Source: Muribaculaceae bacterium
GTDB lineage: Bacteria > Bacteroidota > Bacteroidia > Bacteroidales > Muribaculaceae
Length of the DNA stretch: 56,956 nt
Direction: 5' to 3'
Assembly: GCA_017462345.1 (NCBI GenBank)
Contig: JAFTRI010000030.1
Coordinates: 1-56,956, forward strand
Both the position numbers and the translations under genes were made by a program. Shown here piece after piece: positions 1 through 56,956 of this stretch (positions are counted from its first letter, which is position 1; each line of letters starts with the position of its first letter). Under the pieces are notes generated by a model, which ran no database searches, was not told the DNA's origin, and saw only the letters and a program-made list of their open reading frames with translations.

Positions 1-1
1 G

Positions 2-319
2 GGGGCACAGGGCATCCGCATGTCGGAACTGAGCGCCGAGTATAGCAATTACTCGGGTGTAGATGCCGTCAAGTCGGGAACGTTACCGAATACGACTGTC
101 TATCCTAATCCTGTTACCGATGGCGTGTTTACGGTCGTATCATCAGTTGAGATAGAGAATGTCTCAGTTTATTCATTGACCGGTATAGAGATGGAAAATG
201 TGAAAGGGACAGGCTGTAGCGCAATGACGGTGAATGTGAGACATTTCCCTGCCGGAGTCTATTTCGCGCGGGTTTCAACAGCGATTGGAGAAAATGCCAT
301 AAAGTTGATAATCAAATAA
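2..319 (+). CDS. C-terminal end of a T9SS-sorted secreted protein (partial)
   Basis: The reading frame is open from the left edge, so this is the last ~105 residues of a gene that begins outside the window; the ATG at 20 is probably internal. The visible part has a short linker and then a type A sorting domain of the type IX secretion system: VYPNPVTDG, a beta-rich stretch with SLTGIEMENV, and a terminal AGVYFARV...IIK. Such domains direct export across the outer membrane and are then usually cleaved. The catalytic or binding part is not visible, so no function is given. It lies 11 nt upstream of a propeller gene and may belong to the same transcription unit as the two propeller/amidase modules that follow. 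Confidence 0.8.
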   Translation, partial: GAQGIRMSELSAEYSNYSGVDAVKSGTLPNTTVYPNPVTDGVFTVVSSVEIENVSVYSLTGIEMENVKGTGCSAMTVNVRHFPAGVYFARVSTAIGENAIKLIIK

Positions 320-330
320 AACCATATAAC

Positions 331-1227
331 ATGAAACATATTCTATTGACTTTGGCAGCTGCCGCATGTGCCGTATCGTCACATGCCCAGATTGCGCAAG
401 TGACATCGACAGAGCGGCTGCTTGCCGGTGTAGAGAGTGAGATGTATTATCCGATTCTCAATGAGGACGGTAGTCGTGTTTTGTTCTCGGCATGTAATTA
501 CAAGGGATTGAGAATGTATGATTTTAATGATGGTGTGACCGTTAAAATCAGTGATGAGGAGCGTGCCGGATTTGACGCTTCGTTTACGCATGACGGCAGA
601 AGCGTTTATTATGTGTCACAGAAAAAAGTTGACGGGCTGAACATGCGTCAGGTAAAGCAGTATGACATCGAAGACAAGACTGTGACGGCACTAACTCCGA
701 TGGGACGTAAGGTCTCCCGTCCGGTAGCGTTGAATGACGGGATGATAGTAAAGGTTGACGGTAAATCTCATGGGGCTGTTTCCGGAGATGATGTCACTGT
801 CAGGATTGAAGGCTCAAAATTGTATATTGGTCATGGCGGGACTGAAAAAGCCTATTCTCCGGTAGAAAGCTATGCCGGGTATCTGTGGGCGTCGGTTTCT
901 CCCGACAAGACAAAGGTTATGTTCTTTGCGGCAGGAAAAGGTATTTATATCGTCGACCTTCAGGGTAATGTCGTTTCTGAACTTGGAAATTACGAGGCTC
1001 CTGTGTGGTATGGTAATGACTGTGTGGTGGCAATGAATGCAAAGCATAATGGCTATCAGCATATTTCGTCGCAGATTGTCATGATGCGTGCAGACGGGTC
1101 GGAGTTTCAGGAACTGACCCGCCCGGAATCAATGACAATGAATCCTTCCGCTTCAATACATTCGGGAAAAATCGTCTATAATACAATTGACGGTCGCCTT
1201 TATCAAATGAACATTACTCTTAAATAA
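331..1227 (+). CDS. Secreted TolB/PD40-like beta-propeller protein, copy 1
   Basis: 298 residues with a signal peptide (MKHILLTLAAAACAVSSHAQ) and no lipobox, so probably periplasmic or exported. The rest is a series of WD40/PD40-type repeats, for example YYPILNEDGSRVLFSA, ASFTHDGRSVYYVS and ASVSPDKTKVMFF, giving a beta-propeller of the TolB C-terminal kind. Such propellers usually bind proteins or ligands; no catalytic motif is visible. It sits 3 nt before the amidase at 1231/1246. The same pair recurs at 3681-7024, so the propeller probably works with the amidase, for example in substrate binding, wall anchoring or regulation (inference). Confidence 0.8.
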   Translation: MKHILLTLAAAACAVSSHAQIAQVTSTERLLAGVESEMYYPILNEDGSRVLFSACNYKGLRMYDFNDGVTVKISDEERAGFDASFTHDGRSVYYVSQKKVDGLNMRQVKQYDIEDKTVTALTPMGRKVSRPVALNDGMIVKVDGKSHGAVSGDDVTVRIEGSKLYIGHGGTEKAYSPVESYAGYLWASVSPDKTKVMFFAAGKGIYIVDLQGNVVSELGNYEAPVWYGNDCVVAMNAKHNGYQHISSQIVMMRADGSEFQELTRPESMTMNPSASIHSGKIVYNTIDGRLYQMNITLK

Positions 1228-1245
1228 CCAATGGAGGACATGAAA

Positions 1246-3645
1246 ATGAAAAAAATAAATGCATTATTGATTTCCGGGCTGACAGCATTGTCTTCATTGG
1301 CTGTTGAGCCGAGTGATCTTATTATTTACATTAATCCCGGTCATGGAGGTTATGATAGCGACGACCGTGTTATCAATCTTTATCCGTTTGCCGATGGAGA
1401 TACCTCAACATTCGCCGAGTCTAAATCCAATCTTGGCAAAGGTTTCAGACTGAGGGAACTGCTTTGGGAAAAAGGCTACAATGTGGTTATGTCACGTGTG
1501 ACAAATACGACTGCTGATGATTTGGGGCTTACAACAATCGGTCGTCTGGCAAATGCCGCGGAGGCGGATCTTTTCCTGTCAATACACTCGAATGCGACAG
1601 GAACGGCTAACCGTGTCAACTTTCCTATAATATTTTTCCGCGGTTACGATAACGAGCCGGTATATCCCGAAGCAAAGGTGTGGGCTACAGAGATAGATAA
1701 TCATTTGTTGACCAATAATGCGACAATATGGACAAGTACCAACACCAATGTGCGCGGGGACTGGTCATTCCAGCCGAGTTGGGGTACACAGGGGTATGGT
1801 GTCCTGAGGGCATTGACTCTGCCCGGTGCGTTGTCGGAAGGCTCGTTCCACGATTATATACCGGAGGCATACCGTCTGTTATCGAGCCATTATTATTGGG
1901 TTGAGGGATGGAATTTCAGCAAGGCTGTGAACGAGCATTTCGGTATTGCCGGTGTTGATTATGGCGGTATTGCCGGACGTGTCAATGACGAAAGAGTCTT
2001 GCGTACCGGTGATTACAAGATGTTTCAGGAAGACTTGCTTGCTCCGGTTAATGGTGCAGTAGTTGAATTATGGGATGCGTCAGGAACTACAAAAATTGAA
2101 GAGTGTGTGACTGATGAATTATACAATGGTATGTACTCATTCCGTAAAGTCGCTCCTGGTACATACAAGTTGAAATATTCATCTCCGATACACTATGCCG
2201 ATGAGTGTGATGTCACTATTGAGGCCGACAAGATCACGTACGTTAATCCTAAATTGAAGAAAGTGCGCAGTACCCCGCCGGTGGTACTGAGTTACTCCCC
2301 TGTATGGAGCGAGGGAGCTGATTCAGTGTTGTGTAATGAACCGATTGTGCTGAATTTTAACTGGGATATGGATGTGGAGTCGACTGAAGCTGCGTTCTCA
2401 ATCGAGCCGGCAGTAGAAGGCACGTTCACATGGGAGGACCAGAATTACCGTATGGTGTTCACTCCGAACGATACTTACGCGACAAGCACCAAATACACGG
2501 TGAAGTTGGCTACGTCGGCACAACATGCCGGAGGCATGGCGATGGAGAGTCCTGTCGAGTTCTCTTTTATTACCACCAACCGTAACTATATGGAGATAAC
2601 CGGGCTGTTCCCGAATGAAGGTGATCCGGTACATTATGACGGAGCAAGTATAGAGGTGCGTTTCGATAAGTATCCGAATGTTACGCCTATTCTTGACCAA
2701 ATAAAGTGTTATGACTCGACCGGAGCTACGGTAGGGTTGCTCAAGCGTGGCATGAAGTACAGTAAAACCGGAGATGAATACGGTTATTTCCGTATCCCGT
2801 TCATTAAGGATCTCACGATAGGAGAAACCTATACATTGGAGTTGTCGAATGCGATTGCGGACAAGGATGGGATAACTCTGAAGGAGAGTGTCTCGCTAAA
2901 GTTTAATGCAGTGGATGCGGGAGAAGCAAAGTCTGATCCTTCAATCGAGACAATGGAAGATGCATCATTATATAGTCAGAATGACGACGGATGTGTGAAT
3001 CTGGTTTCTTCGGCGGTCACTTTATCTACAGGGTTATTTGACAAGTGTGTATCGTTTGCATACGAATTTGTCGGAACTGAAGGCGGTGAGGCAATGTGGC
3101 AGCGTTCTTCATTGGCTGAACTCTCTGCGACATCAGCTGATGCACTCGGTGTTCATGTCTATGGAGACTTGACCGGGAATGAAGTTTACTTGCAGATGAC
3201 ATCGGAAACTGATGTCAAGTATGCCAAATTGTGCGATATGACATTCCTCGGCTGGCGTTATATAGTTGTGCCTCTTACAATGCTTGAAGGGGTGAATGCT
3301 TATAAGGTGTCGGGAGTGAAGATTACGCAGGACGCAAGTATGATAAGCCGCAAGGGTGCTGTTATGCTTGACAATGTCAATCTTATAGCCAATGGCGCAG
3401 GAATAGAGTCTGTCACATCCGATGATTCCGCGTTGACGATATATCCCAATCCCGCTTCGGAATATCTTATAAGCAGTGCAGATGGAATTATCGACTGTAT
3501 CGAGCTGGTATCCATGAGCGGACAGGTTGTCGCTCGGGCAGAAGGAAACGTACTTAATGTGAGTGAAGTCGCTGAAGGCTCTTACCTCGCACGCGTGTTC
3601 AAGTCGGGAGGATACATTGTCAAAAAGGTTGTTATATCACATTGA
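1246..3645 (+). CDS. T9SS-exported N-acetylmuramoyl-L-alanine amidase (Amidase_3), copy 1
   Basis: The family cuts the bond between MurNAc and L-alanine of the stem peptide. Numbered from an in-frame ATG at 1231, the Amidase_3 zinc ligands are His38 (NPGHGG), Glu63 (FAESKSNL) and His119 (SIHSNA), with catalytic Glu203 (LSEGSF). After the ~230-residue catalytic domain come a carboxypeptidase-regulatory-like beta-sandwich (~245-345), two Ig-like Big_5-type domains (~350-555), a carbohydrate-binding-like segment, and a C-terminal T9SS type A sorting domain (YPNPASEYL...GSYLARV). I prefer the ATG at 1246 (or 1240): GGAGG at 1233-1237 lies 8 nt before it, and the protein then opens with a signal peptide (MKKINALLISGLTALSSLA). 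It is a paralogue of the amidase at 4532. Export by T9SS suggests action on the cell surface or on foreign walls. Confidence 0.88.
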   Translation: MKKINALLISGLTALSSLAVEPSDLIIYINPGHGGYDSDDRVINLYPFADGDTSTFAESKSNLGKGFRLRELLWEKGYNVVMSRVTNTTADDLGLTTIGRLANAAEADLFLSIHSNATGTANRVNFPIIFFRGYDNEPVYPEAKVWATEIDNHLLTNNATIWTSTNTNVRGDWSFQPSWGTQGYGVLRALTLPGALSEGSFHDYIPEAYRLLSSHYYWVEGWNFSKAVNEHFGIAGVDYGGIAGRVNDERVLRTGDYKMFQEDLLAPVNGAVVELWDASGTTKIEECVTDELYNGMYSFRKVAPGTYKLKYSSPIHYADECDVTIEADKITYVNPKLKKVRSTPPVVLSYSPVWSEGADSVLCNEPIVLNFNWDMDVESTEAAFSIEPAVEGTFTWEDQNYRMVFTPNDTYATSTKYTVKLATSAQHAGGMAMESPVEFSFITTNRNYMEITGLFPNEGDPVHYDGASIEVRFDKYPNVTPILDQIKCYDSTGATVGLLKRGMKYSKTGDEYGYFRIPFIKDLTIGETYTLELSNAIADKDGITLKESVSLKFNAVDAGEAKSDPSIETMEDASLYSQNDDGCVNLVSSAVTLSTGLFDKCVSFAYEFVGTEGGEAMWQRSSLAELSATSADALGVHVYGDLTGNEVYLQMTSETDVKYAKLCDMTFLGWRYIVVPLTMLEGVNAYKVSGVKITQDASMISRKGAVMLDNVNLIANGAGIESVTSDDSALTIYPNPASEYLISSADGIIDCIELVSMSGQVVARAEGNVLNVSEVAEGSYLARVFKSGGYIVKKVVISH

Positions 3646-3680
3646 GATTGAAATTAAATAATTAAAAAATAATACACGAA

Positions 3681-4529
3681 ATGAAAATCAAATCATTGTT
3701 TATTTTGGCAGTATTGGGGTTCGGGATGTCGCTAAGCGCGTCTGAACTGACTGTTGTCTCGACTGAAAAACTTGACGTTGGGGGTACTGCTTTTCATCCG
3801 GTATTGAGTCCGGATGGAAATACCCTGTTGTTCTCAAGTGAAGAACATAAGGGGTTGAAGTCTCTTAATCTTGTCACTAAAGAGGTGAGCGTAATCGATG
3901 AAAATGCCGGAGCAGGTTTCACGCCGGTCTTTTCTGCAGATGGTAAGGAGGTTGTTTACCGCACGGTCTCATATCAGGGCAAGTTGTTGTACCGCGACGT
4001 ACGCAAGTACAATATTGAAACATCAAAAGTCGTACAATTGGCCAAGCCATGCCGTGAGGTTGTGAATACTCAGGCGATAGTGGGGGATACTTATGCGGTT
4101 GGCCATGCCAGCCGGCAGTTTATCGATGTGACGATAAAAGGAAAAACGAATGAAGTCAATCCACTTCCTGACGGTCACCTCTATGTGTGGTCGGCATTGT
4201 CTCCATCGAACGATAAATTGCTGTTTTTTGAAATGAACAGCGGACTTTTTGTATCAAATGCCGATGGAAGCGGAGCGAAGAAATTGGACGTGCGTGCCGA
4301 TTATCCTTGTTGGGCGGGTGATGATTACATCGTGGCTCTTTCGACTAAAGATGACGGATATGTTATTACGAGCGCAAAGATTGTCGCAATCGACATCGCA
4401 ACGGGAAAAGTCATAGAACTTACAGGGGACGATGTCCTCGCTGAGGGTGTGACTGCGACAAAGGATAAGATTGCGTATACCACCGAAAGTGGAGAAATGT
4501 ATATTATGAACATTAAAGTTGCCAAATAG
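3681..4529 (+). CDS. Secreted TolB/PD40-like beta-propeller protein, copy 2
   Basis: 282 residues, with signal peptide MKIKSLFILAVLGFGMSLSAS and propeller repeats of the same type as the gene at 331 (FHPVLSPDGNTLLFSS, FTPVFSADGKEVVY, SALSPSNDKLLFFEM, ending GEMYIMNIK, compared with GRLYQMNIT in copy 1). Size, order of repeats and the position just before an amidase gene (2 nt gap) make it a paralogue that arose by duplication of the whole propeller-amidase module. No enzyme motif is visible. A role as an accessory or substrate-binding partner of the downstream amidase is inferred only from the repeated pairing. Confidence 0.8.
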   Translation: MKIKSLFILAVLGFGMSLSASELTVVSTEKLDVGGTAFHPVLSPDGNTLLFSSEEHKGLKSLNLVTKEVSVIDENAGAGFTPVFSADGKEVVYRTVSYQGKLLYRDVRKYNIETSKVVQLAKPCREVVNTQAIVGDTYAVGHASRQFIDVTIKGKTNEVNPLPDGHLYVWSALSPSNDKLLFFEMNSGLFVSNADGSGAKKLDVRADYPCWAGDDYIVALSTKDDGYVITSAKIVAIDIATGKVIELTGDDVLAEGVTATKDKIAYTTESGEMYIMNIKVAK

Positions 4530-4531
4530 AC

Positions 4532-7024
4532 ATGAAGAGAATAGCATTGATTATATTGTCGGCTTTTATGGTCAGTATGGCTGTTGAAGCGACCAAGATG
4601 AGCGAACTGAATATCGTGATAGATCCGGGTCATGGCGGATACGAAGGGAATGACCGTGGTATGGATATATGGCCTTATTGTGTCGTAACCCCCGAGAGTA
4701 TGTGGGAATCCAAGAGCAACCTGTGGAAAGCCTTGCATGCCAAGGCTATATTGGACTCTATCGGAACAAAGATAACACTAACCCGTGAAACGAACGAGGG
4801 ATATTATGACTATGATGACGATGACACCAATAATGAGCCTTCGTTGCTTGCAAGAGCCCAGGTTGCAAATAAACTGGCTGCCGATGCATTCTTCTCGATT
4901 CACTCCAATGCGGGTGAAAATGTCAATTATCCGTTGATGATTTATCATGAGGAGAGTACGGCAGGTAACCCGCGCAGTCAGGAAAGTGTAAAACTTGCCG
5001 GTGTGGTCAACGATGTGTTCAATACAAGCAAGTATTCCAACTGGGTTAACTATAAGGGTCAGATAAATACAGAGGCTCCCGGACGTGTAACTGGCGACCG
5101 TTCGTTGCTTGGGTATTCACTCGGGGTGTTGAGGAACTGTTATGTTACCAGCATGTTGTCGGAAGGCGGTATGCATGAGCATCGTCCGCAGGCCCACCGT
5201 CTGATGAATCAGGATTATTGCTGGCTTGAGGCGTGGTATTTCGTGCAGTCAATAATGGATTATTTTGAAACGGAAGACCGTTTCGTTACCGGAAATGTTG
5301 CCGGTGTGATCTATGACGACCACAATATCCGCGGATGGGAATATACAGGCAAATACGAGAGGCATACAATGCTCGGACGAGACAAGTTCATGCCGCTTAA
5401 CGGCGCATACGTTGAACTGCTTGATGAAGCCGGTAATGTTGTACAGAAGAGAACTACCGACAAGGATTACAACGGGGTGTTCGTATTCCGGAACATTGTT
5501 CCCGGTAAATATACCGTACGTGCGGTAAAGGATGATTATTATGAAAAATTGACCCAGGTTGAAGTCGTTGCCGATAAGGTTACGTATCAGGACATGCCAT
5601 TGTGCTTGAGGCGTGAATCCCCGCTGGCTGTAACGTCATATCATCCCAATGTGCCGGAAGGTGAACTGGTTAGCTGTGGAGATAAAATCACTTTGGAATT
5701 CAACTATGACGTTAATGTTGATGAATTTGAAAAAGCATTCACGATAGAACCGGCTGTAGACGGATATTTTGAATATGAAAAGTCGTATCATATAGTACAC
5801 TTTATCCCTACCGTTACATTCGCAAAGAGTACCGATTACACTGTGACCATAGCCAAGTCGGCATGTTCGCCTGATACAATCTATGCAAATAACACGATGG
5901 CAGAGGATTTTGTGTTCAAGTTCACCACGATGCCACGTGAACGTCTTGAGGTTATCGGCAATTACCCTGCTGATGGTGGAGGCGTTCATTATATTAAGCC
6001 TGTAGTAGAGTTCCGGTTTGACTGTAAATTGTCGGGCGGTGAGGCTCTTGACCAGATTAAGGTGTACGATAAGGATAATAATGAGCTTGCAGTAAATAAG
6101 CGTACAACCAAGTACAATCAGCTGACAAACGGATATGGGAACTTGTCGGTTGTGTTGACGAATGACTTGACTGTAGGGGAAACATATCGTGCCGTGCTTT
6201 CTGGTAACCTGCGTGATACGGAAAACCTTGTTCTTGGAAAAGATGTGGAGGTCACGTTCACTGCAAAGGATGAAAGTATAGAGAAAGAAGGAAAAGTGCT
6301 TGAAACATTTGAGACGGCGAGTCTGTTTGCTTACAATGTGGATGAGACTGTGGGAATCTCAAATACAACACCCAAATACACGAAGAACTCTACTGACAAA
6401 TTGTTTGACACGGCATCGGGAAAATTCAGCTATAATTTCTCCAGCAATCGTGAAGGTGTTGTGGTATGGGATTATGCCGGGACTGCAACCGATTCAATCA
6501 TGAAGGGAGATGTTGTCGGGCTGCATGTATATGGCGACTTCAATAACCATGAACTTTACGTCGGAGTAACTTCAGGAACTGATACCAAGTATGAAAAGGT
6601 ATGTGACTTGACGTTTAAAGGCTGGGGTTATTATGAGGTGACGATGAATTCGCTTGAAGCGGGTTATCCTTATAAACTTACCGATATAAAGCTTGTTCAA
6701 GTGACAAGTCCAATAACACAGTCGGGAGCATTCTATCTTGACAATCTGATGCTGAAATCGGCAGAAGTCGGTGGGGTGGAAAGTGTTTCCGCTTCGGAAG
6801 CTGATGCGGTTAAGGTATATCCGATACCGGCGGATGATGTGATTTACGTGGAGGCTCCTGCCGCAATCAACAGCCTTGAATTGATAAATGTCAGAGGCGT
6901 CAAGGTTGCCGAGATTACAGGTAAGTCATCCGTCAATGTTGAAAATCTTCATCAGGGGGTATATCTGTTGAAGGTCAAGACCGATGACGGGACATCGGTT
7001 CATCGTGTAGCGATTTCGCGATAG
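4532..7024 (+). CDS. T9SS-exported N-acetylmuramoyl-L-alanine amidase (Amidase_3), copy 2
   Basis: 830 residues with the same layout as the amidase at 1246: signal peptide (MKRIALIILSAFMVSMAVEA), Amidase_3 domain with His34 (DPGHGG), Glu59 (WESKSN), His124 (SIHSNA) and Glu211 (LSEGGMHEH), then a carboxypeptidase-regulatory-like domain (~270-350), Ig-like domains (~355-580), a jelly-roll-like segment and a C-terminal T9SS type A domain (VYPIPADDV...GVYLLKV). All four active-site residues are intact, so both copies should be active. The aspartate-rich loop DYDDDDTN (~93-100) is absent from copy 1 and may change substrate range. Followed by a strong hairpin terminator at 7047. The expected site of action is the cell surface or outside. 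Confidence 0.88.
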   Translation: MKRIALIILSAFMVSMAVEATKMSELNIVIDPGHGGYEGNDRGMDIWPYCVVTPESMWESKSNLWKALHAKAILDSIGTKITLTRETNEGYYDYDDDDTNNEPSLLARAQVANKLAADAFFSIHSNAGENVNYPLMIYHEESTAGNPRSQESVKLAGVVNDVFNTSKYSNWVNYKGQINTEAPGRVTGDRSLLGYSLGVLRNCYVTSMLSEGGMHEHRPQAHRLMNQDYCWLEAWYFVQSIMDYFETEDRFVTGNVAGVIYDDHNIRGWEYTGKYERHTMLGRDKFMPLNGAYVELLDEAGNVVQKRTTDKDYNGVFVFRNIVPGKYTVRAVKDDYYEKLTQVEVVADKVTYQDMPLCLRRESPLAVTSYHPNVPEGELVSCGDKITLEFNYDVNVDEFEKAFTIEPAVDGYFEYEKSYHIVHFIPTVTFAKSTDYTVTIAKSACSPDTIYANNTMAEDFVFKFTTMPRERLEVIGNYPADGGGVHYIKPVVEFRFDCKLSGGEALDQIKVYDKDNNELAVNKRTTKYNQLTNGYGNLSVVLTNDLTVGETYRAVLSGNLRDTENLVLGKDVEVTFTAKDESIEKEGKVLETFETASLFAYNVDETVGISNTTPKYTKNSTDKLFDTASGKFSYNFSSNREGVVVWDYAGTATDSIMKGDVVGLHVYGDFNNHELYVGVTSGTDTKYEKVCDLTFKGWGYYEVTMNSLEAGYPYKLTDIKLVQVTSPITQSGAFYLDNLMLKSAEVGGVESVSASEADAVKVYPIPADDVIYVEAPAAINSLELINVRGVKVAEITGKSSVNVENLHQGVYLLKVKTDDGTSVHRVAISR

Positions 7025-7046
7025 ACCATAAGCTGATTACGATAAT

Positions 7047-7085
7047 GGGGCGGCATCGGTTACGACCGGTGTCGCCCCTTGTTTT
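7047..7085 (+). terminator. Rho-independent terminator after the amidase modules
   Basis: A 14-bp stem with two G-T wobble pairs (7047-7060 with 7065-7078) encloses a TACG tetraloop of the stable YNMG class and is followed by TTGTTTT. It closes the propeller/amidase unit and separates it from the next block. Confidence 0.85.
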
Positions 7086-7202
7086 GAAGAGGTATTCATG
7101 TGTGAATACCTGGAAGAAAAAGAAAAAGTGCGGTTAAATCTTAAATAATATTAATAGGTTTTTTTGCCTATTATCTTTTAAGATTTTGTAAAATGTTTGT
7201 AC

Positions 7203-7210
7203 TATCTTTG
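7203..7210 (+). promoter_or_regulatory. Bacteroidetes -7 box upstream of the salvage block
   Basis: TATCTTTG is a perfect match to TAnnTTTG and lies 53 nt before the ATG at 7264. No TTTG -33 box stands at the usual ~20 nt spacing; the nearest TTTG copies (7185, 7196) are too close. It is the only good promoter match between the terminator at 7047 and the genes that follow. Confidence 0.6.
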
Positions 7211-7263
7211 TAAGATAACAGTAAATCTTGTCTATACCGAATAATAGTGCCACTGTGATAATA

Positions 7264-10245
7264 ATGAGGCTGATTGCGATAGTGTTCTTGGCTGCGGTCG
7301 GGGCGTTTCCCGTCTGTGGGCGTAATGTCATGCCGCTGAAAGTGGCAGGGGACAGTATCGGGGCTTGCATCATGGCTTCATTGCCGCCGAATACTTCGGT
7401 GGGTAAGGTAAAGGTTGAGAAGATTACGGTAAACGACAAGTGCCGCATGGTAAATGCAGATTTTAACGACGTGATGGGCTATCTTCCGATAAATGAAGAT
7501 GAGGTGTCCAAATTGAAAGGGATTGTCGCTAAATATCTTCCTGCAAAATATAGCGGTTATTCTGTGGAATTGAGTGTGAATGGCGTCAAAATCGACAGCT
7601 TGATACTCTTTGCCGGAAGAACTGTCGTTTCACCGACCGAGGACGGATATTTTGTGCAGGCCAAAAACGGAGTTAATGCACCGGCCGGTCTTGACGGTTG
7701 TAATATTGCAATGTGGCAAAGTCACGGATGGTATTTTGAACCGAAATTGAATCGATGGGAATGGCAGCGTGCAAGAATATTCCAGACGGTTGAAGACCTT
7801 TATACGCAGAGCTATGTGATGCCATTTCTGATGCCGATGCTCGAGAATGCCGGAGCATACGTTATAAGCCCGCGTGAGCGGGATGTGAATGCCAATGAGG
7901 TTATTGTTGACGGGGACGGGGGATATGCCTTTGACGGGTATCGTGAAACGGCGGGGCAAGAAAAATGGTCAGATGTAGCAACAAAAAGCGGATTCGCTTT
8001 TGCAAAAGCCATATTGGAAAATGGAGACAACCCGTTCAGGATGGGAAAGGCGAGGGCGGTGAATGCTGTCGCTGATGAGTCGGAAGCGTCCAGCGCGATG
8101 TGGTATGCCGACATTCCTGAATCGGGGACGTATGCTGTGTATGTTTCGTACGTGTCGTTGCCTAACAGTGCAAGCGATGTAAAGTATCGGGTTACGAGCC
8201 GTGCCGGTGTTAAGGAATATGTCGTAAACCAAAAGATGGGTGGCGGAACATGGGTATATCTTGGACATTTCCCGTTTGATGAGGGACAACAGGATTTGCC
8301 TGTCGTTGAAATGTCAAATGTGTCATCGGTTGCCGGGGCTGTTGTCAGTGCTGATGCCGTGAAGATAGGGGGCGGCATGGGGAATGTCGCAAGAAAGGTG
8401 AAGGGCGGTGAGGACGGAATAGACTACCGTTATGTCGTTAGCGGCTATCCGCGATTTACCGAGGGCGCACGTTATTGGTTGCAGTGGGCCGGTGTCCCGG
8501 ATTCGGTGTTTACACCGTCGGATTATGAAAACGATTATACTGATGACTACAAGTGTCGCGGCTCATGGGTGAATTATCTCGCTGGCGGTTCTTCGGTATT
8601 GCCCGGGCAGGAAGGTCTCGGGATTCCTGTCGACTTGTCATTTGCATTCCATACCGATGCCGGAACAACAATGAATGATACCATTATCGGTACTTTGGGG
8701 ATATATTACACCAAAGGATCCCGATATGCCAACGGGACATCCCGTTATGCCTCGAGAGACTTTACCGATGTCATTATGACAAATATTGTGAGGGATATAC
8801 GTGCCGGATATGAACCGGACTGGACGCGTCGGGGAATGTGGGACAAGAGCTACTATGAAGCACGTGTGCCCGAGGTCCCGTCGATGCTTCTTGAATTGTT
8901 GTCGCATCAGAATTTTGCCGATATGAAATACGGGCTTGATCCGACGTTCCGTTTCACGGTGAGTCGTGCAATCTACAAAGGGATGCTGCAGTTTATAGCG
9001 CATCGAGACAATAGGGCGTATATAGTGCAGCCGTTGCCGGTGAGGGGATTTGCTATTGACCGGAAGAGCGGGTCAACCTATCGCCTGAGTTGGAAGGAGA
9101 CAGTGGATACCCTTGAGAATACAGCCCGTCCTGATTATTATATTGTGGAGGAACGAGTGGGACGTGGAGAGTTCATTGAGATAGCCCGGGTTGAACATCC
9201 CGAATATGATGTTGCCATAAAGGATGGTGAGATACATTCTTATCGTGTTATTGCAGGAAACAGAGGTGGTGTGAGTTTTCCGTCGGAAGTGCTTGCCCTA
9301 TGCGATAAGGGAGATAAGGCTCCTGTCCTTATCGTGAACGGATTTACCAGAATCTCCGCTCCTGACACGTTTGATTCGGGAGAGATTGCAGGGTTCTACG
9401 ACGTGAAAGATCATGGCGTTCCATATATTACGGACATAAGTTTTATCGGCTCCCAGACGGAGTTCCGCCGCAGTATCCCCTGGATGGACGATGATGCCGC
9501 AGGATTCGGTGCAAGCCGTGCCGACTATGAGACGGAGGTTATTGCAGGAAACACGTTTGACTACGTTGCAATGCACGGAGAATCTGTTTCTGTAGCCGGT
9601 CATCCGTTTATATCGACAAGTGTCGAAGCGTTTATGGAATCGTCGTCACAACCCGGTATAGTGGATTTGATTTTAGGAAAACAGAAAGAGACGGTAGTGG
9701 GGCGTGGAGCATACGGCACAAAATACAAGACATTCCCTGCCGCACTGCAGGACAGGATCGCATATCTGAGCGGGAACGGATGCAGTATCTTTGTGTCGGG
9801 TTCTTATATTGCCACAGACTTGTGGGATAACGGGCGTGCAACAGAATCGGATCGCGAATTTGCCAGCAAGATTCTCGGATATAAGTGGAGAACCGGACAG
9901 GCGTCGGTGACAGGAGAGGTCAATCATGTGCAATCGCGTTACGGTATTTTCGATGACGGATGTTATTCGTTCCATTCGGAATTGAACAGCGAATGTTATG
10001 TCGTAGAGTCGCCGGACTCATTTTATCCTGCTGATGACAAGCGAGGGGCAACTATCCTGAGATATTCCGAAAATAATCTTGTTTCCGGAACTGCATTTGA
10101 TGCCGGAAAGTACCGTGTGGTAGCAATAGGATTTCCGTTTGAGACCATTTCCGACGAATCAGGACGTGTCAAACTGATGGGTAAGGTGCTCGGATTCCTG
10201 TCGGAAAAGAATAAACAGAATGTAAAAAGCAAAAAAACAAAATAA
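7264..10245 (+). CDS. Secreted amidase-like protein with inserted golvesin-type domain ('xanthan lyase' family)
   Basis: A start at ATG 7264 gives 993 residues with a signal peptide (MRLIAIVFLAAVGAFPVCG); the longer frame from TTG 7228 adds 12 residues that do not fit one. Amidase-like metal and catalytic positions are visible but spread out: His154 (WQSHGWYF), Glu178 (QTVEDLY), His463 (AFHTDAG) and Glu544 (LLELLSHQN). Between the first and second halves (~245-380) lies a golvesin C-terminal-like beta-sandwich (YADIPESGTYAVYVSY, TWVYLGHFPF, VSADAVKIGGG). A fibronectin-like domain follows (~585-680). Databases often call relatives 'xanthan lyase', but I see no lyase motif; cleavage of peptidoglycan cross-bridges or stem peptides is more likely here. 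It lacks a T9SS tail, unlike the upstream amidases. The next gene starts 31 nt later with no terminator between. Confidence 0.7.
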   Translation: MRLIAIVFLAAVGAFPVCGRNVMPLKVAGDSIGACIMASLPPNTSVGKVKVEKITVNDKCRMVNADFNDVMGYLPINEDEVSKLKGIVAKYLPAKYSGYSVELSVNGVKIDSLILFAGRTVVSPTEDGYFVQAKNGVNAPAGLDGCNIAMWQSHGWYFEPKLNRWEWQRARIFQTVEDLYTQSYVMPFLMPMLENAGAYVISPRERDVNANEVIVDGDGGYAFDGYRETAGQEKWSDVATKSGFAFAKAILENGDNPFRMGKARAVNAVADESEASSAMWYADIPESGTYAVYVSYVSLPNSASDVKYRVTSRAGVKEYVVNQKMGGGTWVYLGHFPFDEGQQDLPVVEMSNVSSVAGAVVSADAVKIGGGMGNVARKVKGGEDGIDYRYVVSGYPRFTEGARYWLQWAGVPDSVFTPSDYENDYTDDYKCRGSWVNYLAGGSSVLPGQEGLGIPVDLSFAFHTDAGTTMNDTIIGTLGIYYTKGSRYANGTSRYASRDFTDVIMTNIVRDIRAGYEPDWTRRGMWDKSYYEARVPEVPSMLLELLSHQNFADMKYGLDPTFRFTVSRAIYKGMLQFIAHRDNRAYIVQPLPVRGFAIDRKSGSTYRLSWKETVDTLENTARPDYYIVEERVGRGEFIEIARVEHPEYDVAIKDGEIHSYRVIAGNRGGVSFPSEVLALCDKGDKAPVLIVNGFTRISAPDTFDSGEIAGFYDVKDHGVPYITDISFIGSQTEFRRSIPWMDDDAAGFGASRADYETEVIAGNTFDYVAMHGESVSVAGHPFISTSVEAFMESSSQPGIVDLILGKQKETVVGRGAYGTKYKTFPAALQDRIAYLSGNGCSIFVSGSYIATDLWDNGRATESDREFASKILGYKWRTGQASVTGEVNHVQSRYGIFDDGCYSFHSELNSECYVVESPDSFYPADDKRGATILRYSENNLVSGTAFDAGKYRVVAIGFPFETISDESGRVKLMGKVLGFLSEKNKQNVKSKKTK

Positions 10246-10276
10246 TTAATCATTTAAAAACATAATAACATTTACA

Positions 10277-11737
10277 ATGAAAACTATCAATTGTTTTATC
10301 CCTTATGCTGATGCTCAACAAGTGAAAGCAACCGTTGACGGTCTTCGTCAGAATGCTTTGGTGTCGAAAATCTTCCTTCTTGCTACAGATGCGAATGCTG
10401 CTGCCGTTGAAGGTTGTGAAATAATCACAGTCGACACGCTCAACAGCTCAGCAACCATGAAAAAAATTGCTGTTGCAACTGACGGTGACTACACTCTTCT
10501 CTACACTAAGTATAACAACCTTGTGATGGGTTATCTTGCTCTTGAACGTATGGTTCGTCTTGCGAATGACTCTAAGGCTGCTATGGTTTATGCAGATAAC
10601 TATCAAATCGTTGAAGGTAAAAAAACTAATGCTCCCGTTATAGATTATCAGTTCGGTTCACTTCGCGATGATTTCAACTTCGGTTCAGTTCTATTCTTCT
10701 GCACAAAGGCATTGAAAGCCGCTGCTGCCGAAATTGATGCTGAATATACTGCAGCCGGTCTTTATGACCTTCGTTTAAAAGTATCTCGTCAAGGTGATCT
10801 TGTTCATATTAACGAATATCTTTACACGGAAATTGCTCTTCCTGTAGCGACAGAAGGGGAATCTCACTTTAGCTACGTAGATCCCAAGAACCGTGGTGTG
10901 CAGATTGAAATGGAGCAGGCTTGTACCGACCACCTCAAAAAAATCGGAGGTTACCTTGAACCAAAATTTGAAGAAATCAACTTCAATCAAGGTGATTTTG
11001 AATATGAAGCATCGGTTATCATTCCTGTCCGTAACCGTGTTCGCACAATTCGGGATGCGATCAAGAGTGTACTTTCTCAAAAAACCGATTTCAAGTTCAA
11101 CCTCATCATTATTGATAATGGTTCTACTGACGGTACTACTGAGGCTATAGATGAATTTAAGAACGACGAACGTCTTATCCACATTATTCCAGAACGCGAT
11201 GACCTCGGTATCGGTGGTTGTTGGAACATGGGTGTAAATCACCCCAAATGCGGTAAATTTGCCGTTCAATTGGATAGCGACGATGTTTACAGTAATGAAA
11301 ACACTCTCGCTACTATGGTTAAAGCATTCTACGACCAAAATTGCTCAATGGTAGTAGGTACTTATATGCTTACCGACATCAATATGCAAATGATCCCCCC
11401 GGGTGTAATCGATCATAAAGAGTGGACTCCTGAAAATGGTCGCAATAATGCACTTCGTATCAATGGTCTTGGTGCTCCACGTGCATTCTATACTCCAATG
11501 CTTCGTGAAATCAATGTACCTAACACAAGTTATGGTGAAGACTATGCACTTGGTCTTGCATTCTCTCGTCGTTATCAAATCGGTCGCGTGTATGACGTAG
11601 TTTACTACTGCCGCCGTTGGGAAGATAACTCTGACCACGCTTTGGACATCAACAAGACTAATGCCAACAACCTTTACAAGGACCGTATCCGCACTTGGGA
11701 ACTCCAAGCTCGTGTCGAATTAAACAAAAACAAATAA
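10277..11737 (+). CDS. Cytosolic glycosyltransferase family 2 protein, tandem GT-A domains
   Basis: 486 residues, no signal peptide or membrane segment. The C-terminal half (~245-480) is a standard GT2 domain: SVIIPVRNR, LIIIDNGSTDGTTE for nucleotide-sugar binding and the DxD-type QLDSDDVYS for the metal. The N-terminal half (~1-240) has the same rhythm in weaker form (CFIPYADAQQVKATVDGL, MVYADNYQI), so it looks like a second, degenerate GT-A domain. Acceptor and donor are unknown. It opens a run of tightly spaced genes (12 nt to the next) that ends with murQ, so a role in handling recovered amino sugars is plausible but unproven. Its codons are far more biased to C/T-ending forms (CGT, GGT, CTT, GCT) than those of the upstream genes, suggesting high expression. 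Confidence 0.75.
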   Translation: MKTINCFIPYADAQQVKATVDGLRQNALVSKIFLLATDANAAAVEGCEIITVDTLNSSATMKKIAVATDGDYTLLYTKYNNLVMGYLALERMVRLANDSKAAMVYADNYQIVEGKKTNAPVIDYQFGSLRDDFNFGSVLFFCTKALKAAAAEIDAEYTAAGLYDLRLKVSRQGDLVHINEYLYTEIALPVATEGESHFSYVDPKNRGVQIEMEQACTDHLKKIGGYLEPKFEEINFNQGDFEYEASVIIPVRNRVRTIRDAIKSVLSQKTDFKFNLIIIDNGSTDGTTEAIDEFKNDERLIHIIPERDDLGIGGCWNMGVNHPKCGKFAVQLDSDDVYSNENTLATMVKAFYDQNCSMVVGTYMLTDINMQMIPPGVIDHKEWTPENGRNNALRINGLGAPRAFYTPMLREINVPNTSYGEDYALGLAFSRRYQIGRVYDVVYYCRRWEDNSDHALDINKTNANNLYKDRIRTWELQARVELNKNK

Positions 11738-11749
11738 TTCCTTACGGTT

Positions 11750-12679
11750 GTGGTAAATACTGAAATTGTAAACAAATTTATTGGTGAGCAGTTGGCCGAG
11801 TGGCCGACTGCCGCCGATAATTTCAAAGCTCTCGAAGGCGTCAAGGTAAAAGAGCTTGATGTTGATGGAATGAAAATCAAAGTGCAATTTAATCCTGCAC
11901 GCATCGTTTCTTCGTCGGCAAAAGTTGACGCCAAGTCTTTGAAAGAGCGTAAATGTTTTCTTTGCACTGAAAATCGTCCCTCAGTGCAACGTGGTATTGA
12001 TTGGGGTAATGGTTATATAATCCTTATTAACCCGTTCCCTATTTTCCCCCGACATTTGACAATTCCCGATAAAGGACATGTGGACCAGCTCATAAAAGGC
12101 CGTATCGCCGATATGATGTCGTTGGCTCATGATCTTGACGGATACACTGTTTTCTACAATGGTCCCAAGTGTGGGGCTTCTGCTCCCGACCACATGCACT
12201 TTCAAGCAGGCAACAGCGATTTTCTCACAATAGGCGAGGCTCTCGAAAATGCCGAGTTGAAGACTGTCGTTACCGATGGTGATGCAGTGCTGGCCTTGTG
12301 TGATACATTGCCGTTGAATGTATTTGTTATTGATGCCACCGACCCGCAAGCAGGTGAGCGTTTGTTTGCTCGTTTGTATGATGCAATACCTGTGCCGGAA
12401 GGTGAAAAAGAGCCCATGATGAATCTGCTCTGTTTTGCTACCCCCGCAGGTGTGCGTCTTGTGGTAATTCCTCGTAAACAACATCGTCCGTCGTTCTACG
12501 GAACCGAGGGAGACGATAAAATGTTGCTCAGCCCCGCATCGGTTGATATGGGTGGCGTGTTCATCACTCCGCTTGAAAAAGACTTTGTGAAACTTGATGC
12601 TGAGTTGGTAAAGGTAATCTTCAACGAGTTGTGCTTGAGCAAAGCCGATGTTGAAGAAATTGTCAACAAGATAAACTAA
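11750..12679 (+). CDS. DUF4922 protein, HIT/GalT-like nucleotidyltransferase fold
   Basis: 309 residues from a GTG start. Two features point to the HIT superfamily, as in galactose-1-phosphate uridylyltransferase and Ap4A phosphorylase: a CxxC pair (CFLCTENRPS, ~66-69) that may bind zinc, and the HxHxQ active-site motif DHMHFQAGN (~147-154), where the middle histidine would carry the nucleotidyl group. LINPFPIFPRHLTIP matches the fold's conserved strand before the active site. The family is common in Bacteroidetes and has no settled function that I know of. Location between a glycosyltransferase and a SpoIID protein in the salvage operon suggests a nucleotide- or sugar-phosphate-transferring step; that is inference. 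Cytosolic. Confidence 0.7.
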   Translation: MVNTEIVNKFIGEQLAEWPTAADNFKALEGVKVKELDVDGMKIKVQFNPARIVSSSAKVDAKSLKERKCFLCTENRPSVQRGIDWGNGYIILINPFPIFPRHLTIPDKGHVDQLIKGRIADMMSLAHDLDGYTVFYNGPKCGASAPDHMHFQAGNSDFLTIGEALENAELKTVVTDGDAVLALCDTLPLNVFVIDATDPQAGERLFARLYDAIPVPEGEKEPMMNLLCFATPAGVRLVVIPRKQHRPSFYGTEGDDKMLLSPASVDMGGVFITPLEKDFVKLDAELVKVIFNELCLSKADVEEIVNKIN

Positions 12680-12688
12680 GATTCTTTC

Positions 12689-14005
12689 ATGGAAGAACCT
12701 AAAATCAAGGTAGGCATTATGAGTGCCGCCGAAGTGCATTTTACACTTGACGGTCAATATAATGTGCTCGACAAAACCATCAGTGGCAGCCAAGTTGCTA
12801 CCACCGATGGTAATGTTATTATTTGGAACGGCCAAAAATTTGAGCAATTGGAATTTGTCCCAGTTGATGAGGCATCAGCGTCTTTTGAACTTCAGGATGT
12901 CACGATTGGGGTCAATTTCCACTGGGAACGTAAAGAAACACAGCGTTTTAAGGGTGCACTCCGACTCATTGTCGAACATGGGAAAATCACACCCGTGAAT
13001 ATCCTTGGAGTTGAAGACTATTTGTTAAGCGTAATATCATCGGAAATGAGTGCTACGGCATCTCTCGAATTGCTTAAGGCTCATGCCGTAATTTCCCGTA
13101 GCTGGTTGCTTGCGCAAATTGACAAAAACAAGCGCATAGAGATGTCGGGAGAGAAATATGTTGCGGCCGAGAACATTGAAGGAGAGTTGATTAAATGGTA
13201 TGACCGTGAAGACCATGTCAACTTTGACGTGTGTGCCGATGACCACTGTCAACGTTATCAGGGTATTACCCGTGCATCTACTCCTCAGGTTGCCAAGGCA
13301 ATCGAAGCGACTCGCGGTCAAGTGTTGATGGACGGTGAAAACCTTTGTGACGCTCGATTCTCAAAATGCTGTGGTGGCGTTTATGAAGAATTTGAAAACT
13401 GCTGGGAACCGATTCACTACAACTATCTTGTGGCACGTCGTGATGGAGTGAACGAGCTCGATTTCCCAAATCTCACGATAGAAAAGAACGCCCAAGAGTG
13501 GATACTATCTCGTCCCGAGGCTCATTGCAATACTGCCGACGCTGAAATCTTATCTCAGGTTTTGAACAACTACGATCAGGAAACGACCGATTTCTACCGC
13601 TGGACTGTCTCTTATAGCCAAGATGAAATCGCCAAATTGGTAAAAGAACGTTCCGGTACAGATTACGGCAACATTGTTGACCTTGTCCCCGTAGCCCGTG
13701 GAACATCAGGACGTCTCTATAAACTGAAAATCGTGGGAACTAAGAAAACCCTGACAATAGGTAAGGAACTTGAAATACGCCGAACCCTTTCTCCCTCTCA
13801 TCTCTACAGCTCTGCTTTTGTAGTAGAGAAAGGTGAAAATGACGCTAACGGACTTCCGTCTTCCTTTACACTCAAAGGAGCCGGTTGGGGTCATGGCGTA
13901 GGGTTGTGTCAGATCGGTGCCGCTGTTATGGGAGCCAAAGGCTATTCCTACGAAAAGATATTGTTGCATTATTTCATTGATGCTTCTATCAAGAAATTAT
14001 ATTAA
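12689..14005 (+). CDS. SpoIID/LytB-domain protein without signal peptide
   Basis: 438 residues. The SpoIID domain is clear: VEDYLLSVISSEMSA with the expected catalytic Glu119, LLKAHAVISRSW, and the C-terminal GWGHGVGLCQIGAAVMGAKGYSYEKILLHYF. SpoIID of Bacillus is a lytic transglycosylase acting on glycan strands stripped of stem peptides, and relatives are known as amidase enhancers. Two oddities: the N-terminus (MEEPKIKVGIMSAAE) has no signal peptide, and only 9 nt separate it from the previous gene, so no longer start is possible; and the middle carries a cysteine-rich insert (CADDHC ~198, SKCCGGVYEEFENC ~236) that could bind metal. It may act in the cytoplasm on imported muropeptides. Confidence 0.85.
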   Translation: MEEPKIKVGIMSAAEVHFTLDGQYNVLDKTISGSQVATTDGNVIIWNGQKFEQLEFVPVDEASASFELQDVTIGVNFHWERKETQRFKGALRLIVEHGKITPVNILGVEDYLLSVISSEMSATASLELLKAHAVISRSWLLAQIDKNKRIEMSGEKYVAAENIEGELIKWYDREDHVNFDVCADDHCQRYQGITRASTPQVAKAIEATRGQVLMDGENLCDARFSKCCGGVYEEFENCWEPIHYNYLVARRDGVNELDFPNLTIEKNAQEWILSRPEAHCNTADAEILSQVLNNYDQETTDFYRWTVSYSQDEIAKLVKERSGTDYGNIVDLVPVARGTSGRLYKLKIVGTKKTLTIGKELEIRRTLSPSHLYSSAFVVEKGENDANGLPSSFTLKGAGWGHGVGLCQIGAAVMGAKGYSYEKILLHYFIDASIKKLY

Positions 14006-14031
14006 TAACTTATAAACCAATCATTAGAATA

Positions 14032-15393
14032 ATGAATAAAGTAACAAAACGCAATCCATGGGCTTGGATTCCCACGCTCTATTTTGCACAGGGTATACCA
14101 TTCATCTTTATCAATATGGTGACAATGGTGCTCTTCACTCAGCTTGGCATGTCAGAGACCGATGCCACCCTTTATACCGGCTGGCTTTATCTGCCTTGGG
14201 TAATCAAGCCTTTCTGGGGCCCTATTGTGGATATTATACGTACAAAACGCTGGTGGACCGTTACAATGCAGATATGTGTGGCAATAGGTCTTGCTGCAAT
14301 AGCATTTACACTACCGTTGCCTAACAAAGAAGAAATTGCAGAGGGACTGCCCGTGAGTGCATTCATGCTGTGTCTTTTCTTCTATTTTATCACTGCATTC
14401 TGTTCTGCTACTCACGATATTGCATCCGACGGATTCTATATGATTGCCCTTAATACCTCGGAACAGAGTATGTTTGTGGGTATCCGTTCCACTTTCTACC
14501 GTTGTGCCAATGTGTTCGGACAGGGTGGACTTGTGATGCTTGCCGGTTTTCTTGAAGCACAGACAGGCAGTGTATCTACAGCATGGCAGTACACGGTTAT
14601 AATCTGTGCGGTATTCTTTGCTGTGGTATCAATATGGCATGCATTCATTCTTCCGACCCCCTCGGCCGACAAGGCTGTTGGCGGAAGTGATACCAAGAAG
14701 AAAAGTGTCGGTGATATTTTAAAAGAATTTTCCGGCTCATTTGTAACATTCTTCCAAAAGAAGCATGTTGTGCTTGCAATGTTGTTTATGCTTCTTTATC
14801 GTTTGCCTGAAGCTCAAGTGGTAAAACTTTGTCAGCCATTCCTTCTTGCAGCGCGAGATGCCGGCGGTCTCGGAATGACACAGACTGAAGTCGGTTTCGC
14901 ATACGGTACACTTGCAATTATCGGTCTTACAATTGGTGGTATCATCGGAGGTATTTGTGCATCTAATGGAGGCTTGAAAAAATGGATTTGGCCAATGGCT
15001 CTTGCTACATCCCTTAACTGTGTGGCTTATATTATTCTATCAAACTTCCAGCCCGACTATGCATTGTGGGGTGACCGCATGGTGATTTTCTCTGCTATTA
15101 TTCTCGAACAATTTGCCTACGGATTTGGTTTCACGGCATTTATGCTTTATATGATGTACTTTGCAGATGGACCATACAAAACTTCACACTATGCAATTTG
15201 TACCGCATTCATGGCTCTTGGTATGATGTTGCCTGGTATGGCTGCCGGTTGGATTAAGGAAAGTCTCCTTGGCAATTCTTACATCATGTTCTTCTGGTGG
15301 GTACTTGCTTGTAACGTTGCAACATGGATTGTAACAGCACTTGTACGCAAGCATATAGATCCCAAGTATGGAGCAAAGGAAGTAAAGGAATAA
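14032..15393 (+). CDS. ampG: AmpG-like MFS muropeptide permease
   Basis: 453 residues, ~12 hydrophobic segments of the major facilitator superfamily. The start NPWAWIPTLYFAQGIPFIFINM and the later GWLYLPWVIKPFWGPIVD and ATHDIASDGFYM are typical of the AmpG/PAT branch, which in proteobacteria carries GlcNAc-anhydroMurNAc-peptides across the inner membrane. The neighbours (SpoIID upstream, NamZ-type muramidase 4 nt downstream) agree with import of wall fragments. The exact cargo cannot be read from sequence. Confidence 0.8.
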   Translation: MNKVTKRNPWAWIPTLYFAQGIPFIFINMVTMVLFTQLGMSETDATLYTGWLYLPWVIKPFWGPIVDIIRTKRWWTVTMQICVAIGLAAIAFTLPLPNKEEIAEGLPVSAFMLCLFFYFITAFCSATHDIASDGFYMIALNTSEQSMFVGIRSTFYRCANVFGQGGLVMLAGFLEAQTGSVSTAWQYTVIICAVFFAVVSIWHAFILPTPSADKAVGGSDTKKKSVGDILKEFSGSFVTFFQKKHVVLAMLFMLLYRLPEAQVVKLCQPFLLAARDAGGLGMTQTEVGFAYGTLAIIGLTIGGIIGGICASNGGLKKWIWPMALATSLNCVAYIILSNFQPDYALWGDRMVIFSAIILEQFAYGFGFTAFMLYMMYFADGPYKTSHYAICTAFMALGMMLPGMAAGWIKESLLGNSYIMFFWWVLACNVATWIVTALVRKHIDPKYGAKEVKE

Positions 15394-15397
15394 CAAT

Positions 15398-16639
15398 ATG
15401 AAAAAGCTATCGATACTTTTAACGCTGGTTCTATCTGTGTCACTTATGGGAGTGGCACAGGTGAAACCGGGTGTCGAGGTGCTTCGCGACGGTGGTTTTG
15501 AGCAGTTGAAAGGCAAGCGTGTGGGGTTGATTACCAATCCCAGCGGTGTTGACAACAATCTTGTCTCGACTATAGATATACTTGCCGCTGCCCCCGGAGT
15601 TAAACTCAATGCGCTTTACAGCCCTGAACATGGTGTGCGTGGTGACGTTCATGCCGGAGCCAAGGTCGATACTTATACCGACAGCAAGACAGGCGTTACT
15701 GTCTATTCGCTATATGGCAAGAACAAGAAGCCGTCGGCAGAGATGCTTGCAGATGTGGATGTGCTTGTCTATGATATTCAGGACAACGGTTGCCGTTCAT
15801 TTACGTATATCAGCACAATGGGTCTGTGTATGGAAGCATGTGCCGAAAATGGCAAGGAATTTATGGTACTTGACCGTCCCAATCCTCTTTCGGGCTTGAA
15901 GGTTGAGGGAAATATTGTAGAAGAGGGGTTCTTTTCGTTGGTGAGCCAGTTCCCTATCCCGTATCTTTACGGACTGACACCCGGAGAGCTTGCGCTCATG
16001 CTCAATGACGGTATGCTTAAAGATGGGGTGAAGACAAATCTGACGGTTGTCCCGATGGACGGATGGAAACGTTATATGACATTCGAGCAGACCGGTATGC
16101 CGTGGATTCTCCCGTCTCCTCACCAGCCTTATCCACAGTCGGCGGTGTATTATCCTACTACAGGAATAATCGGTGAACTGTACAATATCTCGATAGGGGT
16201 AGGATATACGATGCCGTTCCAGTTGATATGTGCCTCATGGATTGATGCCGATAAATTCTGTGAACGTCTCAATGCACTGAATCTTAAAGGAGTAATTTTC
16301 CGCCCTATTCACATCAAGCCGTTCTATAGCATGGGTAAGGGGGAGAATATTCAGGGTGTCCAACTTTATGTCGCGGATGTGCTTGGTGCAGAACTGACCA
16401 TGATCCAGTTCCATGCAATGGAAATATTGGCTGAAATGTACCCCGACAAGCGTCTGCTCGACGAGGATGGCCAAGGGACATTGGGTAACCGGTGGAACAT
16501 GTTTGACAAGGTGTGCGGAACCGACAAGATACGCTTGCAGTTCTCAGAAAGATATAAGGTTTCCGACATCATGGGTTACTGGAACAAGGATGTCGAGCCG
16601 TTTAAAGCCAAATCAAGTAAATATTATTTATATAACTAA
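15398..16639 (+). CDS. namZ: Exo-beta-N-acetylmuramidase, NamZ family (DUF1343, GH171)
   Basis: 413 residues with a signal peptide (MKKLSILLTLVLSVSLMGVAQ), so periplasmic or exported. The DUF1343 pattern is complete: GVEVLRDGGF, KGKRVGLITNPSGVD, the SPEHGVRGD segment that carries the family's proposed catalytic glutamate, DVLVYDIQDNGCRSFTYISTM, DRPNPL, MPWILPSPHQPYPQSAVYYP. Members from Bacillus subtilis (YbbC) and Tannerella forsythia release terminal MurNAc from the non-reducing end of peptide-free glycan. Such glycan is what amidases generate, so the enzyme fits after the amidases and before MurNAc uptake by the MurT homologue at 19470. Length matches the family. Confidence 0.85.
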   Translation: MKKLSILLTLVLSVSLMGVAQVKPGVEVLRDGGFEQLKGKRVGLITNPSGVDNNLVSTIDILAAAPGVKLNALYSPEHGVRGDVHAGAKVDTYTDSKTGVTVYSLYGKNKKPSAEMLADVDVLVYDIQDNGCRSFTYISTMGLCMEACAENGKEFMVLDRPNPLSGLKVEGNIVEEGFFSLVSQFPIPYLYGLTPGELALMLNDGMLKDGVKTNLTVVPMDGWKRYMTFEQTGMPWILPSPHQPYPQSAVYYPTTGIIGELYNISIGVGYTMPFQLICASWIDADKFCERLNALNLKGVIFRPIHIKPFYSMGKGENIQGVQLYVADVLGAELTMIQFHAMEILAEMYPDKRLLDEDGQGTLGNRWNMFDKVCGTDKIRLQFSERYKVSDIMGYWNKDVEPFKAKSSKYYLYN

Positions 16640-16660
16640 GATTAAACAACAGCGTCACTT

Positions 16661-19456
16661 ATGGAATTGTCGTACAAACAATATATTGACGATATCAAGA
16701 ATGTAATTGCGCAGGAGCGTATTTATACCGATGATTTACGTTGTCTCGCGTGGGGCACGGATGCAGGATTTTATCGAAAGATTCCCCGGATTGTGGTGCG
16801 TTCAAAGAATGAGCAGGAAGTCTCCCATCTCCTTTCCACCGCAAGCCGTCATAAATTACCTGTGACGTTCCGTGCAGCGGGGACAAGTCTGTCGGGACAG
16901 GCCATCAGTGACTCAATACTAATAGTAGCCGGAAAGCATTGGGAGGGATATAAGATCGCTCCCGATGCTTCTACTATTACTCTACAACCCGGTATAATAG
17001 GTAGCCGGGTCAATGAATACCTCGCTCCTTACGGACGTATGTTTGCTCCTGACCCCGCATCCAAGAATTCGGCAATGGTGGGCGGCATTGTAATCAATAA
17101 TGCCTCGGGAATGAATTGCGGAACTCATGCCAACAGTGATAAAATACTCAAGTCGGTGCGTATCGTTTTTGCCGACGGAACAGTACTCGATACGGGTGAT
17201 GACCGTTCGCGGGCATTATTTGCACGTATGAAACCCGGGTTTATTGACGGCATAATGCAGTTACGTGATGAAATATGTGCCGATAAGGAACTTGTAGAAC
17301 GGATATTATACAAGTACAGCATAAAGAATGTTACCGGGCTGAATCTGCTGCCGTTTGTGATATTCCGCGATCCCTTTGATATTATTGCCCACTCGATGGT
17401 GGGATCGGAAGGGACTCTCGCGTTCCTTTCGGAAATTACAGTCAACACGTCTCATCTGTACCCTTGTTCGGCAAGTGCAATGCTATATTTCAGTGACCTG
17501 AAAGAGGCTTGCAAGGCTGTGGTCGCGATGAAAAAAGGTCCGGTATTCGGTGCAGAACTCCTTGATAAAAAGTCCCTTTCGGCCGTTAATGACACTACCG
17601 GTGAAGGTCTTACTGCGGTATTGACCGAGACCAAAGCAGATACCTCGGAGGAATTACAGAAGAATATCAATGAGATACTTGGGATACTCAAGCCTTTCAA
17701 TCTGTATAAGCCGGCTTACTTTACCGACAAGCCTGAGGAATATTCGGAATATTGGAAAATACGGTCAGGTATATTCCCGTCGGTTGGCGGTACACGTCCG
17801 CTTGGTACTACTGTGCTTATAGAGGATGTGGCATTCCACATAGATGACTTGCCCGAGGCAACGGTGGAGCTGCAGGCCCTGTTGCAGGAAAACGGTTATG
17901 ATGATGCCTGCATTTATGGTCACGCATTGGAAGGGAACTATCACTTTATCATATCACAGGCTTTTGATTCAGATGCGGAAATAAAGAGATACAAGAACCT
18001 TATGCTTGCAGTGGAACGCCTCGTTGTGGACAAGTATGACGGTTCGCTTAAAGCCGAACACGGTACCGGACGGAACATGGCACCGTTTGTGCGAAAAGAG
18101 TGGGGTGACAAGGCCTGGTCATTCATGAGACGAATCAAAGAATTGTTTGACCCTCAGAATATACTCAATCCCGGTGTCATATTCAATGATGACCCGGAAT
18201 GCTACATAAAAGGACTGAAACCGCTTCCGCTGACCAACCGCCATGTAGATAAATGTATAGAGTGCGGTTTCTGTGAAGTAAATTGTGTCACATGCGGTTA
18301 CTCACTGTCGGCTCGTCAGCGTATAGTGGCTCAGCGTGAAATCTCCCGTTTACGTGTAACAGGGGAAGATCCGCAACGTCTTGCCCGTTTGGTGAAACAA
18401 TTTGCCAAGCTCGGCAATGAGACGTGTGCAGGAGACGGTCTGTGCAGCACATCATGTCCGATGGGGAATAATACCGGGGAAATGATACATGATCTGCGCC
18501 GGGATAATCTGCCTGCCACAAGCATGGGCTATAAGATAGGAAACTATGCAGCAAATAATCTTAAAACTATAACAGGAGTGTTGCGACCTGTGCTGTCTGT
18601 CGCCAACTTTGCAGGAAAAATATTGGGCGACGGTGGGGTAAATGCCATTGGTGGCGCATTGCACAAAGCCGGAGTCCCTCTTTGGACACCGGCATTACCG
18701 GGGGCATTCTATTCCCCGAAGGAAAAAATCAAGCCTGCCGACAAGAAAGTCGTATATTTTCCGAGCTGTATAAACCAGACTATGGGTGTCTCACGTGAGA
18801 AAGGGGAAAAGATCGCACCTCTTGTAGACACAATAATCAATCTTTGCAATAAGGCGGGATATGAGGTAATATTCCCCAAGGGTATGAAAAAACTGTGTTG
18901 CGGTATGATCTGGGAAAGTAAGGGAATGCCTGATATTGCCGACCGCAAGACCGCCGAGTTGGAAAAAGCATTGCTTGAGGCTTCGGAAAACGGTAAATAT
19001 CCGGTGTTGTGTGACCAGAGCCCTTGTCTGCACCGTATGCGCGACCACATAAAGAGCATGTATCTGTATGAGCCTGCGGAATTCATACATGATTTTCTTG
19101 TTCCGGAACTTACGTTCAATCCTACAAACGAGACAATTGCCGTGCATGTTACATGTTCGTCACGCCGTATGGGGCTGGCTGATAAAATCATCGCTCTCGC
19201 ACGTATGTGTTCCCGCAATGTCCTTGTCCCCACAGAAGTGGGCTGTTGTGGATTTGCCGGTGACAAAGGGTTTATGTTGCCTGAACTGAACAAATATGCG
19301 TTGCGCAAATTGCGTCCTCAGATCGAACAGTCGGGTGCAACGCATGGATATTCCAACAACCGTACTTGTGAGATAGGACTGTCGACCAATAGCGGAATAC
19401 CCTATAAGTCGATTGCCTATCTTGTGAACAGTTGTACCGAATCAAAGAAACAATAA
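16661..19456 (+). CDS. FAD-binding and Fe-S oxidoreductase, probable D-lactate dehydrogenase
   Basis: 931 residues in four parts. An FAD PCMH domain (~40-215) has PVTFRAAGTSLSGQAISDSI and NSAMVGGIVINNASGMNCGT. A FAD-oxidase C domain (~220-500) ends in HGTGRNMAPFV and DPQNILNPGVIF. A 4Fe-4S ferredoxin-type domain has CIECGFCEVNC (~532) and CAGDGLCSTSCP (~588). Two CCG-type cysteine domains of the GlpC/LldE kind follow (YFPSCINQTMG, CCGMIWESKG ~745; VTCSSRRMG, GCCGFAGDKGF ~861). This GlcD-GlpC fusion is common for membrane-associated D-lactate or 2-hydroxyacid dehydrogenases that feed quinones. The MurQ reaction encoded 2 kb downstream releases D-lactate, so the operon supplies both the source and the oxidiser. 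Substrate is inferred from this context; glycolate or 2-hydroxyglutarate remain possible. Confidence 0.82.
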   Translation: MELSYKQYIDDIKNVIAQERIYTDDLRCLAWGTDAGFYRKIPRIVVRSKNEQEVSHLLSTASRHKLPVTFRAAGTSLSGQAISDSILIVAGKHWEGYKIAPDASTITLQPGIIGSRVNEYLAPYGRMFAPDPASKNSAMVGGIVINNASGMNCGTHANSDKILKSVRIVFADGTVLDTGDDRSRALFARMKPGFIDGIMQLRDEICADKELVERILYKYSIKNVTGLNLLPFVIFRDPFDIIAHSMVGSEGTLAFLSEITVNTSHLYPCSASAMLYFSDLKEACKAVVAMKKGPVFGAELLDKKSLSAVNDTTGEGLTAVLTETKADTSEELQKNINEILGILKPFNLYKPAYFTDKPEEYSEYWKIRSGIFPSVGGTRPLGTTVLIEDVAFHIDDLPEATVELQALLQENGYDDACIYGHALEGNYHFIISQAFDSDAEIKRYKNLMLAVERLVVDKYDGSLKAEHGTGRNMAPFVRKEWGDKAWSFMRRIKELFDPQNILNPGVIFNDDPECYIKGLKPLPLTNRHVDKCIECGFCEVNCVTCGYSLSARQRIVAQREISRLRVTGEDPQRLARLVKQFAKLGNETCAGDGLCSTSCPMGNNTGEMIHDLRRDNLPATSMGYKIGNYAANNLKTITGVLRPVLSVANFAGKILGDGGVNAIGGALHKAGVPLWTPALPGAFYSPKEKIKPADKKVVYFPSCINQTMGVSREKGEKIAPLVDTIINLCNKAGYEVIFPKGMKKLCCGMIWESKGMPDIADRKTAELEKALLEASENGKYPVLCDQSPCLHRMRDHIKSMYLYEPAEFIHDFLVPELTFNPTNETIAVHVTCSSRRMGLADKIIALARMCSRNVLVPTEVGCCGFAGDKGFMLPELNKYALRKLRPQIEQSGATHGYSNNRTCEIGLSTNSGIPYKSIAYLVNSCTESKKQ

Positions 19457-19469
19457 AATAAAAGTAATA

Positions 19470-20627
19470 ATGACTGAAGCGATTAAAAAGCCGAAACAAC
19501 GTCTGCTCGCTCTTGATATCCTGCGAGGTATCACTATTGCAGGAATGATCCTTGTGAATAATCCGGGTTCATGGAGCAATATGTATGCTCCGTTAAAGCA
19601 TGCCGAATGGCACGGGTTGACTCCGACAGATCTCGTATTCCCGTTCTTTATGTTCATAATGGGAATCTCCACATTCATCTCTTTACGGAAATTTGAATTC
19701 AGACTGTCGGGCTCGCTGTTGCTGAAGATATTGCGCCGCACGGTTGTGATTTTTGCCATAGGTCTTGCAATGGCATGGTTTACAAAACTGTGTTACAGGC
19801 TTGCAGCGGGTGAAACGTTTGCCGATGCGGCAAATACGTTTGATACATTGCGTATTCTCGGTGTTATGCCACGATTGGCTCTGTGCTATTGCTTTGCCTC
19901 GCTGATTGTGTTATTGCTGCGTTGCAGGCATATACTATGGGTCGTGTCGACACTCCTGATAGGCTATGCGGTCATATTACTCTGTGGCAACGGGCTTGAA
20001 TTTTCAGAGCAGAGTATAATCTCGGTTGTCGACCGCGCGATACTTGGTGTCGACCACATGTACCATGAGTCTGCCTACGGAGTCAAGTTGGCAATCGATC
20101 CGGAAGGTCTGTTGAGTACTATACCATCCATCGCTCATGTCCTCATAGGTTTTTGGGCAGGGATGAAGATGATGGAAGTCAAGGACAATCATGCCCGGAT
20201 CAACCGTCTTTTCATTATCGGCGCAATATTGATGTTCGTAGGTTTTCTGCTCGATTACGGGATGCCTATCAACAAGAAGATATGGACACCGACATACGCT
20301 CTTGTCACCTGTGGTCTCGCTTCGACACTGTTGGGCTTGCTGATATGGATCATAGATATAAAGGGATATAAGAAGTGGTGCCGGTTCTTTGAGGCATTCG
20401 GGATTAACCCGTTGTTCATGTATGTCCTCGGCGGAGTGTTGGGAACTCTTTTCGGAACAATCAAGATATGTGACATCAGCATAAAGAATTGGGTATATCA
20501 GGAATTTTTAGTGGCTCAGACCGGTGATCCGGTGTTGTCGTCATGCCTCTATGCGATACTTTTTATCGCGTTTAACTGGTCTATAGGTTACATTTTATAC
20601 AAAAAGAAAATATATATAAAGATATGA
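19470..20627 (+). CDS. murT: Integral membrane DUF5009/NagX-type protein, MurNAc transporter MurT homologue
   Basis: 385 residues, about ten membrane segments. The opening RLLALDILRGITIAGMILVNNPGSW and TPTDLVFPFFMFIMGIS is typical of DUF5009 and of heparan-alpha-glucosaminide N-acetyltransferase-like proteins. Gene order transporter-kinase-MurQ is the same as in the three-gene cluster of Tannerella forsythia, where the first gene together with the kinase let E. coli take up MurNAc without a phosphotransferase system. I infer the same role here from order and class, not from alignment. The stop overlaps the kinase start (ATGA), implying translational coupling. The alternative is a true transmembrane acetyltransferase for amino sugars. 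Confidence 0.72.
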   Translation: MTEAIKKPKQRLLALDILRGITIAGMILVNNPGSWSNMYAPLKHAEWHGLTPTDLVFPFFMFIMGISTFISLRKFEFRLSGSLLLKILRRTVVIFAIGLAMAWFTKLCYRLAAGETFADAANTFDTLRILGVMPRLALCYCFASLIVLLLRCRHILWVVSTLLIGYAVILLCGNGLEFSEQSIISVVDRAILGVDHMYHESAYGVKLAIDPEGLLSTIPSIAHVLIGFWAGMKMMEVKDNHARINRLFIIGAILMFVGFLLDYGMPINKKIWTPTYALVTCGLASTLLGLLIWIIDIKGYKKWCRFFEAFGINPLFMYVLGGVLGTLFGTIKICDISIKNWVYQEFLVAQTGDPVLSSCLYAILFIAFNWSIGYILYKKKIYIKI

Positions 20628-21466
20628 AACTAATTGCAGATTGTGGAAGCACCAAGATACAGTGGTGCGTAGTTGAAAATGGTAAAGTAGTCAAGGAGGT
20701 CTTTACTCCCGGGATGAATGCGGTGATGCTCACCGAGGAGGAAATGACCGAACGTATCAGCAAGGAGCTGAAACCTGAGGTAGAGGGCTATACGCTTGAC
20801 AGTGTGTATTTCTATGGTGCGGGATGTATCTCGGAAGAGGTGTGTGCCAATGTGCGTCGTGCCATTGCTGCCAGTGTCCCTGCTCCGGTTATCGAGGTGT
20901 ATACCGACTTGCTTGCTGCCGCACGTGCGCTGTTCGGGAAAGAAGCCGGTATAGCGTGTATTATGGGAACGGGTTCCAATTCTTGCTATTATGATGGAGA
21001 GAAGATTGTTGACAATGTATCTCCACTCGGTTATATTCTCGGTGATGAAGGCAGTGGAGCCGTACTCGGAAAGCTTCTGGTGGGTGATGTGCTCAAAAAG
21101 CAGCTCCCTGAGCCGTTATGTGAAAAATTCCTTGCTCAGTATGACCTTGACCGCATGAAAATTATTCAGAAAGTGTACCGTGAACATCCGGCCAACCGTT
21201 TCCTTGCCTCGGTAACTCCGTTCCTTATCCAGAATATCGAGGAACCGGCAGTCCACCGGTTGGTGTTGAACGCATTCAAGGCATTCTTTGTGCGTAATAT
21301 CGCCAATTATGCCAACTATAAGGATTATAGCATTAATTTCGTCGGTTCTATTGCCTATTATTACCGCGAAGTGCTTGAAGAAGCTGCCGCTGCCGTAGAC
21401 TGCAAGATAGGAAAGATACTTCAGGCACCGATGGAGGGATTGATTGCATATCACACAGAATACTAA
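20624..21466 (+). CDS. murK: BadF/BcrA-type amino-sugar kinase, MurK homologue
   Basis: 280 residues of the ASKHA fold: phosphate-binding loop MKLIADCGSTKIQW, a catalytic-region aspartate in EVYTDLLAAARAL, IMGTGSNSC for the second phosphate loop, and GDEGSGAVLGK. This is the N-acetylglucosamine kinase/BadF family. Sitting between the MurT-like membrane protein (4-nt ATGA overlap) and murQ (27 nt), it should phosphorylate MurNAc, and perhaps GlcNAc, at O6, giving the substrate of MurQ. ATP-dependent, cytosolic. The specificity comes from context; generic annotation would be N-acetylglucosamine kinase. Confidence 0.82.
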   Translation: MKLIADCGSTKIQWCVVENGKVVKEVFTPGMNAVMLTEEEMTERISKELKPEVEGYTLDSVYFYGAGCISEEVCANVRRAIAASVPAPVIEVYTDLLAAARALFGKEAGIACIMGTGSNSCYYDGEKIVDNVSPLGYILGDEGSGAVLGKLLVGDVLKKQLPEPLCEKFLAQYDLDRMKIIQKVYREHPANRFLASVTPFLIQNIEEPAVHRLVLNAFKAFFVRNIANYANYKDYSINFVGSIAYYYREVLEEAAAAVDCKIGKILQAPMEGLIAYHTEY

Positions 21467-21493
21467 TAATATAAATAATAAAAACAGACTAAA

Positions 21494-22315
21494 ATGGCAT
21501 TTGTAAAAATCAGTGAACAACCTTCACTTTACAATGACTTGGAAAAGAAATCGGTGCTGGAACTTCTAACCGATATCAATAATGAGGACAAGAAGGTCGC
21601 TCTCGCAGTGGAAAAGGCTATCCCTCAAATAGAAAAGCTCGTTACTGAAATTGTAAAGCGCATGAAGAGAGGCGGACGTATATTCTATATGGGTGCAGGT
21701 ACTTCGGGCCGTCTCGGTGTGCTTGACGCTTCGGAAATACCCCCTACATACGGTATGGATCCTTCTTGGGTGATAGGACTTATTGCCGGAGGTGATACTG
21801 CATTGCGTAATCCTGTTGAGAATGCCGAGGATGACACCGAGCAAGGATGGAAAGACCTTCAGGAGTTTAATATCAATGACAAGGATACTGTTATCGGTAT
21901 TGCTGCATCGGGAACTACTCCCTACGTTATCGGTGCCCTTAATACCTGTCGTGAGCATGGTATTCTGACTGCTGCTATCACATCCAATCCGGATGCCCCC
22001 ATCTCACAGGCAGCCGATATAGCTATCGAGATGGTTGTGGGTCCTGAATATGTAACCGGAAGCTCACGAATGAAATCAGGGACAGGCCAAAAGATGATAT
22101 GCAACATGATTACCACTTCGGTAATGATTCAGATGGGTCGTGTAAAGGGCAACAAGATGGTTAACATGCAGTTGTCTAATGCCAAACTCGTTGACCGCGG
22201 TACACGCATGGTTGTCGAGGAACTCGGACTCCCATACGATGAGGCAAAACGTCTTCTGCTTCTCCACGGTGAGGTAAAGCGTGCTTGTGATGCCTATCGT
22301 GCCGAAAACGCGTAA
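21494..22315 (+). CDS. murQ: N-acetylmuramic acid 6-phosphate etherase
   Basis: 273 residues, a single SIS domain. MurQ converts MurNAc-6-phosphate to GlcNAc-6-phosphate plus D-lactate. The sugar-phosphate loop IFYMGAGTSGRLGVLDASEIPPTYG holds the acid/base glutamate of the family (DASEIPP), and later come GIAASGTTPYV, TSNPDAPISQAADI and GSSRMKSGTGQKMICNMITT, all diagnostic. Length is slightly short of the ~300 residues of E. coli MurQ because the C-terminal helical part is reduced. Last gene of the salvage operon, followed by a hairpin at 22339. The GlcNAc-6-P formed can enter NagA or wall synthesis; those genes are not in this window. Confidence 0.95.
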   Translation: MAFVKISEQPSLYNDLEKKSVLELLTDINNEDKKVALAVEKAIPQIEKLVTEIVKRMKRGGRIFYMGAGTSGRLGVLDASEIPPTYGMDPSWVIGLIAGGDTALRNPVENAEDDTEQGWKDLQEFNINDKDTVIGIAASGTTPYVIGALNTCREHGILTAAITSNPDAPISQAADIAIEMVVGPEYVTGSSRMKSGTGQKMICNMITTSVMIQMGRVKGNKMVNMQLSNAKLVDRGTRMVVEELGLPYDEAKRLLLLHGEVKRACDAYRAENA

Positions 22316-22338
22316 TCCACTCATTGGTAAAAACATTA

Positions 22339-22382
22339 TTAAGGCTCTATTGGCAATCGGAAAATTGCCGATGAGCCTTAAT
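22339..22382 (+). terminator. Hairpin terminator after murQ
   Basis: Left arm TTAAGGCTC then ATTGGCAAT pairs with ATTGCCGAT then GAGCCTTAA (18 bp, one bulged T and one G-T pair), with loop CGGAAA. There is no long T-run on this strand, so termination strength is uncertain, but the hairpin is the only one between the start of the salvage block and serB. Confidence 0.6.
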
Positions 22383-22400
22383 CGCTAATAAAAAAGAGTT

Positions 22401-23624
22401 ATGGATAAGGAATTGGAGTTGATTTTGATAAGTATTTCGGGAAATGACCATCCCGGGGTGACTGCGGCATTGACGGGAATATTGTCACGATATGATGCCG
22501 GCATCCTCGACATCGGGCAGTCTAATATCCATCATACGTTGTCGTTGGGTATACTTTTCAAGACCGACAGCAGCGTATCGGGGGAGATAATGAAAGAGTT
22601 GCTGTTCAAGGCTTCGGAACTGGATGTGCAGATAAAATTCACACCGGTATCGGTTGAGCGTTATAATGACTGGGTTGGAAGACAAGGGAAGAAGCGCTGG
22701 ATTATAACGATTCTCGGTCGTCGGTTGACTGCCCGTCACATAGCGTTGGTTACCGATGTTATTTCTGACCAGAATCTTAATATCGACAGTATCCGTCGTC
22801 TTACAGGCCGTATGCCGCTTGCCGAGACAGAAGACCCTCTGTCGAAATCGTGTGTCGAACTGTCGGTTCGCGGGACTCCGCGTGACCGTAACGAGATGCA
22901 GGCACGGTTTATGAAAGTTGCCGCTGATGAGGAGTTTGATGTGTCGTTACAGGAAGATACGATGTACCGGCGCAGTCGCAGGCTGATATGTTTCGATATG
23001 GATTCTACGCTCATCGAGACTGAGGTTATCGATGAACTGGCGATACGTGCAGGAGTCGGCGACAAGGTTAAGGCAATAACCGAGCGGGCCATGCGGGGAG
23101 AGATAGACTTCTGCGAGAGTTTCCGTGAGCGTGTCGCCTTGTTAAAGGGACTTGATGTGAGTGTGATGAAGGATATTGCCGAGAATCTGCCTATTACGGA
23201 AGGACTTGACCGTCTGATGCAGGTACTCAAGCGTGCCGGATATAAGACTGCAATACTTTCGGGTGGGTTTACATATTTCGGCAATTATCTGAAACAACGT
23301 TTTGGCTTTGACTATGTATATGCCAACGAACTGGAAATTGCCGATGGCAGACTGACCGGTAATTTTGTAGGCGACATAGTCGACGGCAAGCGGAAGGCCG
23401 AGTTGTTGCGCCTGATAGCCCAGGTGGAGAATGTGAATATTGCACAGACCATTGCGGTCGGGGACGGTGCAAATGATCTGCCGATGATTGCCACCGCCGG
23501 ATTGGGTATCGCTTTCCATGCCAAGCCAAAGGTTAAGGCGACTGCCGAGCAGTCCTTGTCAACTATAGGTCTTGACGGAATCCTGTATTTCCTTGGGTTT
23601 AAGGATTCTTTCATTTCCGAATAA
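22401..23624 (+). CDS. serB: Phosphoserine phosphatase with N-terminal ACT domains
   Basis: 407 residues. The N-terminal ~180 contain two ACT-like domains (LILISISGNDHPGVTAAL; RWIITILGRRLTARHIALV), as in the long form of SerB. The HAD phosphatase domain follows: FDMDSTLIETEVIDELA with nucleophile Asp199 and Asp201, AILSGGFTYFG, and AVGDGANDLPMI for magnesium. It hydrolyses phosphoserine in the last step of serine biosynthesis; the ACT domains suggest amino-acid feedback. A single-gene unit, with hairpins on both sides. Confidence 0.93.
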   Translation: MDKELELILISISGNDHPGVTAALTGILSRYDAGILDIGQSNIHHTLSLGILFKTDSSVSGEIMKELLFKASELDVQIKFTPVSVERYNDWVGRQGKKRWIITILGRRLTARHIALVTDVISDQNLNIDSIRRLTGRMPLAETEDPLSKSCVELSVRGTPRDRNEMQARFMKVAADEEFDVSLQEDTMYRRSRRLICFDMDSTLIETEVIDELAIRAGVGDKVKAITERAMRGEIDFCESFRERVALLKGLDVSVMKDIAENLPITEGLDRLMQVLKRAGYKTAILSGGFTYFGNYLKQRFGFDYVYANELEIADGRLTGNFVGDIVDGKRKAELLRLIAQVENVNIAQTIAVGDGANDLPMIATAGLGIAFHAKPKVKATAEQSLSTIGLDGILYFLGFKDSFISE

Positions 23625-23651
23625 CAGGTGTAAAATAGTGTGACATTAAAA

Positions 23652-23685
23652 GGAATGCGCCTGAATATCCGGCGCATTCCGTGTT
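23652..23685 (+). terminator. Hairpin terminator after serB
   Basis: Perfect 10-bp stem GGAATGCGCC / GGCGCATTCC (23652-23661 with 23671-23680), 9-nt loop, followed by GTGTT. The T-run is poor, but the position 27 nt after the serB stop fits a terminator. Confidence 0.7.
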
Positions 23686-23762
23686 AAACATTGGACTGGT
23701 GAAGTGTGTTAATAGATAGGGATTGCCGTTATAATACAGGATAGATTGCGGAGGGTATTTTT

Positions 23763-26069
23763 ATGATACGGGAACGGTTATTGGTCATTTTGATGTTGTT
23801 GAGTGTAGTGAAAACATCGGCTCATGCGTCGGAGTCACAGTCATTGGGGCTTGTCCTCAGTGGCGGAGGGGCAAAAGGCATTGCTCATATCGGGGTAATC
23901 AGGGCATTGGAAGAGAATGACATCCCGATTGACTATGTAGCCGGGACGTCAATGGGTGCGATAGTCGGAGGATTGTATGCGGCGGGATACACTCCTGATG
24001 AGATGTTACAGCTTATCACATCACGGGATTTCTCTTATTGGTCTACCGGACAGATTGATGAGAAGTTGACCTATTATTTCTCCCGACCCGATGCCACTCC
24101 GGCACTGTTAAGTGTCAATCTCGGGGAACGGGATTCCACAAAGTCCGGTTCAATATTGCCGTCGAGCCTCATTTCTCCGTTGCCTATGAATTTTGCATTC
24201 ATGGAGTTGTTTTCGGCATATACGGCGCAATGTGAAGGGAATTTCGACAATCTTTTTGTCCCGTATCGGTGTGTGGCATCGGATGTGTATAACAAGCGCA
24301 AAATTGTGTGCCGTAGAGGAAGTCTTGGAGATGCGATACGTGCATCGATGAGTTTCCCGCTCGTTTTCCAGCCCATAAGGATTGATGGAGTGTTGGTCTA
24401 TGACGGGGGTGTCTACGATAATTTCCCTGTCGATGTAATGCAGGAGGATTTTTTCCCGTCGTTTATGATTGGTGTCGATGTGTCGAGTCCTGACAGCAAG
24501 ACCGGATCCAATGATGTTATCGACCAGCTTGAGGATATGATAATGCAGAAACAGGACAGTCGCATTCCCGATGACTCCGGAATATGTATCCGCATTGATC
24601 TTGAAGAGTTCGGATTGCTGGATTTCCCAAAGGCAATGACAATATACAGGATAGGCTATGACAGGGCAATGTCGATGATGGATTCCATAAAAAGCAGGGT
24701 TTATACGCGTATCCCTGCAACAGCCAGGCAGCTCCGGCGCATGGTCTTCAAGTCCAAGACCCCTTATCTCGTCTTCGACTCGGTGAATGTATCGGGCGGG
24801 ACTGATGCGCAGAACGGTTACATTGAATATCTGTTTACAAGGAATGGGACTGATACATTTGGCATAAAACAGGCCAAGGATGCCTACTATCGGGCCATAA
24901 CACCGGGAAAATTGCGGAATCTTGTGCCTCAGGCATGTTATGATGACTCTGACGGATTGTTCGCTCTTGACATGACGGCCTCGGTAAAGGATAACTATAG
25001 GCTGGGTCTCGGCGGATATATCACCTCTTCGTCCAATAGTATGATATTTCTTTCGGGAGGATACAATACGTTAAGTTTCAATTCGCTTGATGCCAGTGTC
25101 AATGCCTGGATAGGGCAAAGCTATATGGCCGGAGATGTCAATGCCAAGATGTATCTGAAAACAGCAGTCCCGTCCTATATCGGGATTCGGGCGGTGTTGT
25201 CGCGCATGAAGTTCTACGAGAGTGACAATCTGTTCTATGAGGAGAATATGCCTACGTTTATAAGCAACACCGAGGCCTTTGTCCGTCTCGGCTATTGTCT
25301 TGCTGCCGGTCGTAGCGGTAAGTTCGAATTGGGAGGAGGCTACGGCTATCTGCTCGACAGGTTCTACCGTAGTAATGATATGGATTTCTCAGGAATGGGA
25401 AAGGATCGCACCTCTTATAGGCTCGGAGAGCTGTCTGCCTGCTATCAGTATAATACGCTTGACAATGAAATGTATCCCACGTCGGGAAGCCGGTATCGCA
25501 TAGATGCTATGGGCATATACGGCAGTTACAGCTATCGCCCTGATAATCCGGCAGTCCCGGCTGCCGGTGATAATACAGGGTGGGGACAGATCGAACTGGC
25601 TGCTGAACATTATTTCGGGCTGGGGCGCAGATTCGTTGTCGGGACGGAGTGGAATATCCTTGCCTCTACACGGAAGTTGCTTGAAAACTATAATGCAACC
25701 ATAGTAAATGCCCCGGATTTCAATCCAACTCCGTCGGCCTGTAATGCGTTCAATCCCGCGTTCCGTGCCAATTCGTTTGTGACGGCGGGGCTGTTGCCCA
25801 TCTGGAAATTGAATGAGACTGTCCAATTGCGGGGAACATTCCATGCTTTCCTCCCGTTCAGGCGTATAAAAGAAAATCCCGTGGATTTTTCACCATATTA
25901 CGGCCGATGGTTCTCTGAACCGGAGTTCTTCGGGGAAACTGCTATTGTTGTCAGTTTGCCTTTTGCGTCATTAAGCGCGTATGCCAATTATATGAGCTAT
26001 CCTGCACGGAACTGGAATTTCGGTATTTCATTCGGATTGTTTTTCCTCGCTCCGCGTTTTCTCAGATAG
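23763..26069 (+). CDS. Patatin-like phospholipase with C-terminal outer-membrane barrel
   Basis: 768 residues with a signal peptide (MIRERLLVILMLLSVVKTSAHAS). The patatin domain (~25-320) has the oxyanion loop SGGGAKGIAHIG, nucleophile elbow GTSMG (Ser63) and the partner DGG in YDGGVYDNFPVDVM (Asp214), so the Ser-Asp dyad is intact. After a POTRA-like linker (~325-400) the last ~370 residues are rich in alternating aromatic beta-strands ending in phenylalanine and arginine (NWNFGISFGLFFLAPRFLR), an Omp85/FhaC-like barrel. The architecture matches the type Vd autotransporter PlpD and its Bacteroidetes relatives. Activity should be phospholipase A or lysophospholipase at or beyond the outer membrane. 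Monocistronic. Confidence 0.85.
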   Translation: MIRERLLVILMLLSVVKTSAHASESQSLGLVLSGGGAKGIAHIGVIRALEENDIPIDYVAGTSMGAIVGGLYAAGYTPDEMLQLITSRDFSYWSTGQIDEKLTYYFSRPDATPALLSVNLGERDSTKSGSILPSSLISPLPMNFAFMELFSAYTAQCEGNFDNLFVPYRCVASDVYNKRKIVCRRGSLGDAIRASMSFPLVFQPIRIDGVLVYDGGVYDNFPVDVMQEDFFPSFMIGVDVSSPDSKTGSNDVIDQLEDMIMQKQDSRIPDDSGICIRIDLEEFGLLDFPKAMTIYRIGYDRAMSMMDSIKSRVYTRIPATARQLRRMVFKSKTPYLVFDSVNVSGGTDAQNGYIEYLFTRNGTDTFGIKQAKDAYYRAITPGKLRNLVPQACYDDSDGLFALDMTASVKDNYRLGLGGYITSSSNSMIFLSGGYNTLSFNSLDASVNAWIGQSYMAGDVNAKMYLKTAVPSYIGIRAVLSRMKFYESDNLFYEENMPTFISNTEAFVRLGYCLAAGRSGKFELGGGYGYLLDRFYRSNDMDFSGMGKDRTSYRLGELSACYQYNTLDNEMYPTSGSRYRIDAMGIYGSYSYRPDNPAVPAAGDNTGWGQIELAAEHYFGLGRRFVVGTEWNILASTRKLLENYNATIVNAPDFNPTPSACNAFNPAFRANSFVTAGLLPIWKLNETVQLRGTFHAFLPFRRIKENPVDFSPYYGRWFSEPEFFGETAIVVSLPFASLSAYANYMSYPARNWNFGISFGLFFLAPRFLR

Positions 26070-26117
26070 TGTCAGGATTCTGTGCCACGACCCGGTTAAT
26101 GCCGCCGGAATCGCATG

Positions 26118-27074
26118 CTATTGGTTTAGTGAGCCCGTATTGATTACCGGTTGGGCTGATTCGTCGGCGCATAGCACAACAAGCAGGTTGCTTACCATTG
26201 CCGCGCGTTTTTCTTCGTCAAGTTCAATCTGTTCTTCCCCAAGACGGTCAAGGGCAAGTTTTACCATTGATACCGCTCCTTCCACAATCTTCTCACGTGC
26301 GGCTATCACGGCGGTAGCCTGTTGTCGGCGGAGCATTACGGCTGCTATTTCCGGTGCGTACGTAAGATAGTTCAATCTTGCTTCCTGTACTTCGATTCCG
26401 GCAAAGTCAAGCCTTTCATTTAGCTTTTCCACAAGTAGTTCGTTGATTTCATCCCCGCCCGAGCGTAAGGTGAGTTCCCCGTCATCCTCGGTCGTGTCGT
26501 GATTGTCGTCGTAGGCATAGTGGCCGGCTACTTCACGCAGTGCTGCATCGCTTTGGATACGTACGTATTTTTCGAATGCGTTCATGCGCGTGGAGGCGTT
26601 TGCCCCGGTAGCGGCGCCTCCTGCTATGCTTTGGGCGTCAATGTCAAACATCGCCTTGTAGGTGTCCTTTAATTTCCATACAAGTACTATGCCTATCAGA
26701 ATCGGGTTCCCCTCCTTATCGTTGACTTTGATGGGCTCGGCATCAAGGTTTCTTGAACGCAGGGTCAGCCTTTTTCGGGACATGAACGGGTTAGCCCAGA
26801 AATATCCGTGACGTGTCAGTGTGCCTTTGTAGTTACCGAAAAACACCATTACGGTAGCCTCATTAGGCTCAAGTGTGAAGAATCCTACCAGTATGATTAT
26901 ATCAATGATTATCATCGTAATGCCGCCGGTAATCAGTAATGCGTTATCCGAGTTGATACCCTCTGATAGCATCCATCCTGTACCGACTGTCATCAGCAGC
27001 CATATCAGTAACGCTAAAAAACCGTTTAACAGCACTCCCTTGTAAGGTATCTCCTTTTTCAATGATTCTTCCAT
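26118..27074 (-). CDS. SPFH/band 7 (stomatin-like) membrane protein
   Basis: 318 residues from the Met at 27074 (MEESLKKEIPYKG); the frame extends 19 residues upstream, but that part has no membrane or family character. Two adjacent membrane segments (~14-35 and ~42-64) are followed by a band-7 domain (FFTLEPNEATVMVFFGNYKGTL, LDAEPIKVNDKEGNPILIGIVLVWKL, LNERLDFAGIEVQEARLNYLTYAPEIAAVML) and a coiled coil (AVIAAREKIVEGAVSMVKLALDRL). Such proteins form oligomeric membrane microdomain scaffolds; the precise partner is unknown. Convergent with the patatin gene (48 nt apart). Confidence 0.88.
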   Translation of the reverse strand: MEESLKKEIPYKGVLLNGFLALLIWLLMTVGTGWMLSEGINSDNALLITGGITMIIIDIIILVGFFTLEPNEATVMVFFGNYKGTLTRHGYFWANPFMSRKRLTLRSRNLDAEPIKVNDKEGNPILIGIVLVWKLKDTYKAMFDIDAQSIAGGAATGANASTRMNAFEKYVRIQSDAALREVAGHYAYDDNHDTTEDDGELTLRSGGDEINELLVEKLNERLDFAGIEVQEARLNYLTYAPEIAAVMLRRQQATAVIAAREKIVEGAVSMVKLALDRLGEEQIELDEEKRAAMVSNLLVVLCADESAQPVINTGSLNQ

Positions 27075-27202
27075 GATTGTGTAATAATGGTGATTATGGT
27101 TGTATTGTTTTGATTCCGCGAATATAGGCAAAATTATTCATTGCCTGTATCGGTAATATGAAATTAATCATCCGTCAGGTCTTTATATCGTGAAATTATA
27201 AT

Positions 27203-27210
27203 TAATTTTG
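27203..27210 (+). promoter_or_regulatory. -7 box upstream of argD
   Basis: TAATTTTG, a perfect TAnnTTTG match, 31 nt before the argD ATG. No exact TTTG -33 box at ~20 nt. Confidence 0.55.
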
Positions 27211-27240
27211 TGGAGTTGTTCACATAATTGATTTTAGGAG

Positions 27241-28368
27241 ATGAAACTATTTGACGTATATCCGTTATTTGATATAGAGATTGTAAAGGGTGAGGGGTGT
27301 TATACTTATGATGCCGACGGTAATAAATATCTTGACCTGTATGGCGGTCATGCCGTAATTTCGGTGGGACATTCTCATCCGCATTATCTGCAGGCTCTAC
27401 AGGAACAGGCATCAAGACTGGTATTTTACTCCAACTCTGTTATAAACGGTCTGCAACAGCGTCTTGCCGATAAACTCGGAAAAATATCGGGATATGATGA
27501 CTACCAGTTGTTCCTGATAAATTCCGGGGCTGAGGCCAATGAGAATGCACTGAAGCTGGCATCGTTCCACACAGGTAAAAAGCGTGTGTTGGCATTCGGT
27601 AAAGCGTTCCATGGCCGCACATCACTTGCTGTTGAGGCTACTGATAACCCCAAGATAGTTGCGCCAATAAATGCCAACAGTCATGTCACATTCCTGCCGT
27701 TGAACGATCTTGATGCCGTTGCCGGAGAATTGGCCAAAGGGGATGTCTGTGCAGTGATAGTAGAGGGCATACAGGGCGTTGGTGGAATCCGTATCCCTGA
27801 AAATGGATTCCTTAGTGGAGTGCGCGAACTATGTGACAGGCATGAGGCCGTGATGATTCTTGATGAGATACAGTCGGGATATGGACGTTCGGGTAAATTC
27901 TTCGCTCATCAATACTCGGGTGTACGCCCTGATATAATCACTATGGCCAAGGGTATAGCCAATGGCTTCCCGATGGGTGCTGTACTCATAAGCCCCAAGT
28001 TCGCCCCTGTCTACGGACAACTCGGTACTACATTTGGCGGAAATCATCTTGCATGCGCCGCGGCTATTGCCGTGATTGATATATTCGAGAAAGAAAACCT
28101 TGTTGAGAATGCCCGCCGGGTCGGCGAGTATCTCATGGGTGAATTGAGGAAAATACCCGGCATAAAGGAGGTGCGGGGCCGTGGGCTTATGATAGGGCTG
28201 GAGTTCGATTATCCGGTCAAGGAGTTGCGTACACGGCTCATCAATGAGGAGCGGGTGTTTACCGGGGCATCCGGGACAAATGTCATACGTCTGTTGCCTC
28301 CTCTTGTCCTTACCTGTGAACAGGCCGATGATTTTATAAACCGTTTCAAGCATGCCCTTGAAGCATAA
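27241..28368 (+). CDS. argD: Acetylornithine (or succinylornithine) aminotransferase
   Basis: 375 residues, class III aminotransferase. Seen: GCYTYDADGNKYLDLYGGHAV, the pyridoxal-phosphate region INSGAEANENALKLA, AFHGRTSLAV, ILDEIQSGYGRSGKFFAHQ and Lys237 in MAKGIANGFPMG. It moves the amino group in arginine synthesis; in many Bacteroidetes the pathway runs on succinylated rather than acetylated intermediates, which sequence alone does not settle. Followed 14 nt later by proC, so arginine and proline metabolism share a transcript. Confidence 0.88.
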   Translation: MKLFDVYPLFDIEIVKGEGCYTYDADGNKYLDLYGGHAVISVGHSHPHYLQALQEQASRLVFYSNSVINGLQQRLADKLGKISGYDDYQLFLINSGAEANENALKLASFHTGKKRVLAFGKAFHGRTSLAVEATDNPKIVAPINANSHVTFLPLNDLDAVAGELAKGDVCAVIVEGIQGVGGIRIPENGFLSGVRELCDRHEAVMILDEIQSGYGRSGKFFAHQYSGVRPDIITMAKGIANGFPMGAVLISPKFAPVYGQLGTTFGGNHLACAAAIAVIDIFEKENLVENARRVGEYLMGELRKIPGIKEVRGRGLMIGLEFDYPVKELRTRLINEERVFTGASGTNVIRLLPPLVLTCEQADDFINRFKHALEA

Positions 28369-28381
28369 TCATGTTATTGAT

Positions 28382-29170
28382 ATGAAGATCGGAATAATAG
28401 GAGGTGGAAACATGGGCGGTGCCATTGCTCGCGGACTTGCCCATAGCAATTCGTTTGCATCATCGGATATTACGGTATGCGACCCGGGACAACCGGCTCT
28501 TGATGCTCTTAAAACTGACTGTCAGGGAATCGTTACATCGCATAATAACATCGATGCGGTAGCCGGTGCTGATGTCATTATTATAGCCGTCAAGCCGTGG
28601 CTTGTCGAAGGGGTACTCATGGAGATTGCCCCTCGGGTTGAATTTCACCGTCAGATAATTGTTTCTATCGCGGCCGGCGTGACTACTGATGCTATAACTT
28701 CTTGGTTGAAAGGATATTCTGCCGACGGGGTGATATTCCGTGCCATGCCCAATACGGCAATTGCCATCCATCAGAGTATGACATTCCTTGCCCATAGAGG
28801 AGCGACTCCCGGGCAAGTTGAAACGGTGACTGGCATCTTCAATCTGCTTGGAAAGACCGCCGTTATCGAAGAACGCCTCATGGGGGCTGCCACAGCTCTA
28901 TGCTCATGCGGTATTGCGTATGCAATGCGCTATGTCCGTGCGGCGACTGAGGGTGGGGTCGAACTTGGTATATATCCTAATCAGGGGAAAGAATATGTAT
29001 TGCAGACTTTGCGGGGTGCGATAGAGTTGCTTGAGGCTACAGGCAACAACCCGGAGGTGGAGATCGATAAGGTTACTACTCCTGGTGGCGTTACAATCAA
29101 AGGTCTGAATGCGATGGAATCCCATGGCTTTACAGCATCGGTGATAGAGGGATTGAAAGCAAGCCGTTGA
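28382..29170 (+). CDS. proC: Pyrroline-5-carboxylate reductase
   Basis: 262 residues from ATG 28382; the longer frame starting at 28352 would overlap argD and add ten residues before the Rossmann start. MKIGIIGGGNMGGAIARGL binds NADPH, VIIIAVKPWLVEGV and FRAMPNTAIAIHQSMTFLA are family signatures, and TPGGVTIKGLNAMESHGF is the C-terminal dimer/active-site helix. It catalyses the last step of proline synthesis. Second gene of an argD-proC-ssb run; ssb starts 11 nt later. Confidence 0.92.
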   Translation: MKIGIIGGGNMGGAIARGLAHSNSFASSDITVCDPGQPALDALKTDCQGIVTSHNNIDAVAGADVIIIAVKPWLVEGVLMEIAPRVEFHRQIIVSIAAGVTTDAITSWLKGYSADGVIFRAMPNTAIAIHQSMTFLAHRGATPGQVETVTGIFNLLGKTAVIEERLMGAATALCSCGIAYAMRYVRAATEGGVELGIYPNQGKEYVLQTLRGAIELLEATGNNPEVEIDKVTTPGGVTIKGLNAMESHGFTASVIEGLKASR

Positions 29171-29180
29171 GAAGACTGTT

Positions 29181-29531
29181 ATGGTAAATAAGGTAATATT
29201 GATAGGAAATGTGGGGCGTGACCCTGAAATTCGCTACGTGGAGACACGTCCGGTGGCATCATTCTCTCTCGCTACATCCGAGCGCGCATATACTACGGCA
29301 TCGGGTGTACAGATTCCCGAGCGTACCGAGTGGCACAACATCGTGATGTGGGACAAGAATGCCGAGACTGCCGAAAAATACATCCGCAAAGGCACACGCC
29401 TTTATGTCGAGGGCAAGTTGCGTACCCGTACATGGGAGGACCGAAATACAATCAAACGCACTGTTACCGAAATCTACGTCGAAACATTCGAAATCCTGTC
29501 CCGTCCATCAACGTCGCCAGCACAAGTGTAA
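29181..29531 (+). CDS. ssb: Single-stranded DNA-binding protein, short form lacking an acidic tail
   Basis: 116 residues, an OB fold: MVNKVILIGNVGRDPEIRY, PVASFSLATSE, TEWHNIVMWDKNAETAEKYIRKGTRLYVEGKL, YVETFEIL. The usual flexible tail ending in an acidic DDDxPF tip, which recruits replication and repair partners, is missing; the protein ends RPSTSPAQV. It may be a second SSB, or one tuned for another role. Perfect hairpin terminator 12 nt downstream. Confidence 0.88.
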   Translation: MVNKVILIGNVGRDPEIRYVETRPVASFSLATSERAYTTASGVQIPERTEWHNIVMWDKNAETAEKYIRKGTRLYVEGKLRTRTWEDRNTIKRTVTEIYVETFEILSRPSTSPAQV

Positions 29532-29542
29532 AGACCATAAAA

Positions 29543-29577
29543 GAATGCAACTGCACCACCTGGGCGCAGTTGCATTC
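29543..29577 (+). terminator. Hairpin terminator after ssb
   Basis: Perfect 12-bp stem GAATGCAACTGC / GCAGTTGCATTC (29543-29554 with 29566-29577), 11-nt loop. It lies between ssb and the convergent protease gene and could act on both strands. The remaining ~120 bases to 29700 hold no gene that I can support. Confidence 0.75.
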
Positions 29578-29699
29578 CCTATGTGTATCTTGTGTGGAGC
29601 CTTGCGTTATTGCTGTGCCGTTCTCAGGGCATCTCCGGTGCTGGCGTGTATTTAAGTCGCTTGCCCTTTGTACTGTAGTAATAGGCTCACGACCAGATG

Positions 29700-32600
29700 T
29701 CACTTGTCGAGGTCACGAAGCAATGTCTCTACTGCGACGCGCAGTTGTGTATCCTCGCCGTTGACAGCTGTTGCGGGATCATTCGATACGAGTATGTCAG
29801 GGTTTAGCTGCTGGTTTTCCAGATAGCTGCCGTCGGGCAGACGGTAGCCCACAACGGGAATGCCGAATACAAGTGTCGGGTCTTGCAATGTGACCCAGTT
29901 GACGCTTGTCATTGTACCGGGAACTGGCATGCCGACGAGCTTGCCGATCCCGCGGTTCTTGTACACCCAGGGGGTACCGTGGGCGTTGCTGTAGTTAGCT
30001 TCGCACTGGATCATGATGCTCGGTTTGTTCCATCGGCGGCTCGGCATGTCGCAAGTCTCCGTACCGCGTATCACCTGTGTGAAATATTTCTGTCCGCTGA
30101 ACAGTATCTCTACATCTTCATGCAGTCGGCCTCCACCGTTCCAGCGTGTGTCGATAACGATACCCTCGCAATGGTTGAACTTGCCGAGGACGTCGGAATA
30201 CACTTTTCTGAAACTGTCATCATTCATCGACCGGATGTGTACATATCCCAGTCGCCCGTTTGACCATCGCTCGACATCATCCGCGCGCTGTTTTGTCCAT
30301 CGGGTGTATAGCAGTTCGTTCATTTGTCCGCCGGTTATTGGCAATATCACTTCATCATGGCGTTTGCCGGTTTCAGGATCGTATATCGATACAAGTGTTT
30401 TCTTCTTGGCTAATCCGTTGAGAAGAGGCGTGTAGTCGGTGGTAGAGGTTATTTCTGTCCCGTTGAGCTTTTCAATGATGCATCCGGGCTTTACCGCGGA
30501 ACTTGCGCGGTCAAATGGCCCGTTCTCTATTACCTCGGTCACTTTCAGCCCCTCTCCGGAATAGTCCCAGTCAAGCAGCAGTCCGAGTTCGGCTGTCGGT
30601 TCTCCGGTCGCTTTGGGATAGTAGCGGCCTCCTGTATGGGAAACGTTCAGTTCTCCGAGCCATTCGCTGAGCAGTTCGGCAAAGTCGTGGTTATTGTTGA
30701 TGTGTGGCAGAAAACGGCGGTAGTCGGCACTCATCCGCTCCCAGTCCACGCCATGCATCCCTGTTGTGTAGAACATCTCGCGTTCCTGGCGGTAAACGTA
30801 GTCAAACATGTATTCCCGCTCGGCGGCTGCATCGAGTTTCATTGAGACCGAGTAGGTTATGGGAGTCAGTTTTTCACTTTTGATGTCCATCTTTTTCATG
30901 CTCTTTCCTCCGAGCAGGAACAGGTTCTTCCCCTCCTTGTCAAGTTCCATGTTCATGTAGCCGGCATCGAGTTTGCTCACTGATTTCGCTCCGCGTTTGC
31001 GTAGCTCAATTTTCCACAGGTCGTAGCCTTTCCCGGCCGATGACAGGTAATACATGGTCTCGTTGTCATTGGTGACGATTGCATTGCTTATGTCGGATGA
31101 ATAAGGGGTCACTCTCACAATCCTGTCGCTGATTCCGTCAGTCTCCACGACAATGTCGGTTGCCTTGCCATTGTCGTTTCCGGTCTCGGCGTTGTCTTTT
31201 TTCTTCCCTTTATTGCCTTTCTTGTCCTTCTTGTCCGACGATTCTTTCTCCTTGGCTTTCTTCTGTTCCTTTTCTACCTCTTTGAGTAAGGCGTAGTCCT
31301 CTTCACTCAGCCGGTATTTGTCATAGGCATCCTGATTCAGGAACACCATCATCACATCGGCTTCCGAGCCCCATGATGCATGGTTGCGCATCCCGTAGCG
31401 TTCCGAGAGGAATGTTATTGCGTTACCGTCTGGCGTCCAGCGTGGACACTCGTCGAAGTAGCCGCTGCGGGTGATGTTGGTTATTTCTCCTCCTTGTGCG
31501 CTGACAATGGCTATGTCGCTGTACGGGTCATGCTTATTGTCGACAACCGTCAGGACAAACCATTTGCTGTCGGGTGACCATGAATAGTCAAAGCCGCCGT
31601 TGCGGCGGGCGTGTGTTTTACCGTCAGTAATTTGTCTTATCGCTTTCGTTTCAAGATTCATGACCATCAGCTTGTTCCTGTCTTGGATGAACGCGAGTTC
31701 TTTCCCGTCGGGAGAGAAAGACGGATAGGTACGTTCGGTCAAGTCATCGGCAGGGAACAGCGGTGTCTCCTCCACAAGTGTCGCATTTGGGAAATTCAGG
31801 TCGTCCTTGCGTGATATTTTTGCCATGTATATGTTCCAGTGTCCGTCACGTTCACTTGTATATGCTATCGACCGGTTGTCGGGGTTCCATGTTACATGAC
31901 GTTCGGCTGCAGCGGTATTGGTGATCTGTTTGGTGGTCTTGTACTCGGCCGATGTCACGAATATCTCCCCTCGGTTGATGAATGCCACCTGCTTGCCGTC
32001 GGGTGAGACGGTAGCCGTTGTGGCGTCGCTTGTGACACTGAGTGTCCTTATCGGGTTATCGTCATCGAGTATGATGTCTATGTCAACTTTTTCAGGCGAG
32101 GAATATCCCGTCTTGGTGTATATCTCACCGTTGTATGTAAATGCCATAGTGCCGTTGCCTCCTGCCGAAAGGAATCGTACGGGATGCGTGGTGAACTCTG
32201 TGATTTGTGTCACTTTCTCCGGGGCATTGGTGGGGAATGAGTACACGTTGAATGTCTTTCCGTCCCGTTCGCTTAGGAAAAATACAGTCTTGCCGTCAGG
32301 TGACAGTATAGGGTTGCGGTCTTCTCCTGCACGGTTGGTGAGATTGGTGTGCTTTCCGGTTGTCAGGTCATAGCTCCAGATGTCGCGGGTTATTGATGAC
32401 GTGTGATGTTTGCGCCACTCATCCTCCATCCCCTTTTGGTCCTGATACAGGAAAGAGTCGCCTGCGGTGTTGAAGCATATCATCTGCGCGGGAGAGCCGA
32501 GAATGCGGCTGATACGTCCGCCGGTCACCGCTATGCTGTAGACTTCGGTGAGGCGTCTTGACGGGAACAGTACGCTGCTTGCGGGATCTTGGATGTTCCC

Positions 32601-32972
32601 GGAAAATATAACCTGTTTTCCGTCAGGTGAGAATGATTCCGGAGTCTCGTTACCGGAATGGAATGTCAGGCGTGTGGCCGTCCCGCCTGCCGACGCCATC
32701 ACGTATATATCCATGCTGCCGTTGCGGTCGCTGGCAAACGCGATCTGGCTTCCGTCAGGCGACCATATCGGGGTTCCCTCGTATGATTCACGGGATGTCA
32801 GCCGGGTGGCAGTACCTCCTGTTGTCGGTACTTTGTATATATCACCCTTATAAGTGAATGCTATTTCCTCTCCGTCGGGCGATATTTTTACATCACGCAA
32901 CCATAGCGGGGTAATGGCTTCGGCACACAGTGCCGTCCCGGCCAATACGATATATGACAAAATTTTTCTCAT
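29700..32972 (-). CDS. Tricorn-like secreted protease (PD40 propellers, PDZ, S41 peptidase)
   Basis: 1090 residues with signal peptide MRKILSYIVLAGTALCAEA. The N-terminal ~560 residues form PD40 propeller repeats (PIWSPDGSQIAFASDRNGSMDIY, NPILSPDGKTVFFLSERDGK, PSFSPDGKELAFIQDR). A highly charged lysine-rich linker spans ~570-610 (KKDKKGNKGKKK). Then come a second propeller part, a Tricorn C1/PDZ region (LGLLLDWDYSGEGLKVTEV, GPFDRASSAVKPGCIIEKLNG) and an S41 core: GRLGYVHIRSM, GIVIDTRWNGGGRLHEDV and a serine in EANYSNAHG that probably serves as nucleophile. Tricorn-like enzymes trim peptides; here the signal peptide puts it in the periplasm. Perfect -7 box upstream at 33022. Confidence 0.88.
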   Translation of the reverse strand: MRKILSYIVLAGTALCAEAITPLWLRDVKISPDGEEIAFTYKGDIYKVPTTGGTATRLTSRESYEGTPIWSPDGSQIAFASDRNGSMDIYVMASAGGTATRLTFHSGNETPESFSPDGKQVIFSGNIQDPASSVLFPSRRLTEVYSIAVTGGRISRILGSPAQMICFNTAGDSFLYQDQKGMEDEWRKHHTSSITRDIWSYDLTTGKHTNLTNRAGEDRNPILSPDGKTVFFLSERDGKTFNVYSFPTNAPEKVTQITEFTTHPVRFLSAGGNGTMAFTYNGEIYTKTGYSSPEKVDIDIILDDDNPIRTLSVTSDATTATVSPDGKQVAFINRGEIFVTSAEYKTTKQITNTAAAERHVTWNPDNRSIAYTSERDGHWNIYMAKISRKDDLNFPNATLVEETPLFPADDLTERTYPSFSPDGKELAFIQDRNKLMVMNLETKAIRQITDGKTHARRNGGFDYSWSPDSKWFVLTVVDNKHDPYSDIAIVSAQGGEITNITRSGYFDECPRWTPDGNAITFLSERYGMRNHASWGSEADVMMVFLNQDAYDKYRLSEEDYALLKEVEKEQKKAKEKESSDKKDKKGNKGKKKDNAETGNDNGKATDIVVETDGISDRIVRVTPYSSDISNAIVTNDNETMYYLSSAGKGYDLWKIELRKRGAKSVSKLDAGYMNMELDKEGKNLFLLGGKSMKKMDIKSEKLTPITYSVSMKLDAAAEREYMFDYVYRQEREMFYTTGMHGVDWERMSADYRRFLPHINNNHDFAELLSEWLGELNVSHTGGRYYPKATGEPTAELGLLLDWDYSGEGLKVTEVIENGPFDRASSAVKPGCIIEKLNGTEITSTTDYTPLLNGLAKKKTLVSIYDPETGKRHDEVILPITGGQMNELLYTRWTKQRADDVERWSNGRLGYVHIRSMNDDSFRKVYSDVLGKFNHCEGIVIDTRWNGGGRLHEDVEILFSGQKYFTQVIRGTETCDMPSRRWNKPSIMIQCEANYSNAHGTPWVYKNRGIGKLVGMPVPGTMTSVNWVTLQDPTLVFGIPVVGYRLPDGSYLENQQLNPDILVSNDPATAVNGEDTQLRVAVETLLRDLDK

Positions 32973-33021
32973 CTCTGGATGTGACAGTTATTGGTTTATG
33001 AATATCTGGAATTAACGCCAT

Positions 33022-33029
33022 CAAAGATA
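33022..33029 (-). promoter_or_regulatory. -7 box for the tricorn-like protease
   Basis: On the minus strand TATCTTTG, a perfect TAnnTTTG, 50 nt before the ATG at 32972. No clear -33 TTTG at the right distance. Confidence 0.55.
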
Positions 33030-33168
33030 CACAAAAAAATCCACCCGCCACATGCGATCCTGTCATACCCTTTTTAGACCAGGGTAACCGCATCAAAATT
33101 TAAGGAAAAGATTAAACTTCTGATAATCAATGATGATTAAGATAGTGATATTGACGACCTCTTGATCA

Positions 33169-33197
33169 TAATTGAGTATCAATTAGTTGTAATTTTG
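33169..33197 (+). promoter_or_regulatory. Inverted repeat next to a -7 box upstream of the OPT transporter
   Basis: TAATTGA-GTA-TCAATTA (33169-33185), a perfect 7-bp inverted repeat, ends 4 nt before TAATTTTG (33190-33197), a perfect -7 box. A second, weaker box TATCTTCG lies at 33252. Within the 333-nt divergent region 32973-33305 these are the main signals; the inverted repeat could be an operator. Confidence 0.4.
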
Positions 33198-33305
33198 GTG
33201 CAGTTGCCCGGCTTTTAGGCAGGGATGCGTGGTATTTCCAATAATTCTGCGTATCTTCGCGTATTCATTGTAATATGCTGTAAATTATCAGAAAAGTAAT
33301 ACAAT

Positions 33306-35288
33306 ATGCAGAACAAAATTAAAGACATCGACGGTGTCGACGTGAATGTTGACCCCGTGGAGTTGCCGGAGAATGCGTTCCGTGAACTTGCCGATGGCGA
33401 GGAGTACCGTCCGGTAATGCATCCTGCCCGTGAATATCGTGAGGTAACGCCCTATTCGGTAACTATGGGGCTTGTGCTGGCGGTCATTTTCAGTGCGGCG
33501 GCCGCTTATCTCGGTTTGAAAGTGGGGCAGGTATTCGAGGCCGCTATACCCATCGCTATTATAGCTGTGGGACTGTCGGGCGCATTGAAAAAAGAAAACC
33601 CTTTAGGCCAGAATGTTATAATCCAGTCGATAGGCGCATGTTCAGGTGTGATTGTAGCAGGGGCGATTTTTACGCTTCCGGCTCTTTACATCCTTCAGGC
33701 GAAATATCCCGATATTACTGTCAATTTCCTTGAGATATTCCTCAGCTCGATGCTTGGCGGTATTCTCGGAATCCTGTTTTTCATACCGTTCCGTAAATAT
33801 TTTGTCAAGGACATGCACGGCAAGTACCCATTCCCCGAGGCTACGGCTACCACCCAGGTGCTGATCAGTGCCGAGGCAAAGGGCTCGGGCGGACAGGCCA
33901 AGACGCTTGTCATAGCATCGCTTATCGGCGGTATCTATGACTATATCGTTGCCACTTTCGGGTGGTGGGCAGAGACCATTACCACTACGGCCTCATCATG
34001 GGGTACGGCTTTTGCCGAGAAAACCAAGCTTGTGTTCAGCTGCAATACCAGTGCGGCGTTGTTGGGACTGGGATATATCGTAGGGTTGAAATATGCATTT
34101 GTGATTTTTGCCGGATCCATATTCGTGTGGTGGATTGTCATTCCGTTGATCGGGACATACGGGGCTCCTGAAATTGCCGCATTGTCCCCGTCGGCGATAT
34201 TCAGTGACTATGCCCGCCTCATAGGTATCGGCGGTATAGCGATGGCCGGTGTTATCGGTATTGTCAAGTCATGGCCTATCATCACTCAGGCTGTAGGGCT
34301 TGCAGGCCGCGAGTTCAAGGGTAATGCCGCCGGAGTGAAACAGGTGCGCTGGCAGCTCGATGTCTCAATGAAGCACATCGTGTTCTTTATAATGCTGGCA
34401 CTTGTCGCTGTGCTGCTGTTTTTCTGGCTCGGTGTGATACACACGCTTTGGCAGGCGCTTGTGGCATGGGTTGTAGTTGCCGTGATTTCGTTCCTGTTCA
34501 CTACTGTAGCAGCCAATGCAATTGCCATAGTCGGGTCAAATCCTGTCTCGGGAATGACTTTGATGACGCTTATTATCGCATCTGCCATATTCGTGGCAAT
34601 AGGTCTGAGCGGTACATCGGGTATTGTTGCGTCGATGATTATCGGTGGCGTCGTGTGTACGGCATTATCAATGGCCGGTGGTTTTGTTACTGACCTTAAA
34701 ATCGGTTATTGGCTCGGTTCGTCCCCGCGCAAGCAGGAAACGTGGAAATTCCTCGGTACTCTTGTGTCGGCAGCTACCGTGGGTGGTGTAATACTTGTCC
34801 TGAACAAGGTTTATGGCTTTGCCGGTCCCGATGCGCTTGTCGCTCCGCAGGCCAACGCGATGGCAAAGGTTATCGAGCCGCTCATGATGGGTGGCGAGAC
34901 CCCGTGGATCCTTTACATGGTCGGTGCTATCCTTGCTCTGATCCTTAATTGGCTCGGAGTGCCGGCTCTTGCATTCTGTCTCGGAATGTTTATCCCGTTA
35001 TCGCTCAATACACCGATGCTTGTCGGTGGTGCTATTGCTTGGTTTGTAAACAGCCGCTCTAAGGACAAGTCGGTCAATGATGCACGTCGTGACCGTGGAA
35101 CGCTGATATCTTCCGGACTTATTGCCGGCGGGGCGTTGTTCGGAGTCTTTGCCGCCCTTACACGCTTTGCCGGATTTGAATATGAGTTCGGCGCGTCGGA
35201 GTCGCTTGTGCAGACACTCGGAATCATAGTGTATGTACTGCTGATTGCCTATCTCATCTGGGATAGTATGCGTGTAAAGAAAATATAA
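33306..35288 (+). CDS. OPT family oligopeptide or metal-chelate transporter
   Basis: 660 residues, ~14-16 membrane helices. YSVTMGLVLAVIFSAAAAYLGLKVGQVFEAAIPIAIIAVGLS and NVIIQSIGACSGVIVAGAIFTLPALYI are typical of the bacterial OPT/YSL group, as are KYPFPEATATTQVLISAE and GSNPVSGMTLMTLIIAS. It probably imports short peptides or metal complexes by proton symport. The MATE gene begins 12 nt later, probably on the same transcript. Substrate not readable from sequence. Confidence 0.88.
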   Translation: MQNKIKDIDGVDVNVDPVELPENAFRELADGEEYRPVMHPAREYREVTPYSVTMGLVLAVIFSAAAAYLGLKVGQVFEAAIPIAIIAVGLSGALKKENPLGQNVIIQSIGACSGVIVAGAIFTLPALYILQAKYPDITVNFLEIFLSSMLGGILGILFFIPFRKYFVKDMHGKYPFPEATATTQVLISAEAKGSGGQAKTLVIASLIGGIYDYIVATFGWWAETITTTASSWGTAFAEKTKLVFSCNTSAALLGLGYIVGLKYAFVIFAGSIFVWWIVIPLIGTYGAPEIAALSPSAIFSDYARLIGIGGIAMAGVIGIVKSWPIITQAVGLAGREFKGNAAGVKQVRWQLDVSMKHIVFFIMLALVAVLLFFWLGVIHTLWQALVAWVVVAVISFLFTTVAANAIAIVGSNPVSGMTLMTLIIASAIFVAIGLSGTSGIVASMIIGGVVCTALSMAGGFVTDLKIGYWLGSSPRKQETWKFLGTLVSAATVGGVILVLNKVYGFAGPDALVAPQANAMAKVIEPLMMGGETPWILYMVGAILALILNWLGVPALAFCLGMFIPLSLNTPMLVGGAIAWFVNSRSKDKSVNDARRDRGTLISSGLIAGGALFGVFAALTRFAGFEYEFGASESLVQTLGIIVYVLLIAYLIWDSMRVKKI

Positions 35289-35300
35289 TTTCCTGCTGTA

Positions 35301-36587
35301 TTGAACACATTCAATAAGCAGATACTGGCACTGTCCATACCTTCTATCATCACCAACATTACCACTCCGCTATTGGGGATTGTGGATGTCGCGGTGGTAG
35401 GGCACATGGGCAGTGCGGTGTATATAGCCGCTATTGCTGTAGGCGGGAGCATGTTCAATATGCTCTACTGGCTTTTCGCTTTCTTGCGCATGGGAACGAG
35501 CGGAATGACTGCTCAGGCCTGCGGGGCAGGTGATGGCCGTGCCTCATCGCTGATTCTCTATCGCGCCCTTGCCGTGGCAATGGCAATAGGTGCCGTTATA
35601 TTGGTGATGCAGTCGTTGTTGTGTGAGTCGGTGCTTGATTTTATGGGTGCTGATACCGGTACACGGCTGTTGGCGTCACGTTACTTCATGATGTGTGTGT
35701 GCGGTGCGCCGGCGGTATTGGGAACGTATGCCCTGTCGGGGTGGTTTCTTGGAATGCAGGATTCCCGCTCGCCGATGTGGATTTCTGTTGCAATAAATGT
35801 TGCAAATATTGCAATAAGCCTGCTGCTCGTCTATGTGTTCGGCATGGGAATCGAGGGGGTTGCCACAGGAACATTTATGGCGCAATGGCTTGGTTTCCTC
35901 TTGGGACTGTTGCTGTGCCGGCGTTACTGTCTGCTGAGAATGCCTGTCGGTGAAATTCTGGATTGGCAGGAGCTTAAACGGTTCTTCTCGGTTAATCTCG
36001 ATATATTTCTGCGCACAGTGTGCCTTGTGGCCGTCACCGTTTGGTTTACGCGTGCGGGATCTCAGCAGGGAACGGTAGTTCTTGCGATCAATACGCTGTT
36101 GATGCAGCTGTTCATGCTGTTCTCGTTTTTTATGGACGGTTTCGCATTTGCCGGGGAGGCTTTGTGCGGGAAATTCGTGGGTGCAGGCAATCGGGCTGAT
36201 TTACGGAGATGTATAAAGTGCTTGTTCAGCTGGGGTGCAGGGCTTGCTCTGTTGTTTACCTTGCTGTATGGCGTCGGTGGCGAGTGGTTTTTACGGTTTC
36301 TGAGCTCTGATGTGGCAGTGACTGAAGGTGCCGGCAGCTATTTTGTCTGGGCAATGCTGATACCGGTCACCGGCTTTGTCGCATTCACGTGGGACGGTGT
36401 GTATATCGGCGCGACAGATACCCGCTCCATGCTGCTGTCGATGGTACTTGCCACCGGGGTGTATTTCGCCCTGTATGCAATGTTGTCCCCGTCGTATGGC
36501 AATCATGCCTTGTGGCTATCTTTTATATGCTATCTGCTGACGAGAGGAGCGGTTCAGACGGTTATCGGCCGTCGTTATTTTGTGTAA
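35301..36587 (+). CDS. MATE family efflux transporter, DinF branch
   Basis: 428 residues, 12 membrane segments in two halves. From a TTG start, NKQILALSIPSIITNITTPLLGIVDVAVVGHMGSAVYIAAIAVG is the classic DinF-type opening; the second half repeats it with RTVCLVAVTVWFTRAGSQQG and LFMLFSFFMDGFAFAGEALCGK. It should export small organic molecules with sodium or proton influx. The TTG start is chosen because it gives the family-typical N-terminus; no ATG lies nearby upstream. Confidence 0.88.
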   Translation: MNTFNKQILALSIPSIITNITTPLLGIVDVAVVGHMGSAVYIAAIAVGGSMFNMLYWLFAFLRMGTSGMTAQACGAGDGRASSLILYRALAVAMAIGAVILVMQSLLCESVLDFMGADTGTRLLASRYFMMCVCGAPAVLGTYALSGWFLGMQDSRSPMWISVAINVANIAISLLLVYVFGMGIEGVATGTFMAQWLGFLLGLLLCRRYCLLRMPVGEILDWQELKRFFSVNLDIFLRTVCLVAVTVWFTRAGSQQGTVVLAINTLLMQLFMLFSFFMDGFAFAGEALCGKFVGAGNRADLRRCIKCLFSWGAGLALLFTLLYGVGGEWFLRFLSSDVAVTEGAGSYFVWAMLIPVTGFVAFTWDGVYIGATDTRSMLLSMVLATGVYFALYAMLSPSYGNHALWLSFICYLLTRGAVQTVIGRRYFV

Positions 36588-36611
36588 ACCGGAAAGTTAT
36601 GCGTAACTTTA
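36579..36611 (+). promoter_or_regulatory. Promoter for the DUF2027-Smr gene
   Basis: TTTG at 36579-36582, a 21-nt spacer, then TAACTTTA at 36604-36611 (7 of 8 to TAnnTTTG). The -33 box lies inside the end of the MATE gene; the predicted start falls ~20 nt before the ATG at 36640. Confidence 0.55.
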
Positions 36612-36639
36612 CACGGTAAAAATCGTAAAATACTCTATT

Positions 36640-37686
36640 ATGGCGCAGATTGGAGATGTGGTGCGTTATCTGAATGCTGTGGGCGGAGGGCGCATCGTAA
36701 AGATAGAAGGGAATATCGCATACGTGGATGAGGACGGCTTTGAAACACCGGTGCTCCTTCGTGAATGTGTGGTGATAAGTCCAGCCGGTGGTGGTGAAGT
36801 GAAGAAGGAGAGTAAATATGTCGCTCCGCCGACAGTCGTTCCGGAACATCCCGTAACCCCGAAGGCTGAGGCGGTGGAGGAAACCGTGACCGGTGAGAAA
36901 CTGAATGTGGTGCTTGCTTATCAGCCGGTCGAATTAAAGCATCTCACAACAACCTCCTACGACACTTATCTTGTCAATGATTCCAATTACTATCTGTATT
37001 TCACTTATCTGACACGTGCCGATAATGGTATAGGATGGATTACGCGGTATGCCGGAATCGTAGAGCCTAATATACAGGTGTTCCTCGGAGAGGTGACACA
37101 TGCCGACTTGCCGGATATGGATCGTGTGGCGATACAATATGTGGCGTTCAAGCGGGACAAGGAGTTTGCCCTTAAAGCTCCGGTTGCAGTCGAGTACCGT
37201 CTTGATACGACCAAATTCTTCAAATTGCATTGTTTTCATGACAACGTCTATTTCGATACGCCTGTAATCGCGTTGGATATTGTGAAAAATGACATCCCGT
37301 GCCGCACGATGATGATTGACAGCGGTACGATGGAGATGGCAATGAGGGAAAAACGCTATGCCGATAAACCGTTGCGCCGTCAGGTACAGAAGAAAGAGAA
37401 GCGGCAGGGTGTTATTGAAGTGGATCTGCACATCAATGAGCTGCTTGATACAACTGCCGGTCTTTCCAATTCCGACATGCTTGAGGTGCAGTTGGGGGAG
37501 TTCCGCCGTGTGATGGATGAGAACATCCGTAACAAGGGGTGCAAGATCGTGTTCATTCATGGTAAGGGAGAGGGCGTGTTGCGCAATGCCCTTCTTAAGG
37601 AGTTGAAGAAATATCCCCGGTGTGAGGCCCAGGATGCCTCGTTCCGTGAATACGGATTCGGTGCGACTCAAGTGACAATCCGGTAA
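36640..37686 (+). CDS. DUF2027 protein with C-terminal Smr (MutS2-like) domain
   Basis: 348 residues. MAQIGDVVRYLNAVGGGRIVKIEG (1-50) is an SH3-like barrel; the middle (~85-235) is the DUF2027 beta-rich domain; the C-terminal ~90 residues are an Smr domain: IEVDLHINEL, then IVFIHGKGEGVLRNALLKELKKYP and EYGFGATQVTIR. Smr domains can act as nucleases or bind nucleic acids; the family signature (D)LH followed by HGKG is present. Role in the cell unknown. Followed 6 nt later by the EFR1 gene. Confidence 0.88.
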   Translation: MAQIGDVVRYLNAVGGGRIVKIEGNIAYVDEDGFETPVLLRECVVISPAGGGEVKKESKYVAPPTVVPEHPVTPKAEAVEETVTGEKLNVVLAYQPVELKHLTTTSYDTYLVNDSNYYLYFTYLTRADNGIGWITRYAGIVEPNIQVFLGEVTHADLPDMDRVAIQYVAFKRDKEFALKAPVAVEYRLDTTKFFKLHCFHDNVYFDTPVIALDIVKNDIPCRTMMIDSGTMEMAMREKRYADKPLRRQVQKKEKRQGVIEVDLHINELLDTTAGLSNSDMLEVQLGEFRRVMDENIRNKGCKIVFIHGKGEGVLRNALLKELKKYPRCEAQDASFREYGFGATQVTIR

Positions 37687-37692
37687 AAGGGT

Positions 37693-38463
37693 ATGATATT
37701 TTGTTTCAGCGGCACCGGCAATAGTCGTTATGTGGCTCAGGTATTGGCTTGCCACTGGAATGACCGTGTGGAGATGATAGGCCCGGTATTGACGGACTCT
37801 CACCCGGTTTTCACGTTACAGCCTGAAGAGAAAGTAGTGTGGGTGTTCCCCGTGTATTCGTGGGGCGTTCCTCCGGTGGTGGTGGAATTTATGCGTAAAG
37901 TGACACTGGATGTCGTCAACGGATGCCACCATTATATGGTTTGTACCTGTGGTGATGATGTGGGGCTTGCCCATAGGCAGTGGCGACGGATCGTCAGAGG
38001 GCGCGGATGGAGCCTGCGCGGGACTTTTTCGGTGCAGATGCCGAATACCTACACGTTGATGAAAGGATTTGATGTCGACAGTCCCGATGTAGTGAAGGAT
38101 AAACTTGCTGTGCTTCCGTCAAGGCTGGATGAGGTTATTGGCAGTATTGGTCGCGGGTTTGGCGGGGATGATGTCGTGACCGGAAGCTGGGCATGGGTAA
38201 AAAGCCGTATAGTATACCCGTATTTTGTGCGGTTCTGCATGTCTCCGCGACCGTTCCATGCAACCGGTGACTGTATCGGATGTGGAAAATGTGTGCGGGA
38301 ATGTCCATTCTCCAACGTCACGATGGATTCCTGCTCGCACCCCCGATGGGGTAGCCGTTGTGCATTGTGCCTGCGTTGCTATCACATCTGTCCGCAGGGG
38401 GCTGTCCAGTACGGCAAATCCACTGCCGGGAAAGGCCAATACATCTGTCCCTTGGAAAAATAA
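37693..38463 (+). CDS. EFR1-family flavodoxin/ferredoxin fusion
   Basis: 256 residues. The N-terminal ~150 form a flavodoxin-like domain with the FMN phosphate loop FSGTGNSRYVAQVLA and PVYSWGVPPVVVEFM. The C-terminal part carries two 4Fe-4S motifs: CIGCGKCVRECP and a second spread as CALCLRCYHICP. This combination defines EFR1 ferrodoxins, thought to move electrons between flavin and iron-sulfur centres in anaerobes. Partner unknown. Convergent with surE (6 nt between stops). Confidence 0.88.
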   Translation: MIFCFSGTGNSRYVAQVLACHWNDRVEMIGPVLTDSHPVFTLQPEEKVVWVFPVYSWGVPPVVVEFMRKVTLDVVNGCHHYMVCTCGDDVGLAHRQWRRIVRGRGWSLRGTFSVQMPNTYTLMKGFDVDSPDVVKDKLAVLPSRLDEVIGSIGRGFGGDDVVTGSWAWVKSRIVYPYFVRFCMSPRPFHATGDCIGCGKCVRECPFSNVTMDSCSHPRWGSRCALCLRCYHICPQGAVQYGKSTAGKGQYICPLEK

Positions 38464-38469
38464 CCGGAT

Positions 38470-39234
38470 TTATTCGATCAGTCTTGTTATGTCGGGTATC
38501 GTGTCTGTGGCTGTCTGGTCGGGACGGGCAGGAACGATGGTGACGTGCTTACGGTCGAGCCAATAGATGTCGGTCTCGTCCGACTCCGGCTCTTCATTGA
38601 CGAAGTGTCCGGTCAGCCAATAGAACTTGCGCCCATGCGGGTCGGTATATTCAGCGTATTCCTCGCCCCAGTGCCCTCGTGCCGCACGGGTGATCTTTAT
38701 CCCTTCCGGTTGACAATTTGCGGGAATATTTACATTTAGGCATACGTCTTTCGGCAGTCCGTGTTTGATTACATTGCGTGTAATCAGTCTGATATATCCG
38801 GTAGTCGGCGTAAAGTCGGCTTGTGGCGAGTGGTCAAGCAAAGAGTAGCCTATAGCCGGAATGCCTGCCATGCAAGCCTCTATGGCAGCTCCCATTGTGC
38901 CGGAATATATGATGGAGTTCCCTGAATTTGAACCGTGATTTATTCCTGACAACATCAGGTCGGGTTTTCGTACTACGATTGCATGCAGGGCCAGCTTGAC
39001 GCAATCGACCGGTGTGCCGCTGACCGAGTATATCTGTGCGGTGTGATAATCCTTATGCTGTGTAATACGCAACGGTTTTTCAACGGATATTGCCGAAGAT
39101 TGGGCGGAGTGGGGCATGTCGGGGGCGACAGCGATTATATCGCCCATCTCTTTAACGCAATCTATAAGGTGGAACAGGCCGCGGGCATTTATCCCGTCGT
39201 CGTTGCTTATCAGTATTAGCGGTCGTTCGCTCAT
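38470..39234 (-). CDS. surE: 5'/3'-nucleotidase SurE
   Basis: 254 residues. LILISNDDGINARGLFHL carries the metal-binding Asp-Asp, followed by VAPDMPHSAQSSAISVEKPLRI, SGTPVDCVKLAL, LMLSGINHGSNSGNSIIYSGTMGAAIEA. SurE dephosphorylates nucleoside monophosphates and is linked to stationary-phase survival. No -7 box stands directly upstream, so it may depend on read-through of the L28 operon terminator at 39271. Confidence 0.93.
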   Translation of the reverse strand: MSERPLILISNDDGINARGLFHLIDCVKEMGDIIAVAPDMPHSAQSSAISVEKPLRITQHKDYHTAQIYSVSGTPVDCVKLALHAIVVRKPDLMLSGINHGSNSGNSIIYSGTMGAAIEACMAGIPAIGYSLLDHSPQADFTPTTGYIRLITRNVIKHGLPKDVCLNVNIPANCQPEGIKITRAARGHWGEEYAEYTDPHGRKFYWLTGHFVNEEPESDETDIYWLDRKHVTIVPARPDQTATDTIPDITRLIE

Positions 39235-39265
39235 GGGAGGAATCTGTTATAGTGATGGATTGAAA

Positions 39266-39306
39266 GTAAAAAGGCTGTCCGACAATCTCTTGTTTGGGGC
39301 AGCCTT
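39266..39306 (-). terminator. Terminator of the L28-L33-DUF4295 operon
   Basis: Ten base pairs, 39297-39306 with 39271-39280 (AAGGCTG core, one wobble), then on the minus strand TTTTTACTTTC directly after the stem. A good rho-independent terminator 24 nt after the DUF4295 stop. Confidence 0.8.
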
Positions 39307-39329
39307 GTATCTTTTCTATAAGTAATGTA

Positions 39330-39479
39330 TTACTTGAGAGCTTCTTTTACAGCGTCGTTGGGTACCATTTCTTCTTTGAATACGTATGCTCCGGTCTTGG
39401 GTGATTTTTCCACTTTGATGACCTTGCTGTATGTACGTCCTTCACCTTTCTGAAGTGATGCTACGGTTTTCTTTGCCAT
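39330..39479 (-). CDS. DUF4295 small basic protein
   Basis: 49 residues, opening MAKKTVASLQKGEGRTYSKV and ending EEMVPNDAVKEALK. It is a short lysine-rich protein found in Bacteroidetes directly after rpmB and rpmG, as here (9 nt after rpmG). The family is DUF4295; a ribosome-associated role is inferred from the fixed neighbourhood and the basic composition. Confidence 0.9.
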   Translation of the reverse strand: MAKKTVASLQKGEGRTYSKVIKVEKSPKTGAYVFKEEMVPNDAVKEALK

Positions 39480-39488
39480 ATCTCAGTA

Positions 39489-39677
39489 TTATTTAATTTC
39501 TTTGTGAACGGTTACTTTCTTAAGAATAGGGTTGTATTTCTTAAGTTCCAATCTCTCGGTGGTATTTTTTCTGTTTTTGGTAGTAATATAGCGGGAAGTT
39601 CCGGGCATACCACTTGCCTTGTGTTCTGTGCACTCGAGGATTACTTGTACACGATTACCTTTAGCTTTCTTTGCCAT
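39489..39677 (-). CDS. rpmG: 50S ribosomal protein L33
   Basis: 62 residues: [54 protein letters not shown]. This is the L33 pattern without the four zinc cysteines (one Cys only), that is, the zinc-free type. Second gene of the ribosomal operon, 4 nt after rpmB. Confidence 0.95.
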
Positions 39678-39681
39678 CTTC

Positions 39682-39945
39682 TTAGAATTCTAAAAATTTA
39701 ATATCCTTTTCTGTTAAATAACCCTTTTCGGCTGCTTGCATCATTGCTGCATTCAAGCCGAGCTTGTTGATGGTGCGGAGACCGGCTGCTGAGATAGTCA
39801 GGCTAATCCATACCTGCTGTTCAACCCAGAAGAATTTCTTGTTGAAGAGGTTTACGTTGAATTTGCGCTTGGTACGACGCTTTGAGTGCGATACGTTATT
39901 TCCTACCATCGCTTTCTTGCCTGTAATTTGACAAATCTTTGACAT
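39682..39945 (-). CDS. rpmB: 50S ribosomal protein L28
   Basis: 87 residues from Met at 39945 ([21 protein letters not shown]); an in-frame extension to 39987 adds 14 asparagine-rich residues not seen in L28. [18 protein letters not shown] and LRTINKLGL follow the family. First gene of the L28-L33-DUF4295 operon, with a good promoter at 40069-40100. Confidence 0.95.
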
Positions 39946-40068
39946 GGCTGTTCTATTATCTTGATTGTTATTATTTACTTTTGGCATTTGTGGTACTCAT
40001 CTCAGTCTCATATCGCGACTAAGTGCATCATTCAAAGCCGCTTTCAGGATGAGCCACAAAACAGAGTG

Positions 40069-40100
40069 CAAAGTAACGAACTTTTCTCGTATATACCAAA
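40069..40100 (-). promoter_or_regulatory. Promoter of the L28 operon
   Basis: On the minus strand TTTG (40100-40097), a 20-nt spacer, then TTACTTTG (40076-40069; 7 of 8 to TAnnTTTG). Spacing is ideal for Bacteroidetes sigma-ABfr. The leader to rpmB would be ~115 nt, long enough for control by structure, though I see no known ribosomal-protein binding motif. Confidence 0.7.
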
Positions 40101-40201
40101 TTTACCGGGATATAATTTTGCGGAATCACCGACGGTTAGCATAAGATGTGTAAAATTAACTAAAATTAACAATTGGGGGGGTAAAAACTGCTTGTAATGC
40201 G

Positions 40202-40209
40202 TATCTTTG
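40202..40209 (+). promoter_or_regulatory. -7 box for the FISUMP lipoprotein
   Basis: TATCTTTG, a perfect match. It overlaps the first possible ATG (40207), so that ATG cannot be the start; translation begins at 40243 or 40252. Confidence 0.65.
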
Positions 40210-40242
40210 CGGGCAGATTTCAAACCGATAAAAATTATTGCA

Positions 40243-41688
40243 ATGGGAAAAATGAGATTTGTGGGCCTCGCGGTGGCAGCGGTGCTGTGTGCTGGCTTTG
40301 CTTCATGTAGTGATGACGATGACAAAGAACCGGATAGTTCAGCAGCCGGAGGAAATTCTTCAGTAACTGAAAATGTGAAACAGAACTTGTCGGAGGTATT
40401 TCCCAAGGGTGTGCCGGCTCAAGTTGGTGATGATGCTATAGAGGTCGATGCCAATGGGCTTGTGGCAGGAATTAACTCAGATGGGAATATAATTACTTTT
40501 AATTACAAAGATGATTCCGGTCGTGGTTATGATGTGGTAATGGATATCGATAACGAGTCGGTATGCTGTCTGCGTCTTAATAGTAGCGGTTTTGTGGAGT
40601 ATTGTCTACAGGAAAAAACAGATGAATACGATGAATACGGTGAAAGAGAGATTGAAGAATGGTGGTTTGAATATAATTCATCCGGACAAATTACCAAGAT
40701 GAAACGTACCGAGGGCGGCAATGAGATATTCACAATCACTTATACTAATTGGAACATAGGTAGGGTGGAGATGACAAGCGATGACCCTGATGAATTCGAC
40801 GTGTCTGTAATATCCTATGGAGAAAGCCCCATTGAAAATTCATGTGGAATCATGCTGTTTGATGAATGTTTTGGCATAGACATGGATGAAATGAAGTATG
40901 CATATTATGCCGGATTGCTTGGAAAGGCGACAAGACATCTTCCTGTCAGGAATAACGATACATACAATGTTGATGTATTTGACTGGACTTTGGATAGCGA
41001 AGGTCGCCCTACATCGATGAATAATGGTCAAGAAACCGTTTATTTCTCTTGGGATGATAGCAGTTCTACTTCACCGGATGTCGACGAATATGGTATTACG
41101 ATGTCACAAGAGGTTGACCTCGGACTTTCAGTCAATTGGGCTGGATGGAATGTTGGGGCAACCAGACCTGAGGAATATGGTGGTTACTATGCTTGGGGCG
41201 AAACTGAGGAGAAAAGTAATTATGAATGGTTCACCTACAAGTGGTATAACGGAGAGGAAGCGTATAACGCAATTGTATCTAAATACTGTGTTGACAGCAC
41301 TTTCGGCGTAATCGATAATAGGACGGTTCTCGAACCGGAGGATGATGTGGCACATGTCAAATGGGGTGAGGGTTGGCGTATGCCTACTTCGATAGAGCAA
41401 GAGGAACTAATGAATAACTGTACATGGGCGTGGATAACGGTGAACGGTGTTGATGGTTACAAGGTTACAAGCAAAAGTAACGGCAACAGTATTTTTCTGC
41501 CTGCTGCGGGCTATATCGATGGCTCGTCACTTGACTACACAGGCTTTTACGGTTGCTATCAAAGTAGTTCACTCAGTGTATACTATAGCCTTTGTTCGTG
41601 TTTTTTGAGATTCTATAGTGGTTTTAATATCATATACAATGACTTCCGTTACTATGGGCGTAGTGTCCGTCCCGTCAAAGAAAAATAA
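40243..41688 (+). CDS. Lipoprotein with C-terminal Fibrobacter-paralogous (FISUMP) domain
   Basis: 481 residues from ATG 40243 (or 478 from 40252). Lipobox in VLCAGFASC followed by SDDDD, a tail that in Bacteroidetes often leads to the cell surface. The middle (~55-280) resembles secreted beta-rich repeat proteins of unknown role (DSEGRPTSMNNGQ, NSSGQITKMKRT). The last ~190 residues are a FISUMP/C-lectin-like domain: VDLGLSVNWAGWNVGA, YGGYYAWGETEEKSNY, WGEGWRMPTSIEQEELMNNC, SIFLPAAGYIDGSS, and the ending RYYGRSVRPV. The ~45 residues before that ending are unusually rich in Tyr, Ser, Phe, Cys and Asn. Probably ligand-binding at the surface; no catalytic site seen. Confidence 0.82.
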   Translation: MGKMRFVGLAVAAVLCAGFASCSDDDDKEPDSSAAGGNSSVTENVKQNLSEVFPKGVPAQVGDDAIEVDANGLVAGINSDGNIITFNYKDDSGRGYDVVMDIDNESVCCLRLNSSGFVEYCLQEKTDEYDEYGEREIEEWWFEYNSSGQITKMKRTEGGNEIFTITYTNWNIGRVEMTSDDPDEFDVSVISYGESPIENSCGIMLFDECFGIDMDEMKYAYYAGLLGKATRHLPVRNNDTYNVDVFDWTLDSEGRPTSMNNGQETVYFSWDDSSSTSPDVDEYGITMSQEVDLGLSVNWAGWNVGATRPEEYGGYYAWGETEEKSNYEWFTYKWYNGEEAYNAIVSKYCVDSTFGVIDNRTVLEPEDDVAHVKWGEGWRMPTSIEQEELMNNCTWAWITVNGVDGYKVTSKSNGNSIFLPAAGYIDGSSLDYTGFYGCYQSSSLSVYYSLCSCFLRFYSGFNIIYNDFRYYGRSVRPVKEK

Positions 41689-41724
41689 GTGAGTTCAATT
41701 CTATTTATATCCCGTCAGGAGTGA

Positions 41725-42885
41725 TTAATCTTCAATAATCTTATTTCGGTTTCCATATATTCTGGCAATCCATAGGGCAAAGAATTTGTTGGTCAGAGAA
41801 TAAGTATTGTTGCTCTTAGTTATAATATCCTTCTCTAAAAGTTTTTTAGTCGCTGATTGGACGGAACTTGCCGAGGTTAGCCGGTGGCGTTTTACGAATT
41901 GTGCCGAAGTGATATTTTGCGATGTGCCATCCTTGGCGATGGCATACAGTACCTCCTTTTGTTTCTCCGAGATATTCGACAGGATTTCTTGATATAGAGT
42001 TTCGTTGGAATCGATGATGTAGTTTATTGCATTTTCAATTGTTGAACTGTCGCAAATGCCATGTTTTGGGGTGTCGGCAAACGATTCATTAAATGTCTTT
42101 TGGATGTAAAAAGTGTGTCCGTGGAATAGGTTGTATACCAGTTCGGCAGTTTTGGGTGATATGTTTTTATCTCCTTTTTTGAAATTTTCAACGATAAAAG
42201 GGATATAGATGTCCGCCGGAATCTCTTTTAGTTCAAGCATGTCGGTACTGTTGTAAAATGGCCGAGCCGACGAGGTGAACATCTCTTGCATAATATGTCG
42301 CTCGCTCCCGGCAAATACAAAATTGCAGTTCTGCAATTTTTGGATGTGCATACGCAATAGTGCCTCAATGTTTTTCTCGGGATATTTGGTAATCTGTTGG
42401 AACTCGTCGATTGCTACAATGCATCTTAAATCGGCATTGGCTAAATATTGAAAAATCTCTTCCAGTGTATATTCGGGGCGGGAGATGTCGCCTAATTCTA
42501 TGTTGAAAGAAGGCAGATTGGTTACAGGGTCGAAGCCGAACTTGCCATTTATTGATTTCATGGCTTGAATGAATGCAATTACCATTTTCTTGCTTCGGGG
42601 AAGTAATGCCTTGAAAATTTCTTGCCCTAAGATATATGTAAATTCTCTCAAACTTGAGGTGTGAAGAATGTCTATGAAAAAAGTGTAATAATTATTGCGT
42701 ATTTCAGGCTTGTCATAGCAAAATTGTATCAATCCGGTTTTCCCCATGCGTCGAGGGGAGATAAGCACCAGATTGTTCCCGTTTGTGATGGATTTGATCA
42801 GCCTTGCTGATTCATTTACTCGGTCGCAGAAATATTCAGGCTCAATTTTGCCTGTAACAATGAATGGATTAGGTCTGTTTGCCAT
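41725..42885 (-). CDS. AAA-type ATPase with C-terminal winged helix
   Basis: 386 residues from Met at 42885 (MANRPNPFIVTGKIEPEYFCDR); the frame runs upstream past the promoter, so the longer start is unlikely. Walker A is SPRRMGKT (Lys49), Walker B CIVAIDEFQQI (Asp160-Glu161), and NFVFAGSERHIM is a sensor-like segment. The last ~80 residues (KEVLYAIAKDGT, SAQFVKRHRLTSASSVQSATKKLLEKD) form a winged helix. This is the ATPase_2 (archaeal-type) family, widespread in several copies in Bacteroidetes, with no settled function. Its promoter holds a striking palindrome. Confidence 0.85.
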   Translation of the reverse strand: MANRPNPFIVTGKIEPEYFCDRVNESARLIKSITNGNNLVLISPRRMGKTGLIQFCYDKPEIRNNYYTFFIDILHTSSLREFTYILGQEIFKALLPRSKKMVIAFIQAMKSINGKFGFDPVTNLPSFNIELGDISRPEYTLEEIFQYLANADLRCIVAIDEFQQITKYPEKNIEALLRMHIQKLQNCNFVFAGSERHIMQEMFTSSARPFYNSTDMLELKEIPADIYIPFIVENFKKGDKNISPKTAELVYNLFHGHTFYIQKTFNESFADTPKHGICDSSTIENAINYIIDSNETLYQEILSNISEKQKEVLYAIAKDGTSQNITSAQFVKRHRLTSASSVQSATKKLLEKDIITKSNNTYSLTNKFFALWIARIYGNRNKIIED

Positions 42886-42905
42886 AATAAAATGCAATAA
42901 TATTG

Positions 42906-42937
42906 CAAATATAATAATCCGAATCGGATTATGCAAA
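42906..42937 (-). promoter_or_regulatory. Promoter with palindromic operator in the spacer
   Basis: On the minus strand TTTG (42937-42934), a 20-nt spacer, then TATATTTG (42913-42906), a perfect Bacteroidetes promoter. The spacer contains ATAATCCGAATCGGATTAT (42914-42932), an 8-bp perfect inverted repeat around AAT. A dimeric repressor bound there would block RNA polymerase. Confidence 0.72.
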
Positions 42938-42991
42938 TCAAATAATCTGCCTCGCGCTCTGTAGTAATGGGTATTGTTTAATGTAAAACGT

Positions 42992-44251
42992 TTATAAAAT
43001 TGTTTTTTTCGCCTGTTTCAGCTCTTGTATCAGCATGATTATTGCTGTGGTGGAGGCGCGGTCGATGACTCGGCTTCGATCTCCCGGAAAATGATATGTG
43101 CCGGATATGGTGGCGTCGGGCGTTTTTACCGCAATGCACACTGTACCTACCGGTTTCTCCGGCGTTCCTCCTTCGGGACCGGCTATGCCGGATGTTACGA
43201 TGGCACAATCGGTACCAATTGCGTCGCATGCTCCCGATGCCATCTCTTCGACTGTGGGTATGCTCACTGCTCCATGTCGGGCAAGTGTTTCGTCCTTTAC
43301 TCCTAAAATGCGGTGCTTCACTTCATTGCTGTAAGCCACTATGCCACCCGTAAATACTGCCGAACTTCCCGGTACGCTTGTGATTAGATGGGCAATGTTC
43401 CCGCCGGTACAGCTCTCGGCGGTAGATACGGTGAGGTTTAACCGGTTGAGGTGGTGTAGCAGTATCTCTTGTGGTGATAAATCTTCGTCGTGGAGGATGT
43501 CATTACCAAGCCGGTCGATAAGTTCGCTTTTAAACTTGTCGAGTTCGTTGTTGATAAAATGACTGTCGTGGTGTAAACCGTCGAGTCGCAGGCGTATAAG
43601 TCCCGGTTTCGGGAGGTATGCCAGATGCAGGTATGGAGGCAGGGAGTCTTCCCAGTCGGAAATGTCCATTGCCAGTTGTGATTCCGTGCGGTTTGTTACA
43701 AGAATTGTGCGGTGACCGATTGCAATGCCGGTGTGGAATTTTTCAAGAAGTTGTGGAAGTACAGCCTCCCTGAACATACGGCGTGTCTCAAAAGGGACTC
43801 CGGGCATTGCTACAAGAACTTTGCCGTCACGTTCAAACCACATCAGCGGTGCTGTCCCGACCTTATTCTGTATCACCCGACAGGAGGTCGGCACGATGGC
43901 TTGGGCTGCTGTGAGTCCGTTTAGTTTAAGCCCGCGTTTACGCACGACCTCTTTTACATTTTCGAGAGTCTCTGCATCTTCCTTTAGCTCACCGCCGAAA
44001 TATCGGCATAGTGTTCCCTTGGTTATGTCGTCTTTTGTTGGCCCGAGACCACCGGTGGTCAACACCACGTCGCTTGTGGCAAATGCCCTGTCGATGGCAC
44101 GCTTTATTTCTTCGGCATTGTCACCGATGATCTGTACGTCATTCACGTTCCAGCCCATCGGGTTTAACATGCGGGCAATATCTCCCGAGTTGGTATCTGT
44201 GACCTGCCCGATGAGCAGTTCATCCCCGATAGCGATGATAGAAGTTGTCAT
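42992..44251 (-). CDS. cinA: CinA-family protein (competence/damage-inducible, NMN deamidase)
   Basis: 419 residues from Met 44251 (MTTSIIAIGDELLIGQVTDTNS); 28 upstream residues in frame overlap tsaD and are not family-like. The N-terminal MoaB/MogA-like part (~1-170) has VVLTTGGLGPTKDDITK; the C-terminal CinA domain (~260-415) has TVSTAESCTGGNIAHLIT, GAVSIPTVEEMASGA and TSGIAGPEGGTPEKPVGTVCIAV. The C-terminal domain deamidates nicotinamide mononucleotide in NAD recycling; the N-terminal one can hydrolyse ADP-ribose. Starts 7 nt after tsaD. Confidence 0.93.
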   Translation of the reverse strand: MTTSIIAIGDELLIGQVTDTNSGDIARMLNPMGWNVNDVQIIGDNAEEIKRAIDRAFATSDVVLTTGGLGPTKDDITKGTLCRYFGGELKEDAETLENVKEVVRKRGLKLNGLTAAQAIVPTSCRVIQNKVGTAPLMWFERDGKVLVAMPGVPFETRRMFREAVLPQLLEKFHTGIAIGHRTILVTNRTESQLAMDISDWEDSLPPYLHLAYLPKPGLIRLRLDGLHHDSHFINNELDKFKSELIDRLGNDILHDEDLSPQEILLHHLNRLNLTVSTAESCTGGNIAHLITSVPGSSAVFTGGIVAYSNEVKHRILGVKDETLARHGAVSIPTVEEMASGACDAIGTDCAIVTSGIAGPEGGTPEKPVGTVCIAVKTPDATISGTYHFPGDRSRVIDRASTTAIIMLIQELKQAKKTIL

Positions 44252-44258
44252 TTTTTTC

Positions 44259-45275
44259 TTAGATTGTAACTCTTGCGTATGGGACGTCGTTGTAACTGCA
44301 GAATTTGCGGTCAAGAAATTTATAGTATCCGGCAATTGCTACCATGGCAGCGTTGTCGGTAGTAAAAGAACGGGCGGGGATAAATGCCTTGAGACCCCGT
44401 TCGTTGCAGAAGTCTGATATAGCTTGGCGCACTCCCGAATTGGCTGATACTCCACCCCCTGTTGCCACTGTCTTTACTCCGGTAATATCCACCGCTTTGC
44501 GCAGTTTGTCAAGCAGTATGGTGATAATCGTGTGCTGGAGTGAGGCCGCAAGGTCGGCTTTGTTCTTTTCGATAAAGTCGGGGTCGATCTTCTTGGCATC
44601 ACGCAGGGTGTATAGGAATGAGGTCTTTAATCCGCTGAAACTGTAGTCCAGTCCGGGAATGTGTGGACGGGCGAATTTGAACCGGGAGGCATCTCCTTCC
44701 GAGGCAAGACGGTCGATGTGCGGTCCTCCGGGGTAAGGCAGCCCCATAACCTTCGCGCATTTGTCAAAAGCCTCTCCGGCTGCATCATCTATTGTCTGTC
44801 CCAGCACTTCCATGTCATTATAGCCCTTTACAAGGATTATCTGGGAGTTCCCGCCTGAAATGAGCAGGCACAGGAAAGGGTATTCAGGCACTTCGTCGTC
44901 GGGATTGTTGCGTATGAAATGGGACAGGACATGTCCGTGCAAATGGTTGACATCCACCATCGGGATGTTCAGCCCGAGTGACAGTCCCTTGGCGAAGGAT
45001 GTGCCGACCAGCAAAGAGCCGAGCAATCCGGGACCGCGGGTGAATGCTACCGCACTGAGGTCGTGCCGGCCGATACCTGCACGTTTCAGGGCTGTGTCTA
45101 CAACAGGAACAATATTTTGCTGATGGGCCCGTGAGGCAAGCTCAGGAACGACTCCTCCGTACTCTTCATGTACCTTCTGGCTTGCGATTACGTTACTCAA
45201 CAGTAATCCGTCCTTGATTACTGCCGCTGATGTGTCGTCACATGACGATTCGATACCGAGTATTATTGTGCTCAT
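44259..45275 (-). CDS. tsaD: tRNA N6-adenosine threonylcarbamoyltransferase
   Basis: 338 residues: ILGIESSCDDTSAAVI, GGVVPELASRAHQQNIVPV with the two metal histidines (HEEY is upstream), VDVNHLHGHVLSH, LLISGGNSQIILV and DDAAGEAFDKCAKVMGLPYPGG. TsaD places the threonylcarbamoyl group on A37 of ANN-decoding tRNAs, with TsaB, TsaC and TsaE encoded elsewhere. In an operon-like run barrel protein-tsaD-cinA. Confidence 0.97.
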   Translation of the reverse strand: MSTIILGIESSCDDTSAAVIKDGLLLSNVIASQKVHEEYGGVVPELASRAHQQNIVPVVDTALKRAGIGRHDLSAVAFTRGPGLLGSLLVGTSFAKGLSLGLNIPMVDVNHLHGHVLSHFIRNNPDDEVPEYPFLCLLISGGNSQIILVKGYNDMEVLGQTIDDAAGEAFDKCAKVMGLPYPGGPHIDRLASEGDASRFKFARPHIPGLDYSFSGLKTSFLYTLRDAKKIDPDFIEKNKADLAASLQHTIITILLDKLRKAVDITGVKTVATGGGVSANSGVRQAISDFCNERGLKAFIPARSFTTDNAAMVAIAGYYKFLDRKFCSYNDVPYARVTI

Positions 45276-45299
45276 TGGGATAGCGATTGGATTTAATGG

Positions 45300-45803
45300 T
45301 TAGAATATATATCCGATACTTAGCGAGAACACCCCGCTGTCAAAGTCATCGATCCAACTGTATTTCCCTTCGGCCGATACCTTAAGGGTGGGGGTGGCAT
45401 ACCATTCCAGACCGCCACCGGCATTGAGCCCGAATTTGTTGGAACGTGTGGTTACGTCATCGGTGTTGTTGAGATCCGGCGATATGTGACGTATATTCCA
45501 GCATGAGTAGCTTATGCCGCCAATGGGGTATAGGTTTATTCCGGAAGTCCCGAGTGCAAACGGGAAGTGCATGTTGCAGTCAAATGCGAATGCGTCAACA
45601 TTGTTGCGCTTGAACATGTAGTCGATGTCCGGGGCGATTCTGATATGTTCGGAAAACCGGTATTGGAAGTAAATGCCTGCAACAGCCGATTCGGTACAGC
45701 TGTTGTAGCCGGCTCTGATTCCTGCGCTTTTTTCCCCGCGCTGGGCTGACAATGGAATCAGTGAACATAGAATGATGATAAACGTTAGGACTGTTCTTTT
45801 CAT
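45300..45803 (-). CDS. Small outer-membrane beta-barrel protein
   Basis: 167 residues with signal peptide MKRTVLTFIIILCSLIPLSAQ. Alternating strands (SAGIRAGYNSC, AGIYFQYRFSEHIRIAPDIDYMF, LYPIGGISYSCW, LNAGGGLEWYATPTLKVSAEGKYSW) ending in SLSIGYIF with a terminal Phe predict an eight-strand OmpA/OmpX-like barrel. Function unknown. Its 5' leader consists almost entirely of an 11-bp hairpin. tsaD starts 24 nt downstream. Confidence 0.85.
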   Translation of the reverse strand: MKRTVLTFIIILCSLIPLSAQRGEKSAGIRAGYNSCTESAVAGIYFQYRFSEHIRIAPDIDYMFKRNNVDAFAFDCNMHFPFALGTSGINLYPIGGISYSCWNIRHISPDLNNTDDVTTRSNKFGLNAGGGLEWYATPTLKVSAEGKYSWIDDFDSGVFSLSIGYIF

Positions 45804-45807
45804 ACCT

Positions 45808-45850
45808 GTATTAAGAAATTGGGGTTTCTTAATACAAACTTACAAATTTA
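45808..45850 (-). promoter_or_regulatory. -7 box and 5' leader hairpin of the barrel gene
   Basis: On the minus strand TAAATTTG (45850-45843) is a perfect -7 box. Transcription should begin ~45838-45836, just where a perfect 11-bp stem starts: GTATTAAGAAA / TTTCTTAATAC (45835-45825 with 45818-45808), loop CCCCAA. The stem ends 4 nt before the ATG at 45803. Confidence 0.65.
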
Positions 45851-45891
45851 TATCAGAATATTGTTTACCGTTGTGGCGAAAAAACGTGACA

Positions 45892-46704
45892 TCAGTCGGG
45901 AATGCCGAGCACTTTTTTGCCGAGCGGGGTAAGGCAGTTGCCTATAGTGTGGGGATAGACAGTCACTTCCACCATCCCTAATGCGTATGGTCCGGCCTCG
46001 TAAGGCTGGTACACGAATGTTATCGATTGTCCGGAAATGTAGAAGTTCCGGTAATGGATTATCCCTTCAGTATCGAGCATCCCGCTGTCCTTGTATTTGG
46101 ATGCGGCTTCATCCCTTATGACGGAAATAATCTCCTCTTTATCTCCCGGAACGAGTATGTCATCAGCTGTCAATACCTTGCCCGATGGGATATGGTAGTT
46201 GACGAATGTCGAGCCATACATGCCGTGTGCCGCGTGGAAATAGTAGCGGTAATAGTCGGCACGGAACGTAAGGATGACGGGTGTCAGCCTGAAAACATAT
46301 CCTGATGTCGACAGGAATCCCGAATTTTGGTAATTTACGGCTGAAGATGGTATTTCCTTTACAGCCGACTCCTCTATTCCTGACGGTGATTCGAGAAAGT
46401 GCTCCGTAGCTTCGGCAAGGGACGGATTTTTGGCCCACAAGGTCTTTGATATGACACTGTCCTGTAATTCCCTGATGTCATGGTTGAATACCCGTTCGGG
46501 AAATACGATGGAATAGGATGTTACGGCATATACCGGATGACCGTATTCTTTCGTGAGATCAACCAGCTCGTAGTAAGAGGTGTCGGACAGGGTGGAGAAT
46601 GAAATCATGTCGTTGCCGGTATCGGATGACGGCACGTCGTTGGTGCATCCGGTTATGGCTGATAGTGCCACAGGTATTGAAAGGAAAATGACATTTGTTC
46701 TCAT
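45892..46704 (-). CDS. DUF3298 (RsiV-like) lipoprotein
   Basis: 270 residues from Met 46704 (MRTNVIFLSIPVALSAITGC), a lipoprotein signal with lipobox AITGC. The frame extends 15 residues upstream without signal character. The body has the DUF4163/DUF3298 pattern: YRYYFHAAHGMYGSTFVNYHIPSGKVLTADDIL, then FYISGQSITFVYQPYEAGPYALGMVEVTVYP near the end. Related domains occur in RsiV anti-sigma factors and lysozyme-binding proteins, but no transmembrane or sigma-binding part is present here. Function unknown. Divergent from nadE. Confidence 0.8.
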   Translation of the reverse strand: MRTNVIFLSIPVALSAITGCTNDVPSSDTGNDMISFSTLSDTSYYELVDLTKEYGHPVYAVTSYSIVFPERVFNHDIRELQDSVISKTLWAKNPSLAEATEHFLESPSGIEESAVKEIPSSAVNYQNSGFLSTSGYVFRLTPVILTFRADYYRYYFHAAHGMYGSTFVNYHIPSGKVLTADDILVPGDKEEIISVIRDEAASKYKDSGMLDTEGIIHYRNFYISGQSITFVYQPYEAGPYALGMVEVTVYPHTIGNCLTPLGKKVLGIPD

Positions 46705-46793
46705 AGCGTATTGTTTTGCGGTGTACTCTGATTGTAAACAAGTGAACAACTCATTTTGTTAAGGCGATAACTGTTTGTTTTCTGATTTTTGGT

Positions 46794-46801
46794 TAAATTT
46801 G
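46794..46801 (+). promoter_or_regulatory. -7 box for nadE
   Basis: TAAATTTG, perfect match, 26 nt before ATG 46828. A TTTG at 46774 gives only a 16-nt spacer, shorter than usual. Confidence 0.55.
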
Positions 46802-46827
46802 TGCCGATACAATTGTATGATATTCTT

Positions 46828-48759
46828 ATGAAGACCGGATATTTGAGAGTGGCATCGGCTGTACCGCCTATGAATGTGGCCGATTGCGGATTTAATACGC
46901 GTAGCATTATTGCAGTTTCCGATGAACTTGCCGCAAAGAAAGTGAAAGTGGCGGTGTTTCCGGAAATGTCTGTGACCGGATATACTTGTGCCGACCTTTT
47001 CCATTCGTCGTTGTTGCTCGAAAGCGTGCATGGTTGTCTGGCAGAAATTGCCGCTGCTTCTGAACGTTGGGACATGTTGGCTATTGTGGGTGCTCCGGTG
47101 TCGGATAACGGTGCTTTATACAATTGTGCCGTGGTAATAGGCGGCGGGCGTGTCATAGCTGCTGTCCCGAAGACTTATATCCCCAATTACAACGAGTTCT
47201 ATGAAAAACGTTGGTGGGTGTCGGGACACGGTATCGATCGTGAAGTGACAATCGGAGGGTATGTAGTTCCGATGAGTTGTAACCTGATGGTTGATGTATG
47301 CGGCGTGAAGATAGGGATGGAGATATGTGAGGATCTGTGGGCTGTGATTCCGCCGTCAAGCCGTCTGTCAATGGCCGGCGCGCATGTCATTTTCAACTTG
47401 TCGGCATCCAATGATCTGATCGGGAAATATGATTATCTCACGGGGCTTGTAAAGCGGCAGTCGGCCGGGTGTATTTCAGGCTATGTGTATTCTGGAGCTG
47501 GATATGGGGAGTCTTCTACCGATCTTGTCTTTGACGGGAAAGCGATTATAGCCGAGAATGGGCGGGTGCTGGAAGCGAAGGAACGGTGGGATAACGGTTG
47601 CCATTATGTTGTTGCCGATATTGATGTGGAGGCAATTGTCCGGGATCGTATGCACTCCGGTTCGTTCAGCGATTGTGCCGTAAATGAAGTCACATCGCGG
47701 TATCGTGTCGTTGATGGAGGAATTGCCGAAGACGGCAGTGCCGACGATAGTCTATATCGTGTGGTGGAGCCGCATCCGTTCGTGCCTGCCGATGATAATG
47801 ATGTCGATAACCGTTGTGGTGAGATTATCAATATACAGGTTGCCGGACTGGCTCGCAGACTTGATTTTACCCGGACAAAATCGCTGGTTGTAGGCATTTC
47901 CGGCGGATTGGACTCCACGTTGGCGTTGCTTGTGGCTGTACGCACATTCGATCGCCTCGGGCTTGACCGTAAGGGAATTGTCGGTGTTACGATGCCGGGG
48001 TTCGGTACAACGGGGCGTACCTATAATAATGCTGTCACTCTGATGCGTTCGCTTGGCGTCTCGGTTCGTGAAATCTCGATTGTCCCTGCTGTGACCGGGC
48101 ATTTTGCCGATATAGGGCACGATGCGTCGGTTCATGATGTCACATACGAGAACGCTCAGGCTCGTGAACGTACGCAATTGCTGATGGATATTGCCAATCA
48201 GACAGGTGGAATGGTACTTGGTACGGGCGACCTGTCGGAATTGGCGTTGGGATGGGCTACATATAATGGAGATCACATGTCGATGTATGGGGTTAATGCA
48301 GGTATCCCGAAGACATTGGTGAAATATCTTGTGAAATGGTTCGCATCACGTTCCGCAGATGCCTGTGAGCGTGAGTCATTGGCTGATATTATCGATACTC
48401 CCATAAGTCCCGAACTGATCCCTGCCGACGAACAGGGGAATATCAGGCAAAGGACCGAGGATCTTGTGGGCCCGTATGAGCTGCATGACTTTATCCTGTA
48501 CTATCTCCTGCGATACGGGTTTGGACCGCACCGTATCTTCTTCCTCGCTTGCCATGCTTTTGCCGGTGTATATGACAAGGACACCATAAGGCATTGGATG
48601 ACGGTTTTCTTCCGCCGTTTCTTTAGCCAGCAGTTCAAGCGGTCATGTCTGCCTGATGGCCCGAAAGTGGGGAGCGTGTGCCTGTCACCGCGTGGCGACT
48701 GGCGTATGCCCTCTGACGCTTCAGCGGCACTGTGGATCGAACAGTGCGGTAATCTGTAA
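46828..48759 (+). CDS. nadE: Glutamine-dependent NAD(+) synthetase
   Basis: 643 residues from ATG 46828 (MKTGYLRVASAVPPMNVADC); the longer frame from 46789 begins upstream of the -7 box. The N-terminal nitrilase-type glutaminase has Glu46 (FPEMSVTGY), Lys115 (VPKTYIPNYNEF) and Cys167 (GMEICEDLW). The C-terminal synthetase has the PP-loop GISGGLDSTLALL and GTGDLSELALGWATYNGDHMSMYGVNAG. It makes NAD from nicotinate adenine dinucleotide using glutamine as ammonia source. Convergent with tamB (14 nt between stops). Confidence 0.95.
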   Translation: MKTGYLRVASAVPPMNVADCGFNTRSIIAVSDELAAKKVKVAVFPEMSVTGYTCADLFHSSLLLESVHGCLAEIAAASERWDMLAIVGAPVSDNGALYNCAVVIGGGRVIAAVPKTYIPNYNEFYEKRWWVSGHGIDREVTIGGYVVPMSCNLMVDVCGVKIGMEICEDLWAVIPPSSRLSMAGAHVIFNLSASNDLIGKYDYLTGLVKRQSAGCISGYVYSGAGYGESSTDLVFDGKAIIAENGRVLEAKERWDNGCHYVVADIDVEAIVRDRMHSGSFSDCAVNEVTSRYRVVDGGIAEDGSADDSLYRVVEPHPFVPADDNDVDNRCGEIINIQVAGLARRLDFTRTKSLVVGISGGLDSTLALLVAVRTFDRLGLDRKGIVGVTMPGFGTTGRTYNNAVTLMRSLGVSVREISIVPAVTGHFADIGHDASVHDVTYENAQARERTQLLMDIANQTGGMVLGTGDLSELALGWATYNGDHMSMYGVNAGIPKTLVKYLVKWFASRSADACERESLADIIDTPISPELIPADEQGNIRQRTEDLVGPYELHDFILYYLLRYGFGPHRIFFLACHAFAGVYDKDTIRHWMTVFFRRFFSQQFKRSCLPDGPKVGSVCLSPRGDWRMPSDASAALWIEQCGNL

Positions 48760-48773
48760 TAATTGCCTGATGC

Positions 48774-51700
48774 TTATCGGATAACGGTGCTGTCTGCCGG
48801 TACTGCGGGTGTGTCGACTGCTGTGGAGTCTCCGGATGACGTTGTCTTTTTCTTGCGACGGTATGGGTCTAGAAAAGAGAAGATATTGTCGAAATTACGT
48901 TTATACACAATGCCCACACCCTGGGTTGTTGAGGCTGTTTTCAGGTAGTAGTTCTGGTCGTTGTAACGGTTGTAGGCTTTAAGCCGCAGATGTCCTGAAT
49001 TGCTCAACAGGTATTCGATGTCGAAATCGCCAATGAAAGTGTTGTTGTTCAATGTCTTGTCTCTGTATCCGAAGTTCCCGTTGAATAACAGGCGGTTGTT
49101 GAGCAGGGTACTTGATAGTGCGAGATCGACTTCCATGTCCGAGAAGTCTCCGCGGTCACTGCGGAAATTCGGTGCAATGCTCCAATTGTCGCTTAGTTGT
49201 CCCAGTATGCTGCTCAATTGGGAGGATATTGTCGAGGATGCGACCGACACGAGTTCGCTACCCTTGGTGGTTGATGCCATGTATTCGGGCGTGTAGAAAC
49301 GGTTGAGGGCAAGCAGATAGATTATCTGACGGTTCATCATGTCCTCTGTGCTTATGATGCTTTTTACTTTACGGTTCGTTTCCTTGGAGACTGTCGGCAG
49401 GTCGATGTCAAAGTTGATGTCGGGCTGCCTCATATCCCCGTTCACTTTCAGTATGGCATGTACCGGGACATTGGTGCGGTTGACATCTTTGTCCTGTAGG
49501 AACGACTCGTCAAGATCGGTTATGTTGGCGTTGACCGAGTATATGGCATCGATGTCAAGTTGTGCCGCGTAGGGATCGCCTCTGAAAGCAATTGAACTGC
49601 CGTTGATAATGCTGAATTCCTTGATGATGATGTCCTGTAGGGTGAAATTGTAGTTGCCCCGTTCAAGGGTATATGTACCGAACATCTTCAGCTCCTCGTT
49701 GGCCGAGTCATATTCCATGCGTAAGGTCCCTGAGCCGTTGGCGCGTATGCGGTCTCCTCCTATCGGGTCCATTACCAATATCATTTGGGCGTTGGGAGTG
49801 ACATCGACCTGAATGTCCATCTTGTACACCGAGGAACTTTCGTTCTGGGTGGAGGCTATGCGTGCTTCAAGCTGTTTGATAATATCGGGGACAGTGTCTT
49901 GCGTGGCATCGGTTTGGACAATCGGTTTCAATGAATCCTTGTCGCGGAATGTCAGGAATGAGTATTCGTTTGCTTCCTCTGCATCCGACAGGACAAATGT
50001 GAATATCGACTGTGGTGCGGTTGACATGGTTACATTTATGCCGACATGACCGGGCCGGCCCGTGACAAATGCTGAGCCGTAACCGAAAATACGTCCGAAC
50101 CAGATGGGGCTCATCTTTTCGGTAACATCGTAACACAGGAGGTTGGATGCGTCGGTTATGGCAAACTCAAATTTCGGGCGTTTGAAACATTCATGGGTCA
50201 GCCATCCGCTGAGCATTGCTCTGTTGCCGTAAATATCCTTTAGTTCGACGTTGTTGAATGTGATATGTCCGGGTGTGAGGTGTACCGAGTCGCTTGCGTG
50301 ATAATAGGTATTGGTGAAATCGAGTTTCAGTTTAAGGTCTTCGGCATATATGTCTCCGGTCATGTCGATGTACTTGAAGTTACCCCACAAGCGGGCTTTT
50401 CCCGATGCCATTCCGCTGATGTCGGATGTGAACGCCTGCATGAATGGCTTCATGAACTGGATGTTTATCTTGTCGGCATCGAAATTAAAGTCAAGTGAGT
50501 CATTGAGAGGGAATATGGCACCGTTGATTCGTGACCGGTGTCCGTTGGCTTGGCTTATGTCGGCATCGATTGTTACTGCTTCCTCTTCAGGTCTCCATTG
50601 GCTCTTTATTACCGCGTCGCCGAGGACTCCATGGTTATAGCTCAGGTTCTTGACTTCCAGACCCGGTGTCATGGCGTGTGGGGTTTTGGAAAATATGTCT
50701 GAGGCATAGAATGTGCCTGTTGCAGTACCTCCGAATGTTACGTTTCCTATTGCAAGGGTTTCGAATACGTAGTCAAGGTCGATATTCTGTAATTTGAGAC
50801 ACAGGCTGTCGGCAGCATTCTGTGATGCAGTTCCCGACAGTGTGATGTACTGGTTGTCGCGACGGGCATCGAATCCGTCGACAGATATATATTTCCCGGC
50901 TATATCTATGTCGATTTTTGCTGGACTTATTGTCCATGTCGTATCGTTGAAAATCACCATGCTCGGGTTTATGTCTATTCCGGTCGCCAGGTTGCTCTCC
51001 TCGTCACGGCTGAATGCAGTAGAGAAGTTTATGTCACCCTTGAATGTCCGTTCTCGTTGTACTGTCCACGATATGTCGCTGTCGATACGGTCATTGTGAC
51101 CGTTACAGTCGATGAGCATTGTCATCGGCCCTTTCTTGGTGGGAAGTACCGATGTTGCATATAGTTGGCATTGTTCATTAAGCCCGTCGACGTTAAAGTG
51201 TAGCGAGGTGTTTTTTATCAGTTTGTTTTTTTGCTGTATATATGGGGCGTTTATGTTGAAACTGAGGCAGTGGGCGGTGTGGCTCATGGCTCCGCTTATT
51301 GTGATGGGGTATATTATGTTCACCGGTGTGTTGAAGAATTTGCCAAGTTGTTCATTGTCCTTCAGTGTGAAATTATAGGTGAAGTCGTTTGAGCGGGAGA
51401 CGGATTCATCGGTGAGGGTTTTGTGCAGATGCTCGAGTTCTTTTGAATCGCTTGCCATTAGTACAGGAAAGACATGTGACATTATATCTCTGATTGCGGG
51501 GGCTATGGTTGCGGTATTGTAACTCCCTTCCACTCGCCCGTCGATGACATCTGATTCTATTGACAGGTATTGCGGCAGCGACGTGTTGTCGGTCTCGATG
51601 GATATTCCGTCAAATATCAGCCCTACGTTCTCGTTATTGATGTATTTGATTCCTGTTATTGTACATTGTCCGTTGGTGTAGTCGGGGCTGTTGCCGGTGA

Positions 51701-53366
51701 AATCGGCGTCTATTGTTGCCGACAGCAGGTTGTCGGGGAATTTTTTCCAGATGTTTAGTGTTGCAAGGTTTATATCCTTGAGGTCGGCATGTAGTTTATA
51801 GCGTGACATTGCTTTGTCGAGAGTGGCCTCTCCTGAGACATTTGCACGGATGTTGTCATCGTCGATGTTAATAGTCCCGTTGTAGGCGTTGTTATCTGCC
51901 TCGAGATGGGCAGTGATGTCGGAATACCGGTAATCTTTGAAGTCTATGTTATTGACATTGCAATCGATATTGCCTTTACTTCCGGATCTGCTATAGGTTA
52001 TGTCAAATGCTACGTCGGCATCGAGCGTCCCGAGGCTGTTATTCCCTGTGAGGTATTTCAGGTTGGTATCCCTGGTGACAATTTGCCCGCTCAGCATGAC
52101 GGGTGATGTGGTATTGTCGCGGGCGTAGTCTGTATCAATGGCGATGTTTCCGGCTGAACTCGAAATGTTTCCGGAAAATCCGGCTTCTCTGGCTGAGCCT
52201 TGCAGTGTGCCGTCGGCCGATATTTTCCCGAGTCCTGCAATCATTTGGCACTGTTTTGGGGATATGCCGGTGAGTGAGTCGAGGAGTTCGGACAATTCAT
52301 CTCCGTTTGCGTTCAGTCTGATTGTCGGTAGGTCGATATATGTATTGGATATGTCGGTTATGCTGTCGATGTGTCCGGCAATATTTACAAGGATGCTTTC
52401 ATCGGGGGTCGTGACGCAGAGCCGGTCTATGTCCAGGTGGTTGAGCTGGCCGGATATGTTGCACGTGATGTCTACACGCTGGTCAAGCCCCTTCAGCATA
52501 GGTGCGATACTGCTGAGGTCATTTGGCGAAATGTGGCTGCCGGGCAGCAGCGACAGTTCAAAAGACTGTGTCGCAAATGCTGTTTTGATGCCGTCCCATC
52601 CTGAATAAGTAAAACCGATGTCCGACAGGCTTATTTCGCTGTCGGGCATGGAGATCCTGACTCCGCTGGCCGACAGCCCGTCGGCGGAAATATGAAACAG
52701 CCCTTTTAAGTCCTGTAAGGTGAAACCTGACTGTTCCTGTAGGGCAAACCGCTTGATGTCGATGGTAAAATCATCATTCTTGATACATGGAAGCATTATG
52801 TCGGCTTTCATGTCCTTGACTGCGATATGGTTCTTGTCAAGTCGGGTGGAATCACCCGGTTCCGACAGGATGTCATAGGACAGATTGCTTTTCCTTATGA
52901 CGATTGTGTTTACACGCAGGTCAAAAAGTGTAGGCGGTTTTGTCTTGTCTTTGGGTTTAAGCGCGTCGATTATCGGTTGGATGTTAAGAGGGGAGTCGGG
53001 AGTGGGTTTTGACAACCGGGCATCCATGCCTATGAGTTCTGTATAGGTGATTGTTATCCTGTCGCCTGATACAAGGCTTGGCAGGCTGATCCCTGCTCCT
53101 ATACGGGATACGTGCAGGGCAGTGTCCTGATTGGAGTCGAAAACCGTGACATCGTTGAGTGTTATCCGGTTGAATGGAGCTATGGATACGCGACCTATCC
53201 TTACCTCGGTGTCAAGCAGCCGGCTAAGTTCATCTTCGCCTGTCGTGCATATCTTCTCCTGTACCGATGGCAGTGAAAGCGTGACATACAACGTCACGGG
53301 CACTAACAGTATTAGAGCCAGCAACGAGACAATGATTGCGCGTATAATCTTGTAGGTCCGCTTCAT
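48774..53366 (-). CDS. tamB: TamB-like translocation/assembly protein (DUF490)
   Basis: 1530 residues. One N-terminal membrane anchor (RTYKIIRAIIVSLLALILLVPVTLYVTL), then a very long run of short beta-strands forming the AsmA/TamB beta-groove (many NxDISxxxxNI, LDADVAFDI-type strands), and the DUF490 C-terminal domain (~1050-1490): YTLERGNYNFTLQDIIIKEFSIINGSSIAFRGDPYAAQLDIDAIY, ... INFDIDLPTVSKE, ... MNRQIIYLLALNRF. TamB-type proteins carry lipids between membranes or assist outer-membrane assembly with an Omp85 partner. Length fits the Bacteroidetes group. A weak -7 box (TATCTTCG, 53389-53382 minus) precedes it. Confidence 0.92.
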   Translation of the reverse strand: MKRTYKIIRAIIVSLLALILLVPVTLYVTLSLPSVQEKICTTGEDELSRLLDTEVRIGRVSIAPFNRITLNDVTVFDSNQDTALHVSRIGAGISLPSLVSGDRITITYTELIGMDARLSKPTPDSPLNIQPIIDALKPKDKTKPPTLFDLRVNTIVIRKSNLSYDILSEPGDSTRLDKNHIAVKDMKADIMLPCIKNDDFTIDIKRFALQEQSGFTLQDLKGLFHISADGLSASGVRISMPDSEISLSDIGFTYSGWDGIKTAFATQSFELSLLPGSHISPNDLSSIAPMLKGLDQRVDITCNISGQLNHLDIDRLCVTTPDESILVNIAGHIDSITDISNTYIDLPTIRLNANGDELSELLDSLTGISPKQCQMIAGLGKISADGTLQGSAREAGFSGNISSSAGNIAIDTDYARDNTTSPVMLSGQIVTRDTNLKYLTGNNSLGTLDADVAFDITYSRSGSKGNIDCNVNNIDFKDYRYSDITAHLEADNNAYNGTINIDDDNIRANVSGEATLDKAMSRYKLHADLKDINLATLNIWKKFPDNLLSATIDADFTGNSPDYTNGQCTITGIKYINNENVGLIFDGISIETDNTSLPQYLSIESDVIDGRVEGSYNTATIAPAIRDIMSHVFPVLMASDSKELEHLHKTLTDESVSRSNDFTYNFTLKDNEQLGKFFNTPVNIIYPITISGAMSHTAHCLSFNINAPYIQQKNKLIKNTSLHFNVDGLNEQCQLYATSVLPTKKGPMTMLIDCNGHNDRIDSDISWTVQRERTFKGDINFSTAFSRDEESNLATGIDINPSMVIFNDTTWTISPAKIDIDIAGKYISVDGFDARRDNQYITLSGTASQNAADSLCLKLQNIDLDYVFETLAIGNVTFGGTATGTFYASDIFSKTPHAMTPGLEVKNLSYNHGVLGDAVIKSQWRPEEEAVTIDADISQANGHRSRINGAIFPLNDSLDFNFDADKINIQFMKPFMQAFTSDISGMASGKARLWGNFKYIDMTGDIYAEDLKLKLDFTNTYYHASDSVHLTPGHITFNNVELKDIYGNRAMLSGWLTHECFKRPKFEFAITDASNLLCYDVTEKMSPIWFGRIFGYGSAFVTGRPGHVGINVTMSTAPQSIFTFVLSDAEEANEYSFLTFRDKDSLKPIVQTDATQDTVPDIIKQLEARIASTQNESSSVYKMDIQVDVTPNAQMILVMDPIGGDRIRANGSGTLRMEYDSANEELKMFGTYTLERGNYNFTLQDIIIKEFSIINGSSIAFRGDPYAAQLDIDAIYSVNANITDLDESFLQDKDVNRTNVPVHAILKVNGDMRQPDINFDIDLPTVSKETNRKVKSIISTEDMMNRQIIYLLALNRFYTPEYMASTTKGSELVSVASSTISSQLSSILGQLSDNWSIAPNFRSDRGDFSDMEVDLALSSTLLNNRLLFNGNFGYRDKTLNNNTFIGDFDIEYLLSNSGHLRLKAYNRYNDQNYYLKTASTTQGVGIVYKRNFDNIFSFLDPYRRKKKTTSSGDSTAVDTPAVPADSTVIR

Positions 53367-53433
53367 GCCTTAAATCCACTGCGAAGATAGCTAATTTAAT
53401 CCACATCCGGCATATTGTAAGGTTTAAATCCGC

Positions 53434-53473
53434 AAAAAGAAAAGGGATATTCCCTGTTTTGTGAGAATACCCC
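53434..53473 (-). terminator. Terminator after the 152-residue lipoprotein gene
   Basis: On the minus strand GGGGTATTC pairs with GAATATCCC (53473-53465 with 53452-53444; one G-T), then TTTTCTTTTT (53443-53434). A typical rho-independent terminator 24 nt after the stop, placed before tamB. Confidence 0.8.
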
Positions 53474-53496
53474 TATGCCTTGAGATAAGTGTTGTA

Positions 53497-53955
53497 TTAT
53501 TTTGCAAGGAATGTTGCAACGTTTTCATTTTTCGATGTGTTCCATAGAACCAATTGGACACCGGGTGTAACTTTTGCCGTTAAAATTGCAAGATTGCTGG
53601 TTTCGTTATCGTTTGTTGGTGTTAGAACGGCTGTGTTTTGTTCCGTTGAATAAGTATAGGTATATTTGTTTTCATGCATTGGGTATGTGCTAGTCCCTCC
53701 AAATGAATACTTGAAAATAAGTTCATATTTCCATATAGCAGTAGTCCCTGTGAATTGCAGTGTATGTGAATATATTGTTTGGTCTCCGTCTTCATCTGTT
53801 GATGTCTCTTGATAAACCCACGTTGTACCGTCAATAGTGTATGATGGAGTGGTTACGGGTGCTGGTTCGTCTTCATCGTCATCGCTACAGCTTGTCACGG
53901 GAATGCACATCGTAAGGAGGATGAGCATTGTCGAAAAGAATTTTAATGCTTTCAT
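53497..53955 (-). CDS. Small lipoprotein, lipocalin-like in pattern
   Basis: 152 residues, signal with lipobox (MCIPVTSC) then SDDDEDEPAPV, the acidic tail typical of surface-directed Bacteroidetes lipoproteins. The rest is beta-rich (YTIDGTTWVYQETSTDEDG, HTLQFTGTTAIWKYELIF, NKYTYTYSTEQNTAVLTP), resembling short lipocalin-like secreted domains. No function assigned. A perfect -7 box and its own terminator make it monocistronic. Confidence 0.78.
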   Translation of the reverse strand: MKALKFFSTMLILLTMCIPVTSCSDDDEDEPAPVTTPSYTIDGTTWVYQETSTDEDGDQTIYSHTLQFTGTTAIWKYELIFKYSFGGTSTYPMHENKYTYTYSTEQNTAVLTPTNDNETSNLAILTAKVTPGVQLVLWNTSKNENVATFLAK

Positions 53956-53990
53956 AAAAATTGAAGTGTTTTGTTAGAAATTAGTTTTTG

Positions 53991-53998
53991 CAAAGGTA
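53991..53998 (-). promoter_or_regulatory. -7 box for the small lipoprotein gene
   Basis: Minus strand TACCTTTG, perfect TAnnTTTG, 36 nt before the ATG at 53955. A TTTA at 54024-54021 could be a weak -33 box (22-nt spacer). Confidence 0.6.
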
Positions 53999-54044
53999 TT
54001 TAATGAATGTGATAAAAGTTTAAAAAGGATGTTGCGGGTCTGCC

Positions 54045-54281
54045 TCACTTGTGTTGCGTATTTTGCAGCAGTCGCTTTTCTTGGATGGTTTCGGAAATTT
54101 CCGAAAAGAAATCCCGGTCGAGGATGGATGAGATGCGTATGAGCAGGTCGGTGTCGATACTTCGTTTCTGGAACAGACGGTAGATGTTGGAGCGGTCGCA
54201 TGACAGTTTGCGGGCAAACCATGACACGCTCCGCTCCTGCCGTTGGAGTTCCTCCTTGATGAGTGATCCTATTGGCTTCAT
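54045..54281 (-). CDS. Small XRE-type helix-turn-helix protein
   Basis: 78 residues, MKPIGSLIKEELQRQERSVSWFARKLSCDRSNIYRLFQKRSIDTDLL in two parts: a helix, then an HTH whose recognition helix is probably CDRSNIYRLFQK. The C-terminal helix (ILDRDFFSEISETIQEKRLL) may dimerise. This size and the WFARKL.CDRSNIY pattern recur in Bacteroidetes as stand-alone Cro/CI-like proteins. Target unknown. The start codon overlaps the stop of a 38-codon ORF (ATGA), implying translational coupling. Confidence 0.82.
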   Translation of the reverse strand: MKPIGSLIKEELQRQERSVSWFARKLSCDRSNIYRLFQKRSIDTDLLIRISSILDRDFFSEISETIQEKRLLQNTQHK

Positions 54282-54394
54282 GAGTCAGGATAATGTCGCA
54301 GCTCCTGCATCCCCTCGGGGCTGCCTGAAAAATATGGTAATAGACGAAACGTGGGATGCTGAACAGGCTTATCCCACACGTAGGCTTCTCGCAT
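54278..54394 (-). CDS. Small ORF (38 residues) coupled to the HTH gene
   Basis: ATG at 54394, stop TGA at 54280-54278 overlapping the HTH ATG by 4 nt. The peptide opens MREAYVWDKPVQHPTF, continues RLLPYFSGSPEG and ends RHYPDS. GGAGG stands 2 nt before the ATG (too close for a strong site; an in-frame TTG lies three codons upstream). I do not recognise a family with certainty. The coupling to the HTH gene and the lack of any other gene in this stretch support it. The same RNA segment can fold into a 7-bp GTGGGAT/ATCCCAC hairpin (54377-54351). Confidence 0.5.
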   Translation of the reverse strand: MREAYVWDKPVQHPTFRLLPYFSGSPEGMQELRHYPDS

Positions 54395-54686
54395 TGCCTC
54401 CAACAAAAGATAAGCAACTCAGCAGCCCACGACTATATATGACAACACCGCACGTGGCTTTAGCGGCTCACGTGGAGTGTGTACATACACGTAGCGGACG
54501 TCTCCGTTGCAGCATCTTCATTGTCGGGTAAATTTTGCGAGAATTTACGTGTGGAAGATTTGCTTAGTAAAACGTCTGTCTTAAAATGTTCCCGACCGTT
54601 CTCTAACGGTCTTGGGTGTCGCAAATTTACAAAAATAATTGTTATTTTTGCGGAATAGTATAATATCTTGAAAATATATATCGACC
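54395..54686. other. Intergenic region upstream of the serine hydrolase
   Basis: About 290 bases without a supportable gene. It holds two CACGTGG copies (54453 and 54474 region) and three short inverted repeats: GTAAATT/AATTTAC around 54528-54548, GACCGTT/AACGGTC with a CTCT loop at 54594-54611, and further ACGT-containing repeats. A perfect -7 box TATTTTTG stands at 54643-54650, 37 nt before the hydrolase ATG. Confidence 0.5.
54643..54650 (+). promoter_or_regulatory. -7 box for the serine hydrolase
   Basis: TATTTTTG, perfect TAnnTTTG match, within an AT-rich stretch 37 nt before ATG 54687. No clean -33 box. Confidence 0.5.
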
Positions 54687-56183
54687 ATGAAACTGATTCG
54701 TGTTGCGTTTGGCTTTCTGTTCAGTATAGTTGTATCCTCGGTAGCTCATGTGGCGTATGGCGGTAATGCCTGTGCCGGTCGTGTGAACCCGGCTTCGGTG
54801 GGCATTGCTCCCAAGCAGTTAATGTTGTTGTATGACTCGTTGATGACGAGCGATTTGACCGAGTTGCACCATCTTGTGGTGATGGTCGACGGTAAGATTG
54901 CCGGGGAACTGCATCCGCGCCCGTTCGGCAGGGATGACAGGCACACTCTTTATTCCGTGTCAAAGACGTTTGTTGCGGTGGCCGTAGGTCTTGTCGTGGA
55001 TGACGGGCTGCTGTCGGTTGATGACACGCTGACGAAGTTCTTCCCCGAATACTCGTCGACAATCAGTGGCGTGAGGATAAAGGATATGTTGACGATGCGT
55101 TCCGGTTTCAAGACCGAGGGCGGAATGCGCAACACGCAGCGTCATTGGGTCGACTATTACCTGTCGCGTCAGTTGGCGGCTGAGCCGGGGACAAGGTATT
55201 CCTACGATTCTATAGAGACTTATCTGCTGTCGGCTGTGGTGCAGAAGATTACAGGTAAGACTGTGCTCGACCTGCTCAATGAGCGGGTGTTTGCTCCGAT
55301 GGGCATCGCCGATGTTGAGTGGGAACGCTGTCCCGACGGTATCGTTACAGGCGGATGGGGTATATATATGTCGGCTTATTCGCAGGCGTTGTTCGGGCAA
55401 TTGCTGTTGAACCGCGGGGAATGGAACGGACGGCAACTCGTGTCGCGGAAGTGGGTCGACGAAATGATGACCGTGCATGTGGTGCGAGATGCCAATGATT
55501 ACGGTTACCAGATATGGCTCTGTGAATATCCCGGTGCATGGCGTGCCGACGGGGCGTTCGGACAGTATATTATCGTTGTCCCCGGGAAAAACATGGTCGT
55601 AGTCTTGAACCAGTGTTCGCGTAGCAAGGGTTGGCCTGAGCGTGGAAATATATGGAATACGGTTGTCGGGCATTGCATGAATTGCCCCATTGAGACAACC
55701 CCGGCTGAACTTGATTCGCTGGCACGGTATGAGGCGTCGGCGTCGCTTCCGTTGCTCACGGGCGATGCCGATAATGCGTTGTCAAGGAAGTTTGACGGAA
55801 AGGAATTCCGTCTGTCGGAAAACCGGTTGGGCTGGCGGTCGTTGAAGTTCAATTTTGAGAAGAACTTGTTGGCGCTCGACATTGTTGATGCCGGTGGCAG
55901 GACATCGACTATAGAGATGGGGTATAATGAGTGGCTGAAATCGCAGCTTGCCGGTTATCCTCACTATTCGATAGGGGCGCAGAATCGATTCAGCGGTATT
56001 ACCGGCCCGTTCTATGCCGGTTCATGCTACGCATGGCAACCCGACAGCACTCTTTCGGCAAAAATCCATTACACCAACTGGGTCACATCGCTGTTGCTAA
56101 ACTTCGATTTCTCTGGCAAAACACCGGTAATAACCGTCTCGGAAAACTTCCCCTCCAAACCTTTCACCATCACCGCCGAATAA
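54687..56183 (+). CDS. Secreted serine hydrolase of the beta-lactamase/class C family
   Basis: 498 residues with an N-terminal signal peptide (MKLIRVAFGFLFSIVVSSVAHVAYG). The beta-lactamase-like domain (~35-330) has the SxxK nucleophile motif SVSK (Ser92-Lys95 region), MLTMRSGF, YSYDSIETYLL in place of the YxN motif, and a late GAFGQYIIVVPGKNMVVVLNQ strand. The C-terminal ~150 residues are a beta-rich lipocalin-like domain common in Bacteroidetes members. Relatives include esterases, D-aminopeptidases and penicillin-binding-like enzymes; the substrate is not clear. Monocistronic. Confidence 0.88.
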   Translation: MKLIRVAFGFLFSIVVSSVAHVAYGGNACAGRVNPASVGIAPKQLMLLYDSLMTSDLTELHHLVVMVDGKIAGELHPRPFGRDDRHTLYSVSKTFVAVAVGLVVDDGLLSVDDTLTKFFPEYSSTISGVRIKDMLTMRSGFKTEGGMRNTQRHWVDYYLSRQLAAEPGTRYSYDSIETYLLSAVVQKITGKTVLDLLNERVFAPMGIADVEWERCPDGIVTGGWGIYMSAYSQALFGQLLLNRGEWNGRQLVSRKWVDEMMTVHVVRDANDYGYQIWLCEYPGAWRADGAFGQYIIVVPGKNMVVVLNQCSRSKGWPERGNIWNTVVGHCMNCPIETTPAELDSLARYEASASLPLLTGDADNALSRKFDGKEFRLSENRLGWRSLKFNFEKNLLALDIVDAGGRTSTIEMGYNEWLKSQLAGYPHYSIGAQNRFSGITGPFYAGSCYAWQPDSTLSAKIHYTNWVTSLLLNFDFSGKTPVITVSENFPSKPFTITAE

Positions 56184-56237
56184 AGAAGTCAACTCTCTAA
56201 ACCGGCACTCCCTGGATGAAAGTCCACATCCATTGCA

Positions 56238-56473
56238 TCGCGAGTCGAGGCTCTCGACAATTCCTCTCCCTACGAGGGAGAGGAGCCCGCAGGGCGGAGA
56301 GGGTCTCCTGTCTCCACCCATTGTTCCCCTTTTTGCGGGATCGCGAGTCGCGGCTCTCAACAATTCCTCTCCCTACAAGGGAGAGGTGCCCGCAGGGCGG
56401 AGAGGGTCTCCTGTCACCGCCCATTGTCCCCCTTTTGCGGGATCGCGAGTCGATATGCTCGACAATCCCTCGC
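56238..56473. repeat. Tandem intergenic repeat, ~103-bp unit, 2.3 copies
   Basis: TCGCGAGTCG recurs at 56238, 56341 and 56443 (periods 103 and 102). Units 1 and 2 differ at 7 bases and one single-base indel. Each contains CCTCTCCC-TAC(G/A)A-GGGAGAGG, a perfect 8-bp hairpin, then GCCC-GCA-GGGC; units 1 and 3 begin with a GTCGA(G)...(C)TCGAC inverted repeat. The third copy stops at the 3' end of the partial gene below. It lies between two convergent genes, like REP/BIME-type repeats. Open frames crossing it are accidental. Confidence 0.85.
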
Positions 56474-56956
56474 CTATGGCCTGTTAATCAGCTTGTATGG
56501 GCGACCGTCGACAGTGACAATGTACACGCCCTTGCCCGGAAGCTCCATGGTCGCGGATGATCCGCCAGCAACCATGCTCCCCACCGTCTTTCCGTCATCT
56601 GAGAACACCGCAATCCTTATCCCGGCACTGATCCCGGTTACCGTCAGCCGCCCGTTGGCACTTGCCACCGAAACAGCCCCGGCTTCCACCTCCTCGACAC
56701 CGCTCTTGTTCCCTCCGATGAACTCCACCTTCGTCTCAAGATTCACGATGTCATCGCGGTATTTCGCGCTGACACTGCCGGCCGGAAGCGTCAGGGTATA
56801 TTTGACGCCCTCATCAAAATACATCTCCTCTGTGAGGTAGGCATACAGATAGTGGTCACGGATTTCAAACGGGATTTCTATGGGTTCTTTCCATTCTTGG
56901 CTTAAAATCAGGAAGCAGTCTGACCCTATGGCTTTTATGTCCGTGGGGAAATTTAA
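56474..56956 (-). CDS. C-terminal end of a BspA/LRR-like surface protein (partial)
   Basis: The minus-strand frame is open to the right edge, so ~161 C-terminal residues are seen and the true start is outside the window (the Met at 56824 is internal). The entering part NFPTDIKAIGSDCF resembles a BspA-type leucine-rich repeat (LRR_5), followed by a beta-sandwich (YFDEGVKYTLTLPAGS) and a C-terminal domain with VSVASANGRLTVTGISAG and GKGVYIVTVDGRPYKL, similar to secretion-linked C-terminal domains of Bacteroidales. Probably a cell-surface protein; ligand unknown. Confidence 0.68.
   Translation of the reverse strand, partial: LNFPTDIKAIGSDCFLILSQEWKEPIEIPFEIRDHYLYAYLTEEMYFDEGVKYTLTLPAGSVSAKYRDDIVNLETKVEFIGGNKSGVEEVEAGAVSVASANGRLTVTGISAGIRIAVFSDDGKTVGSMVAGGSSATMELPGKGVYIVTVDGRPYKLINRP

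Follow-up and report, generated by a model that had tools for sequence, protein, structure and literature searches.

Three adjacent genes within a peptidoglycan-salvage block of a Muribaculaceae genome, encoding a GT2 glycosyltransferase, a DUF4922 protein and a SpoIID-family protein, appear from their sequences and distribution to travel together through the Bacteroidota as one cytosolic unit. This trio probably acts behind the muropeptide permease AmpG as an AnmK-independent unit that opens the 1,6-anhydro ring of imported GlcNAc-anhydroMurNAc. Tannerella forsythia grows on GlcNAc-anhydroMurNAc by way of AmpG, and only poorly on free anhydroMurNAc, with no AnmK predicted; the authors of that work describe the AnmK-free route as unexplored and the processing of AmpG-imported fragments as an open question (PMC7670621). 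The trio would be a concrete three-gene answer to how the imported disaccharide is used without AnmK. If this is true, a large phylum has a second way of recycling anhydro-muropeptides, and this would be the first cytosolic job proposed for SpoIID and the first role for DUF4922 in the literature searched. That literature, which took in few subscription papers, yielded no earlier account of DUF4922 or of a SpoIID in the cytosol.

The window, that is, the whole 56,956-nt stretch of contig analysed, contains ten plus-strand open reading frames at 7264-22315, confirming the existence of the block (Table 1). The intervals between them are, in order, 31, 12, 9, 26, 4, 21, 13, -4 and 27 nt, the negative value being an ATGA overlap of MurT with MurK, so the tight same-strand spacing described in the earlier note (4-31 nt and one ATGA overlap) is borne out by the coordinates. 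The mechanical start of the first frame is a TTG at 7228, and the ATG at 7264 opens a signal-peptide-like stretch. The hairpin 3' of MurQ folds strongly, at -25.2 kcal/mol (z -6.6; none of 200 shuffles equally good), has no T run and is absent from the terminator scan list. Between 6500 and 23500, counting both strands, terminator-like sites numbered 18, no clear excess over the 13.6 +/- 4.1 of shuffled sequence, and sigma-70 promoter-like sites stood at chance level (28 against 31.5 +/- 4.4). The Bacteroidetes-type promoter consensus matched three times in the whole window against 5.4 expected, with no match before the block, and a tRNA search of the window found none.

Table 1. Features of the salvage block and its borders, in window positions.
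Feature	Position	Strand	Basis or remark
Terminator-like hairpin with T-rich tail	7047-7078	+	Upstream of block; closes preceding gene (terminator scan)
Secreted amidase-like protein ('xanthan lyase' in records)	7264-10245	+	Amidase_3-like fold split by golvesin domain
Trio gene 1, GT2: soluble tandem GT-A protein	10277-11737	+	Glycos_transf_2
Trio gene 2, DUF4922: Ap4A-phosphorylase-like, GalT/HIT superfamily	11750-12679	+	DUF4922, 219.8 bits
Trio gene 3, SpoIID/LytB family, without recognisable signal peptide	12689-14005	+	SpoIID domain over cut-off
AmpG-family muropeptide permease	14032-15393	+	TIGR00901, 148.9 bits, 1.6e-43; below curated cut-off of 350
NamZ exo-N-acetylmuramidase (DUF1343), exported	15398-16639	+	NamZ_N and NamZ_C domains, hydrophobic N-terminus
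Fused FAD/Fe-S 2-hydroxyacid dehydrogenase, probably for D-lactate	16661-19456	+	FAD_binding_4, FAD-oxidase_C and Fe-S domains
MurT, MurNAc transporter family	19470-20627	+	DUF5009/NagX-like, both below cut-off; precedes MurK as in T. forsythia
MurK, MurNAc kinase	20624-21466	+	BadF-like, below cut-off
MurQ, MurNAc-6-phosphate etherase	21494-22315	+	Three NCBIfam models over cut-off; NF003915, 374 bits
Strong hairpin 3' of MurQ	22338-22382	+	Likely block end

The genes around the trio are consistent with salvage. The amidase-like protein combines a Golvesin_C domain with an Amidase_3 half that matches weakly (E 0.0055, under the cut-off), and its residues H154, H463 and E544, probably zinc ligands, are each conserved in 97% or more of 54 aligned relatives. 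NamZ is close to the solved B. fragilis-type chain 4k05 (E 1.5e-158), and the solved chains closest to MurK include 8ow9 ('putative novel MurNAc kinase') and 8oqw. The dehydrogenase lies directly 3' of NamZ in 56 of 80 named loci; its best solved relatives by sequence are glycolate oxidase, LctD, D-lactate dehydrogenase and D-2-hydroxyglutarate dehydrogenase, and oxidation of lactate is a plausible function for it.

The order of these genes is conserved far beyond chance. Among the 80 named loci, which were fetched through DUF4922, GT2 directly precedes DUF4922 in 79, while MurT adjoins MurK in 54 and MurK adjoins MurQ in 54, the remaining loci lacking one partner through a contig end or true absence. 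SpoIID and AmpG are adjacent in 44 loci and not adjacent in 27, an understated figure because at many loci the top tblastn segment of AmpG begins inside the gene. The gene-order search by which the earlier note had proposed to challenge its own block thus finds GT2 and DUF4922 staying with it in related genomes, and the suggestion that these two genes carry an undescribed step appears to be sound.

Across 395 Bacteroidota genomes, the counts were 57 for full-length DUF4922, 56 for cluster-type GT2 and 55 for full-length cluster-type SpoIID; 54 genomes had all three, and neither cluster-type GT2 nor SpoIID was found outside the 57 DUF4922 genomes. Six genomes whose DUF4922 matches were weak and incomplete (E 4e-6 to 9e-4) had been left out, reducing 63 to 57. 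Two genomes of one genus (G223 and G384) have GT2 and DUF4922 and no full-length SpoIID; the G384 match is partial (133 bits), and counting it would bring the complete trios to 55. The association holds where linkage is lost: SpoIID does not lie within 20 kb of DUF4922 in 36 of 55 genomes, and GT2 is unlinked to DUF4922 in 9 of 56. Fusions join DUF4922 to SpoIID in nine of the 80 named loci and in L084, and GT2 to DUF4922 in three of 58 loci (L084, L132 and L136) and in a record from Bacteroides finegoldii; the single fusion of all three is the 1266-aa protein of L084, from a one-contig genome. On a 90-row tree the DUF4922-SpoIID fusion label changes five times, with at least four changes forced by well supported branches. 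Carriers of the trio include common gut Bacteroidales such as B. fragilis (L065, L066) and B. finegoldii (L201).

The first two trio proteins are, by sequence, of nucleotide-using types. GT2 has a GT-A domain with a DxD-type metal site and a catalytic base; its catalytic-type residues sit in the C-terminal GT2 domain (about 244-486) and are all kept in 74/74 aligned rows. Mean column identity is 62% for GT2 and 43% for DUF4922. The DUF4922 protein also gives a weak Ap4A_phos_N match, and the Ap4A phosphorylase/GalT fold with an H-x-H-x-Q nucleotidyl-histidine motif places it in that superfamily. GDP-L-galactose phosphorylases are reported to carry DUF4922 too, in two plant papers.

The third protein scores well above cut-off for SpoIID (PF08486, 83.5 bits against 23; TIGR02669, 162.8 against 83.3). 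Its E119, H176, C182, H186 and C187 are present in 46/46 aligned rows and, in an alignment to C. difficile and B. anthracis-type chains, match the catalytic E101 and zinc ligands of C. difficile SpoIID, an enzyme that releases GlcNAc-anhydroMurNAc (PMC6221140). Waddlia SpoIID is a muramidase on denuded glycans (PMC6635528), and the SpoIID fold can therefore use water. By a simple hydrophobicity rule, under which the membrane protein MurT also scored low (2%), the mark of a hydrophobic N-terminus was reached by 93% of 60 amidase-like frames, 99% of 76 NamZ frames, 6% of 95 SpoIID frames and 4% of 56 MurQ frames. The 95 SpoIID frames thus show, as a group, no signal peptide or anchor that this rule recognises, and the protein is therefore a family member by sequence and not by the known location outside the cytoplasmic membrane. 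The earlier note had counted SpoIID among the enzymes that cleave the wall outside the cell; that placement is not upheld, and because SpoIID lacks a signal peptide and is fused to cytosolic-type DUF4922 in several genomes, it belongs with GT2 and DUF4922.

Forty trio genomes out of the 57 positives and forty of the remaining, non-trio genomes, hand-picked by handle number rather than drawn at random, were compared for recycling genes. AmpG, counted at E 1e-15 with all matches below the family's curated cut-off, was present in 40/40 trio genomes and 7/40 others, and in only two of those seven did AnmK lie within 20 kb of it. AnmK showed the opposite pattern (17/40 against 37/40), and within the 198 Bacteroidales genomes it occurred in 5/43 SpoIID carriers and 130/155 others, five genomes having both genes and 25 neither. 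Exclusion of AnmK by the trio is therefore near and not strict. Most Bacteroidales families hold a single AnmK/SpoIID state, relatives are not independent, and the order-wide contrast may thus rest on few events; a mixed AnmK state inside seven trio-bearing families (f2, f16, f18, f21, f32, f36 and f66) speaks for repeated change. AnmK (PF03702) had no match in the window's own genome, which is 84% complete, or in the three trio proteins. MurQ was rejected as a trio partner, showing no link (32/40 against 33/40). Eight trio genomes have neither AnmK nor MurQ, and all have AmpG and an AmgK-MurU-like pair; in these eight and in the window's own genome an APH-type kinase adjoins a MobA-like nucleotidyltransferase, a putative AmgK-MurU pair whose kinase carries a RapZ C-terminal domain in the two copies checked. 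Replacement of GlmU by the trio was also considered and dropped: canonical GlmU (TIGR01173) exceeded its cut-off in 0/80 genomes, trio or not, and is therefore uninformative. T. forsythia has been reported to lack glmS and glmU.

The route that we infer begins outside the inner membrane, where the amidase and NamZ would act, judging from their signal peptides and families. AmpG would then import GlcNAc-anhydroMurNAc and GlcNAc-MurNAc, as its counterpart does in the GppX-controlled AmpG/MurTKQ operon of T. forsythia (PMC5388701, PMC7670621). The unexported SpoIID may open the anhydro bond, exactly the bond that its known relatives make or break, by adding either water or a sugar acceptor, and GT2 and the phosphorylase-like DUF4922 might provide the partner sugar, activate it or recover it, the least certain step. 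Freed MurNAc could pass through AmgK-MurU to UDP-MurNAc or through MurK-MurQ to GlcNAc-6P and D-lactate, the latter a possible substrate of the dehydrogenase. Two points speak against this route: the need for GT2 and DUF4922 is hard to see if SpoIID can open the ring by itself, and no lytic transglycosylase is known to us to run backwards as its main job. A different chemistry, which we regard as quite unlikely, would have SpoIID act as a reverse transglycosylase that links the anhydro-muramyl moiety to an acceptor sugar; GT2, in reverse with NDP, would yield an NDP-amino sugar and free acceptor, and DUF4922 would release a sugar-1-phosphate by phosphorolysis. The net result would be ATP-free phosphorolysis of the anhydro-sugar, or of the GlcNAc-MurNAc bond, giving MurNAc-1-P or GlcNAc-1-P directly to MurU-type enzymes and recovering the anhydro bond energy. 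In such a scheme the order GT2-DUF4922-SpoIID seen in the fusion would suit substrate channelling.

Cytosolic ring opening by the trio was weighed against three other explanations. SpoIID might leave the cytosol by an unrecognised route and trim denuded glycan strands as in spore formers, with AmpG importing its product and GT2 and DUF4922 serving separately. Known SpoIIDs do act outside the membrane and release the AmpG substrate GlcNAc-anhydroMurNAc (PMC6221140, PMC6635528), and an exported amidase and NamZ are encoded in the same block; however, the hydrophobicity mark is nearly as rare in SpoIID as in MurQ, the fusion partners DUF4922 and, once, GT2 are nucleotide-using types without a signal, and the near exclusion of AnmK is left unexplained, making this arrangement unlikely. 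We consider it similarly improbable that the trio builds or remodels a glycoconjugate (for signalling, storage or a surface glycan) from AmpG-imported muropeptides without ring opening. The invariant catalytic-type residues of GT2 and its higher identity than DUF4922 are as expected of a specific synthetic enzyme, and a GT4 gene (cluster k10) follows SpoIID in 10/20 unlinked SpoIID loci, but neither the loss of AnmK in trio genomes nor AnmK-free growth of T. forsythia on GlcNAc-anhydroMurNAc (PMC7670621) is predicted, and the loci compared show no export or lipid-carrier gene as a constant neighbour of the trio.

The three genes might also be mere passengers in a conventional salvage operon, with clade history behind the exclusion of AnmK. 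They are already part of a published operon (PMC5388701) and common descent gives related genomes the same gene order, yet SpoIID is kept with DUF4922 in the many genomes where the two are not within 20 kb, as is GT2 where unlinked, fusions recur, and AnmK is mixed within several trio-bearing families; this reading is already strained and very unlikely.

Several known systems share parts of this arrangement. SpoIID lytic transglycosylases of B. subtilis, C. difficile and Waddlia have the same family, catalytic Glu and zinc-type residues, whereas the trio SpoIID has no recognisable export signal, is coupled or fused to DUF4922 and GT2 and occurs in non-sporulating Bacteroidota. DUF4922 resembles the yeast Ap4A phosphorylase Apa2 (4i5t) in fold over 262 residues and in its H-x-H-x-Q motif, and differs in sequence (18% identity) and in being the cytosolic partner of a glycosyltransferase. 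In Pseudomonas, MurNAc for AmgK-MurU is supplied via AnmK and MupP; the kinase-nucleotidyltransferase pair is shared, while AnmK is missing here and the kinase has the additional RapZ domain. With the AnmK-NagZ-MurQ pathway of E. coli the common ground is AmpG import of GlcNAc-anhydroMurNAc and cleavage by MurQ to GlcNAc-6P, but no AnmK was found in the window's genome (84% complete) or in most trio genomes of the order, which have the three-enzyme unit instead.

The closest counterpart is the T. forsythia operon Tanf_08345-08385, published as one transcriptional unit (PMC5388701, PMC7670621), a single transcript by RT-PCR with the order 'xanthan lyase', gtf, gtf, lytB, ampG, ybbC (NamZ family), murT, murK, murQ (PMC5388701). 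The window's block has the same gene content and order as these nine genes, with one extra gene, the FAD/Fe-S dehydrogenase, inserted between NamZ and MurT; this shared order, together with the domains, supports the earlier note's identification of a peptidoglycan-salvage block. By gene order, Tanf_08355 would be the DUF4922 gene, and the relevant passages of the T. forsythia papers assign gtf, gtf and lytB no role (PMC5388701, PMC7670621). The operon as such is already known; the new part is genes 2-4.

The block comprises ten open reading frames called on the forward strand of the window, with intergenic gaps of 4-31 nt and a single 4-nt overlap. In order, they encode a golvesin/amidase-like exported protein, GT2, DUF4922, SpoIID, AmpG, NamZ, a FAD/Fe-S dehydrogenase, a MurT-like protein, MurK and MurQ. 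Hairpins lie on both sides, and the upstream one separates the block from the gene for a second Amidase_3 protein, which carries a type IX secretion tail; a gene of this type also precedes the block in the closest relatives. Among the best 80 of 523 DUF4922 candidates, the closest named relatives are ruminant-gut Muribaculaceae MAGs, at no more than 93%.

Coordinates of features in the window, in the window's genome and in related loci (L-handles, fetched loci; C13, a contig of the window's genome)
Feature	Position	Detail
Amidase_3 gene preceding the block	window 4532-7024	type IX secretion tail
Terminator-like hairpin 5' of the block	window 7047-7078	terminator scan
Ten-gene block	window 7264-22315	+ strand
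Strong hairpin 3' of the block	window 22338-22382	z -6.6
APH-type kinase with RapZ C-terminal domain and MobA-like nucleotidyltransferase	L180:3947-6293 = C13:12947-15293	window's genome
MurK-like gene 5' of the amidase gene	L043:3927-4754	
MurK-like gene 5' of the amidase gene	L044:4486-5310	

Eighty named loci, the best 80 of 523 confirmed candidates, were fetched via DUF4922. In these, GT2 lies immediately 5' of DUF4922 in 79 of 80, while SpoIID lies immediately 3' in 67 of 80 and shares one frame with DUF4922 in 9 of 80. Four loci (L061, L067, L069 and L079) hold only GT2-DUF4922-SpoIID-AmpG, with or without MurK; this set occurs with MurK in B. finegoldii (L201) and without it in Prevotella sp. 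oral taxon 299 (L202). Because the murTKQ part varies between loci in this way, the constant core is GT2, DUF4922, SpoIID and AmpG, not MurTKQ. The Clostridium sp. label of one contig (L056) is probably wrong, as it holds a Bacteroidales block that clusters, on the tree, with that of a Muribaculaceae MAG. Three records filed as plasmids (NZ_OY725790.1, NZ_OY725933.1 and NC_022111.1) resemble chromosome pieces, with core genes such as lpxK, thiL and murF; one is 1.77 Mb.

Among 395 Bacteroidota genomes, full-length DUF4922 was found in 57 (six with weak partial matches being excluded), cluster-type GT2 in 56, full-length cluster-type SpoIID in 55 and the complete trio in 54; no cluster-type GT2 or SpoIID was found in these genomes outside the 57. 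SpoIID is more than 20 kb from DUF4922, or unlinked to it, in 36 of 55 genomes, and GT2 likewise in 9 of 56, so linkage alone does not explain the co-occurrence. The exceptions are G156, which lacks GT2 and has its DUF4922 near a contig end, and two genomes of one genus (G223 and G384) without full-length SpoIID. In another genome, G230, the salvage block keeps GT2-SpoIID-AmpG with DUF4922 missing from between (L195), and a different contig carries a further GT2, this one fused to DUF4922 (L132).

Open frames with N-terminal room were checked close to their start for a hydrophobic 12-residue stretch (mean 2.0 or more). Nearly all amidase-like proteins (93% of 60) and NamZ (99% of 76) have one, against 6% of 95 SpoIID, 3% of 121 GT2, 1% of 139 DUF4922 and 4% of 56 MurQ; the rule is crude, scoring the membrane protein MurT at only 2%. 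As far as sequence tells, the SpoIID of the block is unexported, and fusions are stronger evidence for this than hydrophobicity. Pfam places DUF4922 and SpoIID in single reading frames in L055, L061 and L077. It likewise joins GT2 to DUF4922 in two loci (L132 and L136) and all three domains in one 1266-residue frame of L084, a locus of the single-contig genome G394, where AmpG follows. When mapped on a DUF4922 tree of 90 rows, fusion of DUF4922 to SpoIID requires five changes, at least four of them forced by well supported branches. The genome patterns establish the trio as one cytosolic unit tied to AmpG.

Across 198 Bacteroidales genomes, cluster-type SpoIID occurs in 43, AnmK in 135 and both in 5; AnmK was found in 5 of 43 SpoIID carriers versus 130 of 155 others, counts that are not independent among relatives; most families show one state only. 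AnmK-positive and AnmK-negative genomes are mixed within seven trio-bearing families (f2, f16, f18, f21, f32, f36 and f66), and f126 is split, with SpoIID in one genome and AnmK in the other, a pattern that resembles loss or replacement on repeated occasions. Replacement of AnmK by the trio is strongly suggested.

When 40 trio genomes were compared with 40 non-trio genomes, AmpG (scored at E <=1e-15, every match falling below the profile's curated cut-off) was found in 40/40 versus 7/40, AnmK in 17/40 versus 37/40 and MurQ in 32/40 versus 33/40. AnmK and MurQ are both present in each of the seven AmpG-bearing non-trio genomes. Eight trio genomes carry AmpG but neither of these enzymes, and in all eight an APH-type kinase adjoins a MobA-like nucleotidyltransferase, a composition like that of AmgK-MurU; domains were confirmed for two pairs, and in the L186 pair a small reading frame intervenes. 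Conversion of AmpG cargo to UDP-MurNAc without AnmK would be the only route visible in these eight. The window's own genome also has such a pair, in which the kinase is a fusion ending in a RapZ C-terminal domain, as in the L187 pair. Because RapZ is a glucosamine-6-phosphate sensor, the fusion may act as a MurNAc kinase that regulates itself. In loci that hold AmpG apart from the trio (L168, L169 and L171-L179), its frequent neighbours are a BadF-type kinase and a large GH3 protein, the latter fused in one case to a beta-lactamase-type domain.

We lean toward the explanation that the cytosolic trio behind AmpG takes AnmK's place, opening the anhydro ring of imported GlcNAc-anhydroMurNAc. It would answer a question posed by T. 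forsythia, for which one study describes AmpG-dependent, slightly impaired growth on GlcNAc-anhydroMurNAc(-peptides), growth to an OD of only about 0.32 when free anhydroMurNAc is supplied, and the lack of a predicted AnmK ortholog, its authors leaving the strategy to be explored (PMC7670621). A preference for the disaccharide over the free sugar fits an active site of the SpoIID type. C. difficile SpoIID is described as converting peptide-free strands to GlcNAc-anhydroMurNAc, requiring E101 and zinc-binding residues (PMC6221140). These align with E119, H176, C182, H186 and C187 of the window's SpoIID, which are kept in 46/46 rows; for E101, the alignment takes a chain-to-protein numbering offset of 24. 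Waddlia SpoIID is described as a muramidase on denuded strands (PMC6635528); therefore, the fold can transfer a muramyl unit to water. By analogy with this family chemistry, SpoIID would open the anhydro ring. The boldest reading of GT2 and DUF4922, a two-step phosphorolysis, is improbable.

The block as such is already known from T. forsythia. Tanf_08345-08385, listed as xanthan lyase, gtf, gtf, lytB, ampG, ybbC, murT, murK and murQ (PMC5388701), is described in two reports as a single transcript, shown by RT-PCR, that starts at a mapped site and is controlled by GppX (PMC5388701; PMC7670621). In L043 and L044, the amidase gene is immediately preceded by an additional MurK-like gene, at 39% to MurK of the window, in the position described for K1058 in T. 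forsythia. Single-domain FAD oxidases, kin of the window's dehydrogenase, lie directly 3' of DUF4922 (L099, L106, L108, L113 and L116) or of GT2 alone (L160, L161 and L164), a separate trio-2-hydroxyacid oxidase pairing in one family, f18. In contrast to the T. forsythia operon, the window has one gene more: NamZ and MurT are separated by the FAD/Fe-S dehydrogenase, a gene that adjoins NamZ in 56 of 80 named loci (the best 80 of 523 DUF4922 candidates). The dehydrogenase's sequence relatives of known structure are glycolate oxidase, LctD and D-lactate and D-2-hydroxyglutarate dehydrogenases, so this addition to the T. forsythia arrangement likely oxidises the D-lactate freed by MurQ.
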